Assembly (NCBI GenBank): GCA_030434245.1 | Contig: JAUISX010000004.1 | Coordinates: 124,001-188,000, forward strand | Source: Porphyromonadaceae bacterium W3.11 | Lineage (GTDB): Bacteria; Bacteroidota; Bacteroidia; Bacteroidales; Porphyromonadaceae | Reading direction: 5' to 3' | Length of the DNA: 64,000 bases | Shown: piece by piece, positions 1-64,000 of the stretch | How positions within the stretch are numbered: position 1 is the stretch's first letter | Layout: every line of letters starts with the position of its first letter | Position numbers and translations under genes: made by a program | The notes under the pieces: generated by a model | Databases searched by the model: none | What the model saw: only the letters and a program-made list of their open reading frames with translations | Told to the model about the DNA's origin: nothing

Positions 1-1164
1 CTTGATTAGTACATCTATGACTTCACTATCATCTGCAACCCTATACTGTGTCAGTTTTATGCTACGAACCCGAGGATCATTACATGCCTCATCTAATGTA
101 TCAATGAGATATTGAAACGATGTATATGGAACAAAGAGTGCTTCGTCTTGAGCCAATAGATGATCAATCTTAGACCTCGACATTTCCCATCTCGCATGAG
201 GGATAGCATCGTGATACCATTGCTCATATTTTTTACCAAATGGGTTCGGTAAATTTTTCAAATCACGCAATTGTAAATGACGCCGTCCTTTTAGCAAATC
301 ATCATCCTTGATACCAAATGCGTCCATGATAACCGATAACATCTCCCGAGGCATATCTTCATCATATTGAAAGCGAGTCACACTACCAATCTTACGCTTT
401 CTGATAAGAGACTCTATAGACTCCGCTAGCTCTACTCCCCCCTCATCCTCATCAATTAAGATATCTGCATCACGAGAAGTTTTAAAACTATATGAGCTCA
501 CGACATCATACCCAGGAAATAAAAGTGGTAATCCATACCGAACCACTTCGTCCAAAAAAGTATATGCATAACGGCCTTCTTCACTCGGCAATGACAGAAA
601 TCTTGGTACTTTAGTAAATGGTAACTTAATCATATAGTACCGCTCGGCATGATCTTCTTTTCGCCTTAGATGTACACAAAGATATATCCGCTTATCCCTA
701 ATGAATACTTTGACAAGATTAGGACTAATCAGCACAGGCTGTAGGAAAGGGAATACCTCTTCTCGAAAATATGCATCCACATGTGCAAGGACCCTCCCTG
801 AGAACTTCTTATAATCAGTATAGACATCCATACCAATCTCTTTGAGATCTGGCACCATCACATCTTCCCAAGCCTCACGAAATAAGGTCTCTTGCTCTTG
901 AACTTCAGCAGTCAGCTTTTCAAATGTTTGGATCCGGGACAATTGTCTGAGTGAGTTATCACCCTGATTTCTCATTATTGCCTGTCGAGCACCAGCGACA
1001 CGCACTTGATAAAACTCCTCAAGGTTAGAGGAAAAGATCGACAAAAAATTTATTCGCTCATATATAGGGACACTCTTATCATGAGCTTCCAATAATACCC
1101 GTTTATTAAAAGCCAACCAACTGATATCCCTATCAAAGTATTTGTATTCGTCTGTAGTAACCAT
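1..1164 (-). CDS. ppk1: polyphosphate kinase 1, N-terminal 388 codons (cut by window start)
   Basis: Makes and degrades inorganic polyphosphate from ATP in the cytoplasm. The reverse strand reads openly from an ATG at 1164 to the window edge. It opens with the PPK1 N-terminal pattern (ISWLAFNKRVL, then NFLSIFSSNLEEFYQVRVAG) and reaches the conserved segment LFVPYTSFQYLIDTL followed by RSIKLTQYRV, just before the catalytic histidine region, which lies outside the window. Full-length PPK1 is about 700 residues, so roughly half is present. A TAnnTTTG box lies 44-51 bases upstream of the start codon. The gene is divergent from the next transporter gene. The family call is firm. Confidence 0.93.
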   Translation of the reverse strand, partial: MVTTDEYKYFDRDISWLAFNKRVLLEAHDKSVPIYERINFLSIFSSNLEEFYQVRVAGARQAIMRNQGDNSLRQLSRIQTFEKLTAEVQEQETLFREAWEDVMVPDLKEIGMDVYTDYKKFSGRVLAHVDAYFREEVFPFLQPVLISPNLVKVFIRDKRIYLCVHLRRKEDHAERYYMIKLPFTKVPRFLSLPSEEGRYAYTFLDEVVRYGLPLLFPGYDVVSSYSFKTSRDADILIDEDEGGVELAESIESLIRKRKIGSVTRFQYDEDMPREMLSVIMDAFGIKDDDLLKGRRHLQLRDLKNLPNPFGKKYEQWYHDAIPHARWEMSRSKIDHLLAQDEALFVPYTSFQYLIDTLDEACNDPRVRSIKLTQYRVADDSEVIDVLIK

Positions 1165-1207
1165 GGAAGTATAAAAAGGACAGTAATATCACTTAATCTA
1201 TCTCTCA

Positions 1208-1215
1208 CAAAACTA
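1208..1215 (-). promoter_or_regulatory. Bacteroidota -7 box for ppk1
   Basis: The minus strand reads TAGTTTTG, a match to TAnnTTTG, giving a leader of about 35 bases before the ppk1 ATG at 1164. Confidence 0.5.
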
Positions 1216-1504
1216 CAAAATAATACATAAAGAGAACTCAAAGACATGAGCATCAAGGATTTTCTTAACAGAAAAGAAACACTATGTATTTTAAAGACAA
1301 ATTAAGTAACACTTTTGTCTCCTAACTCTTATTATTATCACAACGATAAAAAAATGATATAAAGCTGCTATAAAAACTAAAATACAAAGCCAAACATTAA
1401 TCCTACTATAAAACATTTTGAATAATGACCTATTTACTTACTTTTAGATATTTTAGCCTTGTAAACCAAGTTTTTACACATATTAAATCATCAATTTATT
1501 TAGG

Positions 1505-1512
1505 TAAGTTTG
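1505..1512 (+). promoter_or_regulatory. Bacteroidota -7 box for the YidE-like transporter
   Basis: TAAGTTTG matches TAnnTTTG and lies 36 bases before the ATG at 1548. Confidence 0.5.
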
Positions 1513-1547
1513 TATAGAATTGATTTATCTATAAAAATCTTTTATTT

Positions 1548-3224
1548 ATGAATTGGCTTAACGAACTCTTATTTGGGTCAGGAGTAGCACACTCTCTTTT
1601 TATACTAGCTATTACCATTATGCTAGGAATTATTTTGGGTCGCATAAAAATTGCTGGCATATCGCTTGGAGCGACCCTCATACTATTTGTAGGTATTTTT
1701 TTTGGCGAGCTAGGTATGTCTATTGATCAAAACATACTACACTTTTTTAAAGAGTTTGGGCTGATCCTATTTGTATTCTCTATTGGACTTCAAGTAGGAC
1801 CAGGGTTTTTCAATAATTTCAAAAAAGGCGGTAGTAAAATGAATCTACTAGCCCTGATATTAGTGCTTCTTGGTGTCATAACGACCATTGTTATTTATCT
1901 AGTGTCAGATGTTCCCCTGCAGACCATGGTTGGTATAATGAGTGGAGCTATCACCAACACTCCCGGTCTAGGAGCGGCACAACAAGCATATTCTGATATA
2001 GTAGGAGTGGAGGACCCCTCCATAGCTCTAGGCTATGCTGTCGCATACCCCCTTGGTGTCATCGGAATAATACTATCCTTAGTGCTATTAAAAAGAATTG
2101 GAAAAATAAGCCTCGAGAAAGAGGAGCAAAAACTTATAGCCGCATCCAACGACAAAGAAATCAGTACTATTCCTCTTTCTCTTGAAGTTCTGAACCCCTC
2201 ATTATTTGGAATTACAGTACAGGAACTTTCAAGGCTACTTCCTAATAGCAGCTTCGTAGTATCTAGAATCTTAAAAAAGTCAACAGGAAATATTAGTATA
2301 GCGAACTCCGGGACAATTATCGAGGAGGGTGATAAAATATTTGTCATTACTGAAAAAAGAGATACCAAAGCCATTACCGCGACCATTGGCAAAGCCTTAA
2401 AAATGGAAAGATCTCAATGGACGCCGAATGAATCTAAGTACAATGCTAAGAAGATCGTCGTCACTAAGAAAAATATCAATGGCAAAAGTCTCAAGCAACT
2501 CAACCTAAGGGCCCTTTACGGAGTAAACGTAACACGCATATACCGCTCAGGAGTGCAGATAGTAGCATCTCCAGACTTCATACTACAGTATGGTGACAGA
2601 TTAAATGTCGTTGGAAGTGAAGCTGCTATAGACTCTATCACTCCTATTTTAGGAAACTCTGTAAGACATCTTAATGAGCCCAACCTTGTAACAATCTTTT
2701 TAGGGATAGCCCTAGGTATACTGCTAGGATCCATCCCATTTATATTCCCTGGAATTCCACAGCCTGTCAAACTTGGGCTCGCTGGCGGACCTCTCATCGT
2801 TGCTATTCTAATTGCCAGATTTGGTCATCATATAGGGCTGGTATCTTACACAACCACTAGTGCTAATCTAATGCTACGCGAAATAGGCATCAGCGTGTTC
2901 CTAGCTTGCGTAGGACTAGGTGCCGGAAATGGATTTGTAGACACTCTAGTGAATAATGGAGGCTTCGTATGGGTTGGATATGGACTTATCATCACGATAG
3001 TACCGATCATCATAACAGGAATCATAGGCTTATTTGTGATGAAAATCAATTACCTCAACCTCTGTGGCTTGATAGCAGGTGCCACAACAGACCCACCAGC
3101 ACTAGCCTATGCCACATCGTTATCGGCGACTGACAACCCTGCAGTAAGTTATGCTACAGTATATCCACTAACAATGTTTATGAGAGTTCTAGCAGCTCAG
3201 TTATTAGTAATATTTTTATTATAA
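1548..3224 (+). CDS. YidE/YbjL/AspT-family putative transporter
   Basis: Inner-membrane protein of 558 residues with the family layout: about six hydrophobic helices (residues 12-182), two soluble TrkA-C (RCK_C) regulatory domains (about 206-268 and 300-360), then a second helix bundle (about 378-558). The two membrane halves carry the related duplicated motifs SGAITNTPGLGAAQQ (132-146) and AGATTDPPALAYATS (near 516), typical of the AspT/YidE duplication domain. Characterised relatives exchange aspartate for alanine, but substrates of most YidE proteins are unknown, so no substrate is assigned. It stands alone between ppk1 and pgk. Confidence 0.88.
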   Translation: MNWLNELLFGSGVAHSLFILAITIMLGIILGRIKIAGISLGATLILFVGIFFGELGMSIDQNILHFFKEFGLILFVFSIGLQVGPGFFNNFKKGGSKMNLLALILVLLGVITTIVIYLVSDVPLQTMVGIMSGAITNTPGLGAAQQAYSDIVGVEDPSIALGYAVAYPLGVIGIILSLVLLKRIGKISLEKEEQKLIAASNDKEISTIPLSLEVLNPSLFGITVQELSRLLPNSSFVVSRILKKSTGNISIANSGTIIEEGDKIFVITEKRDTKAITATIGKALKMERSQWTPNESKYNAKKIVVTKKNINGKSLKQLNLRALYGVNVTRIYRSGVQIVASPDFILQYGDRLNVVGSEAAIDSITPILGNSVRHLNEPNLVTIFLGIALGILLGSIPFIFPGIPQPVKLGLAGGPLIVAILIARFGHHIGLVSYTTTSANLMLREIGISVFLACVGLGAGNGFVDTLVNNGGFVWVGYGLIITIVPIIITGIIGLFVMKINYLNLCGLIAGATTDPPALAYATSLSATDNPAVSYATVYPLTMFMRVLAAQLLVIFLL

Positions 3225-3253
3225 GAACAGTCGAAGACTAATTAAATTTTAGT

Positions 3254-3261
3254 TAGATTTG
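3254..3261 (+). promoter_or_regulatory. candidate -7 box for pgk
   Basis: TAGATTTG matches TAnnTTTG, 38 bases upstream of the pgk ATG, so pgk need not be co-transcribed with the transporter. Confidence 0.4.
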
Positions 3262-3299
3262 TTCTGAAAATTAATCACAAAGAAGATACTGATTATATT

Positions 3300-4511
3300 A
3301 TGGCGAATATTGATAGTTATAACTTTAAGGGGAAAAGAGTATTTGTAAGAGTTGACTTTAACGTACCTATGGATGAAAGCCAACGGATTACAGATGATAA
3401 TCGTATGCGTGCAGCTCTACCCACCTTGCAAAAGATAATCAAAGATGGTGGCAGACTCATTATAGGGTCACACTTAGGGCGTCCTAAGGGGGAAGCGAAC
3501 CCCAAACTCTCACTACGCTCCATCCTACCAAGACTAGAAGAGCTACTGGGCACAAATGTCATGTTTGCTCCTAATGCCATTGGGGACGAGACCCTTGAAC
3601 TCACGAATAAGCTTCAGGACGGAGAAGTCCTACTCCTTGAGAACCTACGCTTCCACGCAGAAGAAGAGGGAAAGGGTGATGGCAAAGAGGGGCAACCTGA
3701 GTTCACCAAACAACTAGCAGCCCTAGCTGATGTGTACGTCAATGATGCTTTTGGAACAGCACACCGAGCACACGCATCTACAGCTTTGATGGCTAAATAT
3801 TTTGATGCTGACCATAAAATGTTTGGCTACCTAATGGGGAAAGAAGTCGATGCTGTAGCTAAAGTCATGGAGGATATAGAACGTCCATTTACAGCGATCA
3901 TGGGAGGTTCTAAAGTTTCAACTAAGATTGAGATCATAGAGAATCTCCTAAATAAAGTGGACAACTTAATCCTAACTGGAGGAATGATCTACACTTTCAT
4001 GAAAGCAAATGGCGGTGAAATCGGAAATTCAATCTGTGAAATGGATAAATTGGATACCGCACTCGAAATTCAAGCTAAGGCTAAAGCCAAAGGCGTCAAT
4101 CTAGTATTAGGTGAAGACTGTGTTGCCGCAGATGAATTTTCCAACAATGCTAATACTCAGATCTGTTCTACTATGTCAATCCCTGAAGGATGGCTAGGCT
4201 TAGACATAGGCCCTAAATCAATAGAGATTTTCTCACAGATAGTTAAAGAGTCAAAGACTATCCTGTGGAATGGACCTTTTGGGGTTTTTGAATTTGATAA
4301 ATTTGCCAAGGGATCTCACGAAATGGCTAAGGTAATAGCAGAAACCACTAAAAATGGGGCATACTCACTAGTAGGTGGTGGTGACTCTGTTGCTTGTGTC
4401 AATAAATTCGGGCTGGCAGACGAGATGAGCTACGTTTCTACTGGCGGTGGAGCTTTGCTCGAAGCTATAGAAGGGAAAACCCTGCCAGGCATTGCTGCGA
4501 TAAAAGAATAA
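3300..4511 (+). CDS. pgk: phosphoglycerate kinase
   Basis: Transfers phosphate between 1,3-bisphosphoglycerate and ADP in glycolysis. The sequence has the PGK signature [11 protein letters not shown] near the N terminus, the substrate loop GSHLGRPKG, the hinge region and the C-terminal nucleotide-binding motifs (NGPFGVFE, then GGGDSVACV and STGGGA). At 403 residues it is of normal length and complete. The ATG start fits family N termini. It is monocistronic by spacing. Confidence 0.97.
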
Positions 4512-4586
4512 AGACGACTACAATAGTAATAACTCATATTTTTGATTTCCAAATAAATAAACCTTGGAGATATAAATTGTTTTGGG

Positions 4587-4594
4587 TACCTTTG
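4587..4594 (+). promoter_or_regulatory. -7 box for rpmE2
   Basis: TACCTTTG matches TAnnTTTG, 43 bases before the L31 ATG. A TTGG about 20 bases upstream is a possible -33 element. Confidence 0.5.
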
Positions 4595-4637
4595 CAGTCA
4601 ATTACGAAAAATGTACTAGTTAAATAATACAACCAAA

Positions 4638-4901
4638 ATGAAGAAGGATATTCATCCAGAAGGATACCGTGAGGTGGTATTCAAGGACATGTCAAACGAC
4701 GAGGTCTTTATCACTCGTTCAACTGCTACAGCAAAAGAAGAGATTGAGATTGATGGCTTTACTTATCCACTAATCAAGGTGGAAATTTCTAGTAGCTCTC
4801 ACCCTTTCTATACAGGTAAGGCTAAGCTAGTAGATACTGCTGGTCGTGTAGATAAGTTCATGAGCCGTTACGGTAATCGTAAGCACGCTGATAAGAAATA
4901 A
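4638..4901 (+). CDS. rpmE2: 50S ribosomal protein L31, type B
   Basis: Large-subunit ribosomal protein at the central protuberance. The 87-residue protein begins [15 protein letters not shown] and ends [10 protein letters not shown], as L31 proteins do. It lacks the Cys-x-x-Cys zinc pairs of type A, so it is the zinc-independent C-minus (type B) form common in Bacteroidota. It has its own promoter. Confidence 0.95.
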
Positions 4902-4989
4902 AATTTCTTCAGCATCGCCACCGATGGCTTCCCCCTTTCGGGGATAATAACAATAAAGTAGGAATATCATCCTAAGCACACCGCCCGAT

Positions 4990-5006
4990 CCAAGCGGTAT
5001 GCTTGG
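4990..5006 (+). other. small hairpin upstream of mnmE
   Basis: CCAAGC-GGTAT-GCTTGG forms a six-pair hairpin 33 bases before the mnmE ATG. No T-run follows, so it is not a typical terminator. A CCCC/GGGG mini-hairpin at 4931-4943 lies between rpmE2 and this site. The role is unknown. Confidence 0.3.
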
Positions 5007-5038
5007 GGTGAGTTCTCTTATCTTATACTCAAGAACCT

Positions 5039-6439
5039 ATGAGCTCCATCCAAGATACAATCTGTGCCATAGCTACACCTAACGGGCTAGGTGCACAAGG
5101 GACCATTAAGATATCTGGTAGTGAATCCCTAAGCATCGTTTCACAAATTTTCTTTCCAGCTAGGAAAGGAGTTTTCATCAACGAAATTCCTCCATACTCA
5201 TCTGCTTACGGCTGGATTAAAGAGCCCAAGACAGGAGAATCTATTGATGACGCTATGGTATTAGTGATGCGAGCTCCTCACTCATATACAGGGGAAGATC
5301 AAGTAGAAATCACTTGCCATGGGTCACCTTTTGTACTCTCATTGGTCATAAAACTTTTACTAAGACATGGTGCTAGATTGGCAGAGCCTGGAGAGTTTAC
5401 TCGCAGAGCCTTTGCTAATGGTAAGATGGACCTAAGCCAAGCTGAAAGTGTAGCAGATCTTATAGCAAGCACGAATAAGGCTGCTCTTCGCTTATCTATA
5501 ACTCAAATGAAAGGTATTTTTCGTCACAAAATAGAAGACCTTAGAGAGCAACTCATTAACTTCGCCTCATTGATCGAATTGGAATTAGATTTCAGCGAGG
5601 AAGACATTGAATTTGTCTCAAGAGAAGAACTAAAAAGCAGATGTTCAAACATCACAAAGGAGATATTGGAATTGGCGAAAAGCTATGAGACCAGCCAAGT
5701 AATCAAGAATGGTATCCCCATAGCTATTGTAGGCAGTACTAACGCTGGTAAGTCCACTCTACTAAATGGACTGCTCCAAGAAGACAAGGCAATCGTCTCA
5801 GATATCCATGGAACCACACGCGACATCATCGAAGACACCCTCTTCATTGATGGACAGCAGTTCCGAATTATTGATACCGCTGGGATCCGTCAAACAGAGG
5901 ATAAGATTGAGAGCATTGGTATAAAACGGGCACTTGAACGTGCAGGGAATGCCGAGCATATCCTATGGATGATAGACCCGAGTGAACAGCTCAGCGAGTT
6001 AGACATATTACTCCAATCCTTAGCCAATTACCAAGAGAAAATAACGCCTATAATCAATAAAACTGATATCTCCTCAAGTGACCAAATCGAGAATATCTCA
6101 GCGTGGTTAACTGAGAGACTAGCGAATAAGGAACTCAGGATATCAGCTAAATCTACAGATGGCATCGCACAAGTGCGAGAACTGCTACACAACCAATTCA
6201 AGCATATCACAGTAGCGAACGATCAGGTAATGGTCACCAACATTCGCCAAGCAGAAGCCCTTTACAAAGCAAGCGAAGCACTACAAAATGTATCAGAGGG
6301 TATCTCATTAGGCCTTTCTGGCGATCTACTTGCTCAGGACCTCCGGGCAGCCACCTCAGCCCTCGGCGAAGTCATCGGCGAAGTCACCACAGACGACCTC
6401 CTCGGCAACATCTTCGCCAACTTCTGCATCGGCAAGTAA
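5039..6439 (+). CDS. mnmE: tRNA uridine-5-carboxymethylaminomethyl modification GTPase MnmE
   Basis: With MnmG it modifies U34 of certain tRNAs, using folate and GTP hydrolysis. The N-terminal folate-binding domain begins at DTICAIATPNGLGAQG. The G domain has G1 GSTNAGKST (232-240), G2 GTTRD (258-262), G3 DTAG (279-282) and G4 NKTD. The protein ends with the required FCIGK motif. At 466 residues it is complete. The G1 loop reads GST where GRPN is more usual. The 3' end borders the accessory region; mnmE (trmE) 3' ends are a known integration target elsewhere (Salmonella SGI1), and here the reading frame is intact. Confidence 0.97.
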   Translation: MSSIQDTICAIATPNGLGAQGTIKISGSESLSIVSQIFFPARKGVFINEIPPYSSAYGWIKEPKTGESIDDAMVLVMRAPHSYTGEDQVEITCHGSPFVLSLVIKLLLRHGARLAEPGEFTRRAFANGKMDLSQAESVADLIASTNKAALRLSITQMKGIFRHKIEDLREQLINFASLIELELDFSEEDIEFVSREELKSRCSNITKEILELAKSYETSQVIKNGIPIAIVGSTNAGKSTLLNGLLQEDKAIVSDIHGTTRDIIEDTLFIDGQQFRIIDTAGIRQTEDKIESIGIKRALERAGNAEHILWMIDPSEQLSELDILLQSLANYQEKITPIINKTDISSSDQIENISAWLTERLANKELRISAKSTDGIAQVRELLHNQFKHITVANDQVMVTNIRQAEALYKASEALQNVSEGISLGLSGDLLAQDLRAATSALGEVIGEVTTDDLLGNIFANFCIGK

Positions 6440-6471
6440 TCCCCGATTACTAACCATCACAAAACATCACT

Positions 6472-6500
6472 AAGGCACTCTATTTGAGTGCCTTTTGTTT
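6472..6500 (+). terminator. rho-independent terminator after mnmE
   Basis: AAGGCACTC, five-base loop TATTT, then GAGTGCCTT make a nine-pair perfect stem followed by a T-rich tract. It lies 33 bases past the mnmE stop codon and marks the left limit of the chromosomal gene block. Confidence 0.85.
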
Positions 6501-6552
6501 TATCAAAAACACTCGTTCGTCATCGATTTTAGTCGTTTTTGCGCCCATTTTT

Positions 6553-6572
6553 GTACCGCTATTGTACCGCAC
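6553..6572 (+). repeat. paired GTACCGC motifs, left end of element
   Basis: GTACCGCT (6553-6560) and GTACCGCAC (6564-6572) sit 11 bases apart between mnmE and the HTH gene. The same two variants occur in inverted orientation at 36589-36597 and 36701-36708. They may be arm-type integrase or excisionase sites; this is inference. Confidence 0.4.
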
Positions 6573-6675
6573 AGCTACCCACCCACTTTTGTCCTCCCGA
6601 GGTGCTAGACAAAGTTGAATATGGTTGAATATGGAGTATGATGAGATAACAAAAAAGGCGAAATAACGATTAATT

Positions 6676-7590
6676 ATGGCAGGAAGTAAGATACCTATCA
6701 AGAAAATCTGTGAGCACTGCGGAGCAGAGTTCACAGCACAGAAAGTCTCCACGAGATTCTGTTCTCACACTTGTGCGAGTAGAGCATACAAGGCAAGAAA
6801 AAGAGTAGAACGAGTAAAAAAGACCGAAGTGGAGACACAGAGAGTAATCCAAGAACAACCAGTAGCTCATCTAAAAGACCGTCCCTACCTTTCGGTTGCC
6901 GAGACAGCAGCTCTTTTGGGACTAACAGTCCAAGGAGTTTACAAACAGATTTACTCTGGGCGCTTACGAGCTTCAAAGCTATCCAGTCGCTTAACTTTAA
7001 TTAGGCGAGAGGACATCGATTGGATGTTGGCTGAACGACCTTATGTCAAACGACTTCCAACTGAGAGAACGAATATCACGGAGCTTTATAGTTCGGAAGA
7101 GGTCTGTGAGCTTTTCAAGATTTCACGCTCCTCTCTCTTTGCCATCGGGAAGCGGGAGAATATCCCTAAGACCTACAATAGAGGGCGAACCTATTGGAGC
7201 AAAAAACACATCGACGCCTACTTTGCTCAGTATGCTGCTGACCCAGATATTACTGAATGGTGTACGGCAGATGAGATCACAGAGAGATTTGGGATGACCC
7301 TTTCGGCTGTTTACAATCTTGTTTACGACCACAACATCCCTAAGAAGAAGGAAGGCAATAAGACCTTTTACTCCAAAAGGCATGTACAAGAAGCCAAAGG
7401 GGTGATTGAGAAGGAGGAAGTCAAGTACTACACAGTCCCTGAAATTATGGAGAAGTACAACTTCACTCGCGACCAAGTCTATCACTACCTGAAGCAATAT
7501 AAGGTGTCAAGGGTTAAGAAAGGACGGATTGTTCTTGTTCCTCAGAAAGAGTTTGATCAAATATTCGAACCACCTATGATTATCCAATAG
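6676..7590 (+). CDS. zinc-finger plus triple helix-turn-helix DNA-binding protein
   Basis: Likely regulator or excision factor for the adjacent integrase. Residues 9-34 hold a four-cysteine cluster (Cys-x2-Cys ... Cys-x3-Cys), probably a zinc ribbon. Three MerR/excisionase-like HTH_17 domains follow, starting near YLSVAETAALLG, YSSEEVCELFKIS and WCTADEITERFG, and a fourth related segment YYTVPEIMEKYN lies at the C terminus. The 304-residue protein has no enzymatic domain. The integrase gene starts 88 bases downstream on the same strand. The protein type is common beside integrases in Bacteroidota elements; its exact role is inferred. Confidence 0.72.
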   Translation: MAGSKIPIKKICEHCGAEFTAQKVSTRFCSHTCASRAYKARKRVERVKKTEVETQRVIQEQPVAHLKDRPYLSVAETAALLGLTVQGVYKQIYSGRLRASKLSSRLTLIRREDIDWMLAERPYVKRLPTERTNITELYSSEEVCELFKISRSSLFAIGKRENIPKTYNRGRTYWSKKHIDAYFAQYAADPDITEWCTADEITERFGMTLSAVYNLVYDHNIPKKKEGNKTFYSKRHVQEAKGVIEKEEVKYYTVPEIMEKYNFTRDQVYHYLKQYKVSRVKKGRIVLVPQKEFDQIFEPPMIIQ

Positions 7591-7646
7591 TTACTTCTCG
7601 GTTATCGTAGTCACCGATAGATAACTGATTTACTTTGCTTGCAAAT
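7580..7646 (+). promoter_or_regulatory. 67-bp conserved cis-module, copy 1 (before integrase)
   Basis: Aligns without gaps to 16092-16158 and nearly so to 36917-36982. Conserved blocks are TTATCCA, AGTTACTT, GTCACC and the near-palindrome TTTGCTTGCAAAT. It begins at the end of the HTH gene and lies 31 bases before the integrase ATG, so it probably controls integrase expression. Confidence 0.55.
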
Positions 7647-7677
7647 GATATGTATAACCCATTAAATATTAGAACGA

Positions 7678-8784
7678 ATGAACAACCATACATGTGTTAA
7701 AGTGACATTGAGACAGAGAGTTTACCCGAATGGTAAGATTTCACTCTATTTGGACTACTATCCAGGAGTCCGAAATCCCGAAACAATGAAGATGATGCGA
7801 AGAGAGTATCTTGGTATCTATATCTTTGAGAAGCCAAAGAACGAACTGGAGCGACAGTTCAACCGAGACATGCTCTACAAAGCAGAAGCCATCCGTGGTA
7901 TTCGCATGCAGTCGCTCATCAATGAGCAGTTTGACTTCCTCGACCACCACAAGATGAAGAAGGACTTCCTCGCCTACTTCAAAGAGATGTGCAAGAAAAA
8001 AGATGAGAAGTGGGACATCGTCTATAAGCACTTCTACAACTTCGTGCAGGGACACTGCACTTTTGGCGACATCACTGTGGAGCTCTGCCAAGACTTTAGA
8101 GAGTATCTGCTCAATGCCAATAAACTGCAACGCAAGGGCAAAATATCAGTAAACTCTGCTTCGGGGTATTATTCGACCTTTAGAGGGTTGCTGAAGATTG
8201 CCTACAGAGACAAGCTCATCAAGGAAAATGTCAATGACTTTTTGGATAAGATTGAGCCCCAAGAGGTCAAGAAAGAGTACCTCACTCTTGACGAACTGAA
8301 GCGTCTGGCTCAGACTCCGTGTGACTACGAAGTACTTAAGCGAGCTTCACTTTTTGCTTGCCTCACAGGTTTACGCATCAGTGATATACTGAACTTAAAA
8401 TGGCACCACATAGAGCTGGCTCCAGATGATGGCTATTGCATCCGCATCAAGACCCAAAAGACTGAGACGGAAGCAACCCTCCCTATCAGCTATGAAGCAT
8501 ACGAACTTTGCGGAGAACCAAGCACAGGAAAGGTCTTTAAGGGGTTAGAGCGAAGCATGACCAATTACCCTCTAAAGAGGTGGATTGAGGCAGCTGGTAT
8601 CGCCAAACATATTACCTTTCACTGCTTCCGTCACACCTACGCTGTACTCCAGCTCTCCATGGGAACAGACATCTACACCGTCTCCAAAATGCTGACCCAC
8701 AAAAATGTCTCCACCACCCAAATCTATGCCGACCTCATCAACGCCAAGAAACGAGAAACCACCCACAAAATCTCCCTGAAATAA
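7678..8784 (+). CDS. tyrosine site-specific recombinase (element integrase)
   Basis: Would integrate and excise the element. The 368-residue protein has an arm-binding-like N terminus (1-70), a SAM-like core-binding domain (about 95-190) and a catalytic domain with Arg233 (GLRISDI), Lys near 258-261, His315-x2-Arg318 (HCFRHT), His341 and the nucleophile Tyr350 (QIYADL), so the full set is present. It follows the multi-HTH gene and is convergent with the large AAA+ gene across a shared hairpin. Its attachment site is inferred to be at the mnmE 3' side. Confidence 0.9.
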   Translation: MNNHTCVKVTLRQRVYPNGKISLYLDYYPGVRNPETMKMMRREYLGIYIFEKPKNELERQFNRDMLYKAEAIRGIRMQSLINEQFDFLDHHKMKKDFLAYFKEMCKKKDEKWDIVYKHFYNFVQGHCTFGDITVELCQDFREYLLNANKLQRKGKISVNSASGYYSTFRGLLKIAYRDKLIKENVNDFLDKIEPQEVKKEYLTLDELKRLAQTPCDYEVLKRASLFACLTGLRISDILNLKWHHIELAPDDGYCIRIKTQKTETEATLPISYEAYELCGEPSTGKVFKGLERSMTNYPLKRWIEAAGIAKHITFHCFRHTYAVLQLSMGTDIYTVSKMLTHKNVSTTQIYADLINAKKRETTHKISLK

Positions 8785-8881
8785 AAAGTAGAGGTACTAA
8801 CAGTATTTAGTGATAACAGAACTCAGAATTGAGGAAAATCTTCGTTCTTGTTTGTACTTTCTACTACTTTATATACATAAA

Positions 8882-8919
8882 AACCACTACCATAGAGCTT
8901 ATACTCTTTGGTAGTGGTT
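8882..8919. terminator. bidirectional terminator between integrase and AAA+ fusion gene
   Basis: AACCACTACCA and TGGTAGTGGTT form an 11-pair stem extended by AGAG/CTCT. On the minus strand it is followed by TTTTT, so it best serves the large minus-strand gene. Confidence 0.7.
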
Positions 8920-8978
8920 GTACTTCACAGATGAGATAGTCTGCTTTAGTTAGAATGGAGTTAAGCCCCACTAAAATC

Positions 8979-11900
8979 CTATTTTTCAGTAGGGATATCT
9001 TCTGCAGTAATTATCTTCAAAACCTCTTTAGTAATTTTAGGTATGGAGGCTAAACGAGTAGCTTGAAGTTGCAATGTTTTCTCAAATACATTTCTAACGT
9101 AACGAGCATTCCCAAACCTCTTATCCTTATTTCCAACAGATGTATTAAATAAATCTAGTAAACACTCTTCCGCACTTTCATTTAATACATAATCATACTT
9201 AGTCACATAATACTTAAACATCCTTATTAATTCATGTGCAGTATAGTCAGGGAAATTCAAGTACTTATTGAATCTAGAGTATAAACCAGGATTTGACTCC
9301 AAGAAGATTTTCATTTCCTCTTCATAGCCAGCTAAAATAACAACAAGTCGGTCTCTATCATCCTCCATCCTCTTAAGTAGTGTTGAGACAGCTTCATTGC
9401 CATAATCTTTATTTCCACCTTGTACTAATGAATAGGCTTCATCAATAAATAGCACTCCATCCAGTGCGGAGTCAATTATTTTATTGGTCTTAACTGCGGT
9501 CTGTCCCACATACTCTGCAACTAAGCCTGATCTATCAGTTTCTACAAGATGTCCTTTGGGGAGTACACCTAAATCTCTGTATACTTCAGCTAGTATTCTA
9601 GCAACTATAGTCTTACCCGTTCCTGGATTCCCTGTAAACACACAATGTAGTGAAAGAGGCTTAACACCTAATCCCTTCTTTTTCCGCAATTGCTGAATCT
9701 TCACATAATTTGTGAGGCTCACAACCTCTTCTTTTACCTCCTCTAATCCAATCAGCTCATTAAGCCTTTCAAGAGCCATTCCCTTATTTGATAATTGAGC
9801 TGTCACTGTAGAGTTAGGTAACTTTTCATCCTCCTTTTCAACAACCTCAAACACACCTACCGAGTGTTCTAGAAATGATATTTGGGAAATATCATCTACG
9901 AGAACTGTGCGTTGAGAAAATTGCCCTGTTGCTCTACCAACAACACCTTTTAGCTCCAACTCATTCATTAAGTTAGTTGCTCTATTGTAGCCTATCCCTA
10001 GATGCTGTTGCAATAAACTTGTTGCAGCTCTCTTATTATCAATTATAATTTTAGCTGCTTTATATAATAAGGGGTCACTATTGTCAGGGTAATACATTGT
10101 AAAATCATTCTTATTTTCAGTCAAAGAATCCATGATACTACTTAGTAGAGTACTTTCCTCAAGAGTGACTGTACCATCAATCTTAATTAAATAAGACATT
10201 AACCGATAGAACAGCACAACATAACGATCAATCAAAGATTCTTCTATGCACCCTTGCCTCAAAATTTCTACTAACAACAGCTTTTTTGAAGAGTAGTTAA
10301 TCGCAAAAGAATTATTATAACTCATCCAAAACTGTAAAGCTGAATCAATCAGCTCCAAATCAACTTTGTTTAAAAGATCTAAGTCATTATTAAAATCCCT
10401 ATTAGTTAATAACATTATAAATGTCGTGAATACCCCTCCCGTTTTTATATCCTTCTCTATATCATACTCTATCTTTTTACAGCAATTACTTAAGTCATGT
10501 AGTGCTAAAAAAGCTAATTGATTTTGAATAGTAAAAGTAAAGGAATCAGCTACAGATAATTTACTCTCATAAAAATGAAGAATACTATTAACCGACTCTA
10601 GATTGTTCAACATTTTCAGATGATTAAATAAATCAACAGAAATGCTGAAAGTTGCTACATTGGGCACATTTGTTTCATCCTCAATCATACCCCAACTATC
10701 ACTTAGTGGTCGTTGAAAACTGGGGGAGATAAAAGAAGATATCTCCTCATCAAAATTACTATAATTATCTAAAACCTGATTCTTAATATACGCATTATAC
10801 TGAGTAGCAAAGTCTTCTGCTAATTCGTAGTTGCTAAACATTATCTTTTCTACATTACCTGCTACACTAATGCTTACCATAGAGTATTTACACACAGGTA
10901 GTTGGGTATTATTTGAAAAGCGCTTATCTGGACCTCCATCTTTATTAACATATTGCCAAGTATGATATAATACTCTACTATCTTGGGGTATATCGCTTTC
11001 TTCTGAAAAAGCTACTGATTTAGCCTCAATAATAGCTATTCTATGCGGATAAACCTCAAAGTCAAATACCGTATTTACCCTAATTACAAACTCCGGATAA
11101 AGATAATATTTGATGTCTCCTAGATCAAATACGGGTATATCAAACTCAGACCTAAGAAAGTTAAATACACCGAGATACAATGACGCATTCTTTCGTGCAA
11201 CTGAGTTAACTGCCCAAGATTTTACCTGGTTAGTCTCCACAACACTTGTTATTTTCCATATTTTATCTGAACACATAAGTTTTTCAAAAGAAGAACATAA
11301 AGCCCCATATGCTCTTTTTTCTTCTATGGTTAGCCCAGCATCAACATCATATTGAACTTGCTTTAGTTCATCTACTAACTTTTCAAGTTCTAACTCCTTT
11401 TCGTGGGTTATTCTTTTTAGTTTCTTTGAATTATTCTTCTCTGTTTTGCACTTAAGCTCTTCAACAATTTTCTCTAGAGTATCTATTTTATCAGATAGTT
11501 TATAACAATTAATAAAGTTCTGAAGTATCTTCTTTTCCGTACCATTATAGTTCTGTAAAGATTTTTCAGCCTCTTCTAATACCTCATCAAACTTAGGCAT
11601 AAATTGTTTTCTAATCCACAAAACAACAATCCCAATATAAACAATAGAATATAATATAGTTAAAAACCAAAACACAGTACTTCTATGATTCAAAAAGTAA
11701 AGTATTGGCATAATTATTAGTGGCAAGCCAAATAACAAGAACAGCAGAAATCCTGATCCATCTACATGTGTTTTTGACTTACTATTATCTATACTTATTG
11801 GGGTATTTTCAGTCCGTTCACGGTCATTTGATATTTTTTCACGCCTATAAAAACCTGTTCCAGGTACACCAGTATTGATGTAAGTACCCTTCCTTCCATG

Positions 11901-12008
11901 AGTAATACTAGCTCCCCTTACGCCTACCGTAGAGCTAATGCCACTCTTACTAATGTTTAGTCTAACGCCAGGGGCAACTTTAATTCTTCTTCTATAATTC
12001 CATCCCAT
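8979..12008 (-). CDS. DUF4236 - membrane - coiled coil - FtsK-gamma-like - CbbX-type AAA+ fusion protein
   Basis: Function unknown. Residues 1-56 match DUF4236 (GWNYRRRIKVAPGVRLNIS, many glycines). Two membrane helices follow (about 86-106 and 112-131), then a charged coiled coil (140-225). Residues 230-640 are mostly unrecognised; 316-330 contain Asp-x11-Glu-x-Lys, resembling a PD-(D/E)xK nuclease core, and 600-630 look faintly TerB-like. Residues 645-705 resemble the FtsK gamma winged helix (TSLLQQHLGIGYNRA). Residues 748-1000 are a CbbX/SpoVK AAA+ ATPase: Walker A GNPGTGKT (793-800), Walker B VLFIDEA (852-858), probable Arg finger Arg912. It is anchored in the inner membrane with most mass in the cytoplasm, and lies beside HipBA as element cargo. 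A defence role is only a guess. Confidence 0.75.
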   Translation of the reverse strand: MGWNYRRRIKVAPGVRLNISKSGISSTVGVRGASITHGRKGTYINTGVPGTGFYRREKISNDRERTENTPISIDNSKSKTHVDGSGFLLFLLFGLPLIIMPILYFLNHRSTVFWFLTILYSIVYIGIVVLWIRKQFMPKFDEVLEEAEKSLQNYNGTEKKILQNFINCYKLSDKIDTLEKIVEELKCKTEKNNSKKLKRITHEKELELEKLVDELKQVQYDVDAGLTIEEKRAYGALCSSFEKLMCSDKIWKITSVVETNQVKSWAVNSVARKNASLYLGVFNFLRSEFDIPVFDLGDIKYYLYPEFVIRVNTVFDFEVYPHRIAIIEAKSVAFSEESDIPQDSRVLYHTWQYVNKDGGPDKRFSNNTQLPVCKYSMVSISVAGNVEKIMFSNYELAEDFATQYNAYIKNQVLDNYSNFDEEISSFISPSFQRPLSDSWGMIEDETNVPNVATFSISVDLFNHLKMLNNLESVNSILHFYESKLSVADSFTFTIQNQLAFLALHDLSNCCKKIEYDIEKDIKTGGVFTTFIMLLTNRDFNNDLDLLNKVDLELIDSALQFWMSYNNSFAINYSSKKLLLVEILRQGCIEESLIDRYVVLFYRLMSYLIKIDGTVTLEESTLLSSIMDSLTENKNDFTMYYPDNSDPLLYKAAKIIIDNKRAATSLLQQHLGIGYNRATNLMNELELKGVVGRATGQFSQRTVLVDDISQISFLEHSVGVFEVVEKEDEKLPNSTVTAQLSNKGMALERLNELIGLEEVKEEVVSLTNYVKIQQLRKKKGLGVKPLSLHCVFTGNPGTGKTIVARILAEVYRDLGVLPKGHLVETDRSGLVAEYVGQTAVKTNKIIDSALDGVLFIDEAYSLVQGGNKDYGNEAVSTLLKRMEDDRDRLVVILAGYEEEMKIFLESNPGLYSRFNKYLNFPDYTAHELIRMFKYYVTKYDYVLNESAEECLLDLFNTSVGNKDKRFGNARYVRNVFEKTLQLQATRLASIPKITKEVLKIITAEDIPTEK

Positions 12009-12093
12009 AATTTCTGAGCTATACGCCTAATTTCTTGCAATACTCGTTAATATTTATCAATAGAAAATGTTATGAGCTTTATAGTACGACACC

Positions 12094-13353
12094 TTAGCAC
12101 TCTATAGTAAGATTAAAGCGACTCTCAAAGCTAAGTATCTCACGGGTTGTGATATTTAGCTTTGTGGCTAACGTACGCCACCCCCTCATTGCTTCAGTAA
12201 CCTCATCAATAATGCGTTGAGCGACTTCCTTCTCAAGCATATACTCGTCAGAAGCCTCTGCCAAGTATTCTAAATTGGCTTCGCTTGTATTGGAATTAAT
12301 GAGAAGACTCTGATGCTGACTGAGTGTAGGATTCATATCATAAGCAGGCGATAAAGTCCACCCTTTTGCCGTCAGCAGAAAACCATGATTGCGAAAGTGG
12401 TCATCACTATTGCCAATACAAATATTAAAGGCTACCCTTCTGTAAAGTTCTTGCAGGTTAGCTTGAACATCCGTACAATGCTGGATGATAAAATCGACGA
12501 TATCGAGGTAGCCATAACCATGGGAGGCATTGTCTCCATCATTCAACCCTAGCATGGTCATTGCTGAAGCAAAATAAATCCGAATTCCGCCCTCTTTCCT
12601 ATCAAATCGACGAGATAATAAAGTGTGATACTTAGTTCCTGTAGAAATCACTTTGGTATTAGCTGCATTTACACCAGCTTTTTTTGCCAACAGATGGCAG
12701 AAGTGCTCCCACAACCCAGCATCATAGTCATCCTTTCTGGATGGAAATTTAGCGACATATAAAGATCTGTCTGTATCTACCACATTTGCCTTTGGTCTGG
12801 CTCCCCCAAGCGAAGAACCTGGTTGCAAAAGTTGAGACAGCCATTTCTTATTAGGTAACTCATTAGCATCTTCGCTTTGCTCTATCTCCCAGCTAGCAGC
12901 CTCCAAAGTCCTTATATCTGTCAAAGGAGGCATCCTCAATACTGGACTACTATTAATGAAATCACCTTCTGGAGACTCTTTAAATCTAAAACCTCCCATT
13001 CGGGAAAAGTCGTCAATACCAAGGAGATAATCGAATGATGAAATACGATGGATTGATCGTTGTTCTTCCTTGGCTATAATTTGCTCCTTACGCATGAATA
13101 GCATTCTACCCCAGCGATCTGGCAATGCGTCTGAAAAGCAACCAAAAATATCTTTTCCTTCCTCTGTATATTGTGTCCCAATATATGGATTGAGGTCTGC
13201 ACTCAAAAAGAGACTCCCATAATCTCGAAGCCACTCTTTATCAAAAGAAAAACCATAGCTGTCAGCCCCACGAATGGACTCATAGGACAACTCCCCGACT
13301 AGTCTAACCTCTTCAAGCCAATCAAAATCGGCATATACAAGTAACTTCTTCAT
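12094..13353 (-). CDS. hipA: HipA-family serine/threonine kinase toxin
   Basis: Toxin half of a type II HipBA system; E. coli HipA phosphorylates glutamyl-tRNA synthetase and causes dormancy. The 419-residue protein has the HipA fold marks: the SSLGGARPKA loop (about 180-189, phosphorylatable serine region), ATP lysine in YVAKFPS (202), catalytic loop NICIGNSDDHFRNHG (310-324) and metal-binding SPAYDMNP (335-342). It starts two bases after the hipB stop codon, so the two are co-transcribed and the pair is autoregulated. No truncation is seen. The target in this host is unknown. Confidence 0.9.
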   Translation of the reverse strand: MKKLLVYADFDWLEEVRLVGELSYESIRGADSYGFSFDKEWLRDYGSLFLSADLNPYIGTQYTEEGKDIFGCFSDALPDRWGRMLFMRKEQIIAKEEQRSIHRISSFDYLLGIDDFSRMGGFRFKESPEGDFINSSPVLRMPPLTDIRTLEAASWEIEQSEDANELPNKKWLSQLLQPGSSLGGARPKANVVDTDRSLYVAKFPSRKDDYDAGLWEHFCHLLAKKAGVNAANTKVISTGTKYHTLLSRRFDRKEGGIRIYFASAMTMLGLNDGDNASHGYGYLDIVDFIIQHCTDVQANLQELYRRVAFNICIGNSDDHFRNHGFLLTAKGWTLSPAYDMNPTLSQHQSLLINSNTSEANLEYLAEASDEYMLEKEVAQRIIDEVTEAMRGWRTLATKLNITTREILSFESRFNLTIEC

Positions 13354-13355
13354 GA

Positions 13356-13676
13356 CTACTCCTTCTTCGAAGCACGCTTCCTATCTACCATACTCAAATC
13401 TTGGAGGCGACGGCCTAGTTCGTCCTCCTTGGCTAGCCAAAGGATATCGTCATCCAGCTGTAGGGCATAGAGTACTCTGAGATAGATTCCGATGGCCACA
13501 GTGGGCGAGCCCTTCTCTATCCGTGAGACTGTAAGGGTTGAACAAGTAGCCCGTTCTGCCACCTGTACAATCGTCAGATTGCGTCTCAGACGAGCCAGCT
13601 TAATCTGTTCGCCTACAATCTGAATCTTCTGCTCTAACTTTCGGGGCAACCTCGTCCCCATTGTATTCTTAGACAT
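13356..13676 (-). CDS. hipB: HipB-like XRE antitoxin
   Basis: DNA-binding antitoxin of the HipBA pair. The Cro/C1 helix-turn-helix spans roughly IVGEQIKLARLRRNLTIVQV through SRIEKGSPTV. I start it at the ATG at 13676 (MSKNTMGTRLP); a longer open frame to 13742 would run through the promoter and operator and has a poor N terminus. That leaves 106 residues. A TATATTTG promoter box and a 10-bp inverted repeat lie directly upstream, which fits autorepression. Confidence 0.85.
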   Translation of the reverse strand: MSKNTMGTRLPRKLEQKIQIVGEQIKLARLRRNLTIVQVAERATCSTLTVSRIEKGSPTVAIGIYLRVLYALQLDDDILWLAKEDELGRRLQDLSMVDRKRASKKE

Positions 13677-13683
13677 ATAATTC

Positions 13684-13736
13684 AACCTATCATATAATAC
13701 GCAAATATACACAATATCTATATTTAATGATAGGTT
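13684..13736 (-). promoter_or_regulatory. hipBA promoter-operator
   Basis: AACCTATCAT (13684-13693) and its exact complement ATGATAGGTT (13727-13736) flank a minus-strand TATATTTG box (13702-13709). Repressor bound to both arms would bracket the promoter, as in other HipB operators. Confidence 0.7.
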
Positions 13737-13774
13737 ACACATTATTCACAACCAGAACAATACTCGAGATTGTG

Positions 13775-15046
13775 TTAGTTTTTTAGGGCACTTAGAGGGA
13801 CGACAAAAACTCCATCATTTCTCTGATAGCTATAGGTGCCAGTTCCAGTTAAAACCATCAAAAATGAAGGGGCGGGCATCTTATCTGTGTCTATCTTGCT
13901 TGCAAGTTTCTTTAGGGTCTCCGCCCCTTTTTCTATTAGAGTATCTCCGCCAAGTTTTATCTCTATAAGTCCATAGTGACCATTTCTAAGATGCAGTACC
14001 GCATCGCACTCAAGACCATTTCTATCTCGATAGTGGTACACCTGACCATCAAGTGCATCAGCATAGACTCTCAGGTCTCTTACTGCCATCGTTTCGAAGA
14101 GCAACCCAAATGTATTGAGATCCTTAATCAAGTCATTCGGTCCTACCCCTAATGCTGATGTCGCAATAGATGGATCAACAAAATATCTGGTATCTGAGGT
14201 GCGAATAGTCGTTTTGGACCTCAAGTTTGGACTCCATGCAGGCATATCTTCAATCACAAAAATTTGCTTCAATGCAAGTAGATACGAGGAAATGGTCTCT
14301 TCTGTCATGGTCACCAAGTGATTGCTTGACAAATCTTGGTAGATAGTAGATATTGGGGCTTGGGTGCCTTGATGCCTTGCATACGAACGAAGTAACCTTT
14401 GGGCAAAAACCGCATCACGATTGACCCCATCGACTCTTGAGATATCACTATTGACTACGGCATCTACATAGTTATTAGCCTGAAGTAGTGCGGCCTTTTC
14501 TGATAAGTTCAGCGAGCCTGGCCACCCTCCCCTACAGAGTAAGTAAGCCAATTGTGCCAATGAATGGTCTTTGGCTACTGCTGCTTTCACCTCTTTTCCT
14601 TTGAATAGTTCACCCAAGCTCACTGCCCCAGTGGAATCCTCAGACTCCCAAAGGCTCATCGGTCGCATGGTCAGCCAAGCAAACCGCCCTGTTCCTGAGT
14701 GGGTTATTTCCGAAGTGTTTGGTGGCACTGCAGACCCAGTAAAGATAAGCTGACCAGGCAATCCTCTCTGGCTTACTTCAAAGCGAGCTGCATCCCATAG
14801 CTTTGGGGCTAATTGCCACTCATCAATCAATCTCGGCGTCTCTCCTTTAAATAACATCAATGGCTCCGACTCTGAGAGAATAATATTAGCCTCCCGAGTC
14901 CGTGGGTCGTCCATATAAAGGACGCTCTTGGCTTGTTGCTTAGCCGTTGTGGTCTTACCACACCACTTGGGACCTTGTATTAGTACCACTCCTGCCGCTT
15001 CTAATTGGTCACTTAGAAGTTGATCTGCTATCCTATTTCTATACAT
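13775..15046 (-). CDS. AAA ATPase with DUF4143 domain
   Basis: Belongs to the AAA_14/DUF4143 family of ATP-binding proteins, common in Bacteroidota and archaea, with unclear function. Walker A is GPKWCGKTT near the N terminus. A DEWQ stretch and a TGSA sensor-like motif follow (LIDEWQLAPKLWD, FTGSAVPPN). The C-terminal part carries the DUF4143 nuclease-like end (YRDRNGLECDAVL, then LIEIKLGG). I choose the ATG at 15046 (MYRNRIADQ), because the in-frame TTG at 15085 overlaps the -7 box. It has its own promoter and stands beside, not inside, the HipBA operon. Confidence 0.82.
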   Translation of the reverse strand: MYRNRIADQLLSDQLEAAGVVLIQGPKWCGKTTTAKQQAKSVLYMDDPRTREANIILSESEPLMLFKGETPRLIDEWQLAPKLWDAARFEVSQRGLPGQLIFTGSAVPPNTSEITHSGTGRFAWLTMRPMSLWESEDSTGAVSLGELFKGKEVKAAVAKDHSLAQLAYLLCRGGWPGSLNLSEKAALLQANNYVDAVVNSDISRVDGVNRDAVFAQRLLRSYARHQGTQAPISTIYQDLSSNHLVTMTEETISSYLLALKQIFVIEDMPAWSPNLRSKTTIRTSDTRYFVDPSIATSALGVGPNDLIKDLNTFGLLFETMAVRDLRVYADALDGQVYHYRDRNGLECDAVLHLRNGHYGLIEIKLGGDTLIEKGAETLKKLASKIDTDKMPAPSFLMVLTGTGTYSYQRNDGVFVVPLSALKN

Positions 15047-15082
15047 ATTATTCACGAATGAAAAACCAGATAATCGCCTTCG

Positions 15083-15090
15083 CAAATATA
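15083..15090 (-). promoter_or_regulatory. -7 box for the DUF4143 ATPase gene
   Basis: The minus strand reads TATATTTG, 36 bases ahead of the ATG at 15046. Confidence 0.55.
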
Positions 15091-15128
15091 CACAGACATT
15101 TGCTGATTAACAAACAGTTACGATACTT

Positions 15129-15243
15129 ATTCCGGCAAATGACAGATTTTCATTCCGGCAAATGGCAGGTTTTCATTCCGGCAAATGGCAGGTTTTCATT
15201 CCGGCAAATGACGCATTTTCATTCCGGAAAATGGCAGAAATTG
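15129..15243. repeat. five tandem 23-bp repeats
   Basis: Five directly adjacent 23-base units start at 15129, 15152, 15175, 15198 and 15221. Each begins ATTCCGGCAAATG (the last has AAAATG). Units 2 and 3 are identical; the others differ at a few positions, mainly after the first 13 bases. They sit between two divergent promoters (DUF4143 ATPase and membrane protein). With no spacers they are not CRISPR. They could be iterons, protein-binding arrays or a simple repeat; open frames across them are artefacts of the periodicity. Confidence 0.85.
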
Positions 15244-15325
15244 TGTCAAGGATAAAGAAAGTTCCCTGAATTTCCCGATAGTTCCCCCTACTTCCTCATC
15301 TAATGGTTGGTCATCAATAGTTATT

Positions 15326-15333
15326 TATGTTTG
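15326..15333 (+). promoter_or_regulatory. -7 box for the two-helix membrane protein gene
   Basis: TATGTTTG matches TAnnTTTG and lies 22 bases before the ATG at 15355; this argues against the upstream in-frame TTG at 15307. Confidence 0.5.
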
Positions 15334-15354
15334 CGAAAAAAGACAAGAACAAGC

Positions 15355-16101
15355 ATGAATAATTACAAACAAGAACATCATATCCTATTTTTGACCATTA
15401 TGGGGGTCAGCCTATTACTCAGTGCCTATGCAAGGCATCAAGTGCTAATATGTGGTGCTGATCGTTTTACCTCGATAATTACCTTTATCTTTAGCCTACT
15501 GATACTGTATGCTGGCTTTTTATTGATTCGTAGCTTGCTCTATGAGGTCATACAACTATTTCTAAAGCCACGAAAAGAGACCGTGCCCCAAGCACCTTCT
15601 CTTGTCGCAGAAGTAGTGTCGGAAGACACGGAGCCAGTCAAGCCTTCTTCCGAGTCCTCCTTTAACTATTCTGAGTACAAAAAGAATACACTTGAACTTC
15701 GTCTCCAGGAAGAGCAAGAGAGAGTTAATGCTATTATCACCTACTCTCAGAAGACATTAACACCCTATATTTCAGAAGCAGAGCTCAAAACGCTATGTGA
15801 GGAGCTACGGCTATTTCTCACTTCACGATGGAATCAAGATGAAGCACAATCCCTCACTATCTCCTCTGAGCTAAAGACAATCGACCTAATGCACTTCGGG
15901 TGGAATATCGCCCAACCATTCAAAATACCACGAAAGGAGATTGCCCTTTTTCTCAAAAAGACATTCCCAAAAGCGTTATATGATGTTGAAATCAGCACCA
16001 TACAACGCAAACTAACCAATTCTGAGAGCAAAAGCCTGATTCCACTTCAAGAAAACATCATCAATGAAAAGCACTTCAGCCCTTCTGAAAGTTATCCATA
16101 A
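15355..16101 (+). CDS. two-helix membrane protein of the mobilization block
   Basis: I do not recognise a named family. From the ATG at 15355 (MNNYKQEHHILF) the protein has 248 residues: two hydrophobic helices near the N terminus (LFLTIMGVSLLLSAYA; FIFSLLILYAGFLLI), then a Glu-rich linker and a soluble C-terminal domain of about 150 residues. It opens the plus-strand replication/mobilization block, and its stop codon lies within the second copy of the 67-bp cis-module. A role in element maintenance is inferred from position only. Confidence 0.6.
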   Translation: MNNYKQEHHILFLTIMGVSLLLSAYARHQVLICGADRFTSIITFIFSLLILYAGFLLIRSLLYEVIQLFLKPRKETVPQAPSLVAEVVSEDTEPVKPSSESSFNYSEYKKNTLELRLQEEQERVNAIITYSQKTLTPYISEAELKTLCEELRLFLTSRWNQDEAQSLTISSELKTIDLMHFGWNIAQPFKIPRKEIALFLKKTFPKALYDVEISTIQRKLTNSESKSLIPLQENIINEKHFSPSESYP

Positions 16102-16158
16102 GTTACTTGGTGGTGGGCTTGGTCACCATTAGAACACCCATTTCCTTTGCTTGCAAAT
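16092..16158 (+). promoter_or_regulatory. 67-bp conserved cis-module, copy 2 (before excisionase-like gene)
   Basis: Same length and conserved blocks as 7580-7646 (TTATCCA, AGTTACTT, GTCACC, TTTGCTTGCAAAT). It lies 43 bases before the ATG at 16202, so integrase and replication genes may share a regulator. Confidence 0.55.
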
Positions 16159-16201
16159 AATTAACAACGCGGGGTAACTCGCACAAATTATTAGTAAGTA
16201 T

Positions 16202-16561
16202 ATGGAAAAGAAGATTTCATTTGACGAGCTACCGAAAGCGGTAAGCGAACTGACCGAGCAGGTCTCAACTCTTACGGAGATGGTCTCCGCACTACAATCA
16301 TCTAAGCCAAGTGAAAAGACACTTATCGGTATGGATGAGGCGTGCGAAATCCTTCAAAAAGCAAAGCCTACCATTTATGCCCTTGTACGTAAAGGGGCTA
16401 TCCCTTCCTACAAAAGAGGAAAGAAGCTCTATTTCTACAGAGAGGAGCTGATTCAGTGGATTGAGAGCGGACGAAAAGCTGTTTCACAGCCCATTTCATC
16501 AGACGAAATGTTAGCAATGATGCGGGCTAATGTCCGTAATAAGCCTAAATCAATCAAGTAA
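16202..16561 (+). CDS. excisionase-like HTH_17 DNA-binding protein
   Basis: A short coiled-coil N terminus (residues 8-33, LPKAVSELTEQVSTLTEMV) precedes an HTH_17 winged-helix-like domain (about 42-92: MDEACEILQKAKPTIYALVRKG, then YKRGKKLYFYREEL). This is the fold of excisionases and of regulators placed ahead of DUF3987 genes in Bacteroides-type elements. The 119-residue gene ends 9 bases before the DUF3987 start, so they form an operon. A decayed copy lies at 37025-37374. Confidence 0.75.
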   Translation: MEKKISFDELPKAVSELTEQVSTLTEMVSALQSSKPSEKTLIGMDEACEILQKAKPTIYALVRKGAIPSYKRGKKLYFYREELIQWIESGRKAVSQPISSDEMLAMMRANVRNKPKSIK

Positions 16562-16570
16562 TGATGGGAC

Positions 16571-17947
16571 ATGGAAGAACAGACCATCATACCAGAGTTC
16601 CTCCTTGACAAGGCTAAAGAGTTAGGGCTATCATTCTCTGACTCCTCTTTTCCCGTAGAGATTTTCCCTGCAAAAATTGAGAAAATCATTGCCGAAGTAC
16701 ACAAGTGTCAAGGCTTCCCAATTGACTACATCGCTTCTGCTATGCTGGTAGCAATAGCCGTTGGCATTGGAAATACTCATCTTGCCCAGCTCAAAAGGGG
16801 CTGGCAAGAGAGTCCCATACTCTATATGGCTTTAGTCGGAAGACCTGGAACGAATAAGAGCCATCCACTCAGTTTTGCGATGCAGCCATTTTTAGAGCTT
16901 GACTACAAGGCAAACAAAGCCTATGACCTTGCTTACGCAGAGTATGAAAAGGTGATGCAGATGTCTCGTAAGGAAAGGACTGATAGTGGTATCACAGAAC
17001 AACCCGAAGAGCCCATTCGCAAGAGATTTCTGGTCTCAGACATCACTCCCGAAGGACTAAGTCTGATACATGCACAAAATAAGAGAGGACTTTGCCTGTG
17101 GGTAGATGAGTTATCCACTTGGTTCAAGAACTTCAATCGCTATAATAGTGGTTCTGAAGAGCAGTTCTGGCTCTCTGTATTCAGTGCTAAAGCGACCATT
17201 AATGACCGCAAAGGCAGCCGCAATTCAATCTTTATCAAGAGACCTTATATCTCCGTTGTTGGTACAATTCAGAAGAATATTCTGGGGGAATTAGCCAAAG
17301 GTGAACGCTCCAATAATGGGTTCATAGATCGCATCCTTTTTGTCATGCCCAACATACAGTTGAAAGCACGATGGAGTAGAAACGAACTGCCTGAGAATAC
17401 GGAACAAGAGTGGTCGGACATTATCCGCACCCTTGTTGAGATTGATTGTCCATTAGATAGTGAAGGGGAAGTTACTCCACATATTGTCCCATTCTCCTTC
17501 GAAGCAAAGAGCAGGCTCTATGCATGGCAAGAAGAGCACGCCCGAATATGCGATACTGAAGCGAATGAAACACTTGTGGGAATCTATTGTAAGCTTGAAA
17601 TCTACATCATCCGCTTTTGTCTCATCATTCAGCTTGCCAGATGGAGCTGTCAGGAGGCGGACAAACAAAGCATAGATGCAACTTCTGTAGAAAAAGCTAT
17701 TGCACTCACAGAATACTTTCGTTCAATGGCTCAGCAAGTGCAGGTGGTCATGGAGTGCAATCAGCTTAATCAGCAACAGCGACAACTACTGATTGAACTA
17801 CCATCAAGATTTCAAACAGCCGAAGCCTTACAGATTGGTGATCGTCTAGGCTTTAAGGAAAGAGCCATAAAGGACTTTCTCAGCCGAAATATCGGCACCC
17901 TTTTCACCAAAGAGAGACACGGACAGTACAAGAAAATAAATGTATAA
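16571..17947 (+). CDS. DUF3987 protein, helicase-like replication protein
   Basis: DUF3987 proteins are found in Bacteroidota mobile elements and carry a RecA-like ATPase core. This one has a P-loop GRPGTNKS (about residues 95-102), a Walker B-like LCLWVDELSTWF and a Thr/Ser-rich sensor segment (YISVVGTIQ). At 458 residues it is complete. It lies between the excisionase-like gene and a primase-like gene, which suggests a role in element DNA replication after excision. The exact activity is not established for the family. Confidence 0.8.
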   Translation: MEEQTIIPEFLLDKAKELGLSFSDSSFPVEIFPAKIEKIIAEVHKCQGFPIDYIASAMLVAIAVGIGNTHLAQLKRGWQESPILYMALVGRPGTNKSHPLSFAMQPFLELDYKANKAYDLAYAEYEKVMQMSRKERTDSGITEQPEEPIRKRFLVSDITPEGLSLIHAQNKRGLCLWVDELSTWFKNFNRYNSGSEEQFWLSVFSAKATINDRKGSRNSIFIKRPYISVVGTIQKNILGELAKGERSNNGFIDRILFVMPNIQLKARWSRNELPENTEQEWSDIIRTLVEIDCPLDSEGEVTPHIVPFSFEAKSRLYAWQEEHARICDTEANETLVGIYCKLEIYIIRFCLIIQLARWSCQEADKQSIDATSVEKAIALTEYFRSMAQQVQVVMECNQLNQQQRQLLIELPSRFQTAEALQIGDRLGFKERAIKDFLSRNIGTLFTKERHGQYKKINV

Positions 17948-17954
17948 CCCACGC

Positions 17955-18013
17955 ACTTTCCACATTATCCGCATTTCGGGAGTTGAAAGTGTGCAAAGTG
18001 TAGATAGTGCGAG
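17955..18013. repeat. small inverted repeats between DUF3987 and DUF6371 genes
   Basis: CACTTTC and GAAAGTG, and an outer CGCACT/AGTGCG pair, flank the short gap between the two genes. This could be an operator or replication-related structure. The signal is modest. Confidence 0.3.
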
Positions 18014-18028
18014 ATAATTCAGAATAAA

Positions 18029-19078
18029 ATGAGCGACTTTAGATTTATGCTTGAACCCTACAAAGGGAGCAACACAAGACATACTTGCCCTGCTTGCGAA
18101 CGCCCAAGGTGCTTTGCTCGATATATTGACACAGAGAGCAAGATTCAATTTCCTAACCATGTGGGGCGATGCGACCACGAACATAGTTGCAGCTACCACT
18201 ACACACCTAAGGAATACTTCGCAGACAATCCTGAAGAGAAGAAAGGGCTTTTCAACTCTGACGCCTACCGCTTGATTAAAAGCACCAAAGCAATAACACC
18301 TCCCTCCTATATCGACCGAGACCTGATGGAGCAGAGCCTACAGAGTTATGAGCAAAACAATCTTTACATCTTCTTGGCTCATCAATTGGGAACCGAAAGG
18401 GCAATGAACCTAATGCGACTCTATCACATTGGGACTTCAAAGCACTGGGATGGGGCGACCATCTTTTGGCAGATTGATACGCATAATCAAATCCGAACAG
18501 GTAAAGTCATGCTCTACAATTCAAAAACTGGCAAGCGGGTAAAGACCCCATTCAATCATGTCACTTGGGTACACAGTGTGCTACGCATCACCCACTTCAA
18601 TCTGAGACAATGTTTCTTTGGGGAGCATCTTCTCTCTAAAGAAAAGCAGAAGCCCATCGCAATAGTGGAAAGTGAGAAGACTGCTCTGATTGCTTCTTTT
18701 TACCTACCTCAATATCTCTGGATTGCTACGGGAGGCAAGAATGGATGTTTTAGGGCTGAGACACTTACTCCGCTGATGAAAAGACAGATAGTTCTTTTCC
18801 CCGATCTCGGTGCAACTGACTATTGGCATGAGAAAATGACCATGATGAGAAAGATTGGTTTTGAGGTTCGTCTCTTTGATTATTTGGAGAAAACCGCATC
18901 CGCAAAAGACCTCAAAGCGGGGTATGACATCGCAGATTATCTACTCCAAATCGAACCCAAAATAGAGCCTCTGAACAAACTTACACTCACTAAGGAGGTT
19001 GAAAATCTCTATCAAAAGGGCAGAAAAGAATCTCATGAGGCAATGCCTACCCATCGTAAGAGGGGCTTCAAATTGTAG
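18029..19078 (+). CDS. DUF6371 primase-like protein
   Basis: The N terminus has a zinc-binding pattern of the CHC2 primase type (Cys20, Cys23, Cys48 and Cys54 with nearby histidines). The C-terminal half contains Toprim-like motifs (IAIVESEKTALIA with the acidic residue, and LFPDLGATDYW). This fits the DUF6371 family found beside DUF3987 in Bacteroides elements and suggests primer synthesis or DNA binding for element replication. At 349 residues it is complete. The Toprim reading is by eye. Confidence 0.72.
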   Translation: MSDFRFMLEPYKGSNTRHTCPACERPRCFARYIDTESKIQFPNHVGRCDHEHSCSYHYTPKEYFADNPEEKKGLFNSDAYRLIKSTKAITPPSYIDRDLMEQSLQSYEQNNLYIFLAHQLGTERAMNLMRLYHIGTSKHWDGATIFWQIDTHNQIRTGKVMLYNSKTGKRVKTPFNHVTWVHSVLRITHFNLRQCFFGEHLLSKEKQKPIAIVESEKTALIASFYLPQYLWIATGGKNGCFRAETLTPLMKRQIVLFPDLGATDYWHEKMTMMRKIGFEVRLFDYLEKTASAKDLKAGYDIADYLLQIEPKIEPLNKLTLTKEVENLYQKGRKESHEAMPTHRKRGFKL

Positions 19079-19083
19079 GGTAG

Positions 19084-19119
19084 CAAGTTTGTGTTTTGGC
19101 ATACCCAAAACCTCACTTG
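19084..19119. other. candidate oriT inverted repeat
   Basis: CAAGT-nnnn-GTTTTGG (19084-19099) and CCAAAAC-nnn-ACTTG (19105-19119) form an imperfect hairpin in the gap before mobC, where oriT sites of small mobilizable elements usually lie. The nic site cannot be named from sequence alone. Confidence 0.4.
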
Positions 19120-19204
19120 CCACCCCCAAGGCGGAGCCAATTTAATCCCGATGGTCTCCATTTAGATAAGCAGAAAAAAAGACTTGTCTATCGGAGAAAT
19201 TCAC

Positions 19205-19256
19205 GTTCGAACTAAAAGATGTTTGAGTTCGAACTCGGAGAAATTTCTGTTCGAAC
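19205..19256. promoter_or_regulatory. three GTTCGAAC palindromes at exact 22-bp spacing
   Basis: GTTCGAAC occurs at 19205-19212, 19227-19234 and 19249-19256. Copies 1 and 3 are each preceded by GGAGAAATT. Two-turn spacing puts all three on one face of the helix, 16 bases before mobC. This suggests cooperative binding by a dimeric ribbon-helix-helix protein such as MobC, or an oriT accessory array. Confidence 0.6.
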
Positions 19257-19271
19257 CAAAATTTTAACACA

Positions 19272-19634
19272 ATGACAATTGTAAAGAATATGACTAAAAA
19301 TAGAGGAGGTCGACCAACAAAACAACCCTCGGAGAAAAGGAGATATCCAGTTCAGCTGAAGCTGAATACAATTGAGCACTACACCTTGAAGCGGAGAGCA
19401 GCCGAAGCAGGGGTGAATCGGAATGAGTTCCTACGCATGCTGATTGCCGATGCTAAGATTCAGGCACGCATCACGCCCGAACAGATGCACGAGATTCGCC
19501 AACTGACAGGGATGGTAAATAATATCAATCAGATAGCTCGTAATCTGAATACTTATGGGATAAGGGTTATTCCTGAAGAACTGGAAAGGCTAAGAGAACT
19601 AATTACGCAACACCTTAAGGAGTTAAAGCCATGA
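19272..19634 (+). CDS. mobC: MobC-like relaxosome accessory protein
   Basis: A basic N terminus (NRGGRPTKQPSEKRRYP) leads into a ribbon-helix-helix-like segment (VQLKLNTIEHYTLKRRAAEAG, NRNEFLRML), then the MobC tail LTGMVNNINQIARNLN. Such proteins bind oriT and help the relaxase nick. The 120-residue frame overlaps the relaxase start by four bases (ATGA), which indicates translational coupling. An alternative ATG lies at 19290. Confidence 0.82.
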   Translation: MTIVKNMTKNRGGRPTKQPSEKRRYPVQLKLNTIEHYTLKRRAAEAGVNRNEFLRMLIADAKIQARITPEQMHEIRQLTGMVNNINQIARNLNTYGIRVIPEELERLRELITQHLKELKP

Positions 19635-20527
19635 TTGCGAAGATAATTAAGGGGACTTCCTTTTCTGGAGTTGTTCGTTATGTCCTCAGTAAACCTGAGG
19701 GTGAAGCAGTGATTCTGAAAGGTGAAGGGGTAAGAGAAAGCATTGTATCCGAAATTACCCAAGACTTTGACCTGCAAGCCTCAATGAACTGCCGAGTGAG
19801 GAAGCGGGTATGCCACACCATACTCAGCTTTTCTCCAGAGGATGCGGATAAACTTAACGATGCCCTGATGACACAGATAGCCGAAGAGTATCTTAAGCGA
19901 ATGGACGTGCGAGACACGCAGTACCTGATGGTTCGCCATTACGATCGTGAGCATCCACATCTACACATCTGCTTCAATCGTATTGACAACTACGGCAAAA
20001 CCATTAGTGACCGCAATGAGAAATACCGCTCCACACGCATTTGCAAGGAACTGACGGAGGAGTTTGGGCTGACCTTTGGCAAGGGGAAAGAGCTGGTTAA
20101 GCGACAGCAACTCAAGGGTAATGACAAAATCAGATATGAGATTTTTGATGTCATACAGCACGCACTCCGTGGATCCAAAGATTGGAAGAGTTTTACAGCC
20201 GCCCTCAGTAAACATGGAGTTACAACCCACTTCAAGCACAAGGGGAAGACCGATCTGATAGAGGGAGTGCTCTTTGAGAAGGACGGTGTCACCTTTAGTG
20301 GCTCGAAGATCGACCGCTCATACAGCTACTCAAAGCTCAATCAGCACTTCAAACAGATAGTAGCACAGCAAGCAGAGCAACCGAAGGAAACGGAAAACTT
20401 TTCGGAAACAGCAACAGTGGATTTATTTCCAACCACCTACGCTACTTCAGATGAAATAGCAGAAGCCATTTGGCAACGAAAACTAAGATATCAAGCTAAC
20501 AAAAAGAAAAAAGGAAGAAAGTTATGA
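19631..20527 (+). CDS. mobA: MOBP-type relaxase / mobilization nuclease
   Basis: Nicks oriT and carries the strand during transfer. The relaxase domain occupies the N-terminal two thirds: candidate nucleophile Tyr17 in VVRYVLS, and the metal-binding HUH motif HYDREHPHLHICFN with His103, His108, His110 and His112, followed by DNYGKTISDRNEK. At 298 residues it is short, as in the BmgA-type relaxases of small Bacteroides mobilizable units. It overlaps mobC and the next gene by four bases each, so the three form one operon. Confidence 0.88.
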   Translation: MIAKIIKGTSFSGVVRYVLSKPEGEAVILKGEGVRESIVSEITQDFDLQASMNCRVRKRVCHTILSFSPEDADKLNDALMTQIAEEYLKRMDVRDTQYLMVRHYDREHPHLHICFNRIDNYGKTISDRNEKYRSTRICKELTEEFGLTFGKGKELVKRQQLKGNDKIRYEIFDVIQHALRGSKDWKSFTAALSKHGVTTHFKHKGKTDLIEGVLFEKDGVTFSGSKIDRSYSYSKLNQHFKQIVAQQAEQPKETENFSETATVDLFPTTYATSDEIAEAIWQRKLRYQANKKKKGRKL

Positions 20528-21213
20528 ATGATGAATTTAGAACATTACTTGACCTACTCGAGGAGGTCAAGCAACAGAACAAGGAAATCAAGACTTCCAT
20601 CGTAAGTCTTGAGGGCAGACCCAATGGAACATCTACAGAAGTATTTGAACAGGAACTTCAAGCCTTGACCAAAACCTTACAACTGGTCTTAGACGACCAC
20701 ATCAAGTGGAAAAAGGAGCTTACGGAGGTTGCAATTGTATTGGGAAAACGCATCGCAGAAATCAAAAATGGGCTTACGGATAGTACCAAGGCATGCAACG
20801 AAGTGGTTGCTAAGTTAGAGGAAAAGCAAAGCACTCAAACTCCGTCAATTACCAAGAAGTACTTCTTACTTGATGCTAAGCGGTGGATTCAGTGGGCTAT
20901 CTGGGGAATACTTGTCCTTATAGTTGCTGGCTTTTTCGGTTGGAATATCCACTTGCATAAGACCAACCAAAGTCTCAATGACTACGCCCTTCGATACCGC
21001 ATACTCAGGATGCAACACTCCGAGAGTAACGACTCCTTTGCCCAGTTGGACAGCATCTTTGAAACACATCGCTCAGAAAATACCATTGAGCAACTCAGAG
21101 AACGTGTCACTAACTACGAAGCAGCAGTTCGCCGTCAGGCTGAACTTCTCCACCGCCAGCAAGAGCAACTTATGAAAGAACAGGAAGAATTAAGTAGGAA
21201 AAATAAACGATAG
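20524..21213 (+). CDS. coiled-coil membrane protein of the mob operon
   Basis: Not assignable to a named family. The 229 residues show an N-terminal coiled coil (about 1-100), one membrane helix (about 116-135: WAIWGILVLIVAGFFGW) and a C-terminal Gln/Glu-rich coiled coil. It begins in the ATGA overlap with the relaxase stop codon and is the last gene of the mob operon. It may tether the relaxosome to the membrane or to a helper coupling protein; that is inference. Confidence 0.6.
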   Translation: MNDEFRTLLDLLEEVKQQNKEIKTSIVSLEGRPNGTSTEVFEQELQALTKTLQLVLDDHIKWKKELTEVAIVLGKRIAEIKNGLTDSTKACNEVVAKLEEKQSTQTPSITKKYFLLDAKRWIQWAIWGILVLIVAGFFGWNIHLHKTNQSLNDYALRYRILRMQHSESNDSFAQLDSIFETHRSENTIEQLRERVTNYEAAVRRQAELLHRQQEQLMKEQEELSRKNKR

Positions 21214-21242
21214 AAACGAAGATTTTAACATAAGAATAGACA

Positions 21243-21284
21243 AGGCAAGCACAATAGAGTAAACTCTTTCGTGCTTGCCTCATT
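21243..21284. terminator. bidirectional terminator between mob operon and hsdS recombinase
   Basis: AGGCAAGCAC (21243-21252) pairs with GTGCTTGCCT (21271-21280), extended by inner pairs, between two convergent genes. Confidence 0.75.
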
Positions 21285-21286
21285 CT

Positions 21287-22213
21287 CTAAGTCAGGCTTT
21301 TGCTCATTTGTTCTATGCAACGGCGCTTCTGGTCGAGATTCGGGTGAACGTATAAATCCAGCGTGGTACTGATATTTGCGTGTCCCAAAAGAACGCTCAC
21401 TGTTTTGTAATCGCATCCGCTCTCGATACAGCGTGTGGCAAAGCTGTGCCTTAGTCCGTGAAACTTTATCCGAGGCATCCCCAATTTCTCCATCAATGCG
21501 TGATAATACTCGCGATAAGTGCGGGGTTCGGTAGCTTTAGGTTCGTTGGTCAAGACATAGTATTCAGGATTGACGACCTTGCAAAAAGGTTTGAGCATTC
21601 TTTTCAGCTCTCGACTCAAAGGTATTTCCCTCAGAGAATTACTGGTTTTGGGCGTACTCTCTACGACCTTAGTCGTTCGGCTTCCATCAGCCTCGATGAT
21701 ATAAATACGCTGAAGCGAACGACTGACACGAATAACCCCCTCTACCCAATCTACATCTTTCCACTTGAGTGCACAGAGTTCACCGATACGCATCCCTGTA
21801 CTCAGACAAATGAGAATGCCCAGATTACGAAAAGTAAAATGCTCACGCACATACTTCATAATCTTGCTCTGACATTCCCGAGGAAGCACTTCAATCGCAG
21901 GCGACTTACATTGGGTCGGATATTTGAGATCCAGCTCCACGTACTGCCAGCCAAAATGCTTGACTCCAAATCGCTGTATCATCTTGAGGGTGATGATTAG
22001 ATCCTTGATGGTCTTCAAGCTAAGCCCTTGTCCTATTTTCTGTAAGATAAAGGCTTGGCATACCTCTTCTGTTATGTCATTTACATTCGAGAAGTAAGGC
22101 AATAGATGATTGTCTACCTGTAAAGCATAGACAGAATAAGTCCCTTGCTTAACATACTGAACTTTGTCCTTCAGCCAAGCACGAACTACTTTTTCAAAAG
22201 AATTTTTACTCAT
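21287..22213 (-). CDS. tyrosine recombinase, probable hsdS invertase
   Basis: A XerC/D-like protein of 308 residues with a SAM-like core-binding domain (1-100) and all catalytic residues: Arg142 (STGMRIGEL), Lys189, His252-x2-Arg255 (HGLRHS), His278 (LGHAN) and Tyr288 (TLDLYVH). It differs in length and N terminus from the element integrase at 7678. Its start lies 66 bases from the 69-bp inverted repeat that begins the silent hsdS cassette; such recombinases invert type I specificity genes in many Bacteroidota and Firmicutes. I infer it acts on the repeats at 22279/25280 and 22764/24819. Confidence 0.88.
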   Translation of the reverse strand: MSKNSFEKVVRAWLKDKVQYVKQGTYSVYALQVDNHLLPYFSNVNDITEEVCQAFILQKIGQGLSLKTIKDLIITLKMIQRFGVKHFGWQYVELDLKYPTQCKSPAIEVLPRECQSKIMKYVREHFTFRNLGILICLSTGMRIGELCALKWKDVDWVEGVIRVSRSLQRIYIIEADGSRTTKVVESTPKTSNSLREIPLSRELKRMLKPFCKVVNPEYYVLTNEPKATEPRTYREYYHALMEKLGMPRIKFHGLRHSFATRCIESGCDYKTVSVLLGHANISTTLDLYVHPNLDQKRRCIEQMSKSLT

Positions 22214-22278
22214 AATGTTTCTCTATTTAGGATTGGTTTTTGATGTCCCGACAAGATACACCATACTTGGGAGAACAC

Positions 22279-22347
22279 TCCCCTCCTCAATTGTCCCCCT
22301 TTGAGATTCCCCGAATTCTCCGACCCGTGGCAACAAACCACCCTCGG
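22279..22347 (+). repeat. IR-A left arm, 69 bp (hsdS inversion site)
   Basis: Identical over 69 bases to the reverse complement of 25212-25280. It encodes the hsdS N-terminal segment PLLNCPPLRFPEFSDPWQQ and lies at the 5' end of the silent cassette. Confidence 0.92.
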
Positions 22348-23494
22348 GGAAATAGGAGCGTACTTGAGAGGTGTTACGTACTCTTCATCGGATATTTCCC
22401 AGTATGGTATCCCGATTATGAGAGCCACCAATATAAATTCGGGAACCACCTTGAATTATACTTCTGATGTAATACGGGCAAATGCTCGAATAGCAAAGAA
22501 CCAGATACTTCAAAAGGGGGATATTGTAATTTGTGCTGCAAACGGGAGTTCAGACCTTGTTGGCAAGAACTCATACTACGATGGCAGTAGCAAAGAACCG
22601 ATTACGGTTGGTGCATTCTGTGGAATATATCGGAGCGAGTGCATCTTATCTCGCTGGATCTTTCAGACGTATCTGTACCGTAAATATATTCAAACGGCAA
22701 TACAAGGTGGAAATGGATCTATTGCGAATCTTAAGCCGACAGTTGTCTTAGAGCAAGTATATGCTCTTCCATCCCTTGCTGAGCAGAGGAAGATAGCGGA
22801 GTTTTTGTCGTTGATTGACGAGCGGATAGAGACCCAAAGGCAAACAATTGAGGAGCGAAAGAAACAAAAGAAAGCCCTTCTGCACCAAATCTTCTCTCAA
22901 TCCCTCCGCTTCCCCGACTTCTCCGACCCGTGGCAACAAACCACCCTCGGAGAAGTCGCAGAGATTACAAGTGGATATTCTGGAGAACAAGAGCAGATAG
23001 AAACCCCTTACCGAGTTAGTCGAATAGAGACTATCAGTTCTGGAGCAATAGATATCAACCGTGTTGGCTTTGTGCCTTATGATACGAGGTTAGAAGGGTA
23101 TAAATTGTCTTTAGGTGATATTCTCTTTAGCAATATCAATAGCATAGAACACATCGGAAAAAGTGCGATAGTAAGTAAGCCAATGGACTTATACCATGGA
23201 ATGAATCTACTGCGACTGAAGGTTATAAATGCCGAACCATACATTCTTTATTCCCATTTTCAGAGAGATGTGGTTAGGAATAGATTTAGGTCAATTGCAA
23301 ATAAGGCTGTTTCTCAAGCAAGCATTAATCAAACAGCTCTCGGGAAAGAGAGTGTTTCTCTTCCATCCCTTGCGGAGCAGAGGAAGATTGCGGAGTTTCT
23401 TTCGTTGATAGACGAGCGGATAGAGGTGGAGGAGAAGTTGCTTGGGAAGTACGAAGAGCAGAAGAAGTATCTTTTGCGAAAAATGTTCGTTTAG
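22301..23494 (+). CDS. hsdS: silent type I specificity (HsdS) cassette without its own start codon
   Basis: Type I S subunit with two target recognition domains and conserved repeats. The frame is open from 22244, but no ATG lies between the stop at 22241 and the shared repeat; only a TTG at 22301 could start. The expressed copy begins MATNNN and then enters the same sequence. TRD1 lies at about residues 15-140 from 22301, central conserved region 155-215 (LAEQRKIAEFLSLIDERIE), TRD2 220-345, and a terminal conserved region ending YLLRKMFV. Both TRDs differ from those of the expressed gene. It lies inverted to it, with no promoter seen, so I call it a donor cassette. Confidence 0.85.
   Translation: MRFPEFSDPWQQTTLGEIGAYLRGVTYSSSDISQYGIPIMRATNINSGTTLNYTSDVIRANARIAKNQILQKGDIVICAANGSSDLVGKNSYYDGSSKEPITVGAFCGIYRSECILSRWIFQTYLYRKYIQTAIQGGNGSIANLKPTVVLEQVYALPSLAEQRKIAEFLSLIDERIETQRQTIEERKKQKKALLHQIFSQSLRFPDFSDPWQQTTLGEVAEITSGYSGEQEQIETPYRVSRIETISSGAIDINRVGFVPYDTRLEGYKLSLGDILFSNINSIEHIGKSAIVSKPMDLYHGMNLLRLKVINAEPYILYSHFQRDVVRNRFRSIANKAVSQASINQTALGKESVSLPSLAEQRKIAEFLSLIDERIEVEEKLLGKYEEQKKYLLRKMFV
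22764..22950 (+). repeat. IR-B left arm, 187 bp (central conserved region of silent hsdS)
   Basis: Matches the reverse complement of 24633-24819 with three mismatches. It spans the spacer between TRD1 and TRD2, so recombination here would exchange TRD2 alone. Confidence 0.9.
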
Positions 23495-23550
23495 TAGAGG
23501 AATGGCAGAGGTTTGCTCTGAGCATTTGAACATTTCATATAAAGCATTCT

Positions 23551-23626
23551 ATAGTCCCACAGCAATGGGACTATAGTTTCACGCCTATGGGACTACAGTC
23601 TCACAGCTATGGGAAGGTAGTCCCAT
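23551..23626. repeat. nested palindromes after the silent hsdS cassette
   Basis: ATAGTCCCA/TGGGACTAT (23551-23559, 23566-23574) and ATGGGACTAC/GTAGTCCCAT (23587-23596, 23617-23626), with further ATGGGA/TCCCA half-sites between them. The first could terminate transcripts; the set looks like an intergenic palindromic repeat cluster. Confidence 0.6.
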
Positions 23627-23691
23627 AATGATGGGAATAGCGAGAGAAAGGGGAAGAGAAGGCTGAAAGTATAGGGAAAGAGGGAAAAGTC

Positions 23692-24129
23692 TTAGTAGAG
23701 AAGTTCGTAGGCTTCTTCGTAAGCATCAAAGAGTTCCTCTTGTTCGACGCCAAATTCTTGAAATACAGTACGGACAGTAGTTTGTTGAGCTTCGGTAAGA
23801 GGATATTCTCCCGATGCATATCGGTAGAAATGGCTCCGACCACAGTTTAACTCATAGGATATTCGCCCGCGAAACGCAGCGACGCTACGATAAGGAAGAA
23901 GCCCAATAGCCCGCTTGAAACCTCTGGCTTGACGCTGTACCCGATTGCTCAAGTAGTGAGGGCAAGTTTCGCTTACCTCTCTGCGAGGATCTACAAATGA
24001 GTGTATCGAGAACGGAGAGGAGTGTCGGTAGGCGAGATGGCGCAGGCAACTATTGGCTTGGGGGCATTGCTCAAGCAAACAATAAACTATATTCTTGGTC
24101 ATCAAGTCGGGACGAAAATCGGAACTCAT
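23692..24129 (-). CDS. cysteine-cluster protein inside the invertible hsdS segment (DUF6078-like?)
   Basis: A 145-residue soluble protein with Cys17, Cys22, Cys28 and Cys56 (YCLLEQCPQANSCLRH, ETCPHY), a likely metal-binding set, then a basic central segment and a C terminus that resembles a small helix-turn-helix (RSHFYRYASGEYPLTEAQ). It reminds me of DUF6078, but I cannot confirm this. It begins 19 bases after the expressed hsdS stop codon and is co-directional, so it is probably translated from the hsd transcript. It lies inside both inverted repeat pairs, so an hsdS switch would flip it out of that operon. Confidence 0.65.
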   Translation of the reverse strand: MSSDFRPDLMTKNIVYCLLEQCPQANSCLRHLAYRHSSPFSIHSFVDPRREVSETCPHYLSNRVQRQARGFKRAIGLLPYRSVAAFRGRISYELNCGRSHFYRYASGEYPLTEAQQTTVRTVFQEFGVEQEELFDAYEEAYELLY

Positions 24130-24148
24130 AATCAGTACAATGATTTAC

Positions 24149-25297
24149 TTAGACAAACATCTGACGCAATAAGTAGCGTTTCTGTGCCTCGTAACACTTA
24201 AGCAACGCTTCTTCCGCCTCAATTCTTTCGTCAAAGATAGCCAATAGTTCCGCTATCTTCCTCTGCTCCTCCAATGACGGCAAAGAGATGGGCATATCTG
24301 TTATCATATTCATACGTACAGAGTCTACCGTATTCTTGGCACTCATCCTGCTGGCTCTTTCAAAGAAATTGGCAGAAAAGTACTGAAAGAGGTATTTCGG
24401 AATACATTGAATTTCTGTGAGCATATAAACCCGTTGATGCACCGCTATCTTCCCTTCTGAATAATGAAATATCTGCCCTATTGCTCCGTCTCCTGGAGTT
24501 AATATTGCAACTCCATCGTAGGTATAACGATTGGAGCGTTCAACCTTTGAAGAACGAACATAAAAAGGATATTTTCCATCCTCAACTTTGTCCTGTGTAT
24601 TCATCTCTCCTGTGGATACCTTACATACTTCACCGAGGGTGGTTTGTTGCCACGGGGCGGAGAAGTTGGGGAAGCGGAGGGATTGAGAGAAAATTTGGTG
24701 CAGAAGGGCTTTCTTTTGTTTCTTTCGCTCCTCAATTGTTTGCCTTTGGGTCTCTATCCGCTCGTCAATCAACGACAAAAACTCCGCTATCTTCCTCTGC
24801 TCAGCAAGGGATGGAAGAGAAAGAGGGAGACTTGATAAATCAGTAGCATTGATAGCTGGATAGTTCGTCCCAGTACACCGATTCAAAACTTCGCCCAAGA
24901 AAGTAGCAGAATGTATAGCATAATAAAGAAACCTTCCTGACTGAACACTTCTAAGTTGTGCATAGCCTGTAGAGGCTACGGAGGGGATTTTCTCGACAGA
25001 CCTAAAGTATAAGTTGTTTTGCTGATAAGGTCTAACCATTTGGAATAGCACATCATGATCCTTTAGAAGTCGCTGAGCCCGACTTGGTGCATTATCCTTA
25101 GTGATGATATTATGCTTCAAAAGAACGCCTTTTTCGACAGCTTCCAAGTCAATGTATATGAACTTATGAGGTAACACACCCTTTGTGGAAGGGTTTATTT
25201 CAGCGACCTCGCCGAGGGTGGTTTGTTGCCACGGGTCGGAGAATTCGGGGAATCTCAAAGGGGGACAATTGAGGAGGGGATTATTATTCGTTGCCAT
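24149..25297 (-). CDS. hsdS: expressed type I restriction-modification specificity subunit HsdS
   Basis: Sets DNA target recognition for the HsdM2S methylase and the HsdR2M2S nuclease. The 382-residue protein begins MATNNNPLLNC and enters the 69-bp IR-A. TRD1 lies at about 30-155, the central conserved region at about 160-220 (LAEQRKIAEFLSLIDERIE, then WQQTTLGEV), TRD2 at about 225-335 and the terminal conserved region ends YLLRQMFV. Two full TRDs are present. Its ATG follows the hsdM stop by six bases, so it is the operon-linked copy. Its TRDs differ from the silent cassette at 22301. Confidence 0.92.
   Translation of the reverse strand: MATNNNPLLNCPPLRFPEFSDPWQQTTLGEVAEINPSTKGVLPHKFIYIDLEAVEKGVLLKHNIITKDNAPSRAQRLLKDHDVLFQMVRPYQQNNLYFRSVEKIPSVASTGYAQLRSVQSGRFLYYAIHSATFLGEVLNRCTGTNYPAINATDLSSLPLSLPSLAEQRKIAEFLSLIDERIETQRQTIEERKKQKKALLHQIFSQSLRFPNFSAPWQQTTLGEVCKVSTGEMNTQDKVEDGKYPFYVRSSKVERSNRYTYDGVAILTPGDGAIGQIFHYSEGKIAVHQRVYMLTEIQCIPKYLFQYFSANFFERASRMSAKNTVDSVRMNMITDMPISLPSLEEQRKIAELLAIFDERIEAEEALLKCYEAQKRYLLRQMFV
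24633..24819 (-). repeat. IR-B right arm, 187 bp (central conserved region of expressed hsdS)
   Basis: Reverse-complement partner of 22764-22950 with three mismatches. Confidence 0.9.
25212..25280 (-). repeat. IR-A right arm, 69 bp (5' end of expressed hsdS)
   Basis: Perfect reverse-complement partner of 22279-22347. It starts 18 bases inside the expressed hsdS ATG, so inversion leaves the start codon and operon in place while replacing everything downstream. Confidence 0.92.
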
Positions 25298-25303
25298 AGT
25301 TCA

Positions 25304-26923
25304 TTACTTTATCAGTCCGAGCTCTCGGAGGTAAACATCTATTTGTTGGTCAAGGGCTGTGCGACGTGCTTCGAGTGATTCGATTTCGCTCATCACTGCC
25401 TGAATATCTATCTCCTCTTCCTCTTCAAACGTATCTACATAGCGAGGGATATTGAGGTTGTAATCGTTTTCCTTAATCTCGGAGAGCGGAACGCATCGAG
25501 AGTATTTGTCTATCTCCTTGCGGTATCGGTAGGTATCTATAATCTTATCGATGTCGTTTGGCTCACCGTTCTCCCCTGTGCGCAAACGGTTTTGCTTTTT
25601 ATCCTTGGCAAACTCTCGGCTCGCATCGATAAAAAGCACATCGTCATTGGTCTGGCACTTCTTGAGGACAATGATACATACCGGAATACCCGTAGAATAA
25701 AAGAGCTTGGGCGGCAAGCCGATAATGGCATCTATGCTTCCATCTTCAAGTAATTTCTGCCTAATGGCACGCTCTGCACCCCCACGAAAGAGTACCCCAT
25801 GTGGCAGTATAATCGCCATAGTACCGTCTTGGCTCAGATAGTGAAAGCCGTGCAGGAGGAATGCGAAATCGGCGGCAGACTTGGGTGCCACTCCGTAATT
25901 TTGGAAACGGAAGTCCTGAGCAGTCTCTTCCTTGGGGTTCCATTTGAGGCTAAAGGGGGGATTGGCTACGATGGCATCGAACTCTACTTTTTCACTGGGA
26001 TTATCATTATTGAGGAACGCCCATTCATTTGCCAAAGAGTCTCCGTGAAATATCTCAAACTCCGTATCCTTTACTCCATGCAAGAGCATATTCATACGAG
26101 CGAGGTTGTACGTGGTGACATTCAGTTCTTGCCCGTAAATACGTCCTATTCGGTCGCCCATCTGTTTGCGAACATTGAGCAACAATGATCCGGAACCACA
26201 GGCGAAGTCCAATACCTTTTTGATCCCCTCTTTAACGCCACGGTCAGGATTTTGTGCATCCAAAGCGACAATACGAGACAGAATAGTGGATATGGCTTGA
26301 GGGGTGTAGAACTCGCCTGCCTTCTTTCCTGAGCCTGCGGCAAATTGGGCGATTAGATATTCGTACGCATCGCCGAGTGCATCTATATCCGAAGAGAAAG
26401 CTCCTATACCCTCTGCGATCTTGAGAATGATCACACAGAGCGTATCATTCTTCTGTTGGTAAGTCTTTCCCAGTTTCTCAGAAGAGAGGTTTACCTCAGA
26501 GAACAAGCCCCTAAATGTACTATCGAAAGATTCCGTTTCGATATGTCTGAACCCCTCCTCTAATGTGTCAAGCAGATCCGAGCTTTGTGTACGAGCCAAT
26601 TCTACTATATGGCTCCATAAGTATTCCGGCTTAATGACGTAGTGAATCTTTCGACGCATCTGAGCTTCAAACTCTCCGATGTCTTCGCTGTTTTCTGCAT
26701 ACCATCTTTGTAGAGCAGTCTCTCCTATCGAGAGCGCTTCTTCATTGGGATAGTCTTTGCCCAGCTCTCTCTTTGCTGCTTGCTCATAATTGCCAGACAA
26801 GTAGCGAAGGAAAAGGAATGAAAGCATATAGTCGCGAAAGTCATCAGCATTCATCTTGGAACGCAACTCATCTGCTATAGCCCATAGTGTTTTACCTAAA
26901 GCCTGTTGGTCTCTTGCTGTCAT
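25304..26923 (-). CDS. hsdM: type I restriction-modification DNA methyltransferase HsdM
   Basis: Adenine N6 methyltransferase subunit. An N-terminal helical domain (1-150: ALGKTLWAIADELRSKM) precedes the methylase core: AdoMet motif LDFACGSGSLLLNV and catalytic NPPF in IVANPPFSLKW. YTPQAISTILSRIV precedes them, as in HsdM_N/N6_Mtase proteins. At 539 residues it is complete. Order on the minus strand is hsdR, ATPase, hsdM, hsdS with small gaps, so one transcript from the XRE gene promoter is likely. Confidence 0.95.
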   Translation of the reverse strand: MTARDQQALGKTLWAIADELRSKMNADDFRDYMLSFLFLRYLSGNYEQAAKRELGKDYPNEEALSIGETALQRWYAENSEDIGEFEAQMRRKIHYVIKPEYLWSHIVELARTQSSDLLDTLEEGFRHIETESFDSTFRGLFSEVNLSSEKLGKTYQQKNDTLCVIILKIAEGIGAFSSDIDALGDAYEYLIAQFAAGSGKKAGEFYTPQAISTILSRIVALDAQNPDRGVKEGIKKVLDFACGSGSLLLNVRKQMGDRIGRIYGQELNVTTYNLARMNMLLHGVKDTEFEIFHGDSLANEWAFLNNDNPSEKVEFDAIVANPPFSLKWNPKEETAQDFRFQNYGVAPKSAADFAFLLHGFHYLSQDGTMAIILPHGVLFRGGAERAIRQKLLEDGSIDAIIGLPPKLFYSTGIPVCIIVLKKCQTNDDVLFIDASREFAKDKKQNRLRTGENGEPNDIDKIIDTYRYRKEIDKYSRCVPLSEIKENDYNLNIPRYVDTFEEEEEIDIQAVMSEIESLEARRTALDQQIDVYLRELGLIK

Positions 26924-26936
26924 ATTCTTCTATCTA

Positions 26937-28049
26937 TTAAGCCTCTCTTGGAAGAAAGAGGTCAGGATTAAACTTGTAGTTTGTTATAAATGCGCTCAAT
27001 ATCTGTTTGAACAGCTCTTTGTTATCCTCCATCATCTCAGTCGGCTCATAAAGAGAATATTTTCCGTGAGAGAAGATGTTTATTATACGGCTATACAGAG
27101 GAGACTCTTCTTGAATATCTTTGTTTTTGAAGCATTCATCAAATTTTTCATATCCATGAAATGAAGCTGCTCTCTCAAGCACATTTCGAAGCATTGCAAA
27201 GTGATAGGTATATAGATCTCCTGATTCAGCCCTATGCCACAATTCTTCCAACATTGCAACGTGAAGAAACCGAGGGGTGTCATTTGTATAGCTAACACTA
27301 TAGCCTTCTTCCCCATTTTTCTTGAAGTGTAAACTTCCAAGCCATTTTCGCTTTCCTACGCTATCTTTGAAAACATTCCAAAGAGCATTATAGAAGAGAG
27401 CATGGTGTGTTGAAATAACTACCTTTTTTGAGCCCTCTTTTAATGTCTCAGCTAATAAAACCGCGACTGCAATAGCATTGTTATCATCCAAAGAAGAGAT
27501 GGGATCATCAATGTAGATATACTTTACCCAAGAGTAACCCTCATCTCCATCCAATACCAATTGTACGATGGCTAAGAAAAAACACCATACAAAGATAGTT
27601 TCCTCTCCTCTTGATATTTTGATGTTATCTATAACAGTTTCTTGGTTTGGATCCTCTCCTTCCCTCAGGTTGAAAACTCTTGAGAAAGAAATACTTCCGT
27701 CTTCATAGTCTATTTGAAAAACAATATCCGAGAAGCGCCCCCAAAACACTCTAATCTTATCTTCAAGAGCATATTCTTTAGCTCCACTAAAAAATGAAGA
27801 CTTTAGATTCATTTTGAGTACTCGAGTCGCATCTTCGTCAAGATCATTATCCCACGAAAACAAATCTTCTGTAAAAGCATTGAAATAGAGTGTATCTCTT
27901 TCTCCTCCTATCTTCCCAAGATCCTTGAACTCCATAGACAAACGAGTCTTTCCCACTCCATTATAAGCATATAAGAGAATGATTTTCTTTTCCTCTAGTT
28001 TGTCCCGAATATCTCGAGCTAGTTGCCTTAAGTCACTAAAATGATCCAT
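26937..28049 (-). CDS. PrrC-like ATPase, candidate anticodon nuclease
   Basis: A 370-residue ABC/AAA_13-type ATPase between hsdR and hsdM. Residues 23-40 hold Walker A AYNGVGKT (28-35); ISRGEET (145-151) is a degenerate signature; Walker B and D-loop are YIYIDDPISSLDD (177-189); the switch histidine is at VISTHHALFY (211-220). The C-terminal domain has Arg288-x3-Glu292 (LRNVLERAASFHG) and His328 (NIFSHGKY). E. coli PrrC, encoded in the EcoprrI hsd locus, uses Arg320, Glu324 and His356 to cut tRNA-Lys when phage disables restriction. The same R-x3-E spacing and a similar distance to His support a PrrC-type role. The tRNA target is unknown. Confidence 0.7.
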   Translation of the reverse strand: MDHFSDLRQLARDIRDKLEEKKIILLYAYNGVGKTRLSMEFKDLGKIGGERDTLYFNAFTEDLFSWDNDLDEDATRVLKMNLKSSFFSGAKEYALEDKIRVFWGRFSDIVFQIDYEDGSISFSRVFNLREGEDPNQETVIDNIKISRGEETIFVWCFFLAIVQLVLDGDEGYSWVKYIYIDDPISSLDDNNAIAVAVLLAETLKEGSKKVVISTHHALFYNALWNVFKDSVGKRKWLGSLHFKKNGEEGYSVSYTNDTPRFLHVAMLEELWHRAESGDLYTYHFAMLRNVLERAASFHGYEKFDECFKNKDIQEESPLYSRIINIFSHGKYSLYEPTEMMEDNKELFKQILSAFITNYKFNPDLFLPREA

Positions 28050-28060
28050 GCATTACTTTC

Positions 28061-31060
28061 TTAGGATTTATAAGCAGAGAGCCCTGATATATTTTGCCCT
28101 TTTGCCAATAAGGAGAATAGAGGAAGTAGATCAGAGACCAATGCTTTTTCTTGCTGTACGCGTTGCTTCCAGCCTAAATCCTGTTCTCTAAATAGTTCTG
28201 AAAGCTGTTCGGCGTCAAAAATCATTCGGTCTAAAACTGATTGGATGAATGAATTAAGGGTTTCCGGAATAATTCCATACCGCAGGGCAATCTCTTCGAT
28301 GCGTCGTCTCATCTTCCGATTTTTGAACTGCTGATAGCTTTCGCTAACCTCATTCACAGTGAGTCCATCAACAACCTCTAACTGATTTATATAGTCGAGA
28401 ATATCCTCCTGTTCTTCCATCAGATTACTGTGCGAAGCCACCAAACGAACCAGCTCTTCTTTTGTGAGTTCTTGCTGGCTTGGAGTTTGATTAGTAAAGC
28501 GAGAAATCAGCCCCATGATATAATCATAGTCGATCATAGCAGAGGAGAAGAGGACAAACTCAAAGTCTATATCCTCCGGATTAACCCCATCACCGGTATT
28601 GGGTGCATAATCGGATGACGGATCTTTCTGATTTTCACGAAGGGTACGAGCAGTCTCAAGGTAAGCTGTCCTAAAAGCATTCAAATCCTCCTTAGGCAAC
28701 AAACTCTCTATCTTCTCTTGATCCTCGGGGTCTATGTAGATGTATTGCCCAAGTTGATTGCTCAGTCTTTGAACCTCCTTAAAGTAGTCTACAAACTCAG
28801 CCTTAGCGGTATCTCCTAATAAATTAGCCACCTCTTCCGGTTTCGGGTCTAATCCCTTGGATTCCATAAACTGAGTGAGCTTATCAATCGCTTGTTCGTA
28901 CTTTACAACGACCTCGTGAGCTGGTTCGACAAGCCATATAGTAGGATCCGGCATCTCCTCTTTAAGACCAGAAAATAGACGAACAGCATCGTCTACAGAC
29001 GACATCTGAGAGCGAAAATCCAGTATCTTCCCAAAGTTTTTGGTCTCATTTAGTATGCGATTGGTGCGAGAGAAGGCTTGAATAAGGCCATGATATTTGA
29101 GTTCTTTATCCACATAGAGGATGCCCAGGTATTTGGAGTCGAAGCCCGTTAGGAGCATATCCACGACGATAGTTACATCTATCTTCTGGTCACGGGGATA
29201 TTCACTCCATTTCTGATCTTTGATACGCTTCTGTACATCTTGGTAATAAGCATCAAATTCAGAAATACTGTGTGCAACGCCATAACGCTCATTATAGTCC
29301 GAAATAATCCCCTCTAAGGCTGCTTTTTTACTATTTGGATCGACCAAATTATCTGCTTTTTCTTGCTCTAAGTCCTCTTGCAATTGCTCCACATCTTTAT
29401 TCCCCTCAGCGGGCGGAGAGAACACGCAAGCGATGTTCAGAGGCACAAAGTCAGGATTCTTTGCCCAATGTTCATCTTGTACCTCCTTAAATAACTGATA
29501 GTACTCAATAGCATCATTGATACTACTCGTTGCAAAAATGGCGTTGAAGCGTCTAGAAAAAGATATGGCATCGTGCTTGGCAAGAATTTCTTCGATAACT
29601 GCCTTCTTGGTCACTTGTCCATAAGTACCATTCGACTGATCATTGGGTCGATAGTAGTCTACGTTAAATCGCAAAACATTCTTATCCTCAATGGCATTCG
29701 TGATCGTATAGGAGTGTAGAAGCTTCTGAAAGACATCTTCTGTTGTTAGCTTAGAAGCCTCTTGCCCATCAATCTTGACTTGCACTGCATTCGCTTCAAA
29801 TATCGGTGTTCCCGTAAAACCAAAGAGTTGTGCTTTTGGGAAAAAGGCTTTGATCGCTTTATGATTCTCTCCAAACTGAGATCTATGGCATTCGTCAAAG
29901 ATGAAAACCATACGCTTATCTGCAAGAGACTTAAGACGCTCTTGATAGTTCCTCTTATTTTTAGGGTCAAGGGCTATGCCTAACTTCTGTATGGTTGTTA
30001 CTATAACCTTATCCGCATAGTCCGAAGATTCCAGCCTTTTTACAAGTGTCTCTGTATTCGTATTCTCCTCAACACACCCCTGCTGAAACTTATTGAATTC
30101 ATCTCGCGTTTGACGATCTAAATCCTTTCTATCCACGACAAAAATACATTTCTCTATATTAGGATTGTCTTTAAGAATAGTAGATGCCTTGAATGAGGTA
30201 AGCGTCTTACCTGATCCTGTAGTATGCCAGATATAACCGTTACCACGATTTTCTTCAATACACTTAACAATGGCTTGGACTGCATAAATTTGGTAAGGAC
30301 GCATGATTAGAAGCTTACGTTCGCTTGCGACTAATACCATGTATCGACTGATGAGTTCTCCCAAAGTACATTTCGCAAGCATTCTTGTCGCAAAACTGTG
30401 CAGGTGCATTATTTTGTGATTATTCTCATCTGCTAAATGGTATATCGGCAAATATTGTTCTTTAGCATCAAATCGGAATTCCTTAGCATTATTATTGGCG
30501 AAGTAACTCGTTTCTGCCTCATTACTCACGATAAATAACTGCATGAATGCAAGCAGGGTATTGGCATAGCCATTTCCCACATCATTTTTATAATTGACAA
30601 TCTGCTGTATCGCCGTTCGAGGTGATACTTTATGAGCCTTCAATTCTATTTGTACAAGAGGAAGCCCATTGATAAGGATTATAACATCATAGCGATGATG
30701 ACTGCTATGTGTATTGATGCGTAACTGATTGATTACTTCATAGTCATTCCTGCACCAATCTTTGATGTTAACAAGAGTGTAGTACAAAGGAGTGCCATCC
30801 TCTCTCAAGAAAAGATTGCGTTCGCGCAGTAATCGAGAAGACTCATACACATCCGGCGTGGCAGGAATAATCTCAGAAAGAAGGCGATCAAACTCCCGAT
30901 CTGTCAGTATGACGCCATTGAGTTGTTCAAACTTCGTACGAAAATTGGCTTCCAACGTTGCCCTATCTTTGATATCTGACCGATGAATATATTTAAGGCT
31001 TACGAGGCGCTTAATTAATCTTTCCTCTATTTGCTGTTCGGCTACCGTATACATCTGCAT
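28061..31060 (-). CDS. hsdR: type I restriction endonuclease subunit HsdR
   Basis: Motor and nuclease of the type I complex. The N-terminal PD-(D/E)xK nuclease has Asp125, Glu139 and Lys141 (RYDVIILINGLPLVQIELKA region). The SF2 helicase motor has motif I HTTGSGKTLTS, motif II FDECHRS (DEAD-like) and motif III FGFTGTPI, with later motifs in LLTGFDS and QAFSRTNR. The C-terminal ~300 residues form the HsdM-contacting helical region. At 999 residues it is intact. It starts 22 bases after the XRE gene stop codon. Confidence 0.95.
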   Translation of the reverse strand: MQMYTVAEQQIEERLIKRLVSLKYIHRSDIKDRATLEANFRTKFEQLNGVILTDREFDRLLSEIIPATPDVYESSRLLRERNLFLREDGTPLYYTLVNIKDWCRNDYEVINQLRINTHSSHHRYDVIILINGLPLVQIELKAHKVSPRTAIQQIVNYKNDVGNGYANTLLAFMQLFIVSNEAETSYFANNNAKEFRFDAKEQYLPIYHLADENNHKIMHLHSFATRMLAKCTLGELISRYMVLVASERKLLIMRPYQIYAVQAIVKCIEENRGNGYIWHTTGSGKTLTSFKASTILKDNPNIEKCIFVVDRKDLDRQTRDEFNKFQQGCVEENTNTETLVKRLESSDYADKVIVTTIQKLGIALDPKNKRNYQERLKSLADKRMVFIFDECHRSQFGENHKAIKAFFPKAQLFGFTGTPIFEANAVQVKIDGQEASKLTTEDVFQKLLHSYTITNAIEDKNVLRFNVDYYRPNDQSNGTYGQVTKKAVIEEILAKHDAISFSRRFNAIFATSSINDAIEYYQLFKEVQDEHWAKNPDFVPLNIACVFSPPAEGNKDVEQLQEDLEQEKADNLVDPNSKKAALEGIISDYNERYGVAHSISEFDAYYQDVQKRIKDQKWSEYPRDQKIDVTIVVDMLLTGFDSKYLGILYVDKELKYHGLIQAFSRTNRILNETKNFGKILDFRSQMSSVDDAVRLFSGLKEEMPDPTIWLVEPAHEVVVKYEQAIDKLTQFMESKGLDPKPEEVANLLGDTAKAEFVDYFKEVQRLSNQLGQYIYIDPEDQEKIESLLPKEDLNAFRTAYLETARTLRENQKDPSSDYAPNTGDGVNPEDIDFEFVLFSSAMIDYDYIMGLISRFTNQTPSQQELTKEELVRLVASHSNLMEEQEDILDYINQLEVVDGLTVNEVSESYQQFKNRKMRRRIEEIALRYGIIPETLNSFIQSVLDRMIFDAEQLSELFREQDLGWKQRVQQEKALVSDLLPLFSLLAKGQNISGLSAYKS

Positions 31061-31082
31061 CTGAGTCTATTGTTGACGATTA

Positions 31083-31301
31083 CTATTTCTCATCTCGTTC
31101 CATTGGTACAGGACCACACTCCGAACCGAAGAGTTCGAATACTTTATTGACCTTATCAAGGCGAAGCGTAGTTTTACCCTGCTCCAGTTCACGCACAAAG
31201 CGTAGCCCAACTCCTGCTTTTTCGGAGAGGTCCACCTGTGTCAATCTATATTTCTTACGCATCTCTTTCACGTACTGTGCTATGATTGTCCTTGCTTCCA
31301 T
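31083..31301 (-). CDS. XRE/HipB-type regulator heading the hsd operon
   Basis: A 72-residue Cro/C1 helix-turn-helix protein (IIAQYVKEMRKKYRLTQVDL, KAGVGLRFVRELEQGKTTLR), similar to y4mF-like HipB regulators. No hipA follows; hsdR starts 22 bases downstream, so it probably acts as a controller of the restriction operon. Twin operator-like sites lie just upstream of its promoter. Autoregulation is inferred. Confidence 0.78.
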   Translation of the reverse strand: MEARTIIAQYVKEMRKKYRLTQVDLSEKAGVGLRFVRELEQGKTTLRLDKVNKVFELFGSECGPVPMERDEK

Positions 31302-31329
31302 ACTGAGTTATTTTATACCTTATCAATAG

Positions 31330-31414
31330 CAAATATAATAAGAAATACTCAATCATACCCCCTTTCGGGGATAAAACGCAAAAGAAAGATTGAATTATAC
31401 CCAATAGGGAGTAT
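31330..31414 (-). promoter_or_regulatory. hsd operon promoter with twin operators
   Basis: The minus strand has TATATTTG (31330-31337). Upstream lie two related sites on the plus strand: TCATACCCCCTTTCGGGGATA core 31355-31373, and ATACCCAATAGGGAGTAT at 31397-31414. Their ATACCC starts are 42 bases (four turns) apart and each is preceded by TCAAT/TGAAT. They fit binding by the XRE protein encoded downstream. Confidence 0.55.
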
Positions 31415-31440
31415 ATTAATACTTTTCTAGTGTTATACTA

Positions 31441-31686
31441 TTAGAAATGCACCAAATAGGTACTTATGAATTTGGCAGTTGTTGCATATTTTGCAACAAC
31501 TGAATTTGGGTCAAGCTCTCCCTCTGAAAAGATGTTTTTTATATGCCTTGAAATTGTTGACTTATCTCGGTCAAATAGCTCTGCCATCTGATTGAGGGAC
31601 AGCCAAACAGTATCGTCTTCAAGCTGAACCGATAGCTCCGCAAGTCCATCAGCACTTCTATATATGATTACTTCGCCTTTATTCAT
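31441..31686 (-). pseudogene. truncated RhuM-like gene
   Basis: 81 residues that match only the N-terminal part of RhuM proteins (VIIYRSADGLAELSVQLEDDTVWL, NQMAELFDRDKSTISRHIKNI) and break off after VVAKYATTA, where the family continues into a conserved core. The next residues (KFISTYLVHF) are unlike it. Its ATG overlaps the stop codon region of the full-length RhuM upstream, so it is a second, broken paralogue, left by deletion. The short product could still be made. Confidence 0.65.
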
Positions 31687-32701
31687 CTGATTGGGGTCTT
31701 TTTGCGATACTTTGCTCTATTTGCCGAAGTTCCGTCAGCTCTCTTTGTTCTTCTTCCATTAGAGCCAGTTCTTTACGGCGGAGATTAAATGCTTCGTACT
31801 CTTGATCTACTTTGGCTTTCATCTGGGCATTGGAAACGGCACCACTACCTTTGAGAAGGTCTTTATTTTGGAAACTCAATAGGGCATCAACATTATTCCG
31901 CCAATAGTCTAAAGTCAGGTCTTTTCGCTCTTTGACCCTTAATTCTGCAGAATCCAAGAAGAGCACCGTGAGCTGATTAAGGGTCTCGATCTCCTCCTGC
32001 TTTAGGTAATTCTTAGCGGTGTATATATCTTGCTTTCTGACCACAGAGCCTTTCCAAGAAGTTAGAGCCATATTGGGTGCGTTGGCATCCGCACGACTCA
32101 CAACTATTTCAGCAGCCGTTTGCTGAGTAACTGCATAAAGGAGTTTATTCTGAGTTTCTGCAAAGAACATCTGAGTTGACTTGTCACTCTTATCGTAGTC
32201 GCTACTCAATGCGAGCAAGTCTCTAACCTTTTGATAGAAACGCTTTTCACTAGCACGAATATCACGTATCCGCTCAAGAAGTTCATCAAAATAGTCTGGT
32301 CTTCCGTCAGGATTCTTTAGGCGGTCGTCATCCATGACAAACCCCTTTATCATATACTCCTTAAGGTTGTGATTCGCCCATCTCCTAAATTGCGTGCCCC
32401 TCTTGCTCCGCACTCGGAATCCTATGGCTAATACCATATCAAGAGCATAGAAAGTTACCTGATAATTCTTCCCGTCTGAGGCAGTTGTTAAGTAATCCTT
32501 AACAACTGAATCTTCTGCTAACTCTCCTTCTTTCAGCACATTAGATATATGCATACTGATATTGGGAACAGAGGTGGCAAAAAGTTCTGCCATCTGGTTT
32601 TGGTTCATCCAGATGTTACCATCCCTAGCATAGAGAGTTACTCTTGCTTTGCCATCATCAGTATTGTATATGATAATCTGATTCTCTTCCGCCTGCATCA
32701 T
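31679..32701 (-). CDS. rhuM: RhuM family protein
   Basis: RhuM proteins, first named in Salmonella SPI-3, are frequent next to type I restriction loci; their activity is not established. The protein carries the family core (IWMNQNQMAELFATSVPNIS, SVVKDYLTTASDGKNYQV, GFRVRSKRGTQFRRWAN) and a helical C terminus. I take the ATG at 32701 (MMQAEENQ), giving 340 residues; an upstream in-frame start adds ten unlikely residues. A TATATTTG promoter box lies 66 bases upstream. It may be transcribed with the truncated RhuM remnant. Confidence 0.82.
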   Translation of the reverse strand: MMQAEENQIIIYNTDDGKARVTLYARDGNIWMNQNQMAELFATSVPNISMHISNVLKEGELAEDSVVKDYLTTASDGKNYQVTFYALDMVLAIGFRVRSKRGTQFRRWANHNLKEYMIKGFVMDDDRLKNPDGRPDYFDELLERIRDIRASEKRFYQKVRDLLALSSDYDKSDKSTQMFFAETQNKLLYAVTQQTAAEIVVSRADANAPNMALTSWKGSVVRKQDIYTAKNYLKQEEIETLNQLTVLFLDSAELRVKERKDLTLDYWRNNVDALLSFQNKDLLKGSGAVSNAQMKAKVDQEYEAFNLRRKELALMEEEQRELTELRQIEQSIAKRPQSDE

Positions 32702-32766
32702 GACATTAACTCCTTCCCTCCATAATAGCATTGTGCTATAAACTTATCTGCACCCCTCACCCTTCA

Positions 32767-32774
32767 CAAATATA
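32767..32774 (-). promoter_or_regulatory. -7 box for rhuM
   Basis: The minus strand reads TATATTTG, about 66 bases ahead of the ATG at 32701. Confidence 0.5.
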
Positions 32775-32833
32775 CCCATTTCACACCACTTGACAGTTGA
32801 TTATGGTAGAAACTTAATCGAAGTCAAGGCAGG

Positions 32834-33721
32834 TTAATACTTGATACGGAAGTAGTCGAGGAGGGCTTTGTATTGGTCTTGGGCAGTAAGGCAGGTATCG
32901 ATGAGGTAGCCCTGTGTCTGTTCCCATAGATCCAAGCCACGGTAGTAAAACATCTTGAGTTCGTCTGTGATGATAAATGGGACTATGCCATGTGCTAAGC
33001 ACTCTTTGAACATTATCAAGCGCCCTACTCTACCATTACCATCTTGAAAAGGGTGGATAGCTTCAAACTGATAGTGGAAGTCAAGAATATCTTCAAACGC
33101 TATTTCTTTGCTCTTATATTCATTGAGTAGTGCTTGAATAGCAGATGCCACCTCTTCAGGGGCTACAGTCTCTTTCCCTCCCACTTCATTCGGCAAACGT
33201 TTATAATCACCGACAGCGAACCACGACCGACTTGCATCTGTAGTACCAGCCTTAAGAAGCGAGTGTAATTTCTTTATCATGCTTTCAGTCAATGGCTCAT
33301 CAGCATGCTCAATTATGAAGTCAATACAGCGGAAATGGTTGGTGGTCTCAATTATATCATCGACCTTAATGGCCTCGACAGAAACACCTATCGTGTTGGT
33401 CTCAAAAATATAGCGTGTTTGCTCTTTGGTAAGACGGCTCCCCTCTATATGATTGGAGTTGTAGGTCAAGTCAATTTGTGTGCGGTGGTATATGCCTCCT
33501 TTGAGTCTGCTTTCCATCTGTTCACGTAAAGCATCCAAAAGGGGCGAAGCCTTAGACTTCTTCCTTTGTGGCAAGGGAGCATCCGCAGGGATACTCCATG
33601 TCTTGCCGATCAATTGAGCCCCAGAAATCTTTCCTTGAACACAATAGTTTCTGACTGTCCTTTCTGCTAAACCATGAGCTGCAGAATATTCCTTCACAGA
33701 GATAAATTCCATATCCGCCAT
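32834..33721 (-). CDS. Fic family protein with N-terminal HTH and autoinhibitory helix
   Basis: Probable AMP-transferase (AMPylator) of unknown target. The N terminus (1-45) is an HTH-like DNA-binding segment (ISVKEYSAAHGLAERTVRNY). The inhibitory motif S/T-x3-E-G is SNHIEG (89-94), placed N-terminal to the Fic core, i.e. a class II Fic protein. The active site HPFQDGNGRVGR (223-234) is intact. I start at the ATG at 33721; a GTG at 33724 is less likely. It has its own promoter with a perfect palindrome next to it. The HTH may bind that palindrome; this is inference. Confidence 0.88.
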   Translation of the reverse strand: MADMEFISVKEYSAAHGLAERTVRNYCVQGKISGAQLIGKTWSIPADAPLPQRKKSKASPLLDALREQMESRLKGGIYHRTQIDLTYNSNHIEGSRLTKEQTRYIFETNTIGVSVEAIKVDDIIETTNHFRCIDFIIEHADEPLTESMIKKLHSLLKAGTTDASRSWFAVGDYKRLPNEVGGKETVAPEEVASAIQALLNEYKSKEIAFEDILDFHYQFEAIHPFQDGNGRVGRLIMFKECLAHGIVPFIITDELKMFYYRGLDLWEQTQGYLIDTCLTAQDQYKALLDYFRIKY

Positions 33722-33741
33722 CACTTAATACTATTCCAATG

Positions 33742-33776
33742 CAAATATACTCCATTCTTGCCGTTATCGGCAAGAA
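33742..33776 (-). promoter_or_regulatory. fic promoter with adjacent palindrome
   Basis: Minus-strand TATATTTG (33742-33749) is preceded by TTCTTGCCG-ATAA-CGGCAAGAA (33755-33776), a perfect nine-pair palindrome covering the region between the -7 and -33 positions; a likely operator. Confidence 0.6.
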
Positions 33777-33961
33777 AAACACGTAAATCTTGACCAACTC
33801 TATAACCTCGCATTAATCATCAATATGGTCAAGACTATGCAAATTTTCATTTCTAAAACAAACTTCTTCACAGTGCCAATTTACCATCAAGCATAACATC
33901 CAGATTATTCAAAGAATGAATTTTATTTCTTCTGATATGAACCAAAGCTACATTTATTCGT

Positions 33962-33969
33962 TATCTTTG
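33962..33969 (+). promoter_or_regulatory. -7 box for the orphan gene at 33992
   Basis: TATCTTTG matches TAnnTTTG, 22 bases before the first ATG. Confidence 0.5.
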
Positions 33970-33991
33970 ACATATAGTATTCTAAAAATGA

Positions 33992-34678
33992 TTGATTATG
34001 CAACAAGACTTAAGCCTTCAAAAAAGATTACCACAAGACTCCTACGAAAATCCTCTTGCTATAGCACATGGGATTAATCCAAGGCACTGGATTTCAGAGA
34101 AAGCAAAAGCCTATTCCTACTTTACGAATGGATTTCCAGAAGATTTTGATAAACTTGAAGTAGAATATCATCACCCTGAAAATGGGTGGCTTAGGACAGT
34201 GTTCTATAAAAATGGAGAGAAACTACTTGATGTTCCATTAAATGATTGGAATGATCCTCTTGTTTCAATAGTTGACTGGTTAGAAGAGTTAATAGAGGAG
34301 CACGAAGACTTAAATGACAAAACCCTTCACATTGATTGTGACCTTGGGCTACATTTTGTACTTCACTATGAGCCTCTAAACGCACGTAATGTAGAATATG
34401 GAATACTTTTCATTTATGGCTCTTGGACAGAGGACTATGAGGAGAGCTGCTTTTCTGTTTTCTGTACAAAGCTAGATATCATAAATGCGATATATACCCC
34501 AATGATTAAACATTGGATGGACTTATCTGAGAAATTTCCAAGAGGGCATAGCGAAGATTGGCATGACTGGGAGCTCTCCTTCAAGTCAATTGACTGTCCA
34601 GAAGAAATGCTCCAGTATATAAGACGCACATCTATTGAAAGCTACCTCCGAATGAGGTTTCCAACCCTTAAACTATAG
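33992..34678 (+). CDS. orphan acidic cytoplasmic protein
   Basis: Not recognised. The 228-residue protein is acidic, has no signal peptide or membrane helix, and is rich in aromatic residues (HWISEKAKAYSYFTNG, IFIYGSWTEDYEES, DWHDWELSF). The size, acidity and placement are like immunity proteins of toxin systems, but no toxin partner is next to it. It has its own promoter, and base composition is lower in GC than the mob genes. It is convergent with the LRR gene. Confidence 0.6.
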   Translation: MIMQQDLSLQKRLPQDSYENPLAIAHGINPRHWISEKAKAYSYFTNGFPEDFDKLEVEYHHPENGWLRTVFYKNGEKLLDVPLNDWNDPLVSIVDWLEELIEEHEDLNDKTLHIDCDLGLHFVLHYEPLNARNVEYGILFIYGSWTEDYEESCFSVFCTKLDIINAIYTPMIKHWMDLSEKFPRGHSEDWHDWELSFKSIDCPEEMLQYIRRTSIESYLRMRFPTLKL

Positions 34679-34734
34679 AAATAATGAAGTCAGACTATGT
34701 TTTAGAGAGCAAAGGGCTATCCTTGATTTATTGG

Positions 34735-36384
34735 TCATAAGGGACAAATGTTTTTGAAGCCCCACCAAGATGCTTTATAGGCTTCTATGCTTTCAGAAGG
34801 TACATATAAGACACAATTTTTGATATCTCCAGAAAATATCCTTTGCTTATTCTGACCTGCATCTATTATCTCTGGTGGGGTCAGTGCATGTACAATCATA
34901 CTCTCTAAGCTTTCACAATCATCAAAAGCTCTAAAGTCAATTTTGTTGAAACTCTTAGGAATATCAAACTCCCTAAGTCTTGTGCAGCTATCAAAGGCTC
35001 TATAACCAATTTCAAGAAGTCCATCTGGTAGAGTGATAGATTGAAGCTTCGATAATCCCCAGCAGAATAATGGACCTATAATTTTGGTATCCTTATCTAT
35101 ATTCAGAGTTTCTTCGCTCCGACCATACACACATATCGCTTTATACTTATCTTTGGTATAAAGCACTCCATTATAGGCTATTAAGTATGGATTGTCTATG
35201 TCCACTTCCAGTTCAAAAGAGGAGTTAGCTACTCTTACTGCTTCACATTTCTCTGGATTGACTTCTCGTACTGTTTTGGGGATATATAGATACTTGAGAT
35301 GATTGCAATTACATAAATCATCATTAATAACCTCAAGACCATCATTGAGAATAATTTCTTCAAGACCATGAGACCAACTCAATGCAACCGATTCGATCAC
35401 TCTTACTGATTCGGGGAGAGTGATTCTTTTTAGGTTAAGCGTTCCTGCAAAAATCTGCTCGCTTAAAACCTTAATACTATTTGATAGCTTTACCCGAGTT
35501 AAACTTGAACAGTATCTGAAGGCAAGCTTCCCTATTTCGGTGACCGAATCAGGAATTTTCACTTCAAGGAGGTTCTCACAAAACTGGAAGGACCATCCTT
35601 CAATAACCTTTAAGGATGGTGGGAAAGATATTGATGAGATATTAGAGCCCGAAAAAGATCCTTCTCCTATACACTCTGTTCCTCCTATTACTTCATAATG
35701 ACTATTCTTATACCCACTAGGAAAAGCTACGACTCTCTTCTTATCACGACTGTAGATGACGCCATCAATGGTTATAAAATAAGGATTGCCTGGATCTACA
35801 GTGAATCGTTCTATTCCATTACAACCAAGAAATGCTCCATTCCCAATATGAGACACATTCTTAGGAATACATATTTCTCTAAGGCTTATACAATCACTAA
35901 ATGCGAAGCTTCCAATTTCTTTTAATCCTGCAGGCAGATTTATCTCTTCTAATTTCTCATTATTAGAAAATGAACTATCAGATAATTTTTCTAATGTATC
36001 AGGCAGAACAACTCTTTTGAGCTTTTCGGAATTTGAAAAGGCATCAAATTCATTAGTTTCTATGATATTCTTCGGGAAAATCAGTTCCTCGAGCTTTGAG
36101 TAGTATGCAAAACCACCAAAAAAAGAATCATCTACTAAAACACACTCTCCCAAATCAAGTATCTTCAGGAATGGTGGTTCATCATAGTATGTAATACGAT
36201 TATCTTCAAGGTCAAACTCTCCAGAAGTAGTGCACATATCATCTAGCACATCAAAGACATCACGATTGTTTATCTCTCCAACTATCTTAAGATGAGTCAA
36301 AGTCATCTTTTCTTCCTCAGTGATCAACGTGCTTAGAGTACCTGCTTCCTCAATATAGATGGTTTTCTTTGCTCCCATATTCAA
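34735..36384 (-). CDS. BspA-like leucine-rich repeat (LRR_5) protein without signal peptide
   Basis: At least ten LRR_5 units in 549 residues with the Treponema/BspA pattern (LKRVVLPDTLEKLSDSSFS; LREICIPKNVSHIGNGAF; LLEVKIPDSVTEIGKLAF). Two irregular inserts carry VIYSRDKKRVVAFPSG and VLYTKDKYKAICV, also known from BspA-like proteins. Most BspA-like proteins are secreted; here the N terminus (MNMGAKKTIYIEEAG) has no signal peptide, lipobox or C-terminal sorting domain, so I place it in the cytoplasm. Start could be Met1 or Met3. It has its own promoter. The role is unknown; intracellular ligand or phage sensing is speculation. Confidence 0.8.
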   Translation of the reverse strand: MNMGAKKTIYIEEAGTLSTLITEEEKMTLTHLKIVGEINNRDVFDVLDDMCTTSGEFDLEDNRITYYDEPPFLKILDLGECVLVDDSFFGGFAYYSKLEELIFPKNIIETNEFDAFSNSEKLKRVVLPDTLEKLSDSSFSNNEKLEEINLPAGLKEIGSFAFSDCISLREICIPKNVSHIGNGAFLGCNGIERFTVDPGNPYFITIDGVIYSRDKKRVVAFPSGYKNSHYEVIGGTECIGEGSFSGSNISSISFPPSLKVIEGWSFQFCENLLEVKIPDSVTEIGKLAFRYCSSLTRVKLSNSIKVLSEQIFAGTLNLKRITLPESVRVIESVALSWSHGLEEIILNDGLEVINDDLCNCNHLKYLYIPKTVREVNPEKCEAVRVANSSFELEVDIDNPYLIAYNGVLYTKDKYKAICVYGRSEETLNIDKDTKIIGPLFCWGLSKLQSITLPDGLLEIGYRAFDSCTRLREFDIPKSFNKIDFRAFDDCESLESMIVHALTPPEIIDAGQNKQRIFSGDIKNCVLYVPSESIEAYKASWWGFKNICPL

Positions 36385-36409
36385 AATATTTTGCTCTCCG
36401 TAAAGATAC

Positions 36410-36417
36410 CAAACATA
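36410..36417 (-). promoter_or_regulatory. -7 box for the LRR gene
   Basis: The minus strand reads TATGTTTG, about 26 bases ahead of the first start codon. Confidence 0.5.
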
Positions 36418-36588
36418 GCGTGAATATTAGCACTTTATGCTAAAATCTTAGTCTAAATTGTGTACTCAAGCATGGAAGCTAACCTTTTATTTTAGAGGTG
36501 TACCGACAAATCGGTTGCGAGCTGAGAATGAAGTAGATACAAAAGAAGGGAAATGACGGGAAAGTAGTATATTTGCATGTGAGCAGGC

Positions 36589-36708
36589 GTGCGGTACTTT
36601 CGTATAGATAAAGTGTAATATATTGATTTTCAATAGTGGCACTATTTCTCGGCAAAGTACAAAAGTAGAATCAGGGGTACATTTCGGATACAAAAAAGGA
36701 AGCGGTAC
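36589..36708 (-). repeat. paired GTACCGC motifs, right end of element
   Basis: Reverse-strand GTACCGCAC (36589-36597) and GTACCGCT (36701-36708): the same 9-mer and 8-mer variants as at 6553-6572, in opposite orientation, about 30 kb away. Confidence 0.4.
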
Positions 36709-36916
36709 AAATGCTATTTGGCTGAGTAACATAAAACAAGCATTTGTGGGGCGTTGGTGAAAAGTCTCCGTGTACCGATTAAAACGCTAAAAAGCTGAGT
36801 GTCTGATAGGTGAATAGAGTGCATCGTAAAACATACCTAACAGATGTACAAAAATATTTCTTCTTGGGGTTCGCTAATAATAATCACCAATGAAAACAGT
36901 TAAGCCAATCTGAAAG

Positions 36917-36982
36917 TTATCCATAAGTTACTTAGTGGTGGGCTTGGTCATCTATAGAATACCCATTTCCTTGCTTGCAAAT
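36917..36982 (+). promoter_or_regulatory. 67-bp conserved cis-module, copy 3 (decayed)
   Basis: Very close to 16092-16158, with one base deleted in the TTTGCTTGCAAAT block. It precedes the broken excisionase-like gene. Confidence 0.55.
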
Positions 36983-37024
36983 AATCAACAATACGGGGCA
37001 ACTCAGACTAATTATTAGTAGCAT

Positions 37025-37374
37025 ATGGAAAAGCAGATTTCATTTGATGAGCTACCGAAAGCGGTAAGCGAACTGACCTATCAAATCTCAACTCTTACAG
37101 AGGTGGTATCCGCCCTACAATCATCTAATCCGAGTGAAAAGACTCTTATAGGTATAGATGAAGCGTGCGAAATCCTTCACAAAGCCAAACCTCCCATTTA
37201 TGCCCTTACTATCCCTGCCTACAAGCGAGGAAAGAAGCTCTACTTCTATAGTGGGAGAAACTAATTCAGTGGGTTGAGAGAGGACTAAAAGGAGTTTAAT
37301 AGTCAATTTTATCAGAAAAAATTTTAGCTGCTTTGCAAGCCAATGTCCGCAATAAGTCTAAATCAATTAAGACA
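37025..37374 (+). pseudogene. decayed copy of the excisionase-like HTH gene
   Basis: Closely similar to 16202-16561 from MEKQISFDELPKAVSELT onward. Residues equivalent to VRKGA are missing inside the recognition helix, and a frameshift after KKLYFYS brings a stop at 37264. Homology continues out of frame to about 37374 (NVRNKSKSIK). With the cis-module before it, about 460 bases duplicate the block at 16083-16561. It is a remnant of a related element or of an internal duplication. Confidence 0.85.
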
Positions 37375-37506
37375 TAATACGCGAGTTCAATTTAAGCAAC
37401 TGTATCAAAAGCCTCATTATCAATAAATTTCAGGGTTAAGGAATATTTTAGAATCAAGTCGCACACAATATTGCGTACTAGAGGACACACCTTTTGCGGG
37501 ATGAAA

Positions 37507-37541
37507 TGCTTCTCATATGAACAAATAATTTTTCACATGAG
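37507..37541. repeat. palindromic intergenic repeat, copy 1
   Basis: TTCTCATATGAAC ... ATTTTTCACATGAG resembles 58879-58911 (TTCTCATATAAAAG ... ATTTTTCCTATGAG). The IS element begins within its right arm. Confidence 0.4.
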
Positions 37542-37595
37542 GGTGTGTCAAAACCTAGTTTTGATGCATCCTCAATTTTTTTGATAGGGTGTGTC

Positions 37596-39278
37596 CTAAG
37601 CAGCTACGAGATGTTTTAGAATTTGGTTTTCCTCTAAAAGTAGGTTGTTAGTGACTAAAAATGGATGATTTGGGCAAGAATGAGGTGTATTATCCATGTT
37701 TTTTGGGTTTTTCGCCATCATAGAGCATAGTTTCTTGACATTGAATGCTATGGCAAAGAAGGCAAAGTCCATAGTGACCTTGTCTTGACCGAAGTGTCGA
37801 AAGCGTTTGTAGCTCATATTGTATTTCATTTGACCGAATACTGATTCTGGCTCTACACATCGTCGTCCTCGATGTCTTAGTCCTTCTTCGGAGGTAAGGA
37901 GTTGGTTTGCTTTCTTTTTGTACTCATTGAGTCTGTGATTGACCTCTATGATTCGATTGCCTTTTGCCTTAAAACATAGTCCTCTGAGTGGACATCCTTT
38001 GCACCTCGCAGCCTTATATCTCGCACTCTCAGTAGTGTATCCGCTTGCTGTCTTGCCTCTCTTTGTCCCGATACGCCTCATCCTTTGTCCCATCGGGCAG
38101 ACATAGTAATCTCCTTCTTTGCTGTAGTATAGCGATGAGGGCTGAAATGGGTCGGGCTTATAGCGAGGACGATGCTCAATATGGAAGCGATTGTATTTGA
38201 CAAAGGGTGTTGTACCAGACTCTTCCATAAAACGATAGTTCTCTTCCGAGCCATAGCCAGAGTCGGCTACAACAGTAGAGGGCAAATCACCATAACGGTC
38301 TTGGTGGAATTGAAGAAAAGGGATAAATGTGAGGGTGTCAGTAGGATTGTAGAAGAGTCCAAAGTTGGTAATAAATTGCTGATTCGTAGCTATTTGTAAA
38401 TTGTAACCTGGCTTGGTTTGACCATTTCTCATGGCATCCTCCTTCATACGCATAAAGGTGGCAGAGGGGTCGGTCTTGGAGTAGGAGTTGCGATCCTCGA
38501 GTTTTTCCAGCTTCTCGTCATACTCCATAAGTTTAGCCTTATGCTCTTCTAGTTGCTTGATCTGCTTCTTCCTCTCTCTTATTTTCTTTTTCTCCTCCTT
38601 GTTGACTGGTTCCGGGGTTCTCTCTAGTTCTGCTTTGAAGGTGGTCACCAGCTCTGAAAGTTGTTCCGCTGTAATCTCTACTTCTTCGCTACCCTCGCTA
38701 TTCTCTTGAGCAATACAATCATCGATTTGAGAGAGCAATGCCTTTAGCTTTTCCTGAAGTTTGGCTCGATTTCGTTCCACGCTCTTCCGCCACACAAAGG
38801 TGTATTTATTGGCTTTGGATTCTATCTTAGTGCCATCGATATACTCCACATCAAGACTGATAAAACCTCTCTCTGCAAGTAACAATACCATCTGTGAGAA
38901 GACCTTATTGATCTCTCCTTTTACACGATTACGAAACCTATTGATGGTGATAAAATCTGGTTTTTCATACCCTGCAAGCCAGATGAAGTGGACATCTCTT
39001 TTGAGGGCTTGCTCAATCTTCCTGCACGAGTAGATGTTATTCATGTAGGCGTAGATAATCACCTTGAGCATCATCTTGGGGTGGTAGGGGTGGCGACCTA
39101 TCTTACTGTACAAGCCCTTAATATTCTCAATCTCAATAGCATCGATAATGGCATTGACCACTCTCACTGGATCATTAGCACAAATATCCTCGTCAAGCCT
39201 TTGAGGAAAAAGCATTGACCTATTGTGTATGTATGGACGAAATTGTATCTTTGTCATAGTTAATTTATTGATATACAT
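37596..39278 (-). CDS. IS1182-family transposase
   Basis: A 560-residue DDE transposase with the DUF772 N-terminal domain (PYHPKMMLKVIIYAYMNNI, then KPDFITINRFRNR), a long coiled-coil insert (about 170-265), catalytic acidic residues around VEYIDGTKIES and VVADSGYGSEENY, and the four-cysteine-like DDE_Tnp C terminus (YVCPMGQRM, RCKGCPLRGLC). The frame is complete. The first residues could start at Met1 or at MTKIQF. Confidence 0.92.
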   Translation of the reverse strand: MYINKLTMTKIQFRPYIHNRSMLFPQRLDEDICANDPVRVVNAIIDAIEIENIKGLYSKIGRHPYHPKMMLKVIIYAYMNNIYSCRKIEQALKRDVHFIWLAGYEKPDFITINRFRNRVKGEINKVFSQMVLLLAERGFISLDVEYIDGTKIESKANKYTFVWRKSVERNRAKLQEKLKALLSQIDDCIAQENSEGSEEVEITAEQLSELVTTFKAELERTPEPVNKEEKKKIRERKKQIKQLEEHKAKLMEYDEKLEKLEDRNSYSKTDPSATFMRMKEDAMRNGQTKPGYNLQIATNQQFITNFGLFYNPTDTLTFIPFLQFHQDRYGDLPSTVVADSGYGSEENYRFMEESGTTPFVKYNRFHIEHRPRYKPDPFQPSSLYYSKEGDYYVCPMGQRMRRIGTKRGKTASGYTTESARYKAARCKGCPLRGLCFKAKGNRIIEVNHRLNEYKKKANQLLTSEEGLRHRGRRCVEPESVFGQMKYNMSYKRFRHFGQDKVTMDFAFFAIAFNVKKLCSMMAKNPKNMDNTPHSCPNHPFLVTNNLLLEENQILKHLVAA

Positions 39279-39304
39279 AAAGATACAAAATCTTTATGAT
39301 ATAG

Positions 39305-39336
39305 AAAAGCCCCAGCTTGTGAAAGTTGGGGCTTTT
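39305..39336. terminator. terminator hairpin upstream of the transposase gene
   Basis: AAAAGCCCCA and TGGGGCTTTT form a strong stem with T-runs on both strands. It lies between the IS right end and the transposase start, where it would block outside transcripts from entering the gene. Confidence 0.75.
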
Positions 39337-39510
39337 GTCGCAAAATAAGAGGGTGCGTCAAAAAAATTAGTTTTGACACACCCTCATAGAGTGTCTTTTG
39401 ACTGAAAAGTCCCCCTCCATTTACATAGCTTTTTTATTCCTGATCATGTAGCCAGCACGTGTACTTCCACTCTTTTCATGGTCTACAATGCGGAGGGATT
39501 TACAAGAAAG

Positions 39511-41196
39511 TTAATGGGTTGTGAGTTGTTGGTAACCACTCTGGAAGTATGAGCGATTATAATCCTTTTCCCTTAAAATTGTTTTGTCTTCCATTACGAT
39601 ATCTAGGTCTAGTGCCACCTCTGAAGTATTGATCCTTCTACCCGCCTCTTTTTCGATCTTCTTACATACGACAATTAATTCTTCAAGTGGACGTTTATCC
39701 CTAATGCGAATAACACTATTGAGGTACATCTTTCCGGAACCATTGATATCCTCTGTTTGGTAAAAATCTGAGAACTCCGCTTTCTTCCACTCTTTGGATA
39801 TGATAGCTCTAATCTCCTTTTCATTCGATAAATTAGTGCTCCCAACAGAGATAAAATAGTCTGATAAGAATGGTCTTCCGATTCCTTCTAAACGCTTCGA
39901 AATAAGGATCTGCATCACACCTCGAATCGCCAGGTAGGTAACAAAGGCTGCCCAAAGTGCATGATTTTTATTTGCAATAGGAAGGAAAAAGTATAGCATA
40001 AAGAATACAACGACCGCACAGAACATACTTAAGAGCATGGATCTGGTAGCCGTAACCCCAATGAAGATACCATCATATAAGAAGGCTATATATCCTGTAA
40101 ATGGGAGAATAAAGACCCAGAAGATGTACTCCTTGGCTTTAGCAATAACCTCTGCTTTATCGGTTAGAATATTAAGCAGTAAATCTGAGCCAATAAAATA
40201 GATCAGGGAGGTGGCGAGTGCTAAGAAAAATCCCCATGTAATCAGCTTGCGTATGGCTAGATTGAGATGCTTGCGATCTTTCATCCCAAAGAAATGCCCC
40301 ACTACTGCTTCTGCTGCAAAGGCGAATCCATCTATAAAGTAACTAAAGAGCGTGAAGAACTGATAGAGAAGAGCATTAGCGGCTAGAATGAGAGCCCCCT
40401 GCTGTGTTCCGGCATAGGTGAAAAACACAGAAACCAGGGCTAGTAGCATGGTGCGTAGTAAGATATTGATGTTCGTGCCAAAATACCGCTTTAACCCTCT
40501 CTTGAGATGAGTTAACGAAGTGGGCAACTCTACCTTCTTAGTCTTAATAAAGAGGAAGAACGCACCTAATCCTAATAATATTGCTCCCATATACTGAGCA
40601 CACAATGTCCCAGTCGCGATACCATCGATACCGCTATTGTACCCGATGACTAAAGAAGCACTGATAATGATATTGATGATGTTAGTGGCAATACTTACGA
40701 TCATTGGCCACCATGTATTCTGCATGCCTAGGAGCCATCCGTTCAGTGCATAACTACAAAGAGAGGCTGGAGCTCCCCAAATAACAATATTGTAATAGAT
40801 TGTGACATACTTGGAGAGGAGTGGATCTGGATTCATTAAAGCCAACGTCAAGTCCCTAAGAGGCACCTGCATTAGGATTATTAAGATCCCAGCTACAAAG
40901 CCTATAAAGAGCGATTGCAAAAGATTCCGACCCATCGCTCGTCTATTCCCTTCCCCATGTGCTTGAGCAGTAAGTCCAGTTGTCCCCATTCGTAAGAATG
41001 AGAAATTCCAATAAATAAGGTTGAATATGGTGGTTGCAATTGTTATACCTCCTATAGCATAAGCATCTTGCAGATGCCCAGCAAGAGCTAAATCGACCAT
41101 CCCAAGTAAAGGGATCGTGAGATTACTTAGAATATTTGGGAGGGCTAGATTTAGTATCTTCCTATTTAATCCCCTAGAGGTAACAACGGTCTCCAT
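39511..41196 (-). CDS. MATE family efflux transporter (DinF-like) with C-terminal extension
   Basis: Inner-membrane sodium- or proton-driven exporter. Twelve hydrophobic helices fill residues 10-440 with MATE features (NLALPNILSNLTIPLLGMVDLALAG at the start, split here by family pattern; GTTGLTAQAHGEG). An additional cytoplasmic tail of about 120 residues (445-561) is unusual for MATE proteins. The gene starts five bases after queA ends, so the two are co-transcribed. Substrate unknown. Confidence 0.9.
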   Translation of the reverse strand: METVVTSRGLNRKILNLALPNILSNLTIPLLGMVDLALAGHLQDAYAIGGITIATTIFNLIYWNFSFLRMGTTGLTAQAHGEGNRRAMGRNLLQSLFIGFVAGILIILMQVPLRDLTLALMNPDPLLSKYVTIYYNIVIWGAPASLCSYALNGWLLGMQNTWWPMIVSIATNIINIIISASLVIGYNSGIDGIATGTLCAQYMGAILLGLGAFFLFIKTKKVELPTSLTHLKRGLKRYFGTNINILLRTMLLALVSVFFTYAGTQQGALILAANALLYQFFTLFSYFIDGFAFAAEAVVGHFFGMKDRKHLNLAIRKLITWGFFLALATSLIYFIGSDLLLNILTDKAEVIAKAKEYIFWVFILPFTGYIAFLYDGIFIGVTATRSMLLSMFCAVVVFFMLYFFLPIANKNHALWAAFVTYLAIRGVMQILISKRLEGIGRPFLSDYFISVGSTNLSNEKEIRAIISKEWKKAEFSDFYQTEDINGSGKMYLNSVIRIRDKRPLEELIVVCKKIEKEAGRRINTSEVALDLDIVMEDKTILREKDYNRSYFQSGYQQLTTH

Positions 41197-41201
41197 CTTC
41201 T

Positions 41202-42428
41202 TTATCCCTCTTTCCTCTTTAAGATTGAGCCATCACCATAACTAAGGAAGCGATAATCATTATCTAAGGCATAATCATATACTTTTCTCCACTCTTCACC
41301 TATAAATGCTGCTACTAGCAACAGTAAAGTGCTATGTGGTTGATGGAAATTAGTGATGAGATAATCAACTATTCTCCACTTGAATGAAGGCATGATAATA
41401 ATCCGTGTCTGTCCAATAAGGTTTTGTAGTCCTTTGCTCTTCAGATCATTAATGATAGCATCTAATGCTTCAACTGTCTCATAATTGTAAGTCCTATCAT
41501 AGGGTGCCCATTGCTCTACCTGGTAGGGCTTTTCAGCCTTTTCTAAGACATTAACTCCCATGTAGAATAGACTCTCTAGTGTACGTGTGCTAGTAGTACC
41601 TACGGCTATAACTTTTTGGTGATTGGCTATAGCCATTCGAATCTTTTCAAGCTGGGGAAGAGGTATAGATATGACCTCGGAGTGCATGGGGTGGTCCGCC
41701 ATCGTTTTGCTCTTGACAGGTAAAAATGTACCCGCACCCACGTGTAGTGTCACTGGAGCAAAAGAGACGTTTCTCTCTTTTAATTGATTGAGCAATGGTT
41801 CATCAAAATGAAGTCCAGCGGTAGGAGCAGCTACTGACCCTTCGTATTGAGCGTAAACCGTCTGATAATCCTCAAGATCACTTTCTTCCGTCTCTCTATT
41901 TAGATAAGGAGGAATAGGCAACTCGCCTATTTCATCAAGTATCTCTGCAAATGACTGGTCTCCAGTCCACTCAAATCTAATGAGTTCTCCAGTATCTACC
42001 TCTACATCCTTTACTCGAGTCACCTCTAGAGTCTCTCCATTCTTAAGGGTTCTTGATAGAGTCGGCTCTTTCCACTTTCTGGACTGTCCCACGAGGCAAT
42101 GCCACACAACAGAGTCTCTACTAGCAAGAGATTCTTCATAGAGTTGGGGAAGATGAGGCTCCAAGCAGAAGATCTCTATCCTAGCACCTGTCGCTCGAAA
42201 AAACTCCATCCTCGCCTGAATGACCTTTGTGTCGTTCATAACCATCAAAGGCATATCTGGGAGTAATCCTGGCAATTCACTAAAGCGATGGGTATTGATA
42301 GAGCCATCGCTATACGATAGAAGCTTTGCATTCACCCGTTCTGCAGTTGGCTTTTTAGCTATTCGCTCATCAGGTAAATCGTATGAATAATCTTCTATCC
42401 TTATTTCTTTTGGGTTATACGCTTTCAT
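41202..42428 (-). CDS. queA: S-adenosylmethionine:tRNA ribosyltransferase-isomerase
   Basis: Makes epoxyqueuosine in tRNA from preQ1 and AdoMet. Family motifs are present: YDLPDERIAKKP, MVMNDTKVIQARM, VAAPTAGLHF, TLHVGAGTFLPV and NFHQPHSTLLLLVAAF. At 408 residues it is longer than the usual ~350, with an N-terminal extension of about ten residues and a central insert. The only start is the ATG at 42428, directly next to a TATCTTTG box, so the mRNA may be nearly leaderless. Confidence 0.95.
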   Translation of the reverse strand: MKAYNPKEIRIEDYSYDLPDERIAKKPTAERVNAKLLSYSDGSINTHRFSELPGLLPDMPLMVMNDTKVIQARMEFFRATGARIEIFCLEPHLPQLYEESLASRDSVVWHCLVGQSRKWKEPTLSRTLKNGETLEVTRVKDVEVDTGELIRFEWTGDQSFAEILDEIGELPIPPYLNRETEESDLEDYQTVYAQYEGSVAAPTAGLHFDEPLLNQLKERNVSFAPVTLHVGAGTFLPVKSKTMADHPMHSEVISIPLPQLEKIRMAIANHQKVIAVGTTSTRTLESLFYMGVNVLEKAEKPYQVEQWAPYDRTYNYETVEALDAIINDLKSKGLQNLIGQTRIIIMPSFKWRIVDYLITNFHQPHSTLLLLVAAFIGEEWRKVYDYALDNDYRFLSYGDGSILKRKEG

Positions 42429-42744
42429 GCAGCAAAGATACCATATTCATCGTTATTATTCACCACTTTAGGCACATAGAGGAACTCCATAGATGACGGT
42501 TACGAGATGATTGATTATTTCCCTATAAATAACTAATAAGCACCCTATATGGCTACGATTCACCTCTTTGTAAGGGAACAACGACTTCCCGGCACTTCCT
42601 CAGCATCCCATATCTCTACGACTGCAATGGTAATGAACAGTTATCTAGTCGAGTCTGAAAAAATGACAAGAATTTTTTGGGGATATTACCTACAATACCC
42701 TTTTATGTGTTATTAAGTATGCACTAGGATTTTTGATATAAAAA
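42429..42744. other. intergenic region between queA and tonB terminator
   Basis: Beyond the queA promoter I see no gene, RNA or clear repeat in these ~300 bases. Confidence 0.4.
42433..42440 (-). promoter_or_regulatory. -7 box abutting the queA start codon
   Basis: The minus strand reads TATCTTTG, ending five bases before the ATG. Transcription would start at or within a few bases of the start codon. Confidence 0.5.
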
Positions 42745-42774
42745 AACTGTAGTATCCAGCTGGATACTACAGTT
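42740..42774 (-). terminator. terminator of tonB
   Basis: AACTGTAGTATCCAG directly followed by its complement CTGGATACTACAGTT is a 15-pair perfect inverted repeat; on the minus strand a run of T follows. Confidence 0.85.
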
Positions 42775-42839
42775 CCTTAGTAGTTGTATTTGGTTTGGTG
42801 CTCACAGTGATAAATTCACTGAAGCAAGTTTTTGGGTTA

Positions 42840-43535
42840 TTACTGAAGTTTGAAAGTCACAGGTAAAGCGTAACGACAACGTACTGGCTTACCAGTCTGC
42901 ATACCAGGCTTCCATTTTGGCAGTTTCTTTACTACCTCTACCGCTGCCTTGTCCAAGTTTGGATCAACACCACGTGCTACTTTGACGTCAGTTACAGAAC
43001 CGTCTTTCTCGACGATAAATGACACCATTACACGTCCTTGGATGTTGTTCTCCTGTGCGATAGCTGGGTATTTCATGTTTTTATTAAGCCACTTCATGAG
43101 AGCAGTCATACCTCCTGGGAATTCTGGCATCTCTTCTAGGTACTCAAAGACGTGATCCTCTGGGATTTCCTCACGACCTCTTTGAGATGGTGCTGGTGGA
43201 GTGAATACTTGCTGAACCTTGTCTGCAGCATCATCCACAGATGCGATCTGTACGTCTGCTACCTCTACATCGTCTTCAACAATCTGAAGTACCTCTACGT
43301 TTACAGGGGTATCAGGCTCTGGTTCAGGTAGTGGTTCGTTTTCTTCAGGTGGAGTGATCTCGATGTCTTCAATATCTTCGAGAACAACATCTTGTTCGAT
43401 GTCTTGAATCGTGATATCAGACTTACCCCACTCAAAAGCAACGAAAACTACTGAAAGAGCAACAACAAGCCCCATCATGAAGAACGTAGCCTTGCTTGAT
43501 TCAAGGTTTGCTCTCTTCGTTTTCTTTTGTTCCAT
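42840..43535 (-). CDS. tonB: energy transducer TonB
   Basis: Couples the proton motive force to outer-membrane TonB-dependent transporters. One N-terminal membrane anchor (residues 17-35, FFMMGLVVALSVVFVAFEW), an acidic and proline-rich periplasmic linker (50-130, with EDIEDIEITPPEENEPLPEP), and a C-terminal TonB domain (150-231: YPAIAQENNIQGRVMVSFIV, PKWKPGMQTGKPV). At 231 residues it is complete and monocistronic. No exbB/exbD lies nearby. Confidence 0.92.
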   Translation of the reverse strand: MEQKKTKRANLESSKATFFMMGLVVALSVVFVAFEWGKSDITIQDIEQDVVLEDIEDIEITPPEENEPLPEPEPDTPVNVEVLQIVEDDVEVADVQIASVDDAADKVQQVFTPPAPSQRGREEIPEDHVFEYLEEMPEFPGGMTALMKWLNKNMKYPAIAQENNIQGRVMVSFIVEKDGSVTDVKVARGVDPNLDKAAVEVVKKLPKWKPGMQTGKPVRCRYALPVTFKLQ

Positions 43536-43639
43536 AATAAGTTCTAGTCTTTGTCTATTTTATTTATTTCTAATCAAACTATCGCCATTTAGGCCACTAT
43601 ATAGCTCTTATTAACCTCCTTTATATCTAAGCTACTCTA

Positions 43640-43647
43640 CAAATGTA
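43640..43647 (-). promoter_or_regulatory. -7 box for tonB
   Basis: The minus strand reads TACATTTG, about 100 bases before the tonB ATG. Confidence 0.4.
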
Positions 43648-43704
43648 CACTTTTTTTTTATATCTCCTGCATTATATAGTGACATTTTAAGCCTTCACCA
43701 TATA

Positions 43705-44382
43705 TTATCCTCTGTTTGAGTATATCGTGATATAATATAGTAATGTAGCGATAGATCCAATAGCTGCAGCAAAGTATGTATAAGCTGCACTACGGAGGGC
43801 ACTAGATGCCATTGGCTGCTGCTGAGATGATGTTACTCCAGAGGTTTTGAGCCAAGCCAAAGCTCTTCGAGAGGCATCTACCTCTACAGGCAGAGTGATA
43901 ATACTGAATAAGGTAGTGATGGCAAATAATATAATCCCAGCTAATAATAGTTTTGGGAAAACCTGAATTAGAAGGATACCAGCTAGTAAAACCCAATTAA
44001 CTAATCTTGAAGCCACGCTGACAGCAGGCACCATTGCCGAACGAAACTTAAGGGGTGCGTAGCCTTTGGCGTGTTGGATAGCATGCCCAGTCTCATGAGC
44101 TGCCACTGCTGCAGCCATGACACTATTGGACGCATATACACCTTCACTAAGGTTAATAGTTTTATTTACAGGGTTATAGTGGTCTGTTAATTGTCCACGA
44201 GTGGAAATGACTTGCACGTCAAAAATACCCGATTCGTAGAGCATCTTTTCAGATATTTCCTTACCAGTTAGACCACTTGTAAGCATGACCTTGGAGTATT
44301 TGTTAAATTTACTCTTAAGATTCCATTGAACCAACATGCCTACGATCATGATGGCAAACATCAGTATGTATGCTCCGTACAT
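43705..44382 (-). CDS. membrane zinc metallopeptidase, YugP family
   Basis: Zn_peptidase_2 (YugP-like) protein with an N-terminal membrane helix (3-20), the zinc motif HETGHAIQH (96-104), then three more helices at about 125-145, 148-165 and 200-220. A catalytic site facing the cytoplasmic side is expected from the family. At 225 residues it is of normal length. It follows purA by 23 bases and is probably co-transcribed. The substrate is unknown. Confidence 0.88.
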   Translation of the reverse strand: MYGAYILMFAIMIVGMLVQWNLKSKFNKYSKVMLTSGLTGKEISEKMLYESGIFDVQVISTRGQLTDHYNPVNKTINLSEGVYASNSVMAAAVAAHETGHAIQHAKGYAPLKFRSAMVPAVSVASRLVNWVLLAGILLIQVFPKLLLAGIILFAITTLFSIITLPVEVDASRRALAWLKTSGVTSSQQQPMASSALRSAAYTYFAAAIGSIATLLYYITIYSNRG

Positions 44383-44405
44383 AATTAAATTTTATTTTTC
44401 TCGTA

Positions 44406-45695
44406 TTAAAAACCGTTTCTAATAATAGTTTGCTGACGATCTGGACCGACAGAAACTATAGTTATAGGGATGCCCAAGTATTCCTCAATAAACTTGATAA
44501 AGTCATTAAATTCACTTGGAAAATCCTCTTCGCGTGTTATATTTTTCAAGTCGCTCATCCAACCTTTACAACTGTGGTAGATGGGTTCAACTTTTTCTTT
44601 AATGTCAAAGGGGAAGTTTTTGGTCTCCTTACCGTCCACCTTGTAAGCTGTACATATTTTGATCTCTTCAAAGGTATCTAGGACATCGCTCTTCATCATA
44701 ATGAGGTCAGTGGTCCCATTTAGCATCGTGGTATACTTTAGGGCGACAAGGTCCAACCAGCCACAGCGACGTTTACGTCCTGTAACAGCTCCGAACTCAC
44801 ATCCTCTCTCGCCCATCAAATCACCAATCTCGTCAAAAAGTTCGGTAGGGAATGGACCAGCACCAACTCGTGTGCAATATGCTTTGAAGATCCCAAATAC
44901 TCTACCAATTCGACTTGGGGCTACACCTAGACCTGTACAAGCTCCTGCTGATACAGTATTAGATGATGTCACAAATGGGTATGAACCGTAATCGATATCA
45001 AGAAGAGAGCCTTGAGCACCTTCAGCCAACATGGTTTTACCTTCTTGTAGTGATTCATTGATGATAAATTCACCATCTACAATATTGAATTCCAATAGGT
45101 ATTTTGTAGCTTCAAGCCAATCAGCTTCCAGCTTTGTAAAGTCTTCTGAAAAAGCCATATCGCAGGCATTGAGCATCGCCAACATATTCATGTGTCTTGC
45201 CTTTGCTTGCTCGTACTTCTCCATAAAGTTAGGAGATAGAAGGTCTCCAATCCGCAATCCGTTCCGACTCACTTTATCGGTGTATGTAGGCCCGATACCT
45301 TTACCAGTAGTTCCCACTTTCTTATCCCCCTTAGCAGCTTCGTTAGCTGCATCCAAGAGACGGTGAGTAGGTAGAATAAGATGAGCTTTCTTAGCTAGCA
45401 ATAACCGTTCCTTTAGATCAATACCACTTTTAGCTAGATCTTCAGCTTCTCCCTTGAAAAGCAAAGGGTCTATCACTACCCCATTACCTATAATATTGGT
45501 CTTACCTCCTTGAAAAACTCCAGAAGGGATAGATCTTAGTACATACTTCTGACCATCAAATATTAGAGTGTGACCAGCATTAGGACCACCTTGAAAGCGT
45601 CCTATGATATCATATCTAGGGGTTAAAACATCAACGACCTTGCCTTTACCCTCATCTCCCCACTGGAGGCCAAGCAACACATCTACCTTTTCCAT
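44406..45695 (-). CDS. purA: adenylosuccinate synthetase
   Basis: Converts IMP and aspartate with GTP to adenylosuccinate in AMP synthesis. N-terminal WGDEGKGKVVD (phosphate loop) and GGPNAGHT are intact, as are GTTGKGIGPTYTDK and the IMP/GTP site TGRKRRCGWLDL. At 429 residues it is complete. It has its own promoter and leads the zinc metallopeptidase gene. Confidence 0.97.
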   Translation of the reverse strand: MEKVDVLLGLQWGDEGKGKVVDVLTPRYDIIGRFQGGPNAGHTLIFDGQKYVLRSIPSGVFQGGKTNIIGNGVVIDPLLFKGEAEDLAKSGIDLKERLLLAKKAHLILPTHRLLDAANEAAKGDKKVGTTGKGIGPTYTDKVSRNGLRIGDLLSPNFMEKYEQAKARHMNMLAMLNACDMAFSEDFTKLEADWLEATKYLLEFNIVDGEFIINESLQEGKTMLAEGAQGSLLDIDYGSYPFVTSSNTVSAGACTGLGVAPSRIGRVFGIFKAYCTRVGAGPFPTELFDEIGDLMGERGCEFGAVTGRKRRCGWLDLVALKYTTMLNGTTDLIMMKSDVLDTFEEIKICTAYKVDGKETKNFPFDIKEKVEPIYHSCKGWMSDLKNITREEDFPSEFNDFIKFIEEYLGIPITIVSVGPDRQQTIIRNGF

Positions 45696-46018
45696 TTCTA
45701 TTTTTTAAAAAGTACAACTATTGAATTCTAAAGTTCCCTCCAATTCTCCTTTGACAAATATACGATTTTTCCATAAGGGTAGCTTATATTTAAGTCGAAG
45801 AATATCGCACAAATACTTATGGGCAATATTTTATCTACAAAAATAATCAGCCTAAATAATTGGCGATCGGTCTGATCACTTAGCAAAACCCACGCTATAC
45901 ACCCAAGTCATAAATATTGGACAAGGATACGACTATTCTTTATTTCTTACATGGCAAATATCTTTATCTGACCAATCTTGGTATTGAATAAAGGGCGTCC
46001 ATATTTTGGAAAAGCTAT
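45696..46018. other. intergenic region between purA and lpxH
   Basis: 320 AT-rich bases. Apart from the purA promoter I see no coding frame, RNA gene or strong hairpin. No riboswitch is evident. Confidence 0.4.
45755..45762 (-). promoter_or_regulatory. -7 box for purA
   Basis: The minus strand reads TATATTTG, about 60 bases before the purA ATG. Confidence 0.55.
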
Positions 46019-46792
46019 TTAGTTAGTGGGATCCTCTTCAAATGTATCAAGAAAGAATTGGTCTCCATCCCAAGAAGCATAACTGAAATGGGTAATCCAA
46101 TCGCCAAGTATAACGACACGACGGTTACGGACAAGCATAAGATCTAGCATAATGTGTCGGTGTCCAAAGACATAATAGTCTGGGGCCGATGAACCGTGCT
46201 CCTCTATATGTCGCTTGGCAAAACGCACTAAGTACTCATTTTCCTCACCTTTATAGCTGTGCTCGTATGCCTTCTTCAATCCCTTCTTTCGACTATGAAG
46301 TGCCCAGCGATGGGCAAAGCCCACTGTCCACCATGGATGAAGTGAGGCATATAGCTTTTGACAAAGGCGATTATGAAAGATGGCCCTAATGAATCTAAAG
46401 CCGATATTACCCTCTACATATTCATCGCCATGAGCGATAAAGAACTTCTTACCGTAAAACTCAAGTGTAGTAGGTTCTCGATGCACCGTACACCCTATCT
46501 CTTTCGGCAAATAGTCAAAGATCCATATATCGTGATTCCCTGTAAATAGGTGTATCTCGACCCCTTCGTCTGACAGCTCTCCTAACTTCCCGATGACTCG
46601 CGTGTATCCTCTTGGCACCACATGTTTGTACTCAAACCAGTAGTCAAATATATCACCCACCAAGATAATAGCTTTGGCATCATGGCGTATCGACTCTAGC
46701 CATCGAACAAACATCCGTTCGACGGCCATTGAATCAGCGTGAAAATATGCACCAAAATGCATATCACTCGCAAAATAAACTTTATCCCTCAT
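46019..46792 (-). CDS. lpxH: UDP-2,3-diacylglucosamine diphosphatase LpxH
   Basis: Calcineurin-like phosphoesterase of lipid A synthesis, releasing UMP from UDP-diacylglucosamine at the inner membrane. Metal motifs are ASDMHFG (Asp-x-His), VGDIFDYWFE (Gly-Asp), FTGNHDIW (Gly-Asn-His-Asp), FIAHGDEY and VFGHRHIM (Gly-His-x-His). At 257 residues it is complete. Six bases separate it from sufT; it is the last gene of the parC operon. Confidence 0.88.
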   Translation of the reverse strand: MRDKVYFASDMHFGAYFHADSMAVERMFVRWLESIRHDAKAIILVGDIFDYWFEYKHVVPRGYTRVIGKLGELSDEGVEIHLFTGNHDIWIFDYLPKEIGCTVHREPTTLEFYGKKFFIAHGDEYVEGNIGFRFIRAIFHNRLCQKLYASLHPWWTVGFAHRWALHSRKKGLKKAYEHSYKGEENEYLVRFAKRHIEEHGSSAPDYYVFGHRHIMLDLMLVRNRRVVILGDWITHFSYASWDGDQFFLDTFEEDPTN

Positions 46793-46798
46793 TAAGTT

Positions 46799-47125
46799 TT
46801 ATAGGAATCCAAGCTCCAGCAGTGCCTCTTCGCTCATCATATCTTTGGACCATTCAGGGTCAAATGTGATATTGATAGTAGCTCCCGAAACACCTTTAAC
46901 ACTCTCCACTTTCATCTTCGCATCCTCTAGAATAAAATCTGCCATTGGGCAGTTTGGAGAGGTAAACGTCATTAAGATGGTTACATGCTTGGTATCGTGA
47001 TCAACATCTATCTCATATATCATGCCTAGATCATAGATGTTAACTGGGATTTCAGGATCATATACGGTTCGGAGCATCTTGACAATCTCCTCTTCGATCT
47101 GTAAAAATTGGTTTGTATCACTCAT
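46799..47125 (-). CDS. sufT: SufT-like DUF59/MIP18 iron-sulfur assembly factor
   Basis: A 108-residue DUF59 protein (IVKMLRTVYDPEIPVNIYDL, then TFTSPNCPMADFI with the conserved cysteine). Relatives help mature iron-sulfur proteins in the cytoplasm. It lies between the S41 peptidase and lpxH on one transcript. Other suf genes are not in the window, so the sufT name is tentative. Confidence 0.82.
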   Translation of the reverse strand: MSDTNQFLQIEEEIVKMLRTVYDPEIPVNIYDLGMIYEIDVDHDTKHVTILMTFTSPNCPMADFILEDAKMKVESVKGVSGATINITFDPEWSKDMMSEEALLELGFL

Positions 47126-47164
47126 GACTATTACTTTTCTTTTATTAAAAACTTACTCATCGGA

Positions 47165-48199
47165 CTACTTCTCCTTGTGAATTGTATCTTTAAGATACTT
47201 TATAGCCGTAGCAAATATCCGATCTTCTGCTGCGGGGTCATTATAATAACTATCATTCTCCACAAAAAGATTTGGCTCAACACCTGATTCCATCTGTTTC
47301 ATCTCAAAATCATAGTTTTTCACCGCTGAATATCTAACTCTCCACCCATTAGGCAACTCTGATGACGAAGGCATTCCGCTACCGCCCCCACTCTTTTGCC
47401 CAATCCGAAAAATATTATCAGCGAGTGCTACTTTATAAAGAAATTCATTAGTCGCACTGAAGCTGCTACGATCTTGAAGAATGATCACGGGCTTTTCGGT
47501 ATAGGTCACTTCTGAATTAGGAGAGATATACAGTGCTTTGGGCTTAGAAAAGTCATACCTTCCTGGCCCAGTTTTATGAGAGGAATATCCAACTAGAGTT
47601 TTTTCTTTAAGAAAGTAAGAGACCAGTCTGTCACTATTATCCACAGAACCTCCGCCATTCCCGCGCACATCAATAATCATGGCATCTGCTTTGTCCATAA
47701 TATTCAGAATAATAGGCATATTCCCAAGAGATGAGCTAAAGCTCCCATAGGAAATGTATCCAAAGGTTACCTCAGAATCCTTAATCTGGAAGAGACCATA
47801 CCGCATTCCTCCGCTCCGCATTAGGTTACTTCCCAACATTTTACTACGAGCATAGATGTTCAGCCCCTTAGTCACATCTGGATTGATCTCCGTTACGCTC
47901 ACATCGAATTCAGAGTAAAGATTGACATGCCCATCCTTTAACTCATCCAACATATCACTCATCAGTCGGAAAAATTCGATATAAGTATAATCTTTCTTAT
48001 CCAGCAGAGCTGAGTACTTCTCATGTACCTCATCCCAATCTACCTCTTTGAAGTCATGAAAACAGTAACGCTCATCTATAATCTTCCACAACGCTTCGAA
48101 GTTCGTCCTCTGATCCCTATTAATTGGCTCATGAGGAATACATGATGTAAGGTTAAGCAGGATGAGTATAAAGGCTACTCCGATCAATAATCTTTTCAT
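47165..48199 (-). CDS. S41 family peptidase, lipoprotein
   Basis: C-terminal-processing-type serine protease. A lipoprotein signal peptide ends in LTSC (cleavage before Cys20). An N-terminal helical region precedes LKDGHVNLYS; the peptidase core includes MIIDVRGNGGGSVDN and the nucleophile serine region IILQDRSSFSATNEF, with GGGSGMPSSSELPNG near the end. No PDZ domain is obvious between them. It is predicted to sit at the periplasmic face of a membrane. It begins six bases after the outer-membrane protein gene. Confidence 0.85.
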   Translation of the reverse strand: MKRLLIGVAFILILLNLTSCIPHEPINRDQRTNFEALWKIIDERYCFHDFKEVDWDEVHEKYSALLDKKDYTYIEFFRLMSDMLDELKDGHVNLYSEFDVSVTEINPDVTKGLNIYARSKMLGSNLMRSGGMRYGLFQIKDSEVTFGYISYGSFSSSLGNMPIILNIMDKADAMIIDVRGNGGGSVDNSDRLVSYFLKEKTLVGYSSHKTGPGRYDFSKPKALYISPNSEVTYTEKPVIILQDRSSFSATNEFLYKVALADNIFRIGQKSGGGSGMPSSSELPNGWRVRYSAVKNYDFEMKQMESGVEPNLFVENDSYYNDPAAEDRIFATAIKYLKDTIHKEK

Positions 48200-48205
48200 A
48201 ACTGT

Positions 48206-49129
48206 TTAGTATAAGGAACTTGATATGGAGCTAGAAGATGCTGATCTTCCGCCTGAGATATAAAATGAATCAAAAGAGATCCCGAAGACTATCCCCCAAT
48301 ATCCTTGTATGAATCGAGTTTGACTCAGTCTCTGTTTCTGATAAAAATGCTCAGCCCCCATCGTCAGAGTAAGGTGATGAATAGGTATATCCACAAGTAA
48401 CCTCTGACGGAATGTAACATCATTGTGCAACGAGGTCACATGGAACTGAAAAGGAGATCGATTCTCTCCAGATACATATTCATAGTAACTCTGACCATAA
48501 TCTGGATGAAACGTACCGTGAAGGAAAGACATCTGCATGCTATAACTAAGGGCTATCTTAGAAACTTTCCATGGAATACGATAGCGTAACCTCGCCCACC
48601 CATCAAGGCCAAAACTACCTTTACCATTACCATAGTTATTAAAATTAGAGGACTTCCTATTTCCTTGTAATTGGAGATTAAATAATGGTGCAAGGTCCAG
48701 AGTAAAATCACCCTTTCTGAGAACTCGCCAACTTGGGCCTAAAGAATATTCACCCCGAATGACCTCCATTTTTGTTCCGTTAGCACCATTCTTATTAATA
48801 CCCATCGTGAGCATTACCTCCTGATAAAGATGCCAATGACGTCCCGCACGCAAGGCATAGTCTGTGATGGCAGTAGTCGTCATCTGCCATCCATTATGGC
48901 TGATAGGGCTTAGATACTCATCTACAATACCCTGGTCACCAAACTGTAGAAGGACCTTCGTATGAGTAACAGGCAATGGTTCCTCATACTCCCATGGTGT
49001 GGCTGAGACCCATTCACCCAGCCTATCATACCATTGCTTCTTTTCTCCATTATCCTGTGCCTTTAGGGTGAATGGAATACAGAGAGGCAATAAAAGCAGT
49101 ATCAAGTTATTCGTCCTCATCTTCATCAT
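48206..49129 (-). CDS. outer-membrane protein, DUF3316-like
   Basis: A signal peptide (MMKMRTNNLILLLLPLC, ending LKAQ) and about 280 residues of alternating aromatic/polar strands suggest a beta-barrel (YSLGPSWRVLRKGDFTLDLAPLF, FHVTSLHNDVTFRQRLLVDIP). The C terminus is Ser-rich. It resembles the Bacteroidota DUF3316 family; I am not certain. I start it at 49129, 22 bases inside parC; longer starts add a non-signal-like extension. It is co-transcribed with parC and the S41 peptidase. Confidence 0.7.
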   Translation of the reverse strand: MMKMRTNNLILLLLPLCIPFTLKAQDNGEKKQWYDRLGEWVSATPWEYEEPLPVTHTKVLLQFGDQGIVDEYLSPISHNGWQMTTTAITDYALRAGRHWHLYQEVMLTMGINKNGANGTKMEVIRGEYSLGPSWRVLRKGDFTLDLAPLFNLQLQGNRKSSNFNNYGNGKGSFGLDGWARLRYRIPWKVSKIALSYSMQMSFLHGTFHPDYGQSYYEYVSGENRSPFQFHVTSLHNDVTFRQRLLVDIPIHHLTLTMGAEHFYQKQRLSQTRFIQGYWGIVFGISFDSFYISGGRSASSSSISSSLY

Positions 49130-51851
49130 CGAAATGTAACATCTTCTGACCAGAAGCTTCCTCAATCAGACGAAAAGATTCTTTTTCGTCATCCTTCGAA
49201 TTCGTTGGCTCCTGGACATCCTCCTCATCCGAAGCCTCTGTCGTACTTTCTCTAACCTCCGCAAAACGTGTAGGCTCTAGCTCCTCAACCTCAGCCACAC
49301 GGTAATTACTAATCCTCTTACCTTTGGCTCTGATACTCTTTTCTGCTATAAACTCTTCTGCATCTATCTCTATCGGAAGTCGATGTTCATCTTCGCCTCC
49401 GAAGACCACTTTGATTCGTGGATAGTCCTCGTCCGTCAATAGTAATATTGAGTTAGTAGGCTCAATTGCTATATTTTCGCGTTTGGTATCAGGCTCAATA
49501 GAAAAGCGTTTAATGTATGTGAAGTCAGCCTCTTTGTCAAAATACACCAGGGTCCAAACTTTGTGCTGGTCATACTTCTCAATGGTATCAATATCCCTCT
49601 CGAAGTGCAATGCCTCGGAAAAATCAGTAATATAACTTTCTCCATTTGACCTGATTACAAGGACCTTATCCTCAGCCTTAAACTCACCTAGATACTCTCC
49701 TCTATCGTCATAGTTTAGACGGAAAATATCCCAGTCAAACCATACCTTACGTCCACCAAGCGTACTTACTCCCTGCTCCTTAAGAGTAATCTTAAAGACA
49801 TTTCCTCGAGTAAGGATATTCCCCTTCGCAGTACGACCTTTGATGAGTATTTCTGCAAAGTCTTTTTCGAAAACTAGTTTCTTTTTCCTCGCATTTGGTT
49901 GTGGTCTAAGGACTACCTTGACGACCTCGGCTTCCCCATTAGGATTGGCAGAGAAATAGAGAATCTTTGATCCATCCTTACCATTCGTAACATCATATTC
50001 ACGATCTCGAACAATGCTACTCACATTAAAGCGCTTGATGAAGGAAGTGCCTTTCTTACCATCTCGGTACACAACGTTATAAATAGTTCGCTTATCCCCA
50101 CGAATCCAACGAGCCACATGTATGATATCTTTGCCTACAAATGCCTTTTCTGCGACCTTAGTAATGAGATACTTACCATTACGAAGGAAGACGATGACAT
50201 CATCTATATCAGAGATATCACACACAAATTCATCTTTCTTAAGCGAAGTACCAATAAAGCCCCCCTCTCGGTCCACATATAGCTTCTCATTCTTTAGAAC
50301 TACCTTAGCAGCTTGAATTTCCTCAAAGCTCTGAATCTTAGTCTGCCTAGGGAAACGGTCACCACACTCTTTAAGTAGCTTCTCATACCATTTAATAGTG
50401 TAGCCACGGACATCGGTCAGCAACTTCTCCACACGGGCCATCTCTTTCTCTAGATTGAGGATAAACTGCTTACTCTTCTCCTCATTGAATCTCAGGATGC
50501 GAGCCATCCTTATCTCCAATAACATCTTCAAATCCTCATCCGTAACGGGTCGAATCAAGTCGTCCAAGACATCACTCAATCTCGCTCTGATATGAGCTAA
50601 AGCCACCTTTAGGTCTTTTGCTTCCTCAAACTCCTTATCCTTGTATATACGCCTAGTAATGAAGAGTTCCTCCAGAGAGGCCTTAAGATGCTGTTCCTGA
50701 AACTCACTCAACTCAATCTTGAGCTCTTCCCTCAAATAGACCATGGTGCGTTCACACCCATCCTTAAGAACATCACTGACGGTAAGGAATTCTGGCTTAT
50801 CATCCCTAATCACACAGCAATTAGGCGATAGGCTTACCTCGCACTCAGTAAAGGCATAAAGGGCATCTATGGTCTTATCAGACGAAGTTCCAGGTGCTAG
50901 CTGTATCTCTATATTAGCTGTCGCCGCCGTTTTATCATCAATCTTTTTGATCTTAATACTCCCCTTATCATTAGCACGCATGATACTGTCGATAATGGTA
51001 CTTGTGGTGCGTGAGAAAGGGATCTCAGTAATTGCCAGCGTACGTGCGTCACGCTTCTCGATAAGAGCACGGACTTTAATCTGACCGCCTCGCTCTCCAT
51101 CATTGTAGCGACTGACGTCCATCAAACCACCTGTATTAAAATCTGGGTACAACTGGAATGGCTTACCTTTGAGATACAGAATACATGCTTCCAATAGCTC
51201 CGTTATATTATGTGGTAATATCTTAGACGATAGCCCCACCGCGATCCCCTCAGCTCCTTGAGTAAGCAAGAGTGGAAATTTCACAGGTAATGCTACCGGC
51301 TCAACCGTCGCTGAATCATAGGAGGGTTTATATCGAGTTATCTTAGGGCTAAATAGGACTTCCCGAGCAAAAGGGGTCAGTCGGGCCTCAATGTAACGTG
51401 GAGCAGCAGCCCCATCACCTGTTAGGACATTCCCCCAGTTTCCTTGACAATCAATAAGCAAGTGTTTCTGACCTAACTGCACCAACGCATCGCCTATACT
51501 AGCATCACCATGAGGGTGTAATGCCATGGTCTGGCCTACGATATTAGCGACCTTGACAAGACGATCATCCTGCTGCGACATTGTGTATAATATTCGTCGT
51601 TGGACCGGCTTAAGCCCATCCTCAATGTGAGGAACAGCACGCTCTAGAATGACGTATGAAGCATAGCTGAGAAACCAATTTTTATACATCCCACTAAGCA
51701 CATAGCCCGAGTTATCCCTCGAACCATCATACAGCTCTCCATCAGAGTCAGGGTCAGTCGCTAAGCCATCAGACAATATCTGCTCACTTGATTGATTATT
51801 CTCTAGATCTGAACTACTTCTCTTATTTTCTTTTTCTTCGTCTTTTTTCAT
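49107..51851 (-). CDS. parC: DNA topoisomerase IV subunit A
   Basis: Type IIA topoisomerase breakage-reunion subunit for decatenation. An acidic N-terminal extension (1-45) precedes the winged-helix core YASYVILERAVPHIEDGLKP with VQRRILYTM, LHPHGDASIG and the catalytic Tyr153 in APRYIEARL. A C-terminal beta-pinwheel spans about 520-850, followed by a highly acidic tail (DDEDEDE). It has 914 residues. The GyrA box is not evident, which favours ParC. It leads a five-gene operon ending with lpxH. Confidence 0.9.
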   Translation of the reverse strand: MKKDEEKENKRSSSDLENNQSSEQILSDGLATDPDSDGELYDGSRDNSGYVLSGMYKNWFLSYASYVILERAVPHIEDGLKPVQRRILYTMSQQDDRLVKVANIVGQTMALHPHGDASIGDALVQLGQKHLLIDCQGNWGNVLTGDGAAAPRYIEARLTPFAREVLFSPKITRYKPSYDSATVEPVALPVKFPLLLTQGAEGIAVGLSSKILPHNITELLEACILYLKGKPFQLYPDFNTGGLMDVSRYNDGERGGQIKVRALIEKRDARTLAITEIPFSRTTSTIIDSIMRANDKGSIKIKKIDDKTAATANIEIQLAPGTSSDKTIDALYAFTECEVSLSPNCCVIRDDKPEFLTVSDVLKDGCERTMVYLREELKIELSEFQEQHLKASLEELFITRRIYKDKEFEEAKDLKVALAHIRARLSDVLDDLIRPVTDEDLKMLLEIRMARILRFNEEKSKQFILNLEKEMARVEKLLTDVRGYTIKWYEKLLKECGDRFPRQTKIQSFEEIQAAKVVLKNEKLYVDREGGFIGTSLKKDEFVCDISDIDDVIVFLRNGKYLITKVAEKAFVGKDIIHVARWIRGDKRTIYNVVYRDGKKGTSFIKRFNVSSIVRDREYDVTNGKDGSKILYFSANPNGEAEVVKVVLRPQPNARKKKLVFEKDFAEILIKGRTAKGNILTRGNVFKITLKEQGVSTLGGRKVWFDWDIFRLNYDDRGEYLGEFKAEDKVLVIRSNGESYITDFSEALHFERDIDTIEKYDQHKVWTLVYFDKEADFTYIKRFSIEPDTKRENIAIEPTNSILLLTDEDYPRIKVVFGGEDEHRLPIEIDAEEFIAEKSIRAKGKRISNYRVAEVEELEPTRFAEVRESTTEASDEEDVQEPTNSKDDEKESFRLIEEASGQKMLHFDDEDEDE

Positions 51852-51978
51852 CTATCACTAACATATTAAAGCCCTTAAGCCACACAAAATTAAGCAATTT
51901 AGGTCAGAAATAAAAGTGCCGCTCTAGTATGGGAGAGACTAGAACGGCATCATTATAATAATCATCAAATTTAATGTG

Positions 51979-52051
51979 AGCGGTAGGCGAGGTTCGAACT
52001 CGTGACCTTCGGCTTGGGAAGCCGACGCTCTACCAACTGAGCTACTACCGC
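51979..52051 (-). tRNA. tRNA-Gly(CCC)
   Basis: Complete cloverleaf: acceptor GCGGTAG/CTACCGC, D-stem GCTC/GAGC, anticodon stem TCGGC/GCCGA with loop TTCCCAA (anticodon CCC), T-loop TTCGAAC and discriminator U73, as required for glycine. The first T-stem pair is A-C (mismatch). No encoded CCA. Confidence 0.92.
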
Positions 52052-52195
52052 AAATACTTCCCTAATGTGTCCGCAAAGTTACGTATTTTAGACAAATCCT
52101 ACAAATACATTACACACATTCGCATCAAGATTTAACAGAGGAGTTATAAACCCACTAAAAAGTCGCGACGATTTGGTTATTTCGGAAAGATTTTC

Positions 52196-52203
52196 TAACT
52201 TTG
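52196..52203 (+). promoter_or_regulatory. promoter of tRNA-Gly(GCC)
   Basis: TAACTTTG (-7) with TTTG 20 bases upstream (52172-52175) is a full Bacteroidota -33/-7 promoter 30 bases before the tRNA. Confidence 0.7.
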
Positions 52204-52233
52204 CAGAGCAATCTGAACAACAGATCAGCACAT

Positions 52234-52306
52234 GCGGAAATAGCTCAGTTGGTAGAGCACAACCTTGCCAAGGTTGGGGTCGCGAGTTCGAGTCTCGTTT
52301 TCCGCT
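52234..52306 (+). tRNA. tRNA-Gly(GCC)
   Basis: Complete cloverleaf: acceptor GCGGAAA/TTTCCGC, anticodon stem CAACC/GGTTG with loop TTGCCAA (anticodon GCC), T-loop TTCGAGT, discriminator U73. No encoded CCA. Confidence 0.94.
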
Positions 52307-52330
52307 CTAAATCAATAAATATCATGTTGT

Positions 52331-52368
52331 AAAAACGTTTGAGACCATCATATCTCAAACGTTTTTTT
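52331..52368 (+). terminator. terminator of tRNA-Gly(GCC)
   Basis: AAAAACGTTTGAGA pairs with TCTCAAACGTTTTT and is followed by a T-run. Confidence 0.85.
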
Positions 52369-52526
52369 ATTACTCCACTATCGTAATTCTCTAATCATAC
52401 TATACGTATAGTTAACTGGTACGCATCCCTTAAAAAGGGAGCACTCTAAACTACGAGCACTCCCCTTCTCAAAAAAAAATGAAAAATGAACTTTCAAATC
52501 AGTTCAACAATAAATACACGCTTGTT

Positions 52527-53111
52527 TTAAAATTCTAACTCTAAACCTATCATTAACTCCTCAGGCGTAAAGTGAATACCAAATCCATTAGCTGAGATAC
52601 CTGGCTCTTCACCTGAGAAGAAATTGTCTCTATAACCTAAAAATCCCATACGCAAGCATAGACATAGCCCCTCTGTTAGATCAAGGCACGCCCCTGGGCG
52701 AATCCCTACCTCAAAACCGTTCTGCCACGGTTCGCTACCAACACGCTGAGTATTAAAACCGACATTTCCATCTAAATATAAATTAAATGGCTCTCGATGC
52801 AGATAATAGTATCGAACAAATGGTGCCACTCTCATTTCCTGAACTTTACGACCCTCTGACTCCTTATGAAGTCCATAGCCTAATAATACACCTACAGCCC
52901 AATCATCACTTATAAAATACCCCAGTTCAGGGTGTAAATGCAGCGAAGTACTCTCCTCCTTATTATCGTGCCATATACTGGCTACTCCTCCTATGAACCA
53001 CTCTGCATGATGATCGTGTATGTTCGTTTTATCATCCTCCGCATTCAAAATTATCGGAGATACACTCAAAATGATTAAGATAATAACAACTCTACTAATT
53101 GTCTCCTTCAT
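52527..53111 (-). CDS. small outer-membrane beta-barrel protein
   Basis: A signal peptide (residues 1-24, ending LNAE) and an eight-strand-like barrel pattern (HPELGYFISDDWAVGVLLGYG, RVAPFVRYYYL, FNLYLDGNVGF, FEVGIRPGACL) that ends with a terminal phenylalanine, as outer-membrane proteins do. 194 residues, similar in layout to the OMP_b-brl family. It stands alone after a long leader from its promoter. The function is not known. Confidence 0.75.
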   Translation of the reverse strand: MKETISRVVIILIILSVSPIILNAEDDKTNIHDHHAEWFIGGVASIWHDNKEESTSLHLHPELGYFISDDWAVGVLLGYGLHKESEGRKVQEMRVAPFVRYYYLHREPFNLYLDGNVGFNTQRVGSEPWQNGFEVGIRPGACLDLTEGLCLCLRMGFLGYRDNFFSGEEPGISANGFGIHFTPEELMIGLELEF

Positions 53112-53683
53112 CTCTTCAATATTTATGTTTACTTTATGGGATTACAGTAACAAGGATTCCTTTCGCCATACAGCACCTATCACCGCTACAGCTTTAGCAT
53201 ACTCTTCAACGTTACATTGAGTATTACACATATGGGAAAATATCCTTGTTGGGCAAATATAAGCTTTATTCCCAAAGAAATAAAAAATTCCATAGAATAA
53301 CGTTAAAAACCCCTACTTTTAGGTATGCTTTAGGACATTATATAATACGTGAAAAGAGAAAAAAGAACATTTAGATCGCCTTCTGTATTTGAGTACAAAA
53401 ACCAGAGTTGACTCATTAAATCATTTATACTTACTTATATTAAAGCTTTCTCCGTTAGAGAAGTAACACACATATGAGGTCGAATAAACCTGACAAAGCA
53501 CCATCCTAATACAGGACTAACAGAAAAATCAATAGAAGCACGTCTTTTCTCTGCAATCCAACAACTATAACCCCTTTAAGTTACCCAGATTGCTAGTAAA
53601 GTGGTAAATTACACTCGATTTTTTGGGGAGTCGAACGTTAACGGCAAGCATAAATAACTTAATCGTATATCCACTATATTATT
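53112..53683. other. divergent intergenic region before the S9 peptidase gene
   Basis: 570 bases that hold the minus-strand promoter above; on the plus strand I see no clear -7 box for the peptidase, and no gene or RNA. Short open frames here show no family resemblance. Confidence 0.4.
53254..53261 (-). promoter_or_regulatory. -7 box for the outer-membrane protein gene
   Basis: The minus strand reads TATATTTG, giving a leader of about 135 bases. Confidence 0.4.
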
Positions 53684-56191
53684 ATGAAGAAAATTTCATT
53701 TTTACTTTGTCTTTTGCTGACACCTCTTGTGCTACTAGCACAGAATGATACTATATCTATCAGTAAACTGGGTTCAATGCACCCTGTGAGTGTCAGCCAA
53801 CTTCCATTTATGGCTGACAGCATCAATATCACAGGGGAGAAATATGACCCTACATCCCTACTAAAGCCAATAGCTAACTTTGACTTTTCTAACCCTAAAA
53901 CAAGAATCGTAGAGAGCAATGGCGAGGGCATTTATACGATTTCGACAAAAGGACAATTATTAAGGACTTATGCGGTTAGTCTATTATCCGATAAGTATGA
54001 AAAGGTATCTCTATTGATCGAAAGTAATGTCCCATACTTCGCTAGTCTAGATGGCAGCAAGGTGGCAAAGAGCACTCAATTCAAGGATCAGCTCAGTACA
54101 CCATCCACACATACATTACAATTGACACCTAGCCGATCCCATCTGCTCGTTTTCCAAATTATCTCAAGTGACGAGAAGGACTCATCGTTCCGCCTTCGAT
54201 TGGCTCCAGAGAGCGATAATAGCAATCTACAGGTCCGCTTGGACAATAAAGAGTACCTGAGTCTTGAATATATGATGACAGGTAAGAGCTTATACTCCAC
54301 ATCTGTCTCCCCATCAGGAAAATACATGCTGTTAATTTCACGTGAAAGCATTAATAACAAGTCGCATTATAGCACTACGTTGTACGAAGAAGGTCAGCCT
54401 AAAGCTCAACTCCCAGAAGAGTTTCAATTCGCATCCTGGATGCCCTCTTCAGACCGCCTCTATACGACTAGAAAAGACGATAATGGGAGACACCTCGTCA
54501 CTTTTGATCCTAGCACATTCCAAACCGAAGTCTTAGCTAAGGACCTCCCTAAGGGTGGTTTCAGCATATCCCCATCTGAAGACGCTCTTATCTTTATGGT
54601 CGAACAAGAAGGTCCTAAGAAGGGCGAGATTATTGAAAGAGTAATGGGCAGATACGACCGTATGGATGGTTACAGAGATCGTACCTTCTTGGCTTACTAT
54701 GATTTAAAAACAGGGGTCTATCGCCCTCTAACATACGGCTATCGCTCTACTGCCCTACACAGTATCAGCAATGATGGTAAGGAGATCATATTCAGCAACT
54801 CCATAGATACGACCAAAAGCCCATTCTCAGAGGGGACCTACTATACCATGAACTTAGAGACCCTTGAAGTAACTACACTTTTTGAAAATTCGTCATCCAT
54901 TAGTAGGATCAACTACACTTCTGATCCTAGATACCTTTTGATCTCAGGCGATGCAAACGCTTTCGAGGGCATCGGTATAAATCTCCCAGAAGGGATGGTC
55001 GTAAACACATACGATGGACAGCTATTTCTCTATGACCTGAAGGAGAAAAAAGCATTCCCCCTAACCAAAGAGTTTGATCCAAGTGTGGGTTCGGTAAAGG
55101 TACTTCCTGACGCATTCGTCGCATACTTCACCGCTGAGAATAAGGATAGAAAATCTCTTTATCGCCTAGACCTCAAGAGTCGAAAGATCACTCAAGTCGC
55201 AACAACTGAGGATCTTGTTCGCTCATTCGATGTAAACAATACTGGGAAAGTACTTTCATACACTGGACAGAGTGCTTTGAATAGCGATCGCTTTTATTCT
55301 ATTAAGAATAATAGGGAGCATCTGATTTTAGACTTATCCAAAGAAAAGATCCAAAACATAGTCCTTGGTGAGATGCACGACTGGAACTATACCATGCCAA
55401 ATGGCGATAACGTACAAGGTCGATACTACTTACCACCAAACTTCGATGCGAGCAAGAAATACCCTATGCTTGTCTATTACTATGGCGGAACCTCACCAAC
55501 TTCACGATTCTTCGAGGGGTCATACTCCTTGCCAATGTTTGCGGGTCAGGGATATATTGTATTAACTGTTAACCCAAGTGGAACCACTGGCTTTGGACAG
55601 GAGTATTCATCTAGACATGTCAACGCCTGGGGTAAAGTAACAGCTGACGAAATCATCGCGGCTACAAAGGGGTTCTGTGCTGAGCATGCCTTTGTAAATG
55701 CTGATAAAATCGGATGCCTTGGTGCCAGCTACGGGGGCTTTATGACCCAATACCTTCAGACCGTTACAGACATCTTTGCAGCAGCGGTCAGCCACGCAGG
55801 TATCAGTGCTATCTCATCATATTGGGGTGAAGGCACATGGGGCATCGGCTATTGTACAGTTGCCAATAATGAAAGCTATCCGTGGAATAATGCTGAGCTC
55901 TTTGTGAAGCAGAGCCCGCTCTTCAATGCAGATAAGATAAATACGCCTATCCTACTCCTCCATGGTACTGCTGATACTAATGTGCCTATAGGCGAAAGTA
56001 TCCAGATGTACAATGCTCTGAAAATTCTAGGCAAGGAGGTTGAATTTATCAAGGTGCATGGCGAAGATCATATCATCACAGATCCTATCAAAAAGATTGA
56101 ATGGAGTCGCTCGATCTTTGCTTGGTTCCAAAAGTGGCTCAAAGATGACCCGACTTGGTGGAATGACCGTAACCCAGAGGTTAATCTATAA
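53684..56191 (+). CDS. S9 family (DPP4-like) peptidase
   Basis: Prolyl-oligopeptidase-family serine exopeptidase, probably periplasmic. A signal peptide (MKKISFLLCLLLTPLVLLAQ) leads into an eight-bladed beta-propeller-like region (about 80-560) and an alpha/beta-hydrolase domain (580-835). The nucleophile is Ser682 in GASYGGFM; the acid is in HGTADTNVP and the histidine in VHGEDHII. Such peptidases support growth on peptides in asaccharolytic Bacteroidales. 835 residues, complete. Confidence 0.92.
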   Translation: MKKISFLLCLLLTPLVLLAQNDTISISKLGSMHPVSVSQLPFMADSINITGEKYDPTSLLKPIANFDFSNPKTRIVESNGEGIYTISTKGQLLRTYAVSLLSDKYEKVSLLIESNVPYFASLDGSKVAKSTQFKDQLSTPSTHTLQLTPSRSHLLVFQIISSDEKDSSFRLRLAPESDNSNLQVRLDNKEYLSLEYMMTGKSLYSTSVSPSGKYMLLISRESINNKSHYSTTLYEEGQPKAQLPEEFQFASWMPSSDRLYTTRKDDNGRHLVTFDPSTFQTEVLAKDLPKGGFSISPSEDALIFMVEQEGPKKGEIIERVMGRYDRMDGYRDRTFLAYYDLKTGVYRPLTYGYRSTALHSISNDGKEIIFSNSIDTTKSPFSEGTYYTMNLETLEVTTLFENSSSISRINYTSDPRYLLISGDANAFEGIGINLPEGMVVNTYDGQLFLYDLKEKKAFPLTKEFDPSVGSVKVLPDAFVAYFTAENKDRKSLYRLDLKSRKITQVATTEDLVRSFDVNNTGKVLSYTGQSALNSDRFYSIKNNREHLILDLSKEKIQNIVLGEMHDWNYTMPNGDNVQGRYYLPPNFDASKKYPMLVYYYGGTSPTSRFFEGSYSLPMFAGQGYIVLTVNPSGTTGFGQEYSSRHVNAWGKVTADEIIAATKGFCAEHAFVNADKIGCLGASYGGFMTQYLQTVTDIFAAAVSHAGISAISSYWGEGTWGIGYCTVANNESYPWNNAELFVKQSPLFNADKINTPILLLHGTADTNVPIGESIQMYNALKILGKEVEFIKVHGEDHIITDPIKKIEWSRSIFAWFQKWLKDDPTWWNDRNPEVNL

Positions 56192-56209
56192 AGTAGGTAA
56201 GAAAATATG

Positions 56210-56217
56210 TATCTTTG
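56210..56217 (+). promoter_or_regulatory. -7 box for proS
   Basis: TATCTTTG matches TAnnTTTG, 37 bases before the proS ATG. Confidence 0.55.
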
Positions 56218-56254
56218 TGCATTGATAATTACAGACTAATAATAATCCAAAAAA

Positions 56255-57739
56255 ATGGCAAAGCAGATAAAAGAACTCACTTCTCGGAGTGAAAATTATT
56301 CCCAGTGGTACAATGACCTCGTCATTAAGGCAGACCTAGCTGAGAATTCTGATGTGCGTGGCTGCATGGTAATCAAGCCATACGGCTATGCTATCTGGGA
56401 GAAGATGCAAAGCATCCTCGATCGGATGTTCAAAGAGACAGGACACTATAACGCCTATTTTCCACTCTTCATCCCTAAGTCATTTCTAAGTAAAGAGGCT
56501 GACCACGTTGAGGGTTTTGCTAAAGAGTGTGCCGTCGTAACCCACTATCGCCTTAAGAACAACCCTGACGGATCAGGAGTGGTAGTAGACCCTGAAGCTA
56601 AACTAGAGGAAGAGCTTATCGTACGCCCTACTTCTGAAACCATTATATGGAATACATACAAGGGGTGGATACAGTCTTGGAGAGACCTACCAATCCTATG
56701 TAATCAGTGGGCTAACGTAGTTAGATGGGAAATGCGAACAAGGTTATTTTTAAGAACCGCTGAATTTCTATGGCAGGAAGGGCATACAGCTCATGCGACT
56801 AAGGAGGAGGCTCTTGAGGAAACCATTAAAATGATTAATATATACTCCGAGTTTGCTCAAAAGTACATGGCTATGCCGGTGATCATCGGGCATAAGAGCG
56901 AGACTGAACGTTTTGCCGGAGCCCTTGATACCTACACCATTGAAGCATTGATGCAAGACGGGAAAGCCTTACAAAGCGGAACGAGTCACTTCCTAGGACA
57001 GAACTTTGCAAAGGCATTTGACGTCACTTTTGCCAATAAAGAAGGTGAGCAAGAGCTAGTATGGGCAACATCCTGGGGCGTTAGTACACGACTCATGGGA
57101 GCGTTAATCATGTCACACTCTGATGATAATGGATTAGTACTACCTCCTGCACTAGCTCCTATCCAGGTAGTGATTGTTCCTATCTACAAGTCGGCCGACC
57201 AGCTTGAGGATATATCAAATAAGCTACAACCAATCATAGACCAATTGCGAAAGCATGGTGTTTCGGTTAAGTTTGACGACTCTGATAATAAGAAGCCAGG
57301 CTGGAAGTTTGCTGAATATGAGCTTAAAGGGGTTCCCGTACGCCTAGCAATTGGTGGACGTGATCTCGAAAATGGCACCATAGAAGTAATGCGTAGGGAC
57401 ACCTTGAGCAAAGAAACTAAGCCAATTGAGGGCATTGCCGAATATATTGAGTCATTGCTGGACGAGATTCAGGATAACATATTCCAGAAAGCACTCAAGT
57501 TCCGAGAAGAGAATACCACCATCGTTAATTCTTACGAAGAATTTAAGGAGGTACTTGATACTAAGGGAGGCTTCATCCTAGCTCACTGGGACGGAACTCC
57601 TGAGACAGAAGAGGCCATAAAAGAGGAGACAAAAGCAACCATCCGCTGTATTCCACTTGAGGGAGATACCACTCCAGGTACTTGTATCTATAGTGGTAAG
57701 CCTTCCAAGCAAAGGGTCCTTTTTGCAAGAGCTTATTAA
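56255..57739 (+). CDS. proS: prolyl-tRNA synthetase, archaeal/eukaryotic type
   Basis: Charges tRNA-Pro. It has class II motifs ([35 protein letters not shown]) and the C-terminal anticodon-binding domain followed by the ProRS-specific zinc-domain remnant, ending ARAY. At 494 residues it has no editing insertion, so it is the type 3 (archaeal-like) enzyme typical for Bacteroidota. It has its own promoter and terminator. Confidence 0.96.
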
Positions 57740-57764
57740 TGAATTTTCAATAGTTCAATACACC

Positions 57765-57815
57765 ACCTCCCCCTCTGTGTCACGTAGTAAAATGTACACA
57801 TTGGGGGAGGTTTTT
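57765..57815 (+). terminator. terminator after proS
   Basis: ACCTCCCCC and GGGGGAGGT with an inner TGTGT/ACACA form a long stem, followed by TTTTT. It lies 11 bases before the next gene's ATG. Confidence 0.8.
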
Positions 57816-57825
57816 ATTAATCTTA

Positions 57826-58632
57826 ATGACACTGATAACAGGCTCTATAACCTTGATAGCTATAGCATTAATAGCCATAGCCCTTTGGAGCTATATCGCA
57901 GAGCGAAAGAGGATGGCTCCGCTCCAAAGGATTAATTCGACCAAAGGGTATGTAGTTAGGGAAGTAGAGCAGAAGAATCGGGATTGGGAAAACCTCTTCT
58001 CCATTCCTCGAGCAAAAGAGGATGCCACTCCTAAATACGCTATAATAGACATTCAAACGACAGGATTATGTACCATTGAGGACAAAGAGGATAGAATAGT
58101 AGAACTCACATGGCTAATTCTTGATAGTGAGTACAACGAAATCCGTCGTGGTGTCAGGAGGGTCTTGCAAAAAACAACCGGTTCAGAGGACGCAAAGCGA
58201 GTACATCATATCAGTGAAGCAACACTTATGACCACAGGAGAAGAGGAGAAGGTGGTGCTACAGGCGTTTTGGAAGGATGTTAGTGAGGTTCCCATTTGGG
58301 TCTTTCACAATGCAAAGTTTGACTTGAGCATCTTACACGCAGCCTTCCGAGATCTCTTACCGTCTCTTGAATCAGAATTGCTTAATCACACGGCACTCTG
58401 TACAATGACCTACCTAACAGCAGATAAGTCACGTGATAATCAATACCCATCCCTTATTAACCTCACATCTTCTTTTTACCCCTCGTCAGCCATCCATCTA
58501 CGACAATCACACATCATATCCTTTCGTAATGCCTGCCTAACTCGGGCATGTCTCATCAAGCTACTCGCACTATATCCTCAGTTGCTAGCCGCTAATTATC
58601 CACTCTCGGCTTCGGATCACCTCAAACAATGA
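57826..58632 (+). CDS. membrane-anchored DnaQ-fold protein with degenerate active site
   Basis: An N-terminal membrane helix (5-24) precedes a 3'-5' exonuclease (DEDDh, RNase T-like) fold: YAIIDIQTTG (71-80) stands where DxETTG is expected, so the first metal-binding Glu is Gln77; HNAKFDLSIL (161-170) keeps the second motif with Asp166. No clear H-x4-D third motif is seen in the C-terminal part. 268 residues. It may be an inactive nuclease or one with altered chemistry. It has no operon partner. Confidence 0.75.
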   Translation: MTLITGSITLIAIALIAIALWSYIAERKRMAPLQRINSTKGYVVREVEQKNRDWENLFSIPRAKEDATPKYAIIDIQTTGLCTIEDKEDRIVELTWLILDSEYNEIRRGVRRVLQKTTGSEDAKRVHHISEATLMTTGEEEKVVLQAFWKDVSEVPIWVFHNAKFDLSILHAAFRDLLPSLESELLNHTALCTMTYLTADKSRDNQYPSLINLTSSFYPSSAIHLRQSHIISFRNACLTRACLIKLLALYPQLLAANYPLSASDHLKQ

Positions 58633-58851
58633 ATGACCATTTAGCTGCGTGCAGAAATAATCACTCTCACTCCAATCAATATGACTAACGAAACTTAGAC
58701 CTAAAAGATAGCCTTTAGAAGCTACTCTGGGCATATCATCAACCATTTACACTAATCTATTTAGTGAGCTTATTTTGCTCGTCGTATCAACTTGAATATA
58801 GGTAATAAAATGAATGGATTTTTCAGAAGAAGACACCTCTAAAAGTGGACT

Positions 58852-58911
58852 ATTTTCTTATCATGAGGAAAAGAATCCGTTCTCATATAAAAGAATTATT
58901 TTTCCTATGAG
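58852..58911. repeat. palindromic intergenic repeat, copy 2
   Basis: CATGAGGAAAA and TTTTTCCTATGAG face each other around TTCTCATATAAAAG. The part from 58879 resembles 37507-37541. Confidence 0.4.
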
Positions 58912-59109
58912 AAGAAGATCTCTTTCATATAACTAAAAACCCCCTGCCTATTGGCACTACCTCAAGTGGCTTTAGCTACGGTCTTCATCCTCTTTATTTC
59001 TCTCTATAGGACAGCGGGTTATAAATAAATCCACTCTATTAGTAATCGTTTTTGAAGCGATTGATCTAAAAAGACTTACATTTTTATTTCGAAGATTCTC
59101 TATTATGAT

Positions 59110-59117
59110 TAACTTTG
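59110..59117 (+). promoter_or_regulatory. -7 box for the retropepsin-like lipoprotein gene
   Basis: TAACTTTG matches TAnnTTTG, 39 bases before the ATG at 59157. Confidence 0.5.
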
Positions 59118-59156
59118 AGATAAAGATAGTCGCCTTACTTAATAGTGTATAAAGAA

Positions 59157-60410
59157 ATGAAGAATATCCTCCGACTTACGATAATCATAATATTAGTCTG
59201 CTCAGCTTGTTCCTCACCAACCGTGAGCATACGTCGTGCTATACATGAAAAGCAGGATCACCACATCTCTTATGCGTCTTGGGGAAAAGCAGTTAACGAT
59301 GCAGACTTTACCGTTGCACGAAAGATGACTGATAATATCGCAGATGTAGAGGTCATTGATGCTTTTGAAACTCTATTCGAGGGAGATGTTGATAAGGCTA
59401 GAAGCATATTTAAGAAAACAGAAAGCGAGGAGCACAGTTACCTGGAATCCCTCATGCTTCCCTACTACTTTTATCATGGGATGCATAAGGAGTGTCACGC
59501 GTTAGCGAAAGAAATAGGAAATGATCTGTACTCACTATCTGGAATCTTAGGAACTAATCCTGAGCCTCATTTTTCATGGGGTGCAGATAACGTAACACTA
59601 CCAATCCTTTCATTCAACTACGGAGGTACACCTATCATCGAGGTCGTTCTGAATGGTAAGAGCTTGAGATTTATCGTAGATACAGGCTGTTCGTCCACAA
59701 CCATCTCTGAAGAGACTGCTAATGAATGCAATATTCATCAGCTAGAGCAATCAATTCCAATGATTGATGCTAACAAATCAAGCTCTGAAGCAAGTGCTGG
59801 GATTGCAGAGCAAATAATACTTGGAGACCTCTCCATAAGCCACCAGCCTATCTTTATAGTGAAAAATCTATCCCTAGACTTTTTCGGCATCTCAATTGGT
59901 AAGATGGATGGTATTATTGGTTGGGATATCCTTCAACAGCTAAATGTGGTGATTAATTGGGGTGAAAAGTATATTCGTCTGTCTAAACCCAATCGGACAA
60001 GAGTGAACGAACCTAATCTGCACGCCATCACATCGCCATTTGTGACGGTAAGAGATGAACAAGGTATTAAATATTACCTGCACTTAGATACTGGAGCGAA
60101 GCAGACAGAGCTATTCCAAAAGGCATTAGACAAAGGGAATTTGAAATACTCTAAGAATGGAAACAAGATTAGCTTCGGGGTCAATTCAACCAAGCGAACA
60201 AGTTCCAAGAGGGTAAAGAACTTCACATTAAGCCTAGGACAGCATCAATTCTACTTCGATAAAATAATTGCTACTGAAGAATCTGATATTAGTGGTTTTG
60301 TGAAACTTGATGGGAGAATGGGGACCGATATCTTCAGAGAGGGAGCCATCGAAATAGACTACCAAGCTGGATATATTCGATACCTCAGCAAGGAAGGAAT
60401 AGCTGACTAA
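59157..60410 (+). CDS. retropepsin-like aspartic protease lipoprotein
   Basis: Two aspartyl-protease-like domains: DTGCSSTTIS with Asp175 and the second DTGAKQTEL with Asp311, each followed by the strand that ends in DGIIGWDIL or GRMGTDIF. They form one pseudo-dimeric active site in a single chain. The N terminus (MKNILRLTIIIILVCSAC) is a lipoprotein-like signal, with Cys18 as probable lipid site, although the -3 residue is an unusual Cys. I start at the ATG at 59157; an in-frame GTG lies at 59145. Substrate unknown. Confidence 0.82.
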   Translation: MKNILRLTIIIILVCSACSSPTVSIRRAIHEKQDHHISYASWGKAVNDADFTVARKMTDNIADVEVIDAFETLFEGDVDKARSIFKKTESEEHSYLESLMLPYYFYHGMHKECHALAKEIGNDLYSLSGILGTNPEPHFSWGADNVTLPILSFNYGGTPIIEVVLNGKSLRFIVDTGCSSTTISEETANECNIHQLEQSIPMIDANKSSSEASAGIAEQIILGDLSISHQPIFIVKNLSLDFFGISIGKMDGIIGWDILQQLNVVINWGEKYIRLSKPNRTRVNEPNLHAITSPFVTVRDEQGIKYYLHLDTGAKQTELFQKALDKGNLKYSKNGNKISFGVNSTKRTSSKRVKNFTLSLGQHQFYFDKIIATEESDISGFVKLDGRMGTDIFREGAIEIDYQAGYIRYLSKEGIAD

Positions 60411-60461
60411 CGATGAGAAGTCGGCCCGACCTATTCTCAATAGTATTAAGGTGGGAAGATG

Positions 60462-61502
60462 TTATCTCAAACGAAGGACATCACCTTCCTGTGGGATATA
60501 ATCACCAGGGAGTTGATTCAGCTTATAGATAACCTTCAGTTGCACTCCATATCGCTGAGCGATGTCATGAATAGACTCCCCTACCGTAACCACGTGTTCG
60601 TAATACGGAGGAGTGGCTCTATTTAGCTTCTTCTGAAGGTACACAACATCTCCCTTCTCAAGTGGATAGCCCTCAGGTAGCTCGTTATATCGGGTTAGCT
60701 TACGCTCTGATATATCCACATCCTGAGCTATATCACTCATGGTATCCCCCTCGTCAGCAAGGACGTAGAGCAATCCATAACTAATGTATATCTCACGTTC
60801 CTTCTCTGTCGTCGGCGAAGGCTGGAATGTCGGAGGTGTCGTCGGTGCATGCTTGGCTATAGGAGCTTCCTTCTTCACTTCTCTCTTAGGCTGAGACGGT
60901 CTATTGTACACGTAGTTACGGCCTACGTTTCCATTATCAATAAGGTATAATTGATAATCCTCTATGATCTTAATCAACTTATTGGCATATCCTCTATCAG
61001 TAGCATATCCTGCTTTTTGAAGACCTTTTGCCCAGCCTTTGTAGTCAGTTGGATTAAGGAGAAAAAGCCTCTTGTACCGAGTTTGCTGGAGGAAGTTTGC
61101 ATGATCCTCATACGAATCTGCAGGATCTCCATATGATCTGAAGCACTCATTCGGACGGTCATCGGTATGATAGGCTCGCCCACCTCTCCAGGAGCTATGA
61201 CACTTGATACCGAAGTGGTTATTATGCTGTGAAGCGAGAGTACTCCCACCGGCTCCACTCTCTAATAACCCCTGTGCTAGAGTGATACTAGCGGGAATAC
61301 CATATTGTCTCTGATTTCGCAAAGCAGTAGCAGCATACATCTCTATATATCTATTATAGGCGGCATTTGGTCCGTATGCTGTAATATGCACACCTTCTGC
61401 AGATGAGGGGTTATAGCTCTTAGCACTTCTACGGCTACCCCCACATCCCGTCATGATGAGGAGCGTAAAAATAAATATTAGAGAATAATAAAGCTGCTTC
61501 AT
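60462..61502 (-). CDS. N-acetylglucosaminidase (FlgJ/GH73-like) lipoprotein with two LysM domains
   Basis: Peptidoglycan hydrolase. A lipobox (LLIMTGC) precedes a glucosaminidase domain (about 50-195: YGIPASITLAQGLLESGAGG, with the catalytic Glu, then NNHFGIKCHSSW). A Pro-rich linker and two LysM domains follow (about 240-285 and 300-346, ending DYIPQEGDVLRL), which bind glycan. 346 residues. It is the last gene of the aspS-cutC-comB operon, 14 bases after comB. Confidence 0.9.
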   Translation of the reverse strand: MKQLYYSLIFIFTLLIMTGCGGSRRSAKSYNPSSAEGVHITAYGPNAAYNRYIEMYAATALRNQRQYGIPASITLAQGLLESGAGGSTLASQHNNHFGIKCHSSWRGGRAYHTDDRPNECFRSYGDPADSYEDHANFLQQTRYKRLFLLNPTDYKGWAKGLQKAGYATDRGYANKLIKIIEDYQLYLIDNGNVGRNYVYNRPSQPKREVKKEAPIAKHAPTTPPTFQPSPTTEKEREIYISYGLLYVLADEGDTMSDIAQDVDISERKLTRYNELPEGYPLEKGDVVYLQKKLNRATPPYYEHVVTVGESIHDIAQRYGVQLKVIYKLNQLPGDYIPQEGDVLRLR

Positions 61503-61516
61503 ATCAATATGTTACC

Positions 61517-62233
61517 TTAAGTAGTTATGCAAATCATCCCATCCTTTTGAACTGTCGCAATGGGTAAAGTTTGGGACAAATCAAGAGTCATACAGTATTC
61601 GTAGGAATTATCCTTCCCAGCCGCAACCATTCTGGGATAATGGTTACTCTCCTTAGTATAATTCATCAACTGTCCTTTGTGCATACGCCATAGCTCCACA
61701 AACATCTCTGAAACATCAGTAACAGGCGTGTGTGTTTCGCTTAACGCATCTAACAGAGCGGCTGCAAAGAGAGTATCTTCCTTAGCGGGCTTGCCTTTCC
61801 ATCCTGCACACACCGCAAGGACATTCTTATCTCTACAATAGTTTGCGACGGCACTTAGATTAATAAAAGAGCCTATCACCACCTGGTGCCCTGCTTCGAT
61901 ACAGGACTTTATCGTACGCGTTCCATTCGTGGTGGTGAAGTAAATAGTCTCCCCTTCTGTGGTTTCTGGTGTGTATTCAAATGGGTCATTTCCAAACTTT
62001 GCAAAAGGGCATCGCACTACATTTCGCTCAGCTCCTACTGTACTCCCCTTTTTAGCAAAGCTCTCTGCCTCTTCAACTGTCTCGAGTGGGTAAATAGCCT
62101 TAGCACCATTCTGCAATGCTGTAATGATCGTGGATGATGCTCTGAGGACATCAATAACGACCGCCACGGAGTTTTTCTGAGGGTACTGTCCTATAAGCTC
62201 TGGAGAGGGAATTATATCAATGGGTAATTTCAT
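61517..62233 (-). CDS. comB: 2-phosphosulfolactate phosphatase family protein ComB
   Basis: ComB fold (IDVLRASSTIITALQNGA, VGAERNV, TTTNGTRTI). In methanogens it dephosphorylates phosphosulfolactate for coenzyme M; its substrate in Bacteroidota is unclear. 238 residues, complete. It overlaps cutC by four bases (ATGA), which shows translational coupling. Confidence 0.9.
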   Translation of the reverse strand: MKLPIDIIPSPELIGQYPQKNSVAVVIDVLRASSTIITALQNGAKAIYPLETVEEAESFAKKGSTVGAERNVVRCPFAKFGNDPFEYTPETTEGETIYFTTTNGTRTIKSCIEAGHQVVIGSFINLSAVANYCRDKNVLAVCAGWKGKPAKEDTLFAAALLDALSETHTPVTDVSEMFVELWRMHKGQLMNYTKESNHYPRMVAAGKDNSYEYCMTLDLSQTLPIATVQKDGMICITT

Positions 62234-62964
62234 AACTGTCTTATTACTGCTCTAACCTTTTCGACATCTGTCATCGGATATTGGTACTCATCAGCCAGAT
62301 CACTCCCACCCATAGAGATATTAGTATTGTGATACGCCATATGGCTAGGGATCATGCTCTGAAAGGAGCCGTGAAGCTCACGAACTCCAGTTTCGTTAGC
62401 TATCTTCTGAGCATTCTCAACACACACTCCTGAGCCAGCCATCACTTCAATCCGAGCATTAGCTTGATGAACCAAGCTACGAATTATAGGAATACCTTCC
62501 TCAGCGGTCTGCTTACCACCTGAGGTCAGGATACGAGAAAAGCCTAGATCTATCGCTACCTCTAGGGTGGACGATAGGTCTAGGCTCATATCAAATGCTC
62601 TATGTAACGTTACAGGAAGTCCATCTGCAGCTTCGATCAATGCTCTACAAATCTCTTTATTCAGCTGTCCATCGGCTGATAATGCCCCCACAACAAATCC
62701 ATGCACTCCTAAATCTCTAAGATAGCGGATGTCGGCTAGCATCTGCTCTACCTCTAAATCGCTATAAAGGAAATCTCCTCCTCTTGGACGAATAATGGGA
62801 AACACTGGAATATCAACCGACTCTAACGCCCCCTTCACCATCCCGGGTGATGGGGTTATACCGCCTTCTCCAAGGGCAGCACAGAGCTCAATCCGTCCTG
62901 CACCTCCCTCTTCGGCAGCGATACATGAAGCAATAGAATTAGCACAGACTTCCAAGAGTACCAT
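62230..62964 (-). CDS. cutC: CutC family protein
   Basis: TIM-barrel protein once linked to copper homeostasis; the true activity is uncertain. Motifs LEVCANSIASCIAAEEGGAGRIELC, VTLHRAFD and LTSGGKQTA are read as family features. 244 residues, complete. It lies seven bases after aspS and overlaps comB. Confidence 0.92.
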   Translation of the reverse strand: MVLLEVCANSIASCIAAEEGGAGRIELCAALGEGGITPSPGMVKGALESVDIPVFPIIRPRGGDFLYSDLEVEQMLADIRYLRDLGVHGFVVGALSADGQLNKEICRALIEAADGLPVTLHRAFDMSLDLSSTLEVAIDLGFSRILTSGGKQTAEEGIPIIRSLVHQANARIEVMAGSGVCVENAQKIANETGVRELHGSFQSMIPSHMAYHNTNISMGGSDLADEYQYPMTDVEKVRAVIRQL

Positions 62965-62971
62965 ACTCCGA

Positions 62972-64000
62972 TTATTTCTTTAGGGTTACAGCCAAATGTA
63001 GTTCATCAAGCTGCTCATCATCAATAATAGATGGAGCATCAATCATCACATCTCTTCCAGAGTTATTCTTAGGGAAGGCAATGGTGTCACGGATGCTATT
63101 AAGCCCTGCAAATAACGATACCCAACGATCAAAGCCATACGCTATACCACCGTGTGGAGGGGCACCAAACTTAAAGGCGTTCATTAAGAATCCAAATTGC
63201 TCTTTGGCTTTTTCAGCAGTAAAACCAAGGACTTCAAACATCTTGGCTTGCAGACCACTATCATGAATACGAATAGATCCGCCACCTACTTCTACGCCAT
63301 TGATAACCATATCATAAGCATTAGCACGTACTTTACCTGGATCGGTATCTAGTAGTGGAATATCTTCAGGCTTTGGAGACGTGAATGGATGGTGCATTGC
63401 AAAATATCTTTGAGACTCATCATCCCACTCAAGGAGAGGGAAATCAACGACCCACAGGCAGGAGTATTCTCCCTCTTTCATTAGTCCTTGTCTCCGTGCA
63501 ACTTCTAATCGTAACTCGCCGAGTTGCTTTCTGGTCTTCATCACATCATCTCCACTTAATATAAGGATGAGGTCGCCTGCTTCAGCTTTCATCTCCTTAG
63601 CAAGTTCTTGTAACACCTCTTGAGTATAGAACTTATCCACACTACTTTTGACATCACCATCCTCTTGTACTCGGGCATAGACCATCCCTTTCGCTCCTAC
63701 TTGTGGACGCTTGACATAGTCAGTCAGCTGATCCAACTGCTTACGGGTATAGACCGCAGCACCTTTCACGCAAATACCCCCAACGTATGCAGCTTCATCA
63801 AAGACTTTAAATCCATGTCCTTGCAGAACATCCATGAGCTCAACAAATCGCATATCAAAACGGGTGTCAGGCTTGTCCGAACCATAATACTTCATCGCAT
63901 CGTGCCATGAGATATGTGGATAGGGATCCTTTTGATCAATATCCAGAACAGTCTTAAATAGATGCTTACTGAGCCCTTCGAATGTTTCTAAAATATCTTT
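62972..64000 (-). CDS. aspS: aspartyl-tRNA synthetase, C-terminal part (cut by window end)
   Basis: Charges tRNA-Asp. The frame is open to the window edge, so the start and the anticodon-binding domain lie outside. Visible are the stretch around [19 protein letters not shown] (class II core), the GAD domain characteristic of bacterial AspRS (about 63000-63800 region, [18 protein letters not shown]) and motif 3 [15 protein letters not shown]. An internal ATG at 63895 is not the true start. It begins the aspS-cutC-comB-glucosaminidase operon. Confidence 0.95.

Follow-up and report, generated by a model that had tools for sequence, protein, structure and literature searches.

A probable four-state invertible hsdS locus with an embedded DUF6078 gene and candidate recombination sites in Porphyromonadaceae bacterium W3.11

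Do two convergent hsdS genes, nested within two pairs of inverted repeats and adjoined by a tyrosine recombinase gene, form a working switch of Type I specificity, and is anything else switched along with them? The question is raised by a locus in a 64,000-nucleotide stretch of the genome of Porphyromonadaceae bacterium W3.11 (hereafter the window). Taken as a whole, this locus is best explained as a four-state, invertible Type I restriction-modification locus, a reading that we consider highly likely; it is a real hsdS switch, and probably a working one. A sequence-only reading of the DNA had already proposed a four-state switch. That proposal is now supported by the observed anatomy (repeats, reading frames and gene order), by a middle part that is inverted between the window and Porphyromonas levii, and by the association of a whole recombinase family with convergent hsdS pairs.

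Both repeat pairs are nested around the two hsdS genes. The arms of the outer repeat (22279-22347, plus strand; 25212-25280, minus strand) are identical at 69 of 69 positions, as had been claimed for a perfect repeat at the hsdS 5' ends. The inner repeat, described earlier as 187 bp with three mismatches, is indeed identical at 184 of 187 positions (22764-22950 and 24633-24819), with mismatches at 22891, 22916 and 22926 and long perfect runs; a repeat finder extends it to 193 nt at 98% (22764-22956, plus; 24627-24819, minus). Within the locus, these matches have BLAST E-values of 9e-34 and 1e-98, far beyond chance, and a search of the locus DNA against its own 2.63 Mb genome returns only the locus itself and its own arms (E <= 0.001). 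The expressed hsdS (24149-25297, minus strand; TRD1a-TRD2a) and the silent hsdS' (22280-23494, plus strand; TRD1b-TRD2b) each contain two stretches of Pfam Methylase_S. The minus-strand gene has its ATG at 25297; the earlier reading was right about this start codon and off by one in its distance from the outer repeat, which is 17 rather than 18 bases. The plus-strand gene had been said to lack an ATG, and its frame contains neither ATG nor GTG from an upstream TGA (22241-22243) to an internal TTG at 22301. This silent frame is open throughout, and a simple consensus scan for a promoter ahead of it picks out a single weak box pattern at 22187 (plus strand). Within each repeat pair the two arms share their codon phase (2 and 2; 1 and 1), so that exchange at either pair would leave open, full-length hsdS genes. 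Since the four TRDs of the window are only 17-26% identical in residues among themselves, four specificities are expected.

On the minus strand, hsdR (28061-31060; Pfam HSDR_N, SWI2_SNF2 and EcoR124_C, NCBIfam TIGR00348), a PrrC-like gene (26937-28049), hsdM (25304-26923; NCBIfam TIGR00497, E 7.2e-120), the expressed hsdS and a DUF6078 gene follow one another with gaps of 11, 13, 6 and 19 bases. We propose that the recombinase beside the silent gene can flip the segment in two ways: all of it (about 2.9 kb) by way of the outer sites, or its inner 1.7 kb by way of the inner sites. The expressed position after hsdM would then carry TRD1a-2a, 1b-2b, 1a-2b or 1b-2a, with the start codon and any operon promoter remaining outside the invertible segment. 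Switching of this kind in the isolate itself should change its methylation motifs.

The core of this scheme, a four-state hsdS switch, is of an already published kind. A REBASE survey (Atack et al. 2020; PMC7394358) reports, in its accessible portions, inverting hsdS loci in 7 of 15 Porphyromonas gingivalis strains and 2 of 7 Tannerella forsythia strains. As in the window, these are Type I loci with two inverted variable hsdS genes and inverted repeats, in which only the hsdM-side gene is functional; the P. gingivalis hsdS' is inverted, has no ATG and no predicted promoter, and a four-state scheme is drawn. For these loci, the same portions of the survey define no recombination site and mention neither DUF6078 nor a PrrC-like gene. 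They also describe SpnD39III of Streptococcus pneumoniae and a Streptococcus suis switch, which resemble the window in having inverted repeats within variable hsdS genes and, for SpnD39III, a recombinase encoded in the locus. These systems give six (pneumococcus) and four (S. suis) HsdS variants and differ from the window in belonging to another phylum and, for SpnD39III, in repeats of 15, 85 and 33 bp. The available part of PMC5903667 notes 13 species whose Type I loci show signs of inversion. What makes the present variant worth testing is its PrrC-like partner, the proposed coupling to DUF6078 and a candidate rule based on two classes of site. The sequence-only reading had included neither these genes nor the shared candidate site nor the published precedent. 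The open-access literature searched yielded no DUF6078 paper, no link of DUF6078 to hsdS switching, no PrrC with a phase-variable hsdS, and no report of the candidate site.

Comparison with P. levii DSM 23370 (G030) reveals an inverted middle. P. levii is colinear with the window over 13774-22356 (96.4%) and 25209-31735 (97.0%), but window 23355-24298 matches it at 93.7% on the opposite strand; this middle holds one hsdS tail, intergenic hairpin repeats, DUF6078 and the other hsdS tail. No pair of TRDs between the two genomes exceeds 33% identity, so all four differ. Thus, since the two copies parted, the middle has been inverted and the TRDs replaced, and the copies cannot be read simply as switch states of a single locus; the evidence for inversion is between species, with one genome for each. 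FC4 (G037, locus L110) likewise has a middle inverted with respect to its hsdM flank, on a scaffold that holds N gaps and a stray recombinase piece. Most of the expressed gene's TRD1 (window 24752-25252) matches, at 92.0% over 501 bases, the second TRD of the FC4 hsdS next to hsdM, a similarity that points to movement of TRDs between positions 1 and 2. Outside the common island, the flanks are mostly 63-72% identical, with shorter patches at 74-87% and one 96% patch at 6319-7668. Given these low-identity flanks, the block at 13774-33777, some 20 kb long, appears to have moved by horizontal transfer. A mobilizable element, with relaxase, DUF3987 and primase genes at 15-21 kb, lies adjacent to the switch locus.

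The recombinase gene is the open reading frame at 21287-22213 on the minus strand (Pfam Phage_integrase, E 1.4e-29), where a tyrosine recombinase beside the repeat had been predicted. The catalytic set of tyrosine recombinases is R, K, H, R, H and Y, and the protein has R142, K189, H252, R255, H278 and Y288, all conserved in 6 aligned relatives. Some recombinase match occurs in 38 of 38 genomes of the family; most are weak, because tyrosine recombinases are common. Close relatives, at least 57% identical over the whole length, are found in G000, G030, G037, G015, G029 and G012. The recombinase belongs to a Bacteroidota family. A GTDB scan yielded 30 loci, of which L056 and L058 come from one organism and look like duplicates. 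An hsdS-like gene lies upstream of the recombinase in 20 of the 23 loci with at least 1 kb of upstream sequence (L049 being counted on a weak 24% match), and 17 have a convergent hsdS pair; none was detected upstream in L061, L071 and L077. Seven of the 30 contigs (L050, L060, L062, L063, L064, L072 and L074) end 97-198 bases upstream of the recombinase, approximately at the outer site, as would happen if assembly broke off at a branching point, although alone this is no proof. This recombinase is the presumed agent of the inversions.

Where might it act? CTCAAT-N8-TTTGRG occurs in both repeats, in the outer one in the direction of the gene and in the inner one against it, with 8-base centres that differ: TGTCCCCC in the outer and TGTTTGCC in the inner repeat. 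A motif scan places candidate recombination sites at 22286-22305 (outer left, plus), 22833-22852 (inner left, minus), 24731-24750 (inner right, plus) and 25254-25273 (outer right, minus), alternating + - + - along the window. The two repeats encode different protein parts on opposite strands, and therefore the likeness of the sites is not due to common protein sequence. Across the window and 34 recombinase loci, and allowing at most one mismatch, the motif is present in 15 of 35 outer search windows and in 20 of 28 inner ones, against backgrounds of 0.33% and 0.69% from 5185 windows elsewhere. At the same threshold it occurs in neither search window of L049, L051, L052, L053, L061, L071 and L077. 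Among these, L051 and L052 count as close relatives (recombinase identity 73-74%) and carry the DUF6078 arrangement yet no full site; their outer repeats retain only its centre and right side, TGTCCCCCTTTGCG. The absence from seven loci, these two included, counts against the candidate-site reading. In 13 outer site pairs the centre is identical in all, and in 18 inner pairs mean centre identity is 0.92 versus 0.62-0.65 in the flanks, values inflated by choosing partners partly by similarity, and loci with no qualifying pair drop out. This comparison covered 19 of the 35 loci; those left out include L049, L051, L052, L061, L071 and L077, which have no full motif. Because the motif was derived from the same loci, a second sample of 20 regions was seeded with HsdM, with possible overlap with the first. 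Here the site (at most one mismatch) was present in 4 of 4 regions with the recombinase and in 0 of 6 where a single hsdS but no recombinase was detected; among the remaining 10, L159 (an hsdS pair at a contig end) has it, and L150 and L153 have one each outside detected hsdS.

From these patterns we infer the exact recombination site and a rule for its centre. One recombinase would probably serve both site pairs through the common arms. Other tyrosine recombinases need an identical overlap between sites; if this enzyme does as well, the different centres TGTCCCCC and TGTTTGCC would block exchange between outer and inner sites, which would break the genes. Class-specific centres would then be a simple, testable rule by which one recombinase performs nested inversions with no gene scrambling. 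Another candidate core, the palindrome-like CCGACCCGTGG-CAACAAA-CCACCCTCGG before the TRDs, was rejected, being missing from the outer repeats of loci beyond P. levii.

Other explanations of the repeats and of the recombinase must be weighed against a site-specific switch. General homologous recombination between the long repeats might make the inversions with no need of the neighbouring recombinase, and both the inner repeat (193 nt at 98%) and the outer (69/69) have enough length; by its title, PMC6620402 reports spnIII recombination independent of all known pneumococcal site-specific recombinases. This explanation seems unlikely, however, given that in the same-family loci L052 and L075 the outer repeats shrink to 21-22 bases with their position near the recombinase unchanged, and that the family adjoins hsdS in 20 of 23 testable loci. 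We consider it less likely again that the locus is frozen, the P. levii difference being old or an assembly choice and no switching taking place at present. An assembler may orient a 1.7-kb segment between 193-base repeats arbitrarily, the repeats of L051 and L110 contain N gaps, and the comparison joins single genomes whose TRDs all differ; but the outer arms are perfect in the window and also in P. levii (66/66), a likeness that continuing exchange would be expected to maintain, the silent frame has stayed open, and the recombinase keeps its full catalytic set. Least probable, and by a judgement close to dismissal, is that the recombinase is the integrase of the adjacent mobilizable element and lies beside hsdS by accident. 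Mobilization genes do adjoin it in the window, L048, L050, L051 and partly L052, but in other loci of the scan, such as L055, L056, L059, L065-L070, L073, L075 and L076, the recombinase adjoins hsdS pairs while three mobilization queries have no nearby match, and the candidate sites fall at the hsdS repeats.

A site-specific four-state switch thus being preferred, its possible second output is the DUF6078 gene (23692-24129, minus strand; from the ORF list, Pfam PF19555, E 4.5e-27), which lies in the invertible segment, separated from the end of the expressed hsdS by 19 bases. Matches to DUF6078 number 20 in the family, spread over 15 of 38 genomes; at phylum level, 5 of 395 genomes have it. 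In all five embedded cases (the window genome, G030, G037, G015 and G029) it sits between both hsdS genes, and the tail of one of them ends 17-19 bases before it. The hsdS ahead of it is the expressed copy in the window and the silent, recombinase-side copy in the other four genomes, the FC4 (G037) case being weakened by its assembly. Four cysteines are invariant across 14 aligned relatives. A low-confidence structure model from a 4-sequence alignment has a mean pLDDT of 58, and its comparison with PDB folds gives E-values all above 0.3, mostly for lambda-repressor/XRE-like proteins, including restriction-modification controller proteins; a PDB sequence search found only 2 matches, at chance level. 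DUF6078 is a putative DNA-binding protein with a possible helix-turn-helix, this weak fold resemblance being a lead only.

Since DUF6078 follows one hsdS tail so closely, it should be the last gene of the operon in one orientation of the segment and not in the other. It would join hsdR-prrC-hsdM-hsdS only when the TRD2a tail occupies the expressed place, and inversion should then switch this putative DNA-binding protein in step with specificity, which would make the locus a combined epigenetic and regulatory switch, more than a specificity shuffler. Alternatively, specificity switches and DUF6078, having its own promoter, is expressed in both orientations, a view to which we give somewhat less than an even chance. 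Judged by the promoter consensus, a TATCTTTG box inside the hsdS tail, some 110 bases ahead of DUF6078, makes such a promoter possible, and at other DUF6078 loci in the family no hsdS was detected within about 1.5 kb. On the other hand, no TTG stands at the expected -33 place of this box, and the gap of 17-19 bases from hsdS stop to DUF6078 is kept in 5 of 5 loci. The full proposal, in which a single inversion gives two outputs, Type I specificity (with a PrrC-like guard) and DUF6078 tied to one TRD2, and one recombinase separates nested inversions through two site classes with common arms and different 8-base centres, is tentative, and we regard it as rather more doubtful than not. A further paper considered as a precedent for coupled genes (PMC12324116) was set aside; what was available of it concerns control of inversion by cell-wall acetylation instead.

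The PrrC-like gene raises the question of how a restriction guard tolerates a changing specificity subunit. The PADLOC PrrC model covers residues 5-361 of the 370 of its product (E 1.1e-125), Pfam AAA_13 is also matched, and a PDB sequence search gave 0 relatives to align. Catalytic residues of the PrrC anticodon nuclease have the form Arg-x3-Glu ... His; LRNVLE at 287 and SHG at 327 are present in the protein. EcoprrI-PrrC of Escherichia coli likewise has a PrrC-type gene embedded in a Type I restriction-modification locus; in the accessible part of PMC12707154 that locus is not described as invertible, whereas the specificity subunit of the window is predicted to switch. By tblastn, 5 of the 30 recombinase loci (L048, L051, L059, L065 and L068) have a relative of this gene between hsdR and hsdM; others are found in L041 and in L073, there at the contig end and immediately ahead of hsdM.

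The hsd locus lies within a block of about 20 kb (window 13774-33777), which also contains relaxase, DUF3987, and primase-like genes. Because this block is 96-97% identical to its counterpart in P. levii, while most matches to the flanks outside it reach only 63-72% identity, it is likely a mobilizable island that was transferred recently. Upstream of hsdR, two genes (31679-33724) match PADLOC candidate-defence families: one matches PDC-S05 (E 4.8e-146), and the other matches PDC-S04 (E 8.3e-112) and SoFic as well.

The hsdS' and DUF6078 genes converge, and the DNA separating them contains a 22-base repeat in three copies (window 23549-23614). These repeats have a hairpin character, CTATAGTCCCA...TGGGACTATAG, and perhaps constitute a two-way terminator.

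Related loci vary in their composition. In six of the relatives' loci (L056, L059, L065, L068, L148, and L157), additional hsdS pieces precede the recombinase in the order S+ S- S+ S-, and thus more than four states are possible there. In two others, a gene termed Fic-like from its sequence is located between hsdM and the expressed hsdS (L051 6215-6763 in COT-290 OH3588 and L052 6373-6921 in P. canoris). In the related genome FC4 (L038 3140-9008), the complete copy of the recombinase gene adjoins a different Type I system. Separate inverted repeats belong to this system, one pair of 178 nt at 99% and one of 156 nt at 100% identity, and another recombinase-like ORF is also present.
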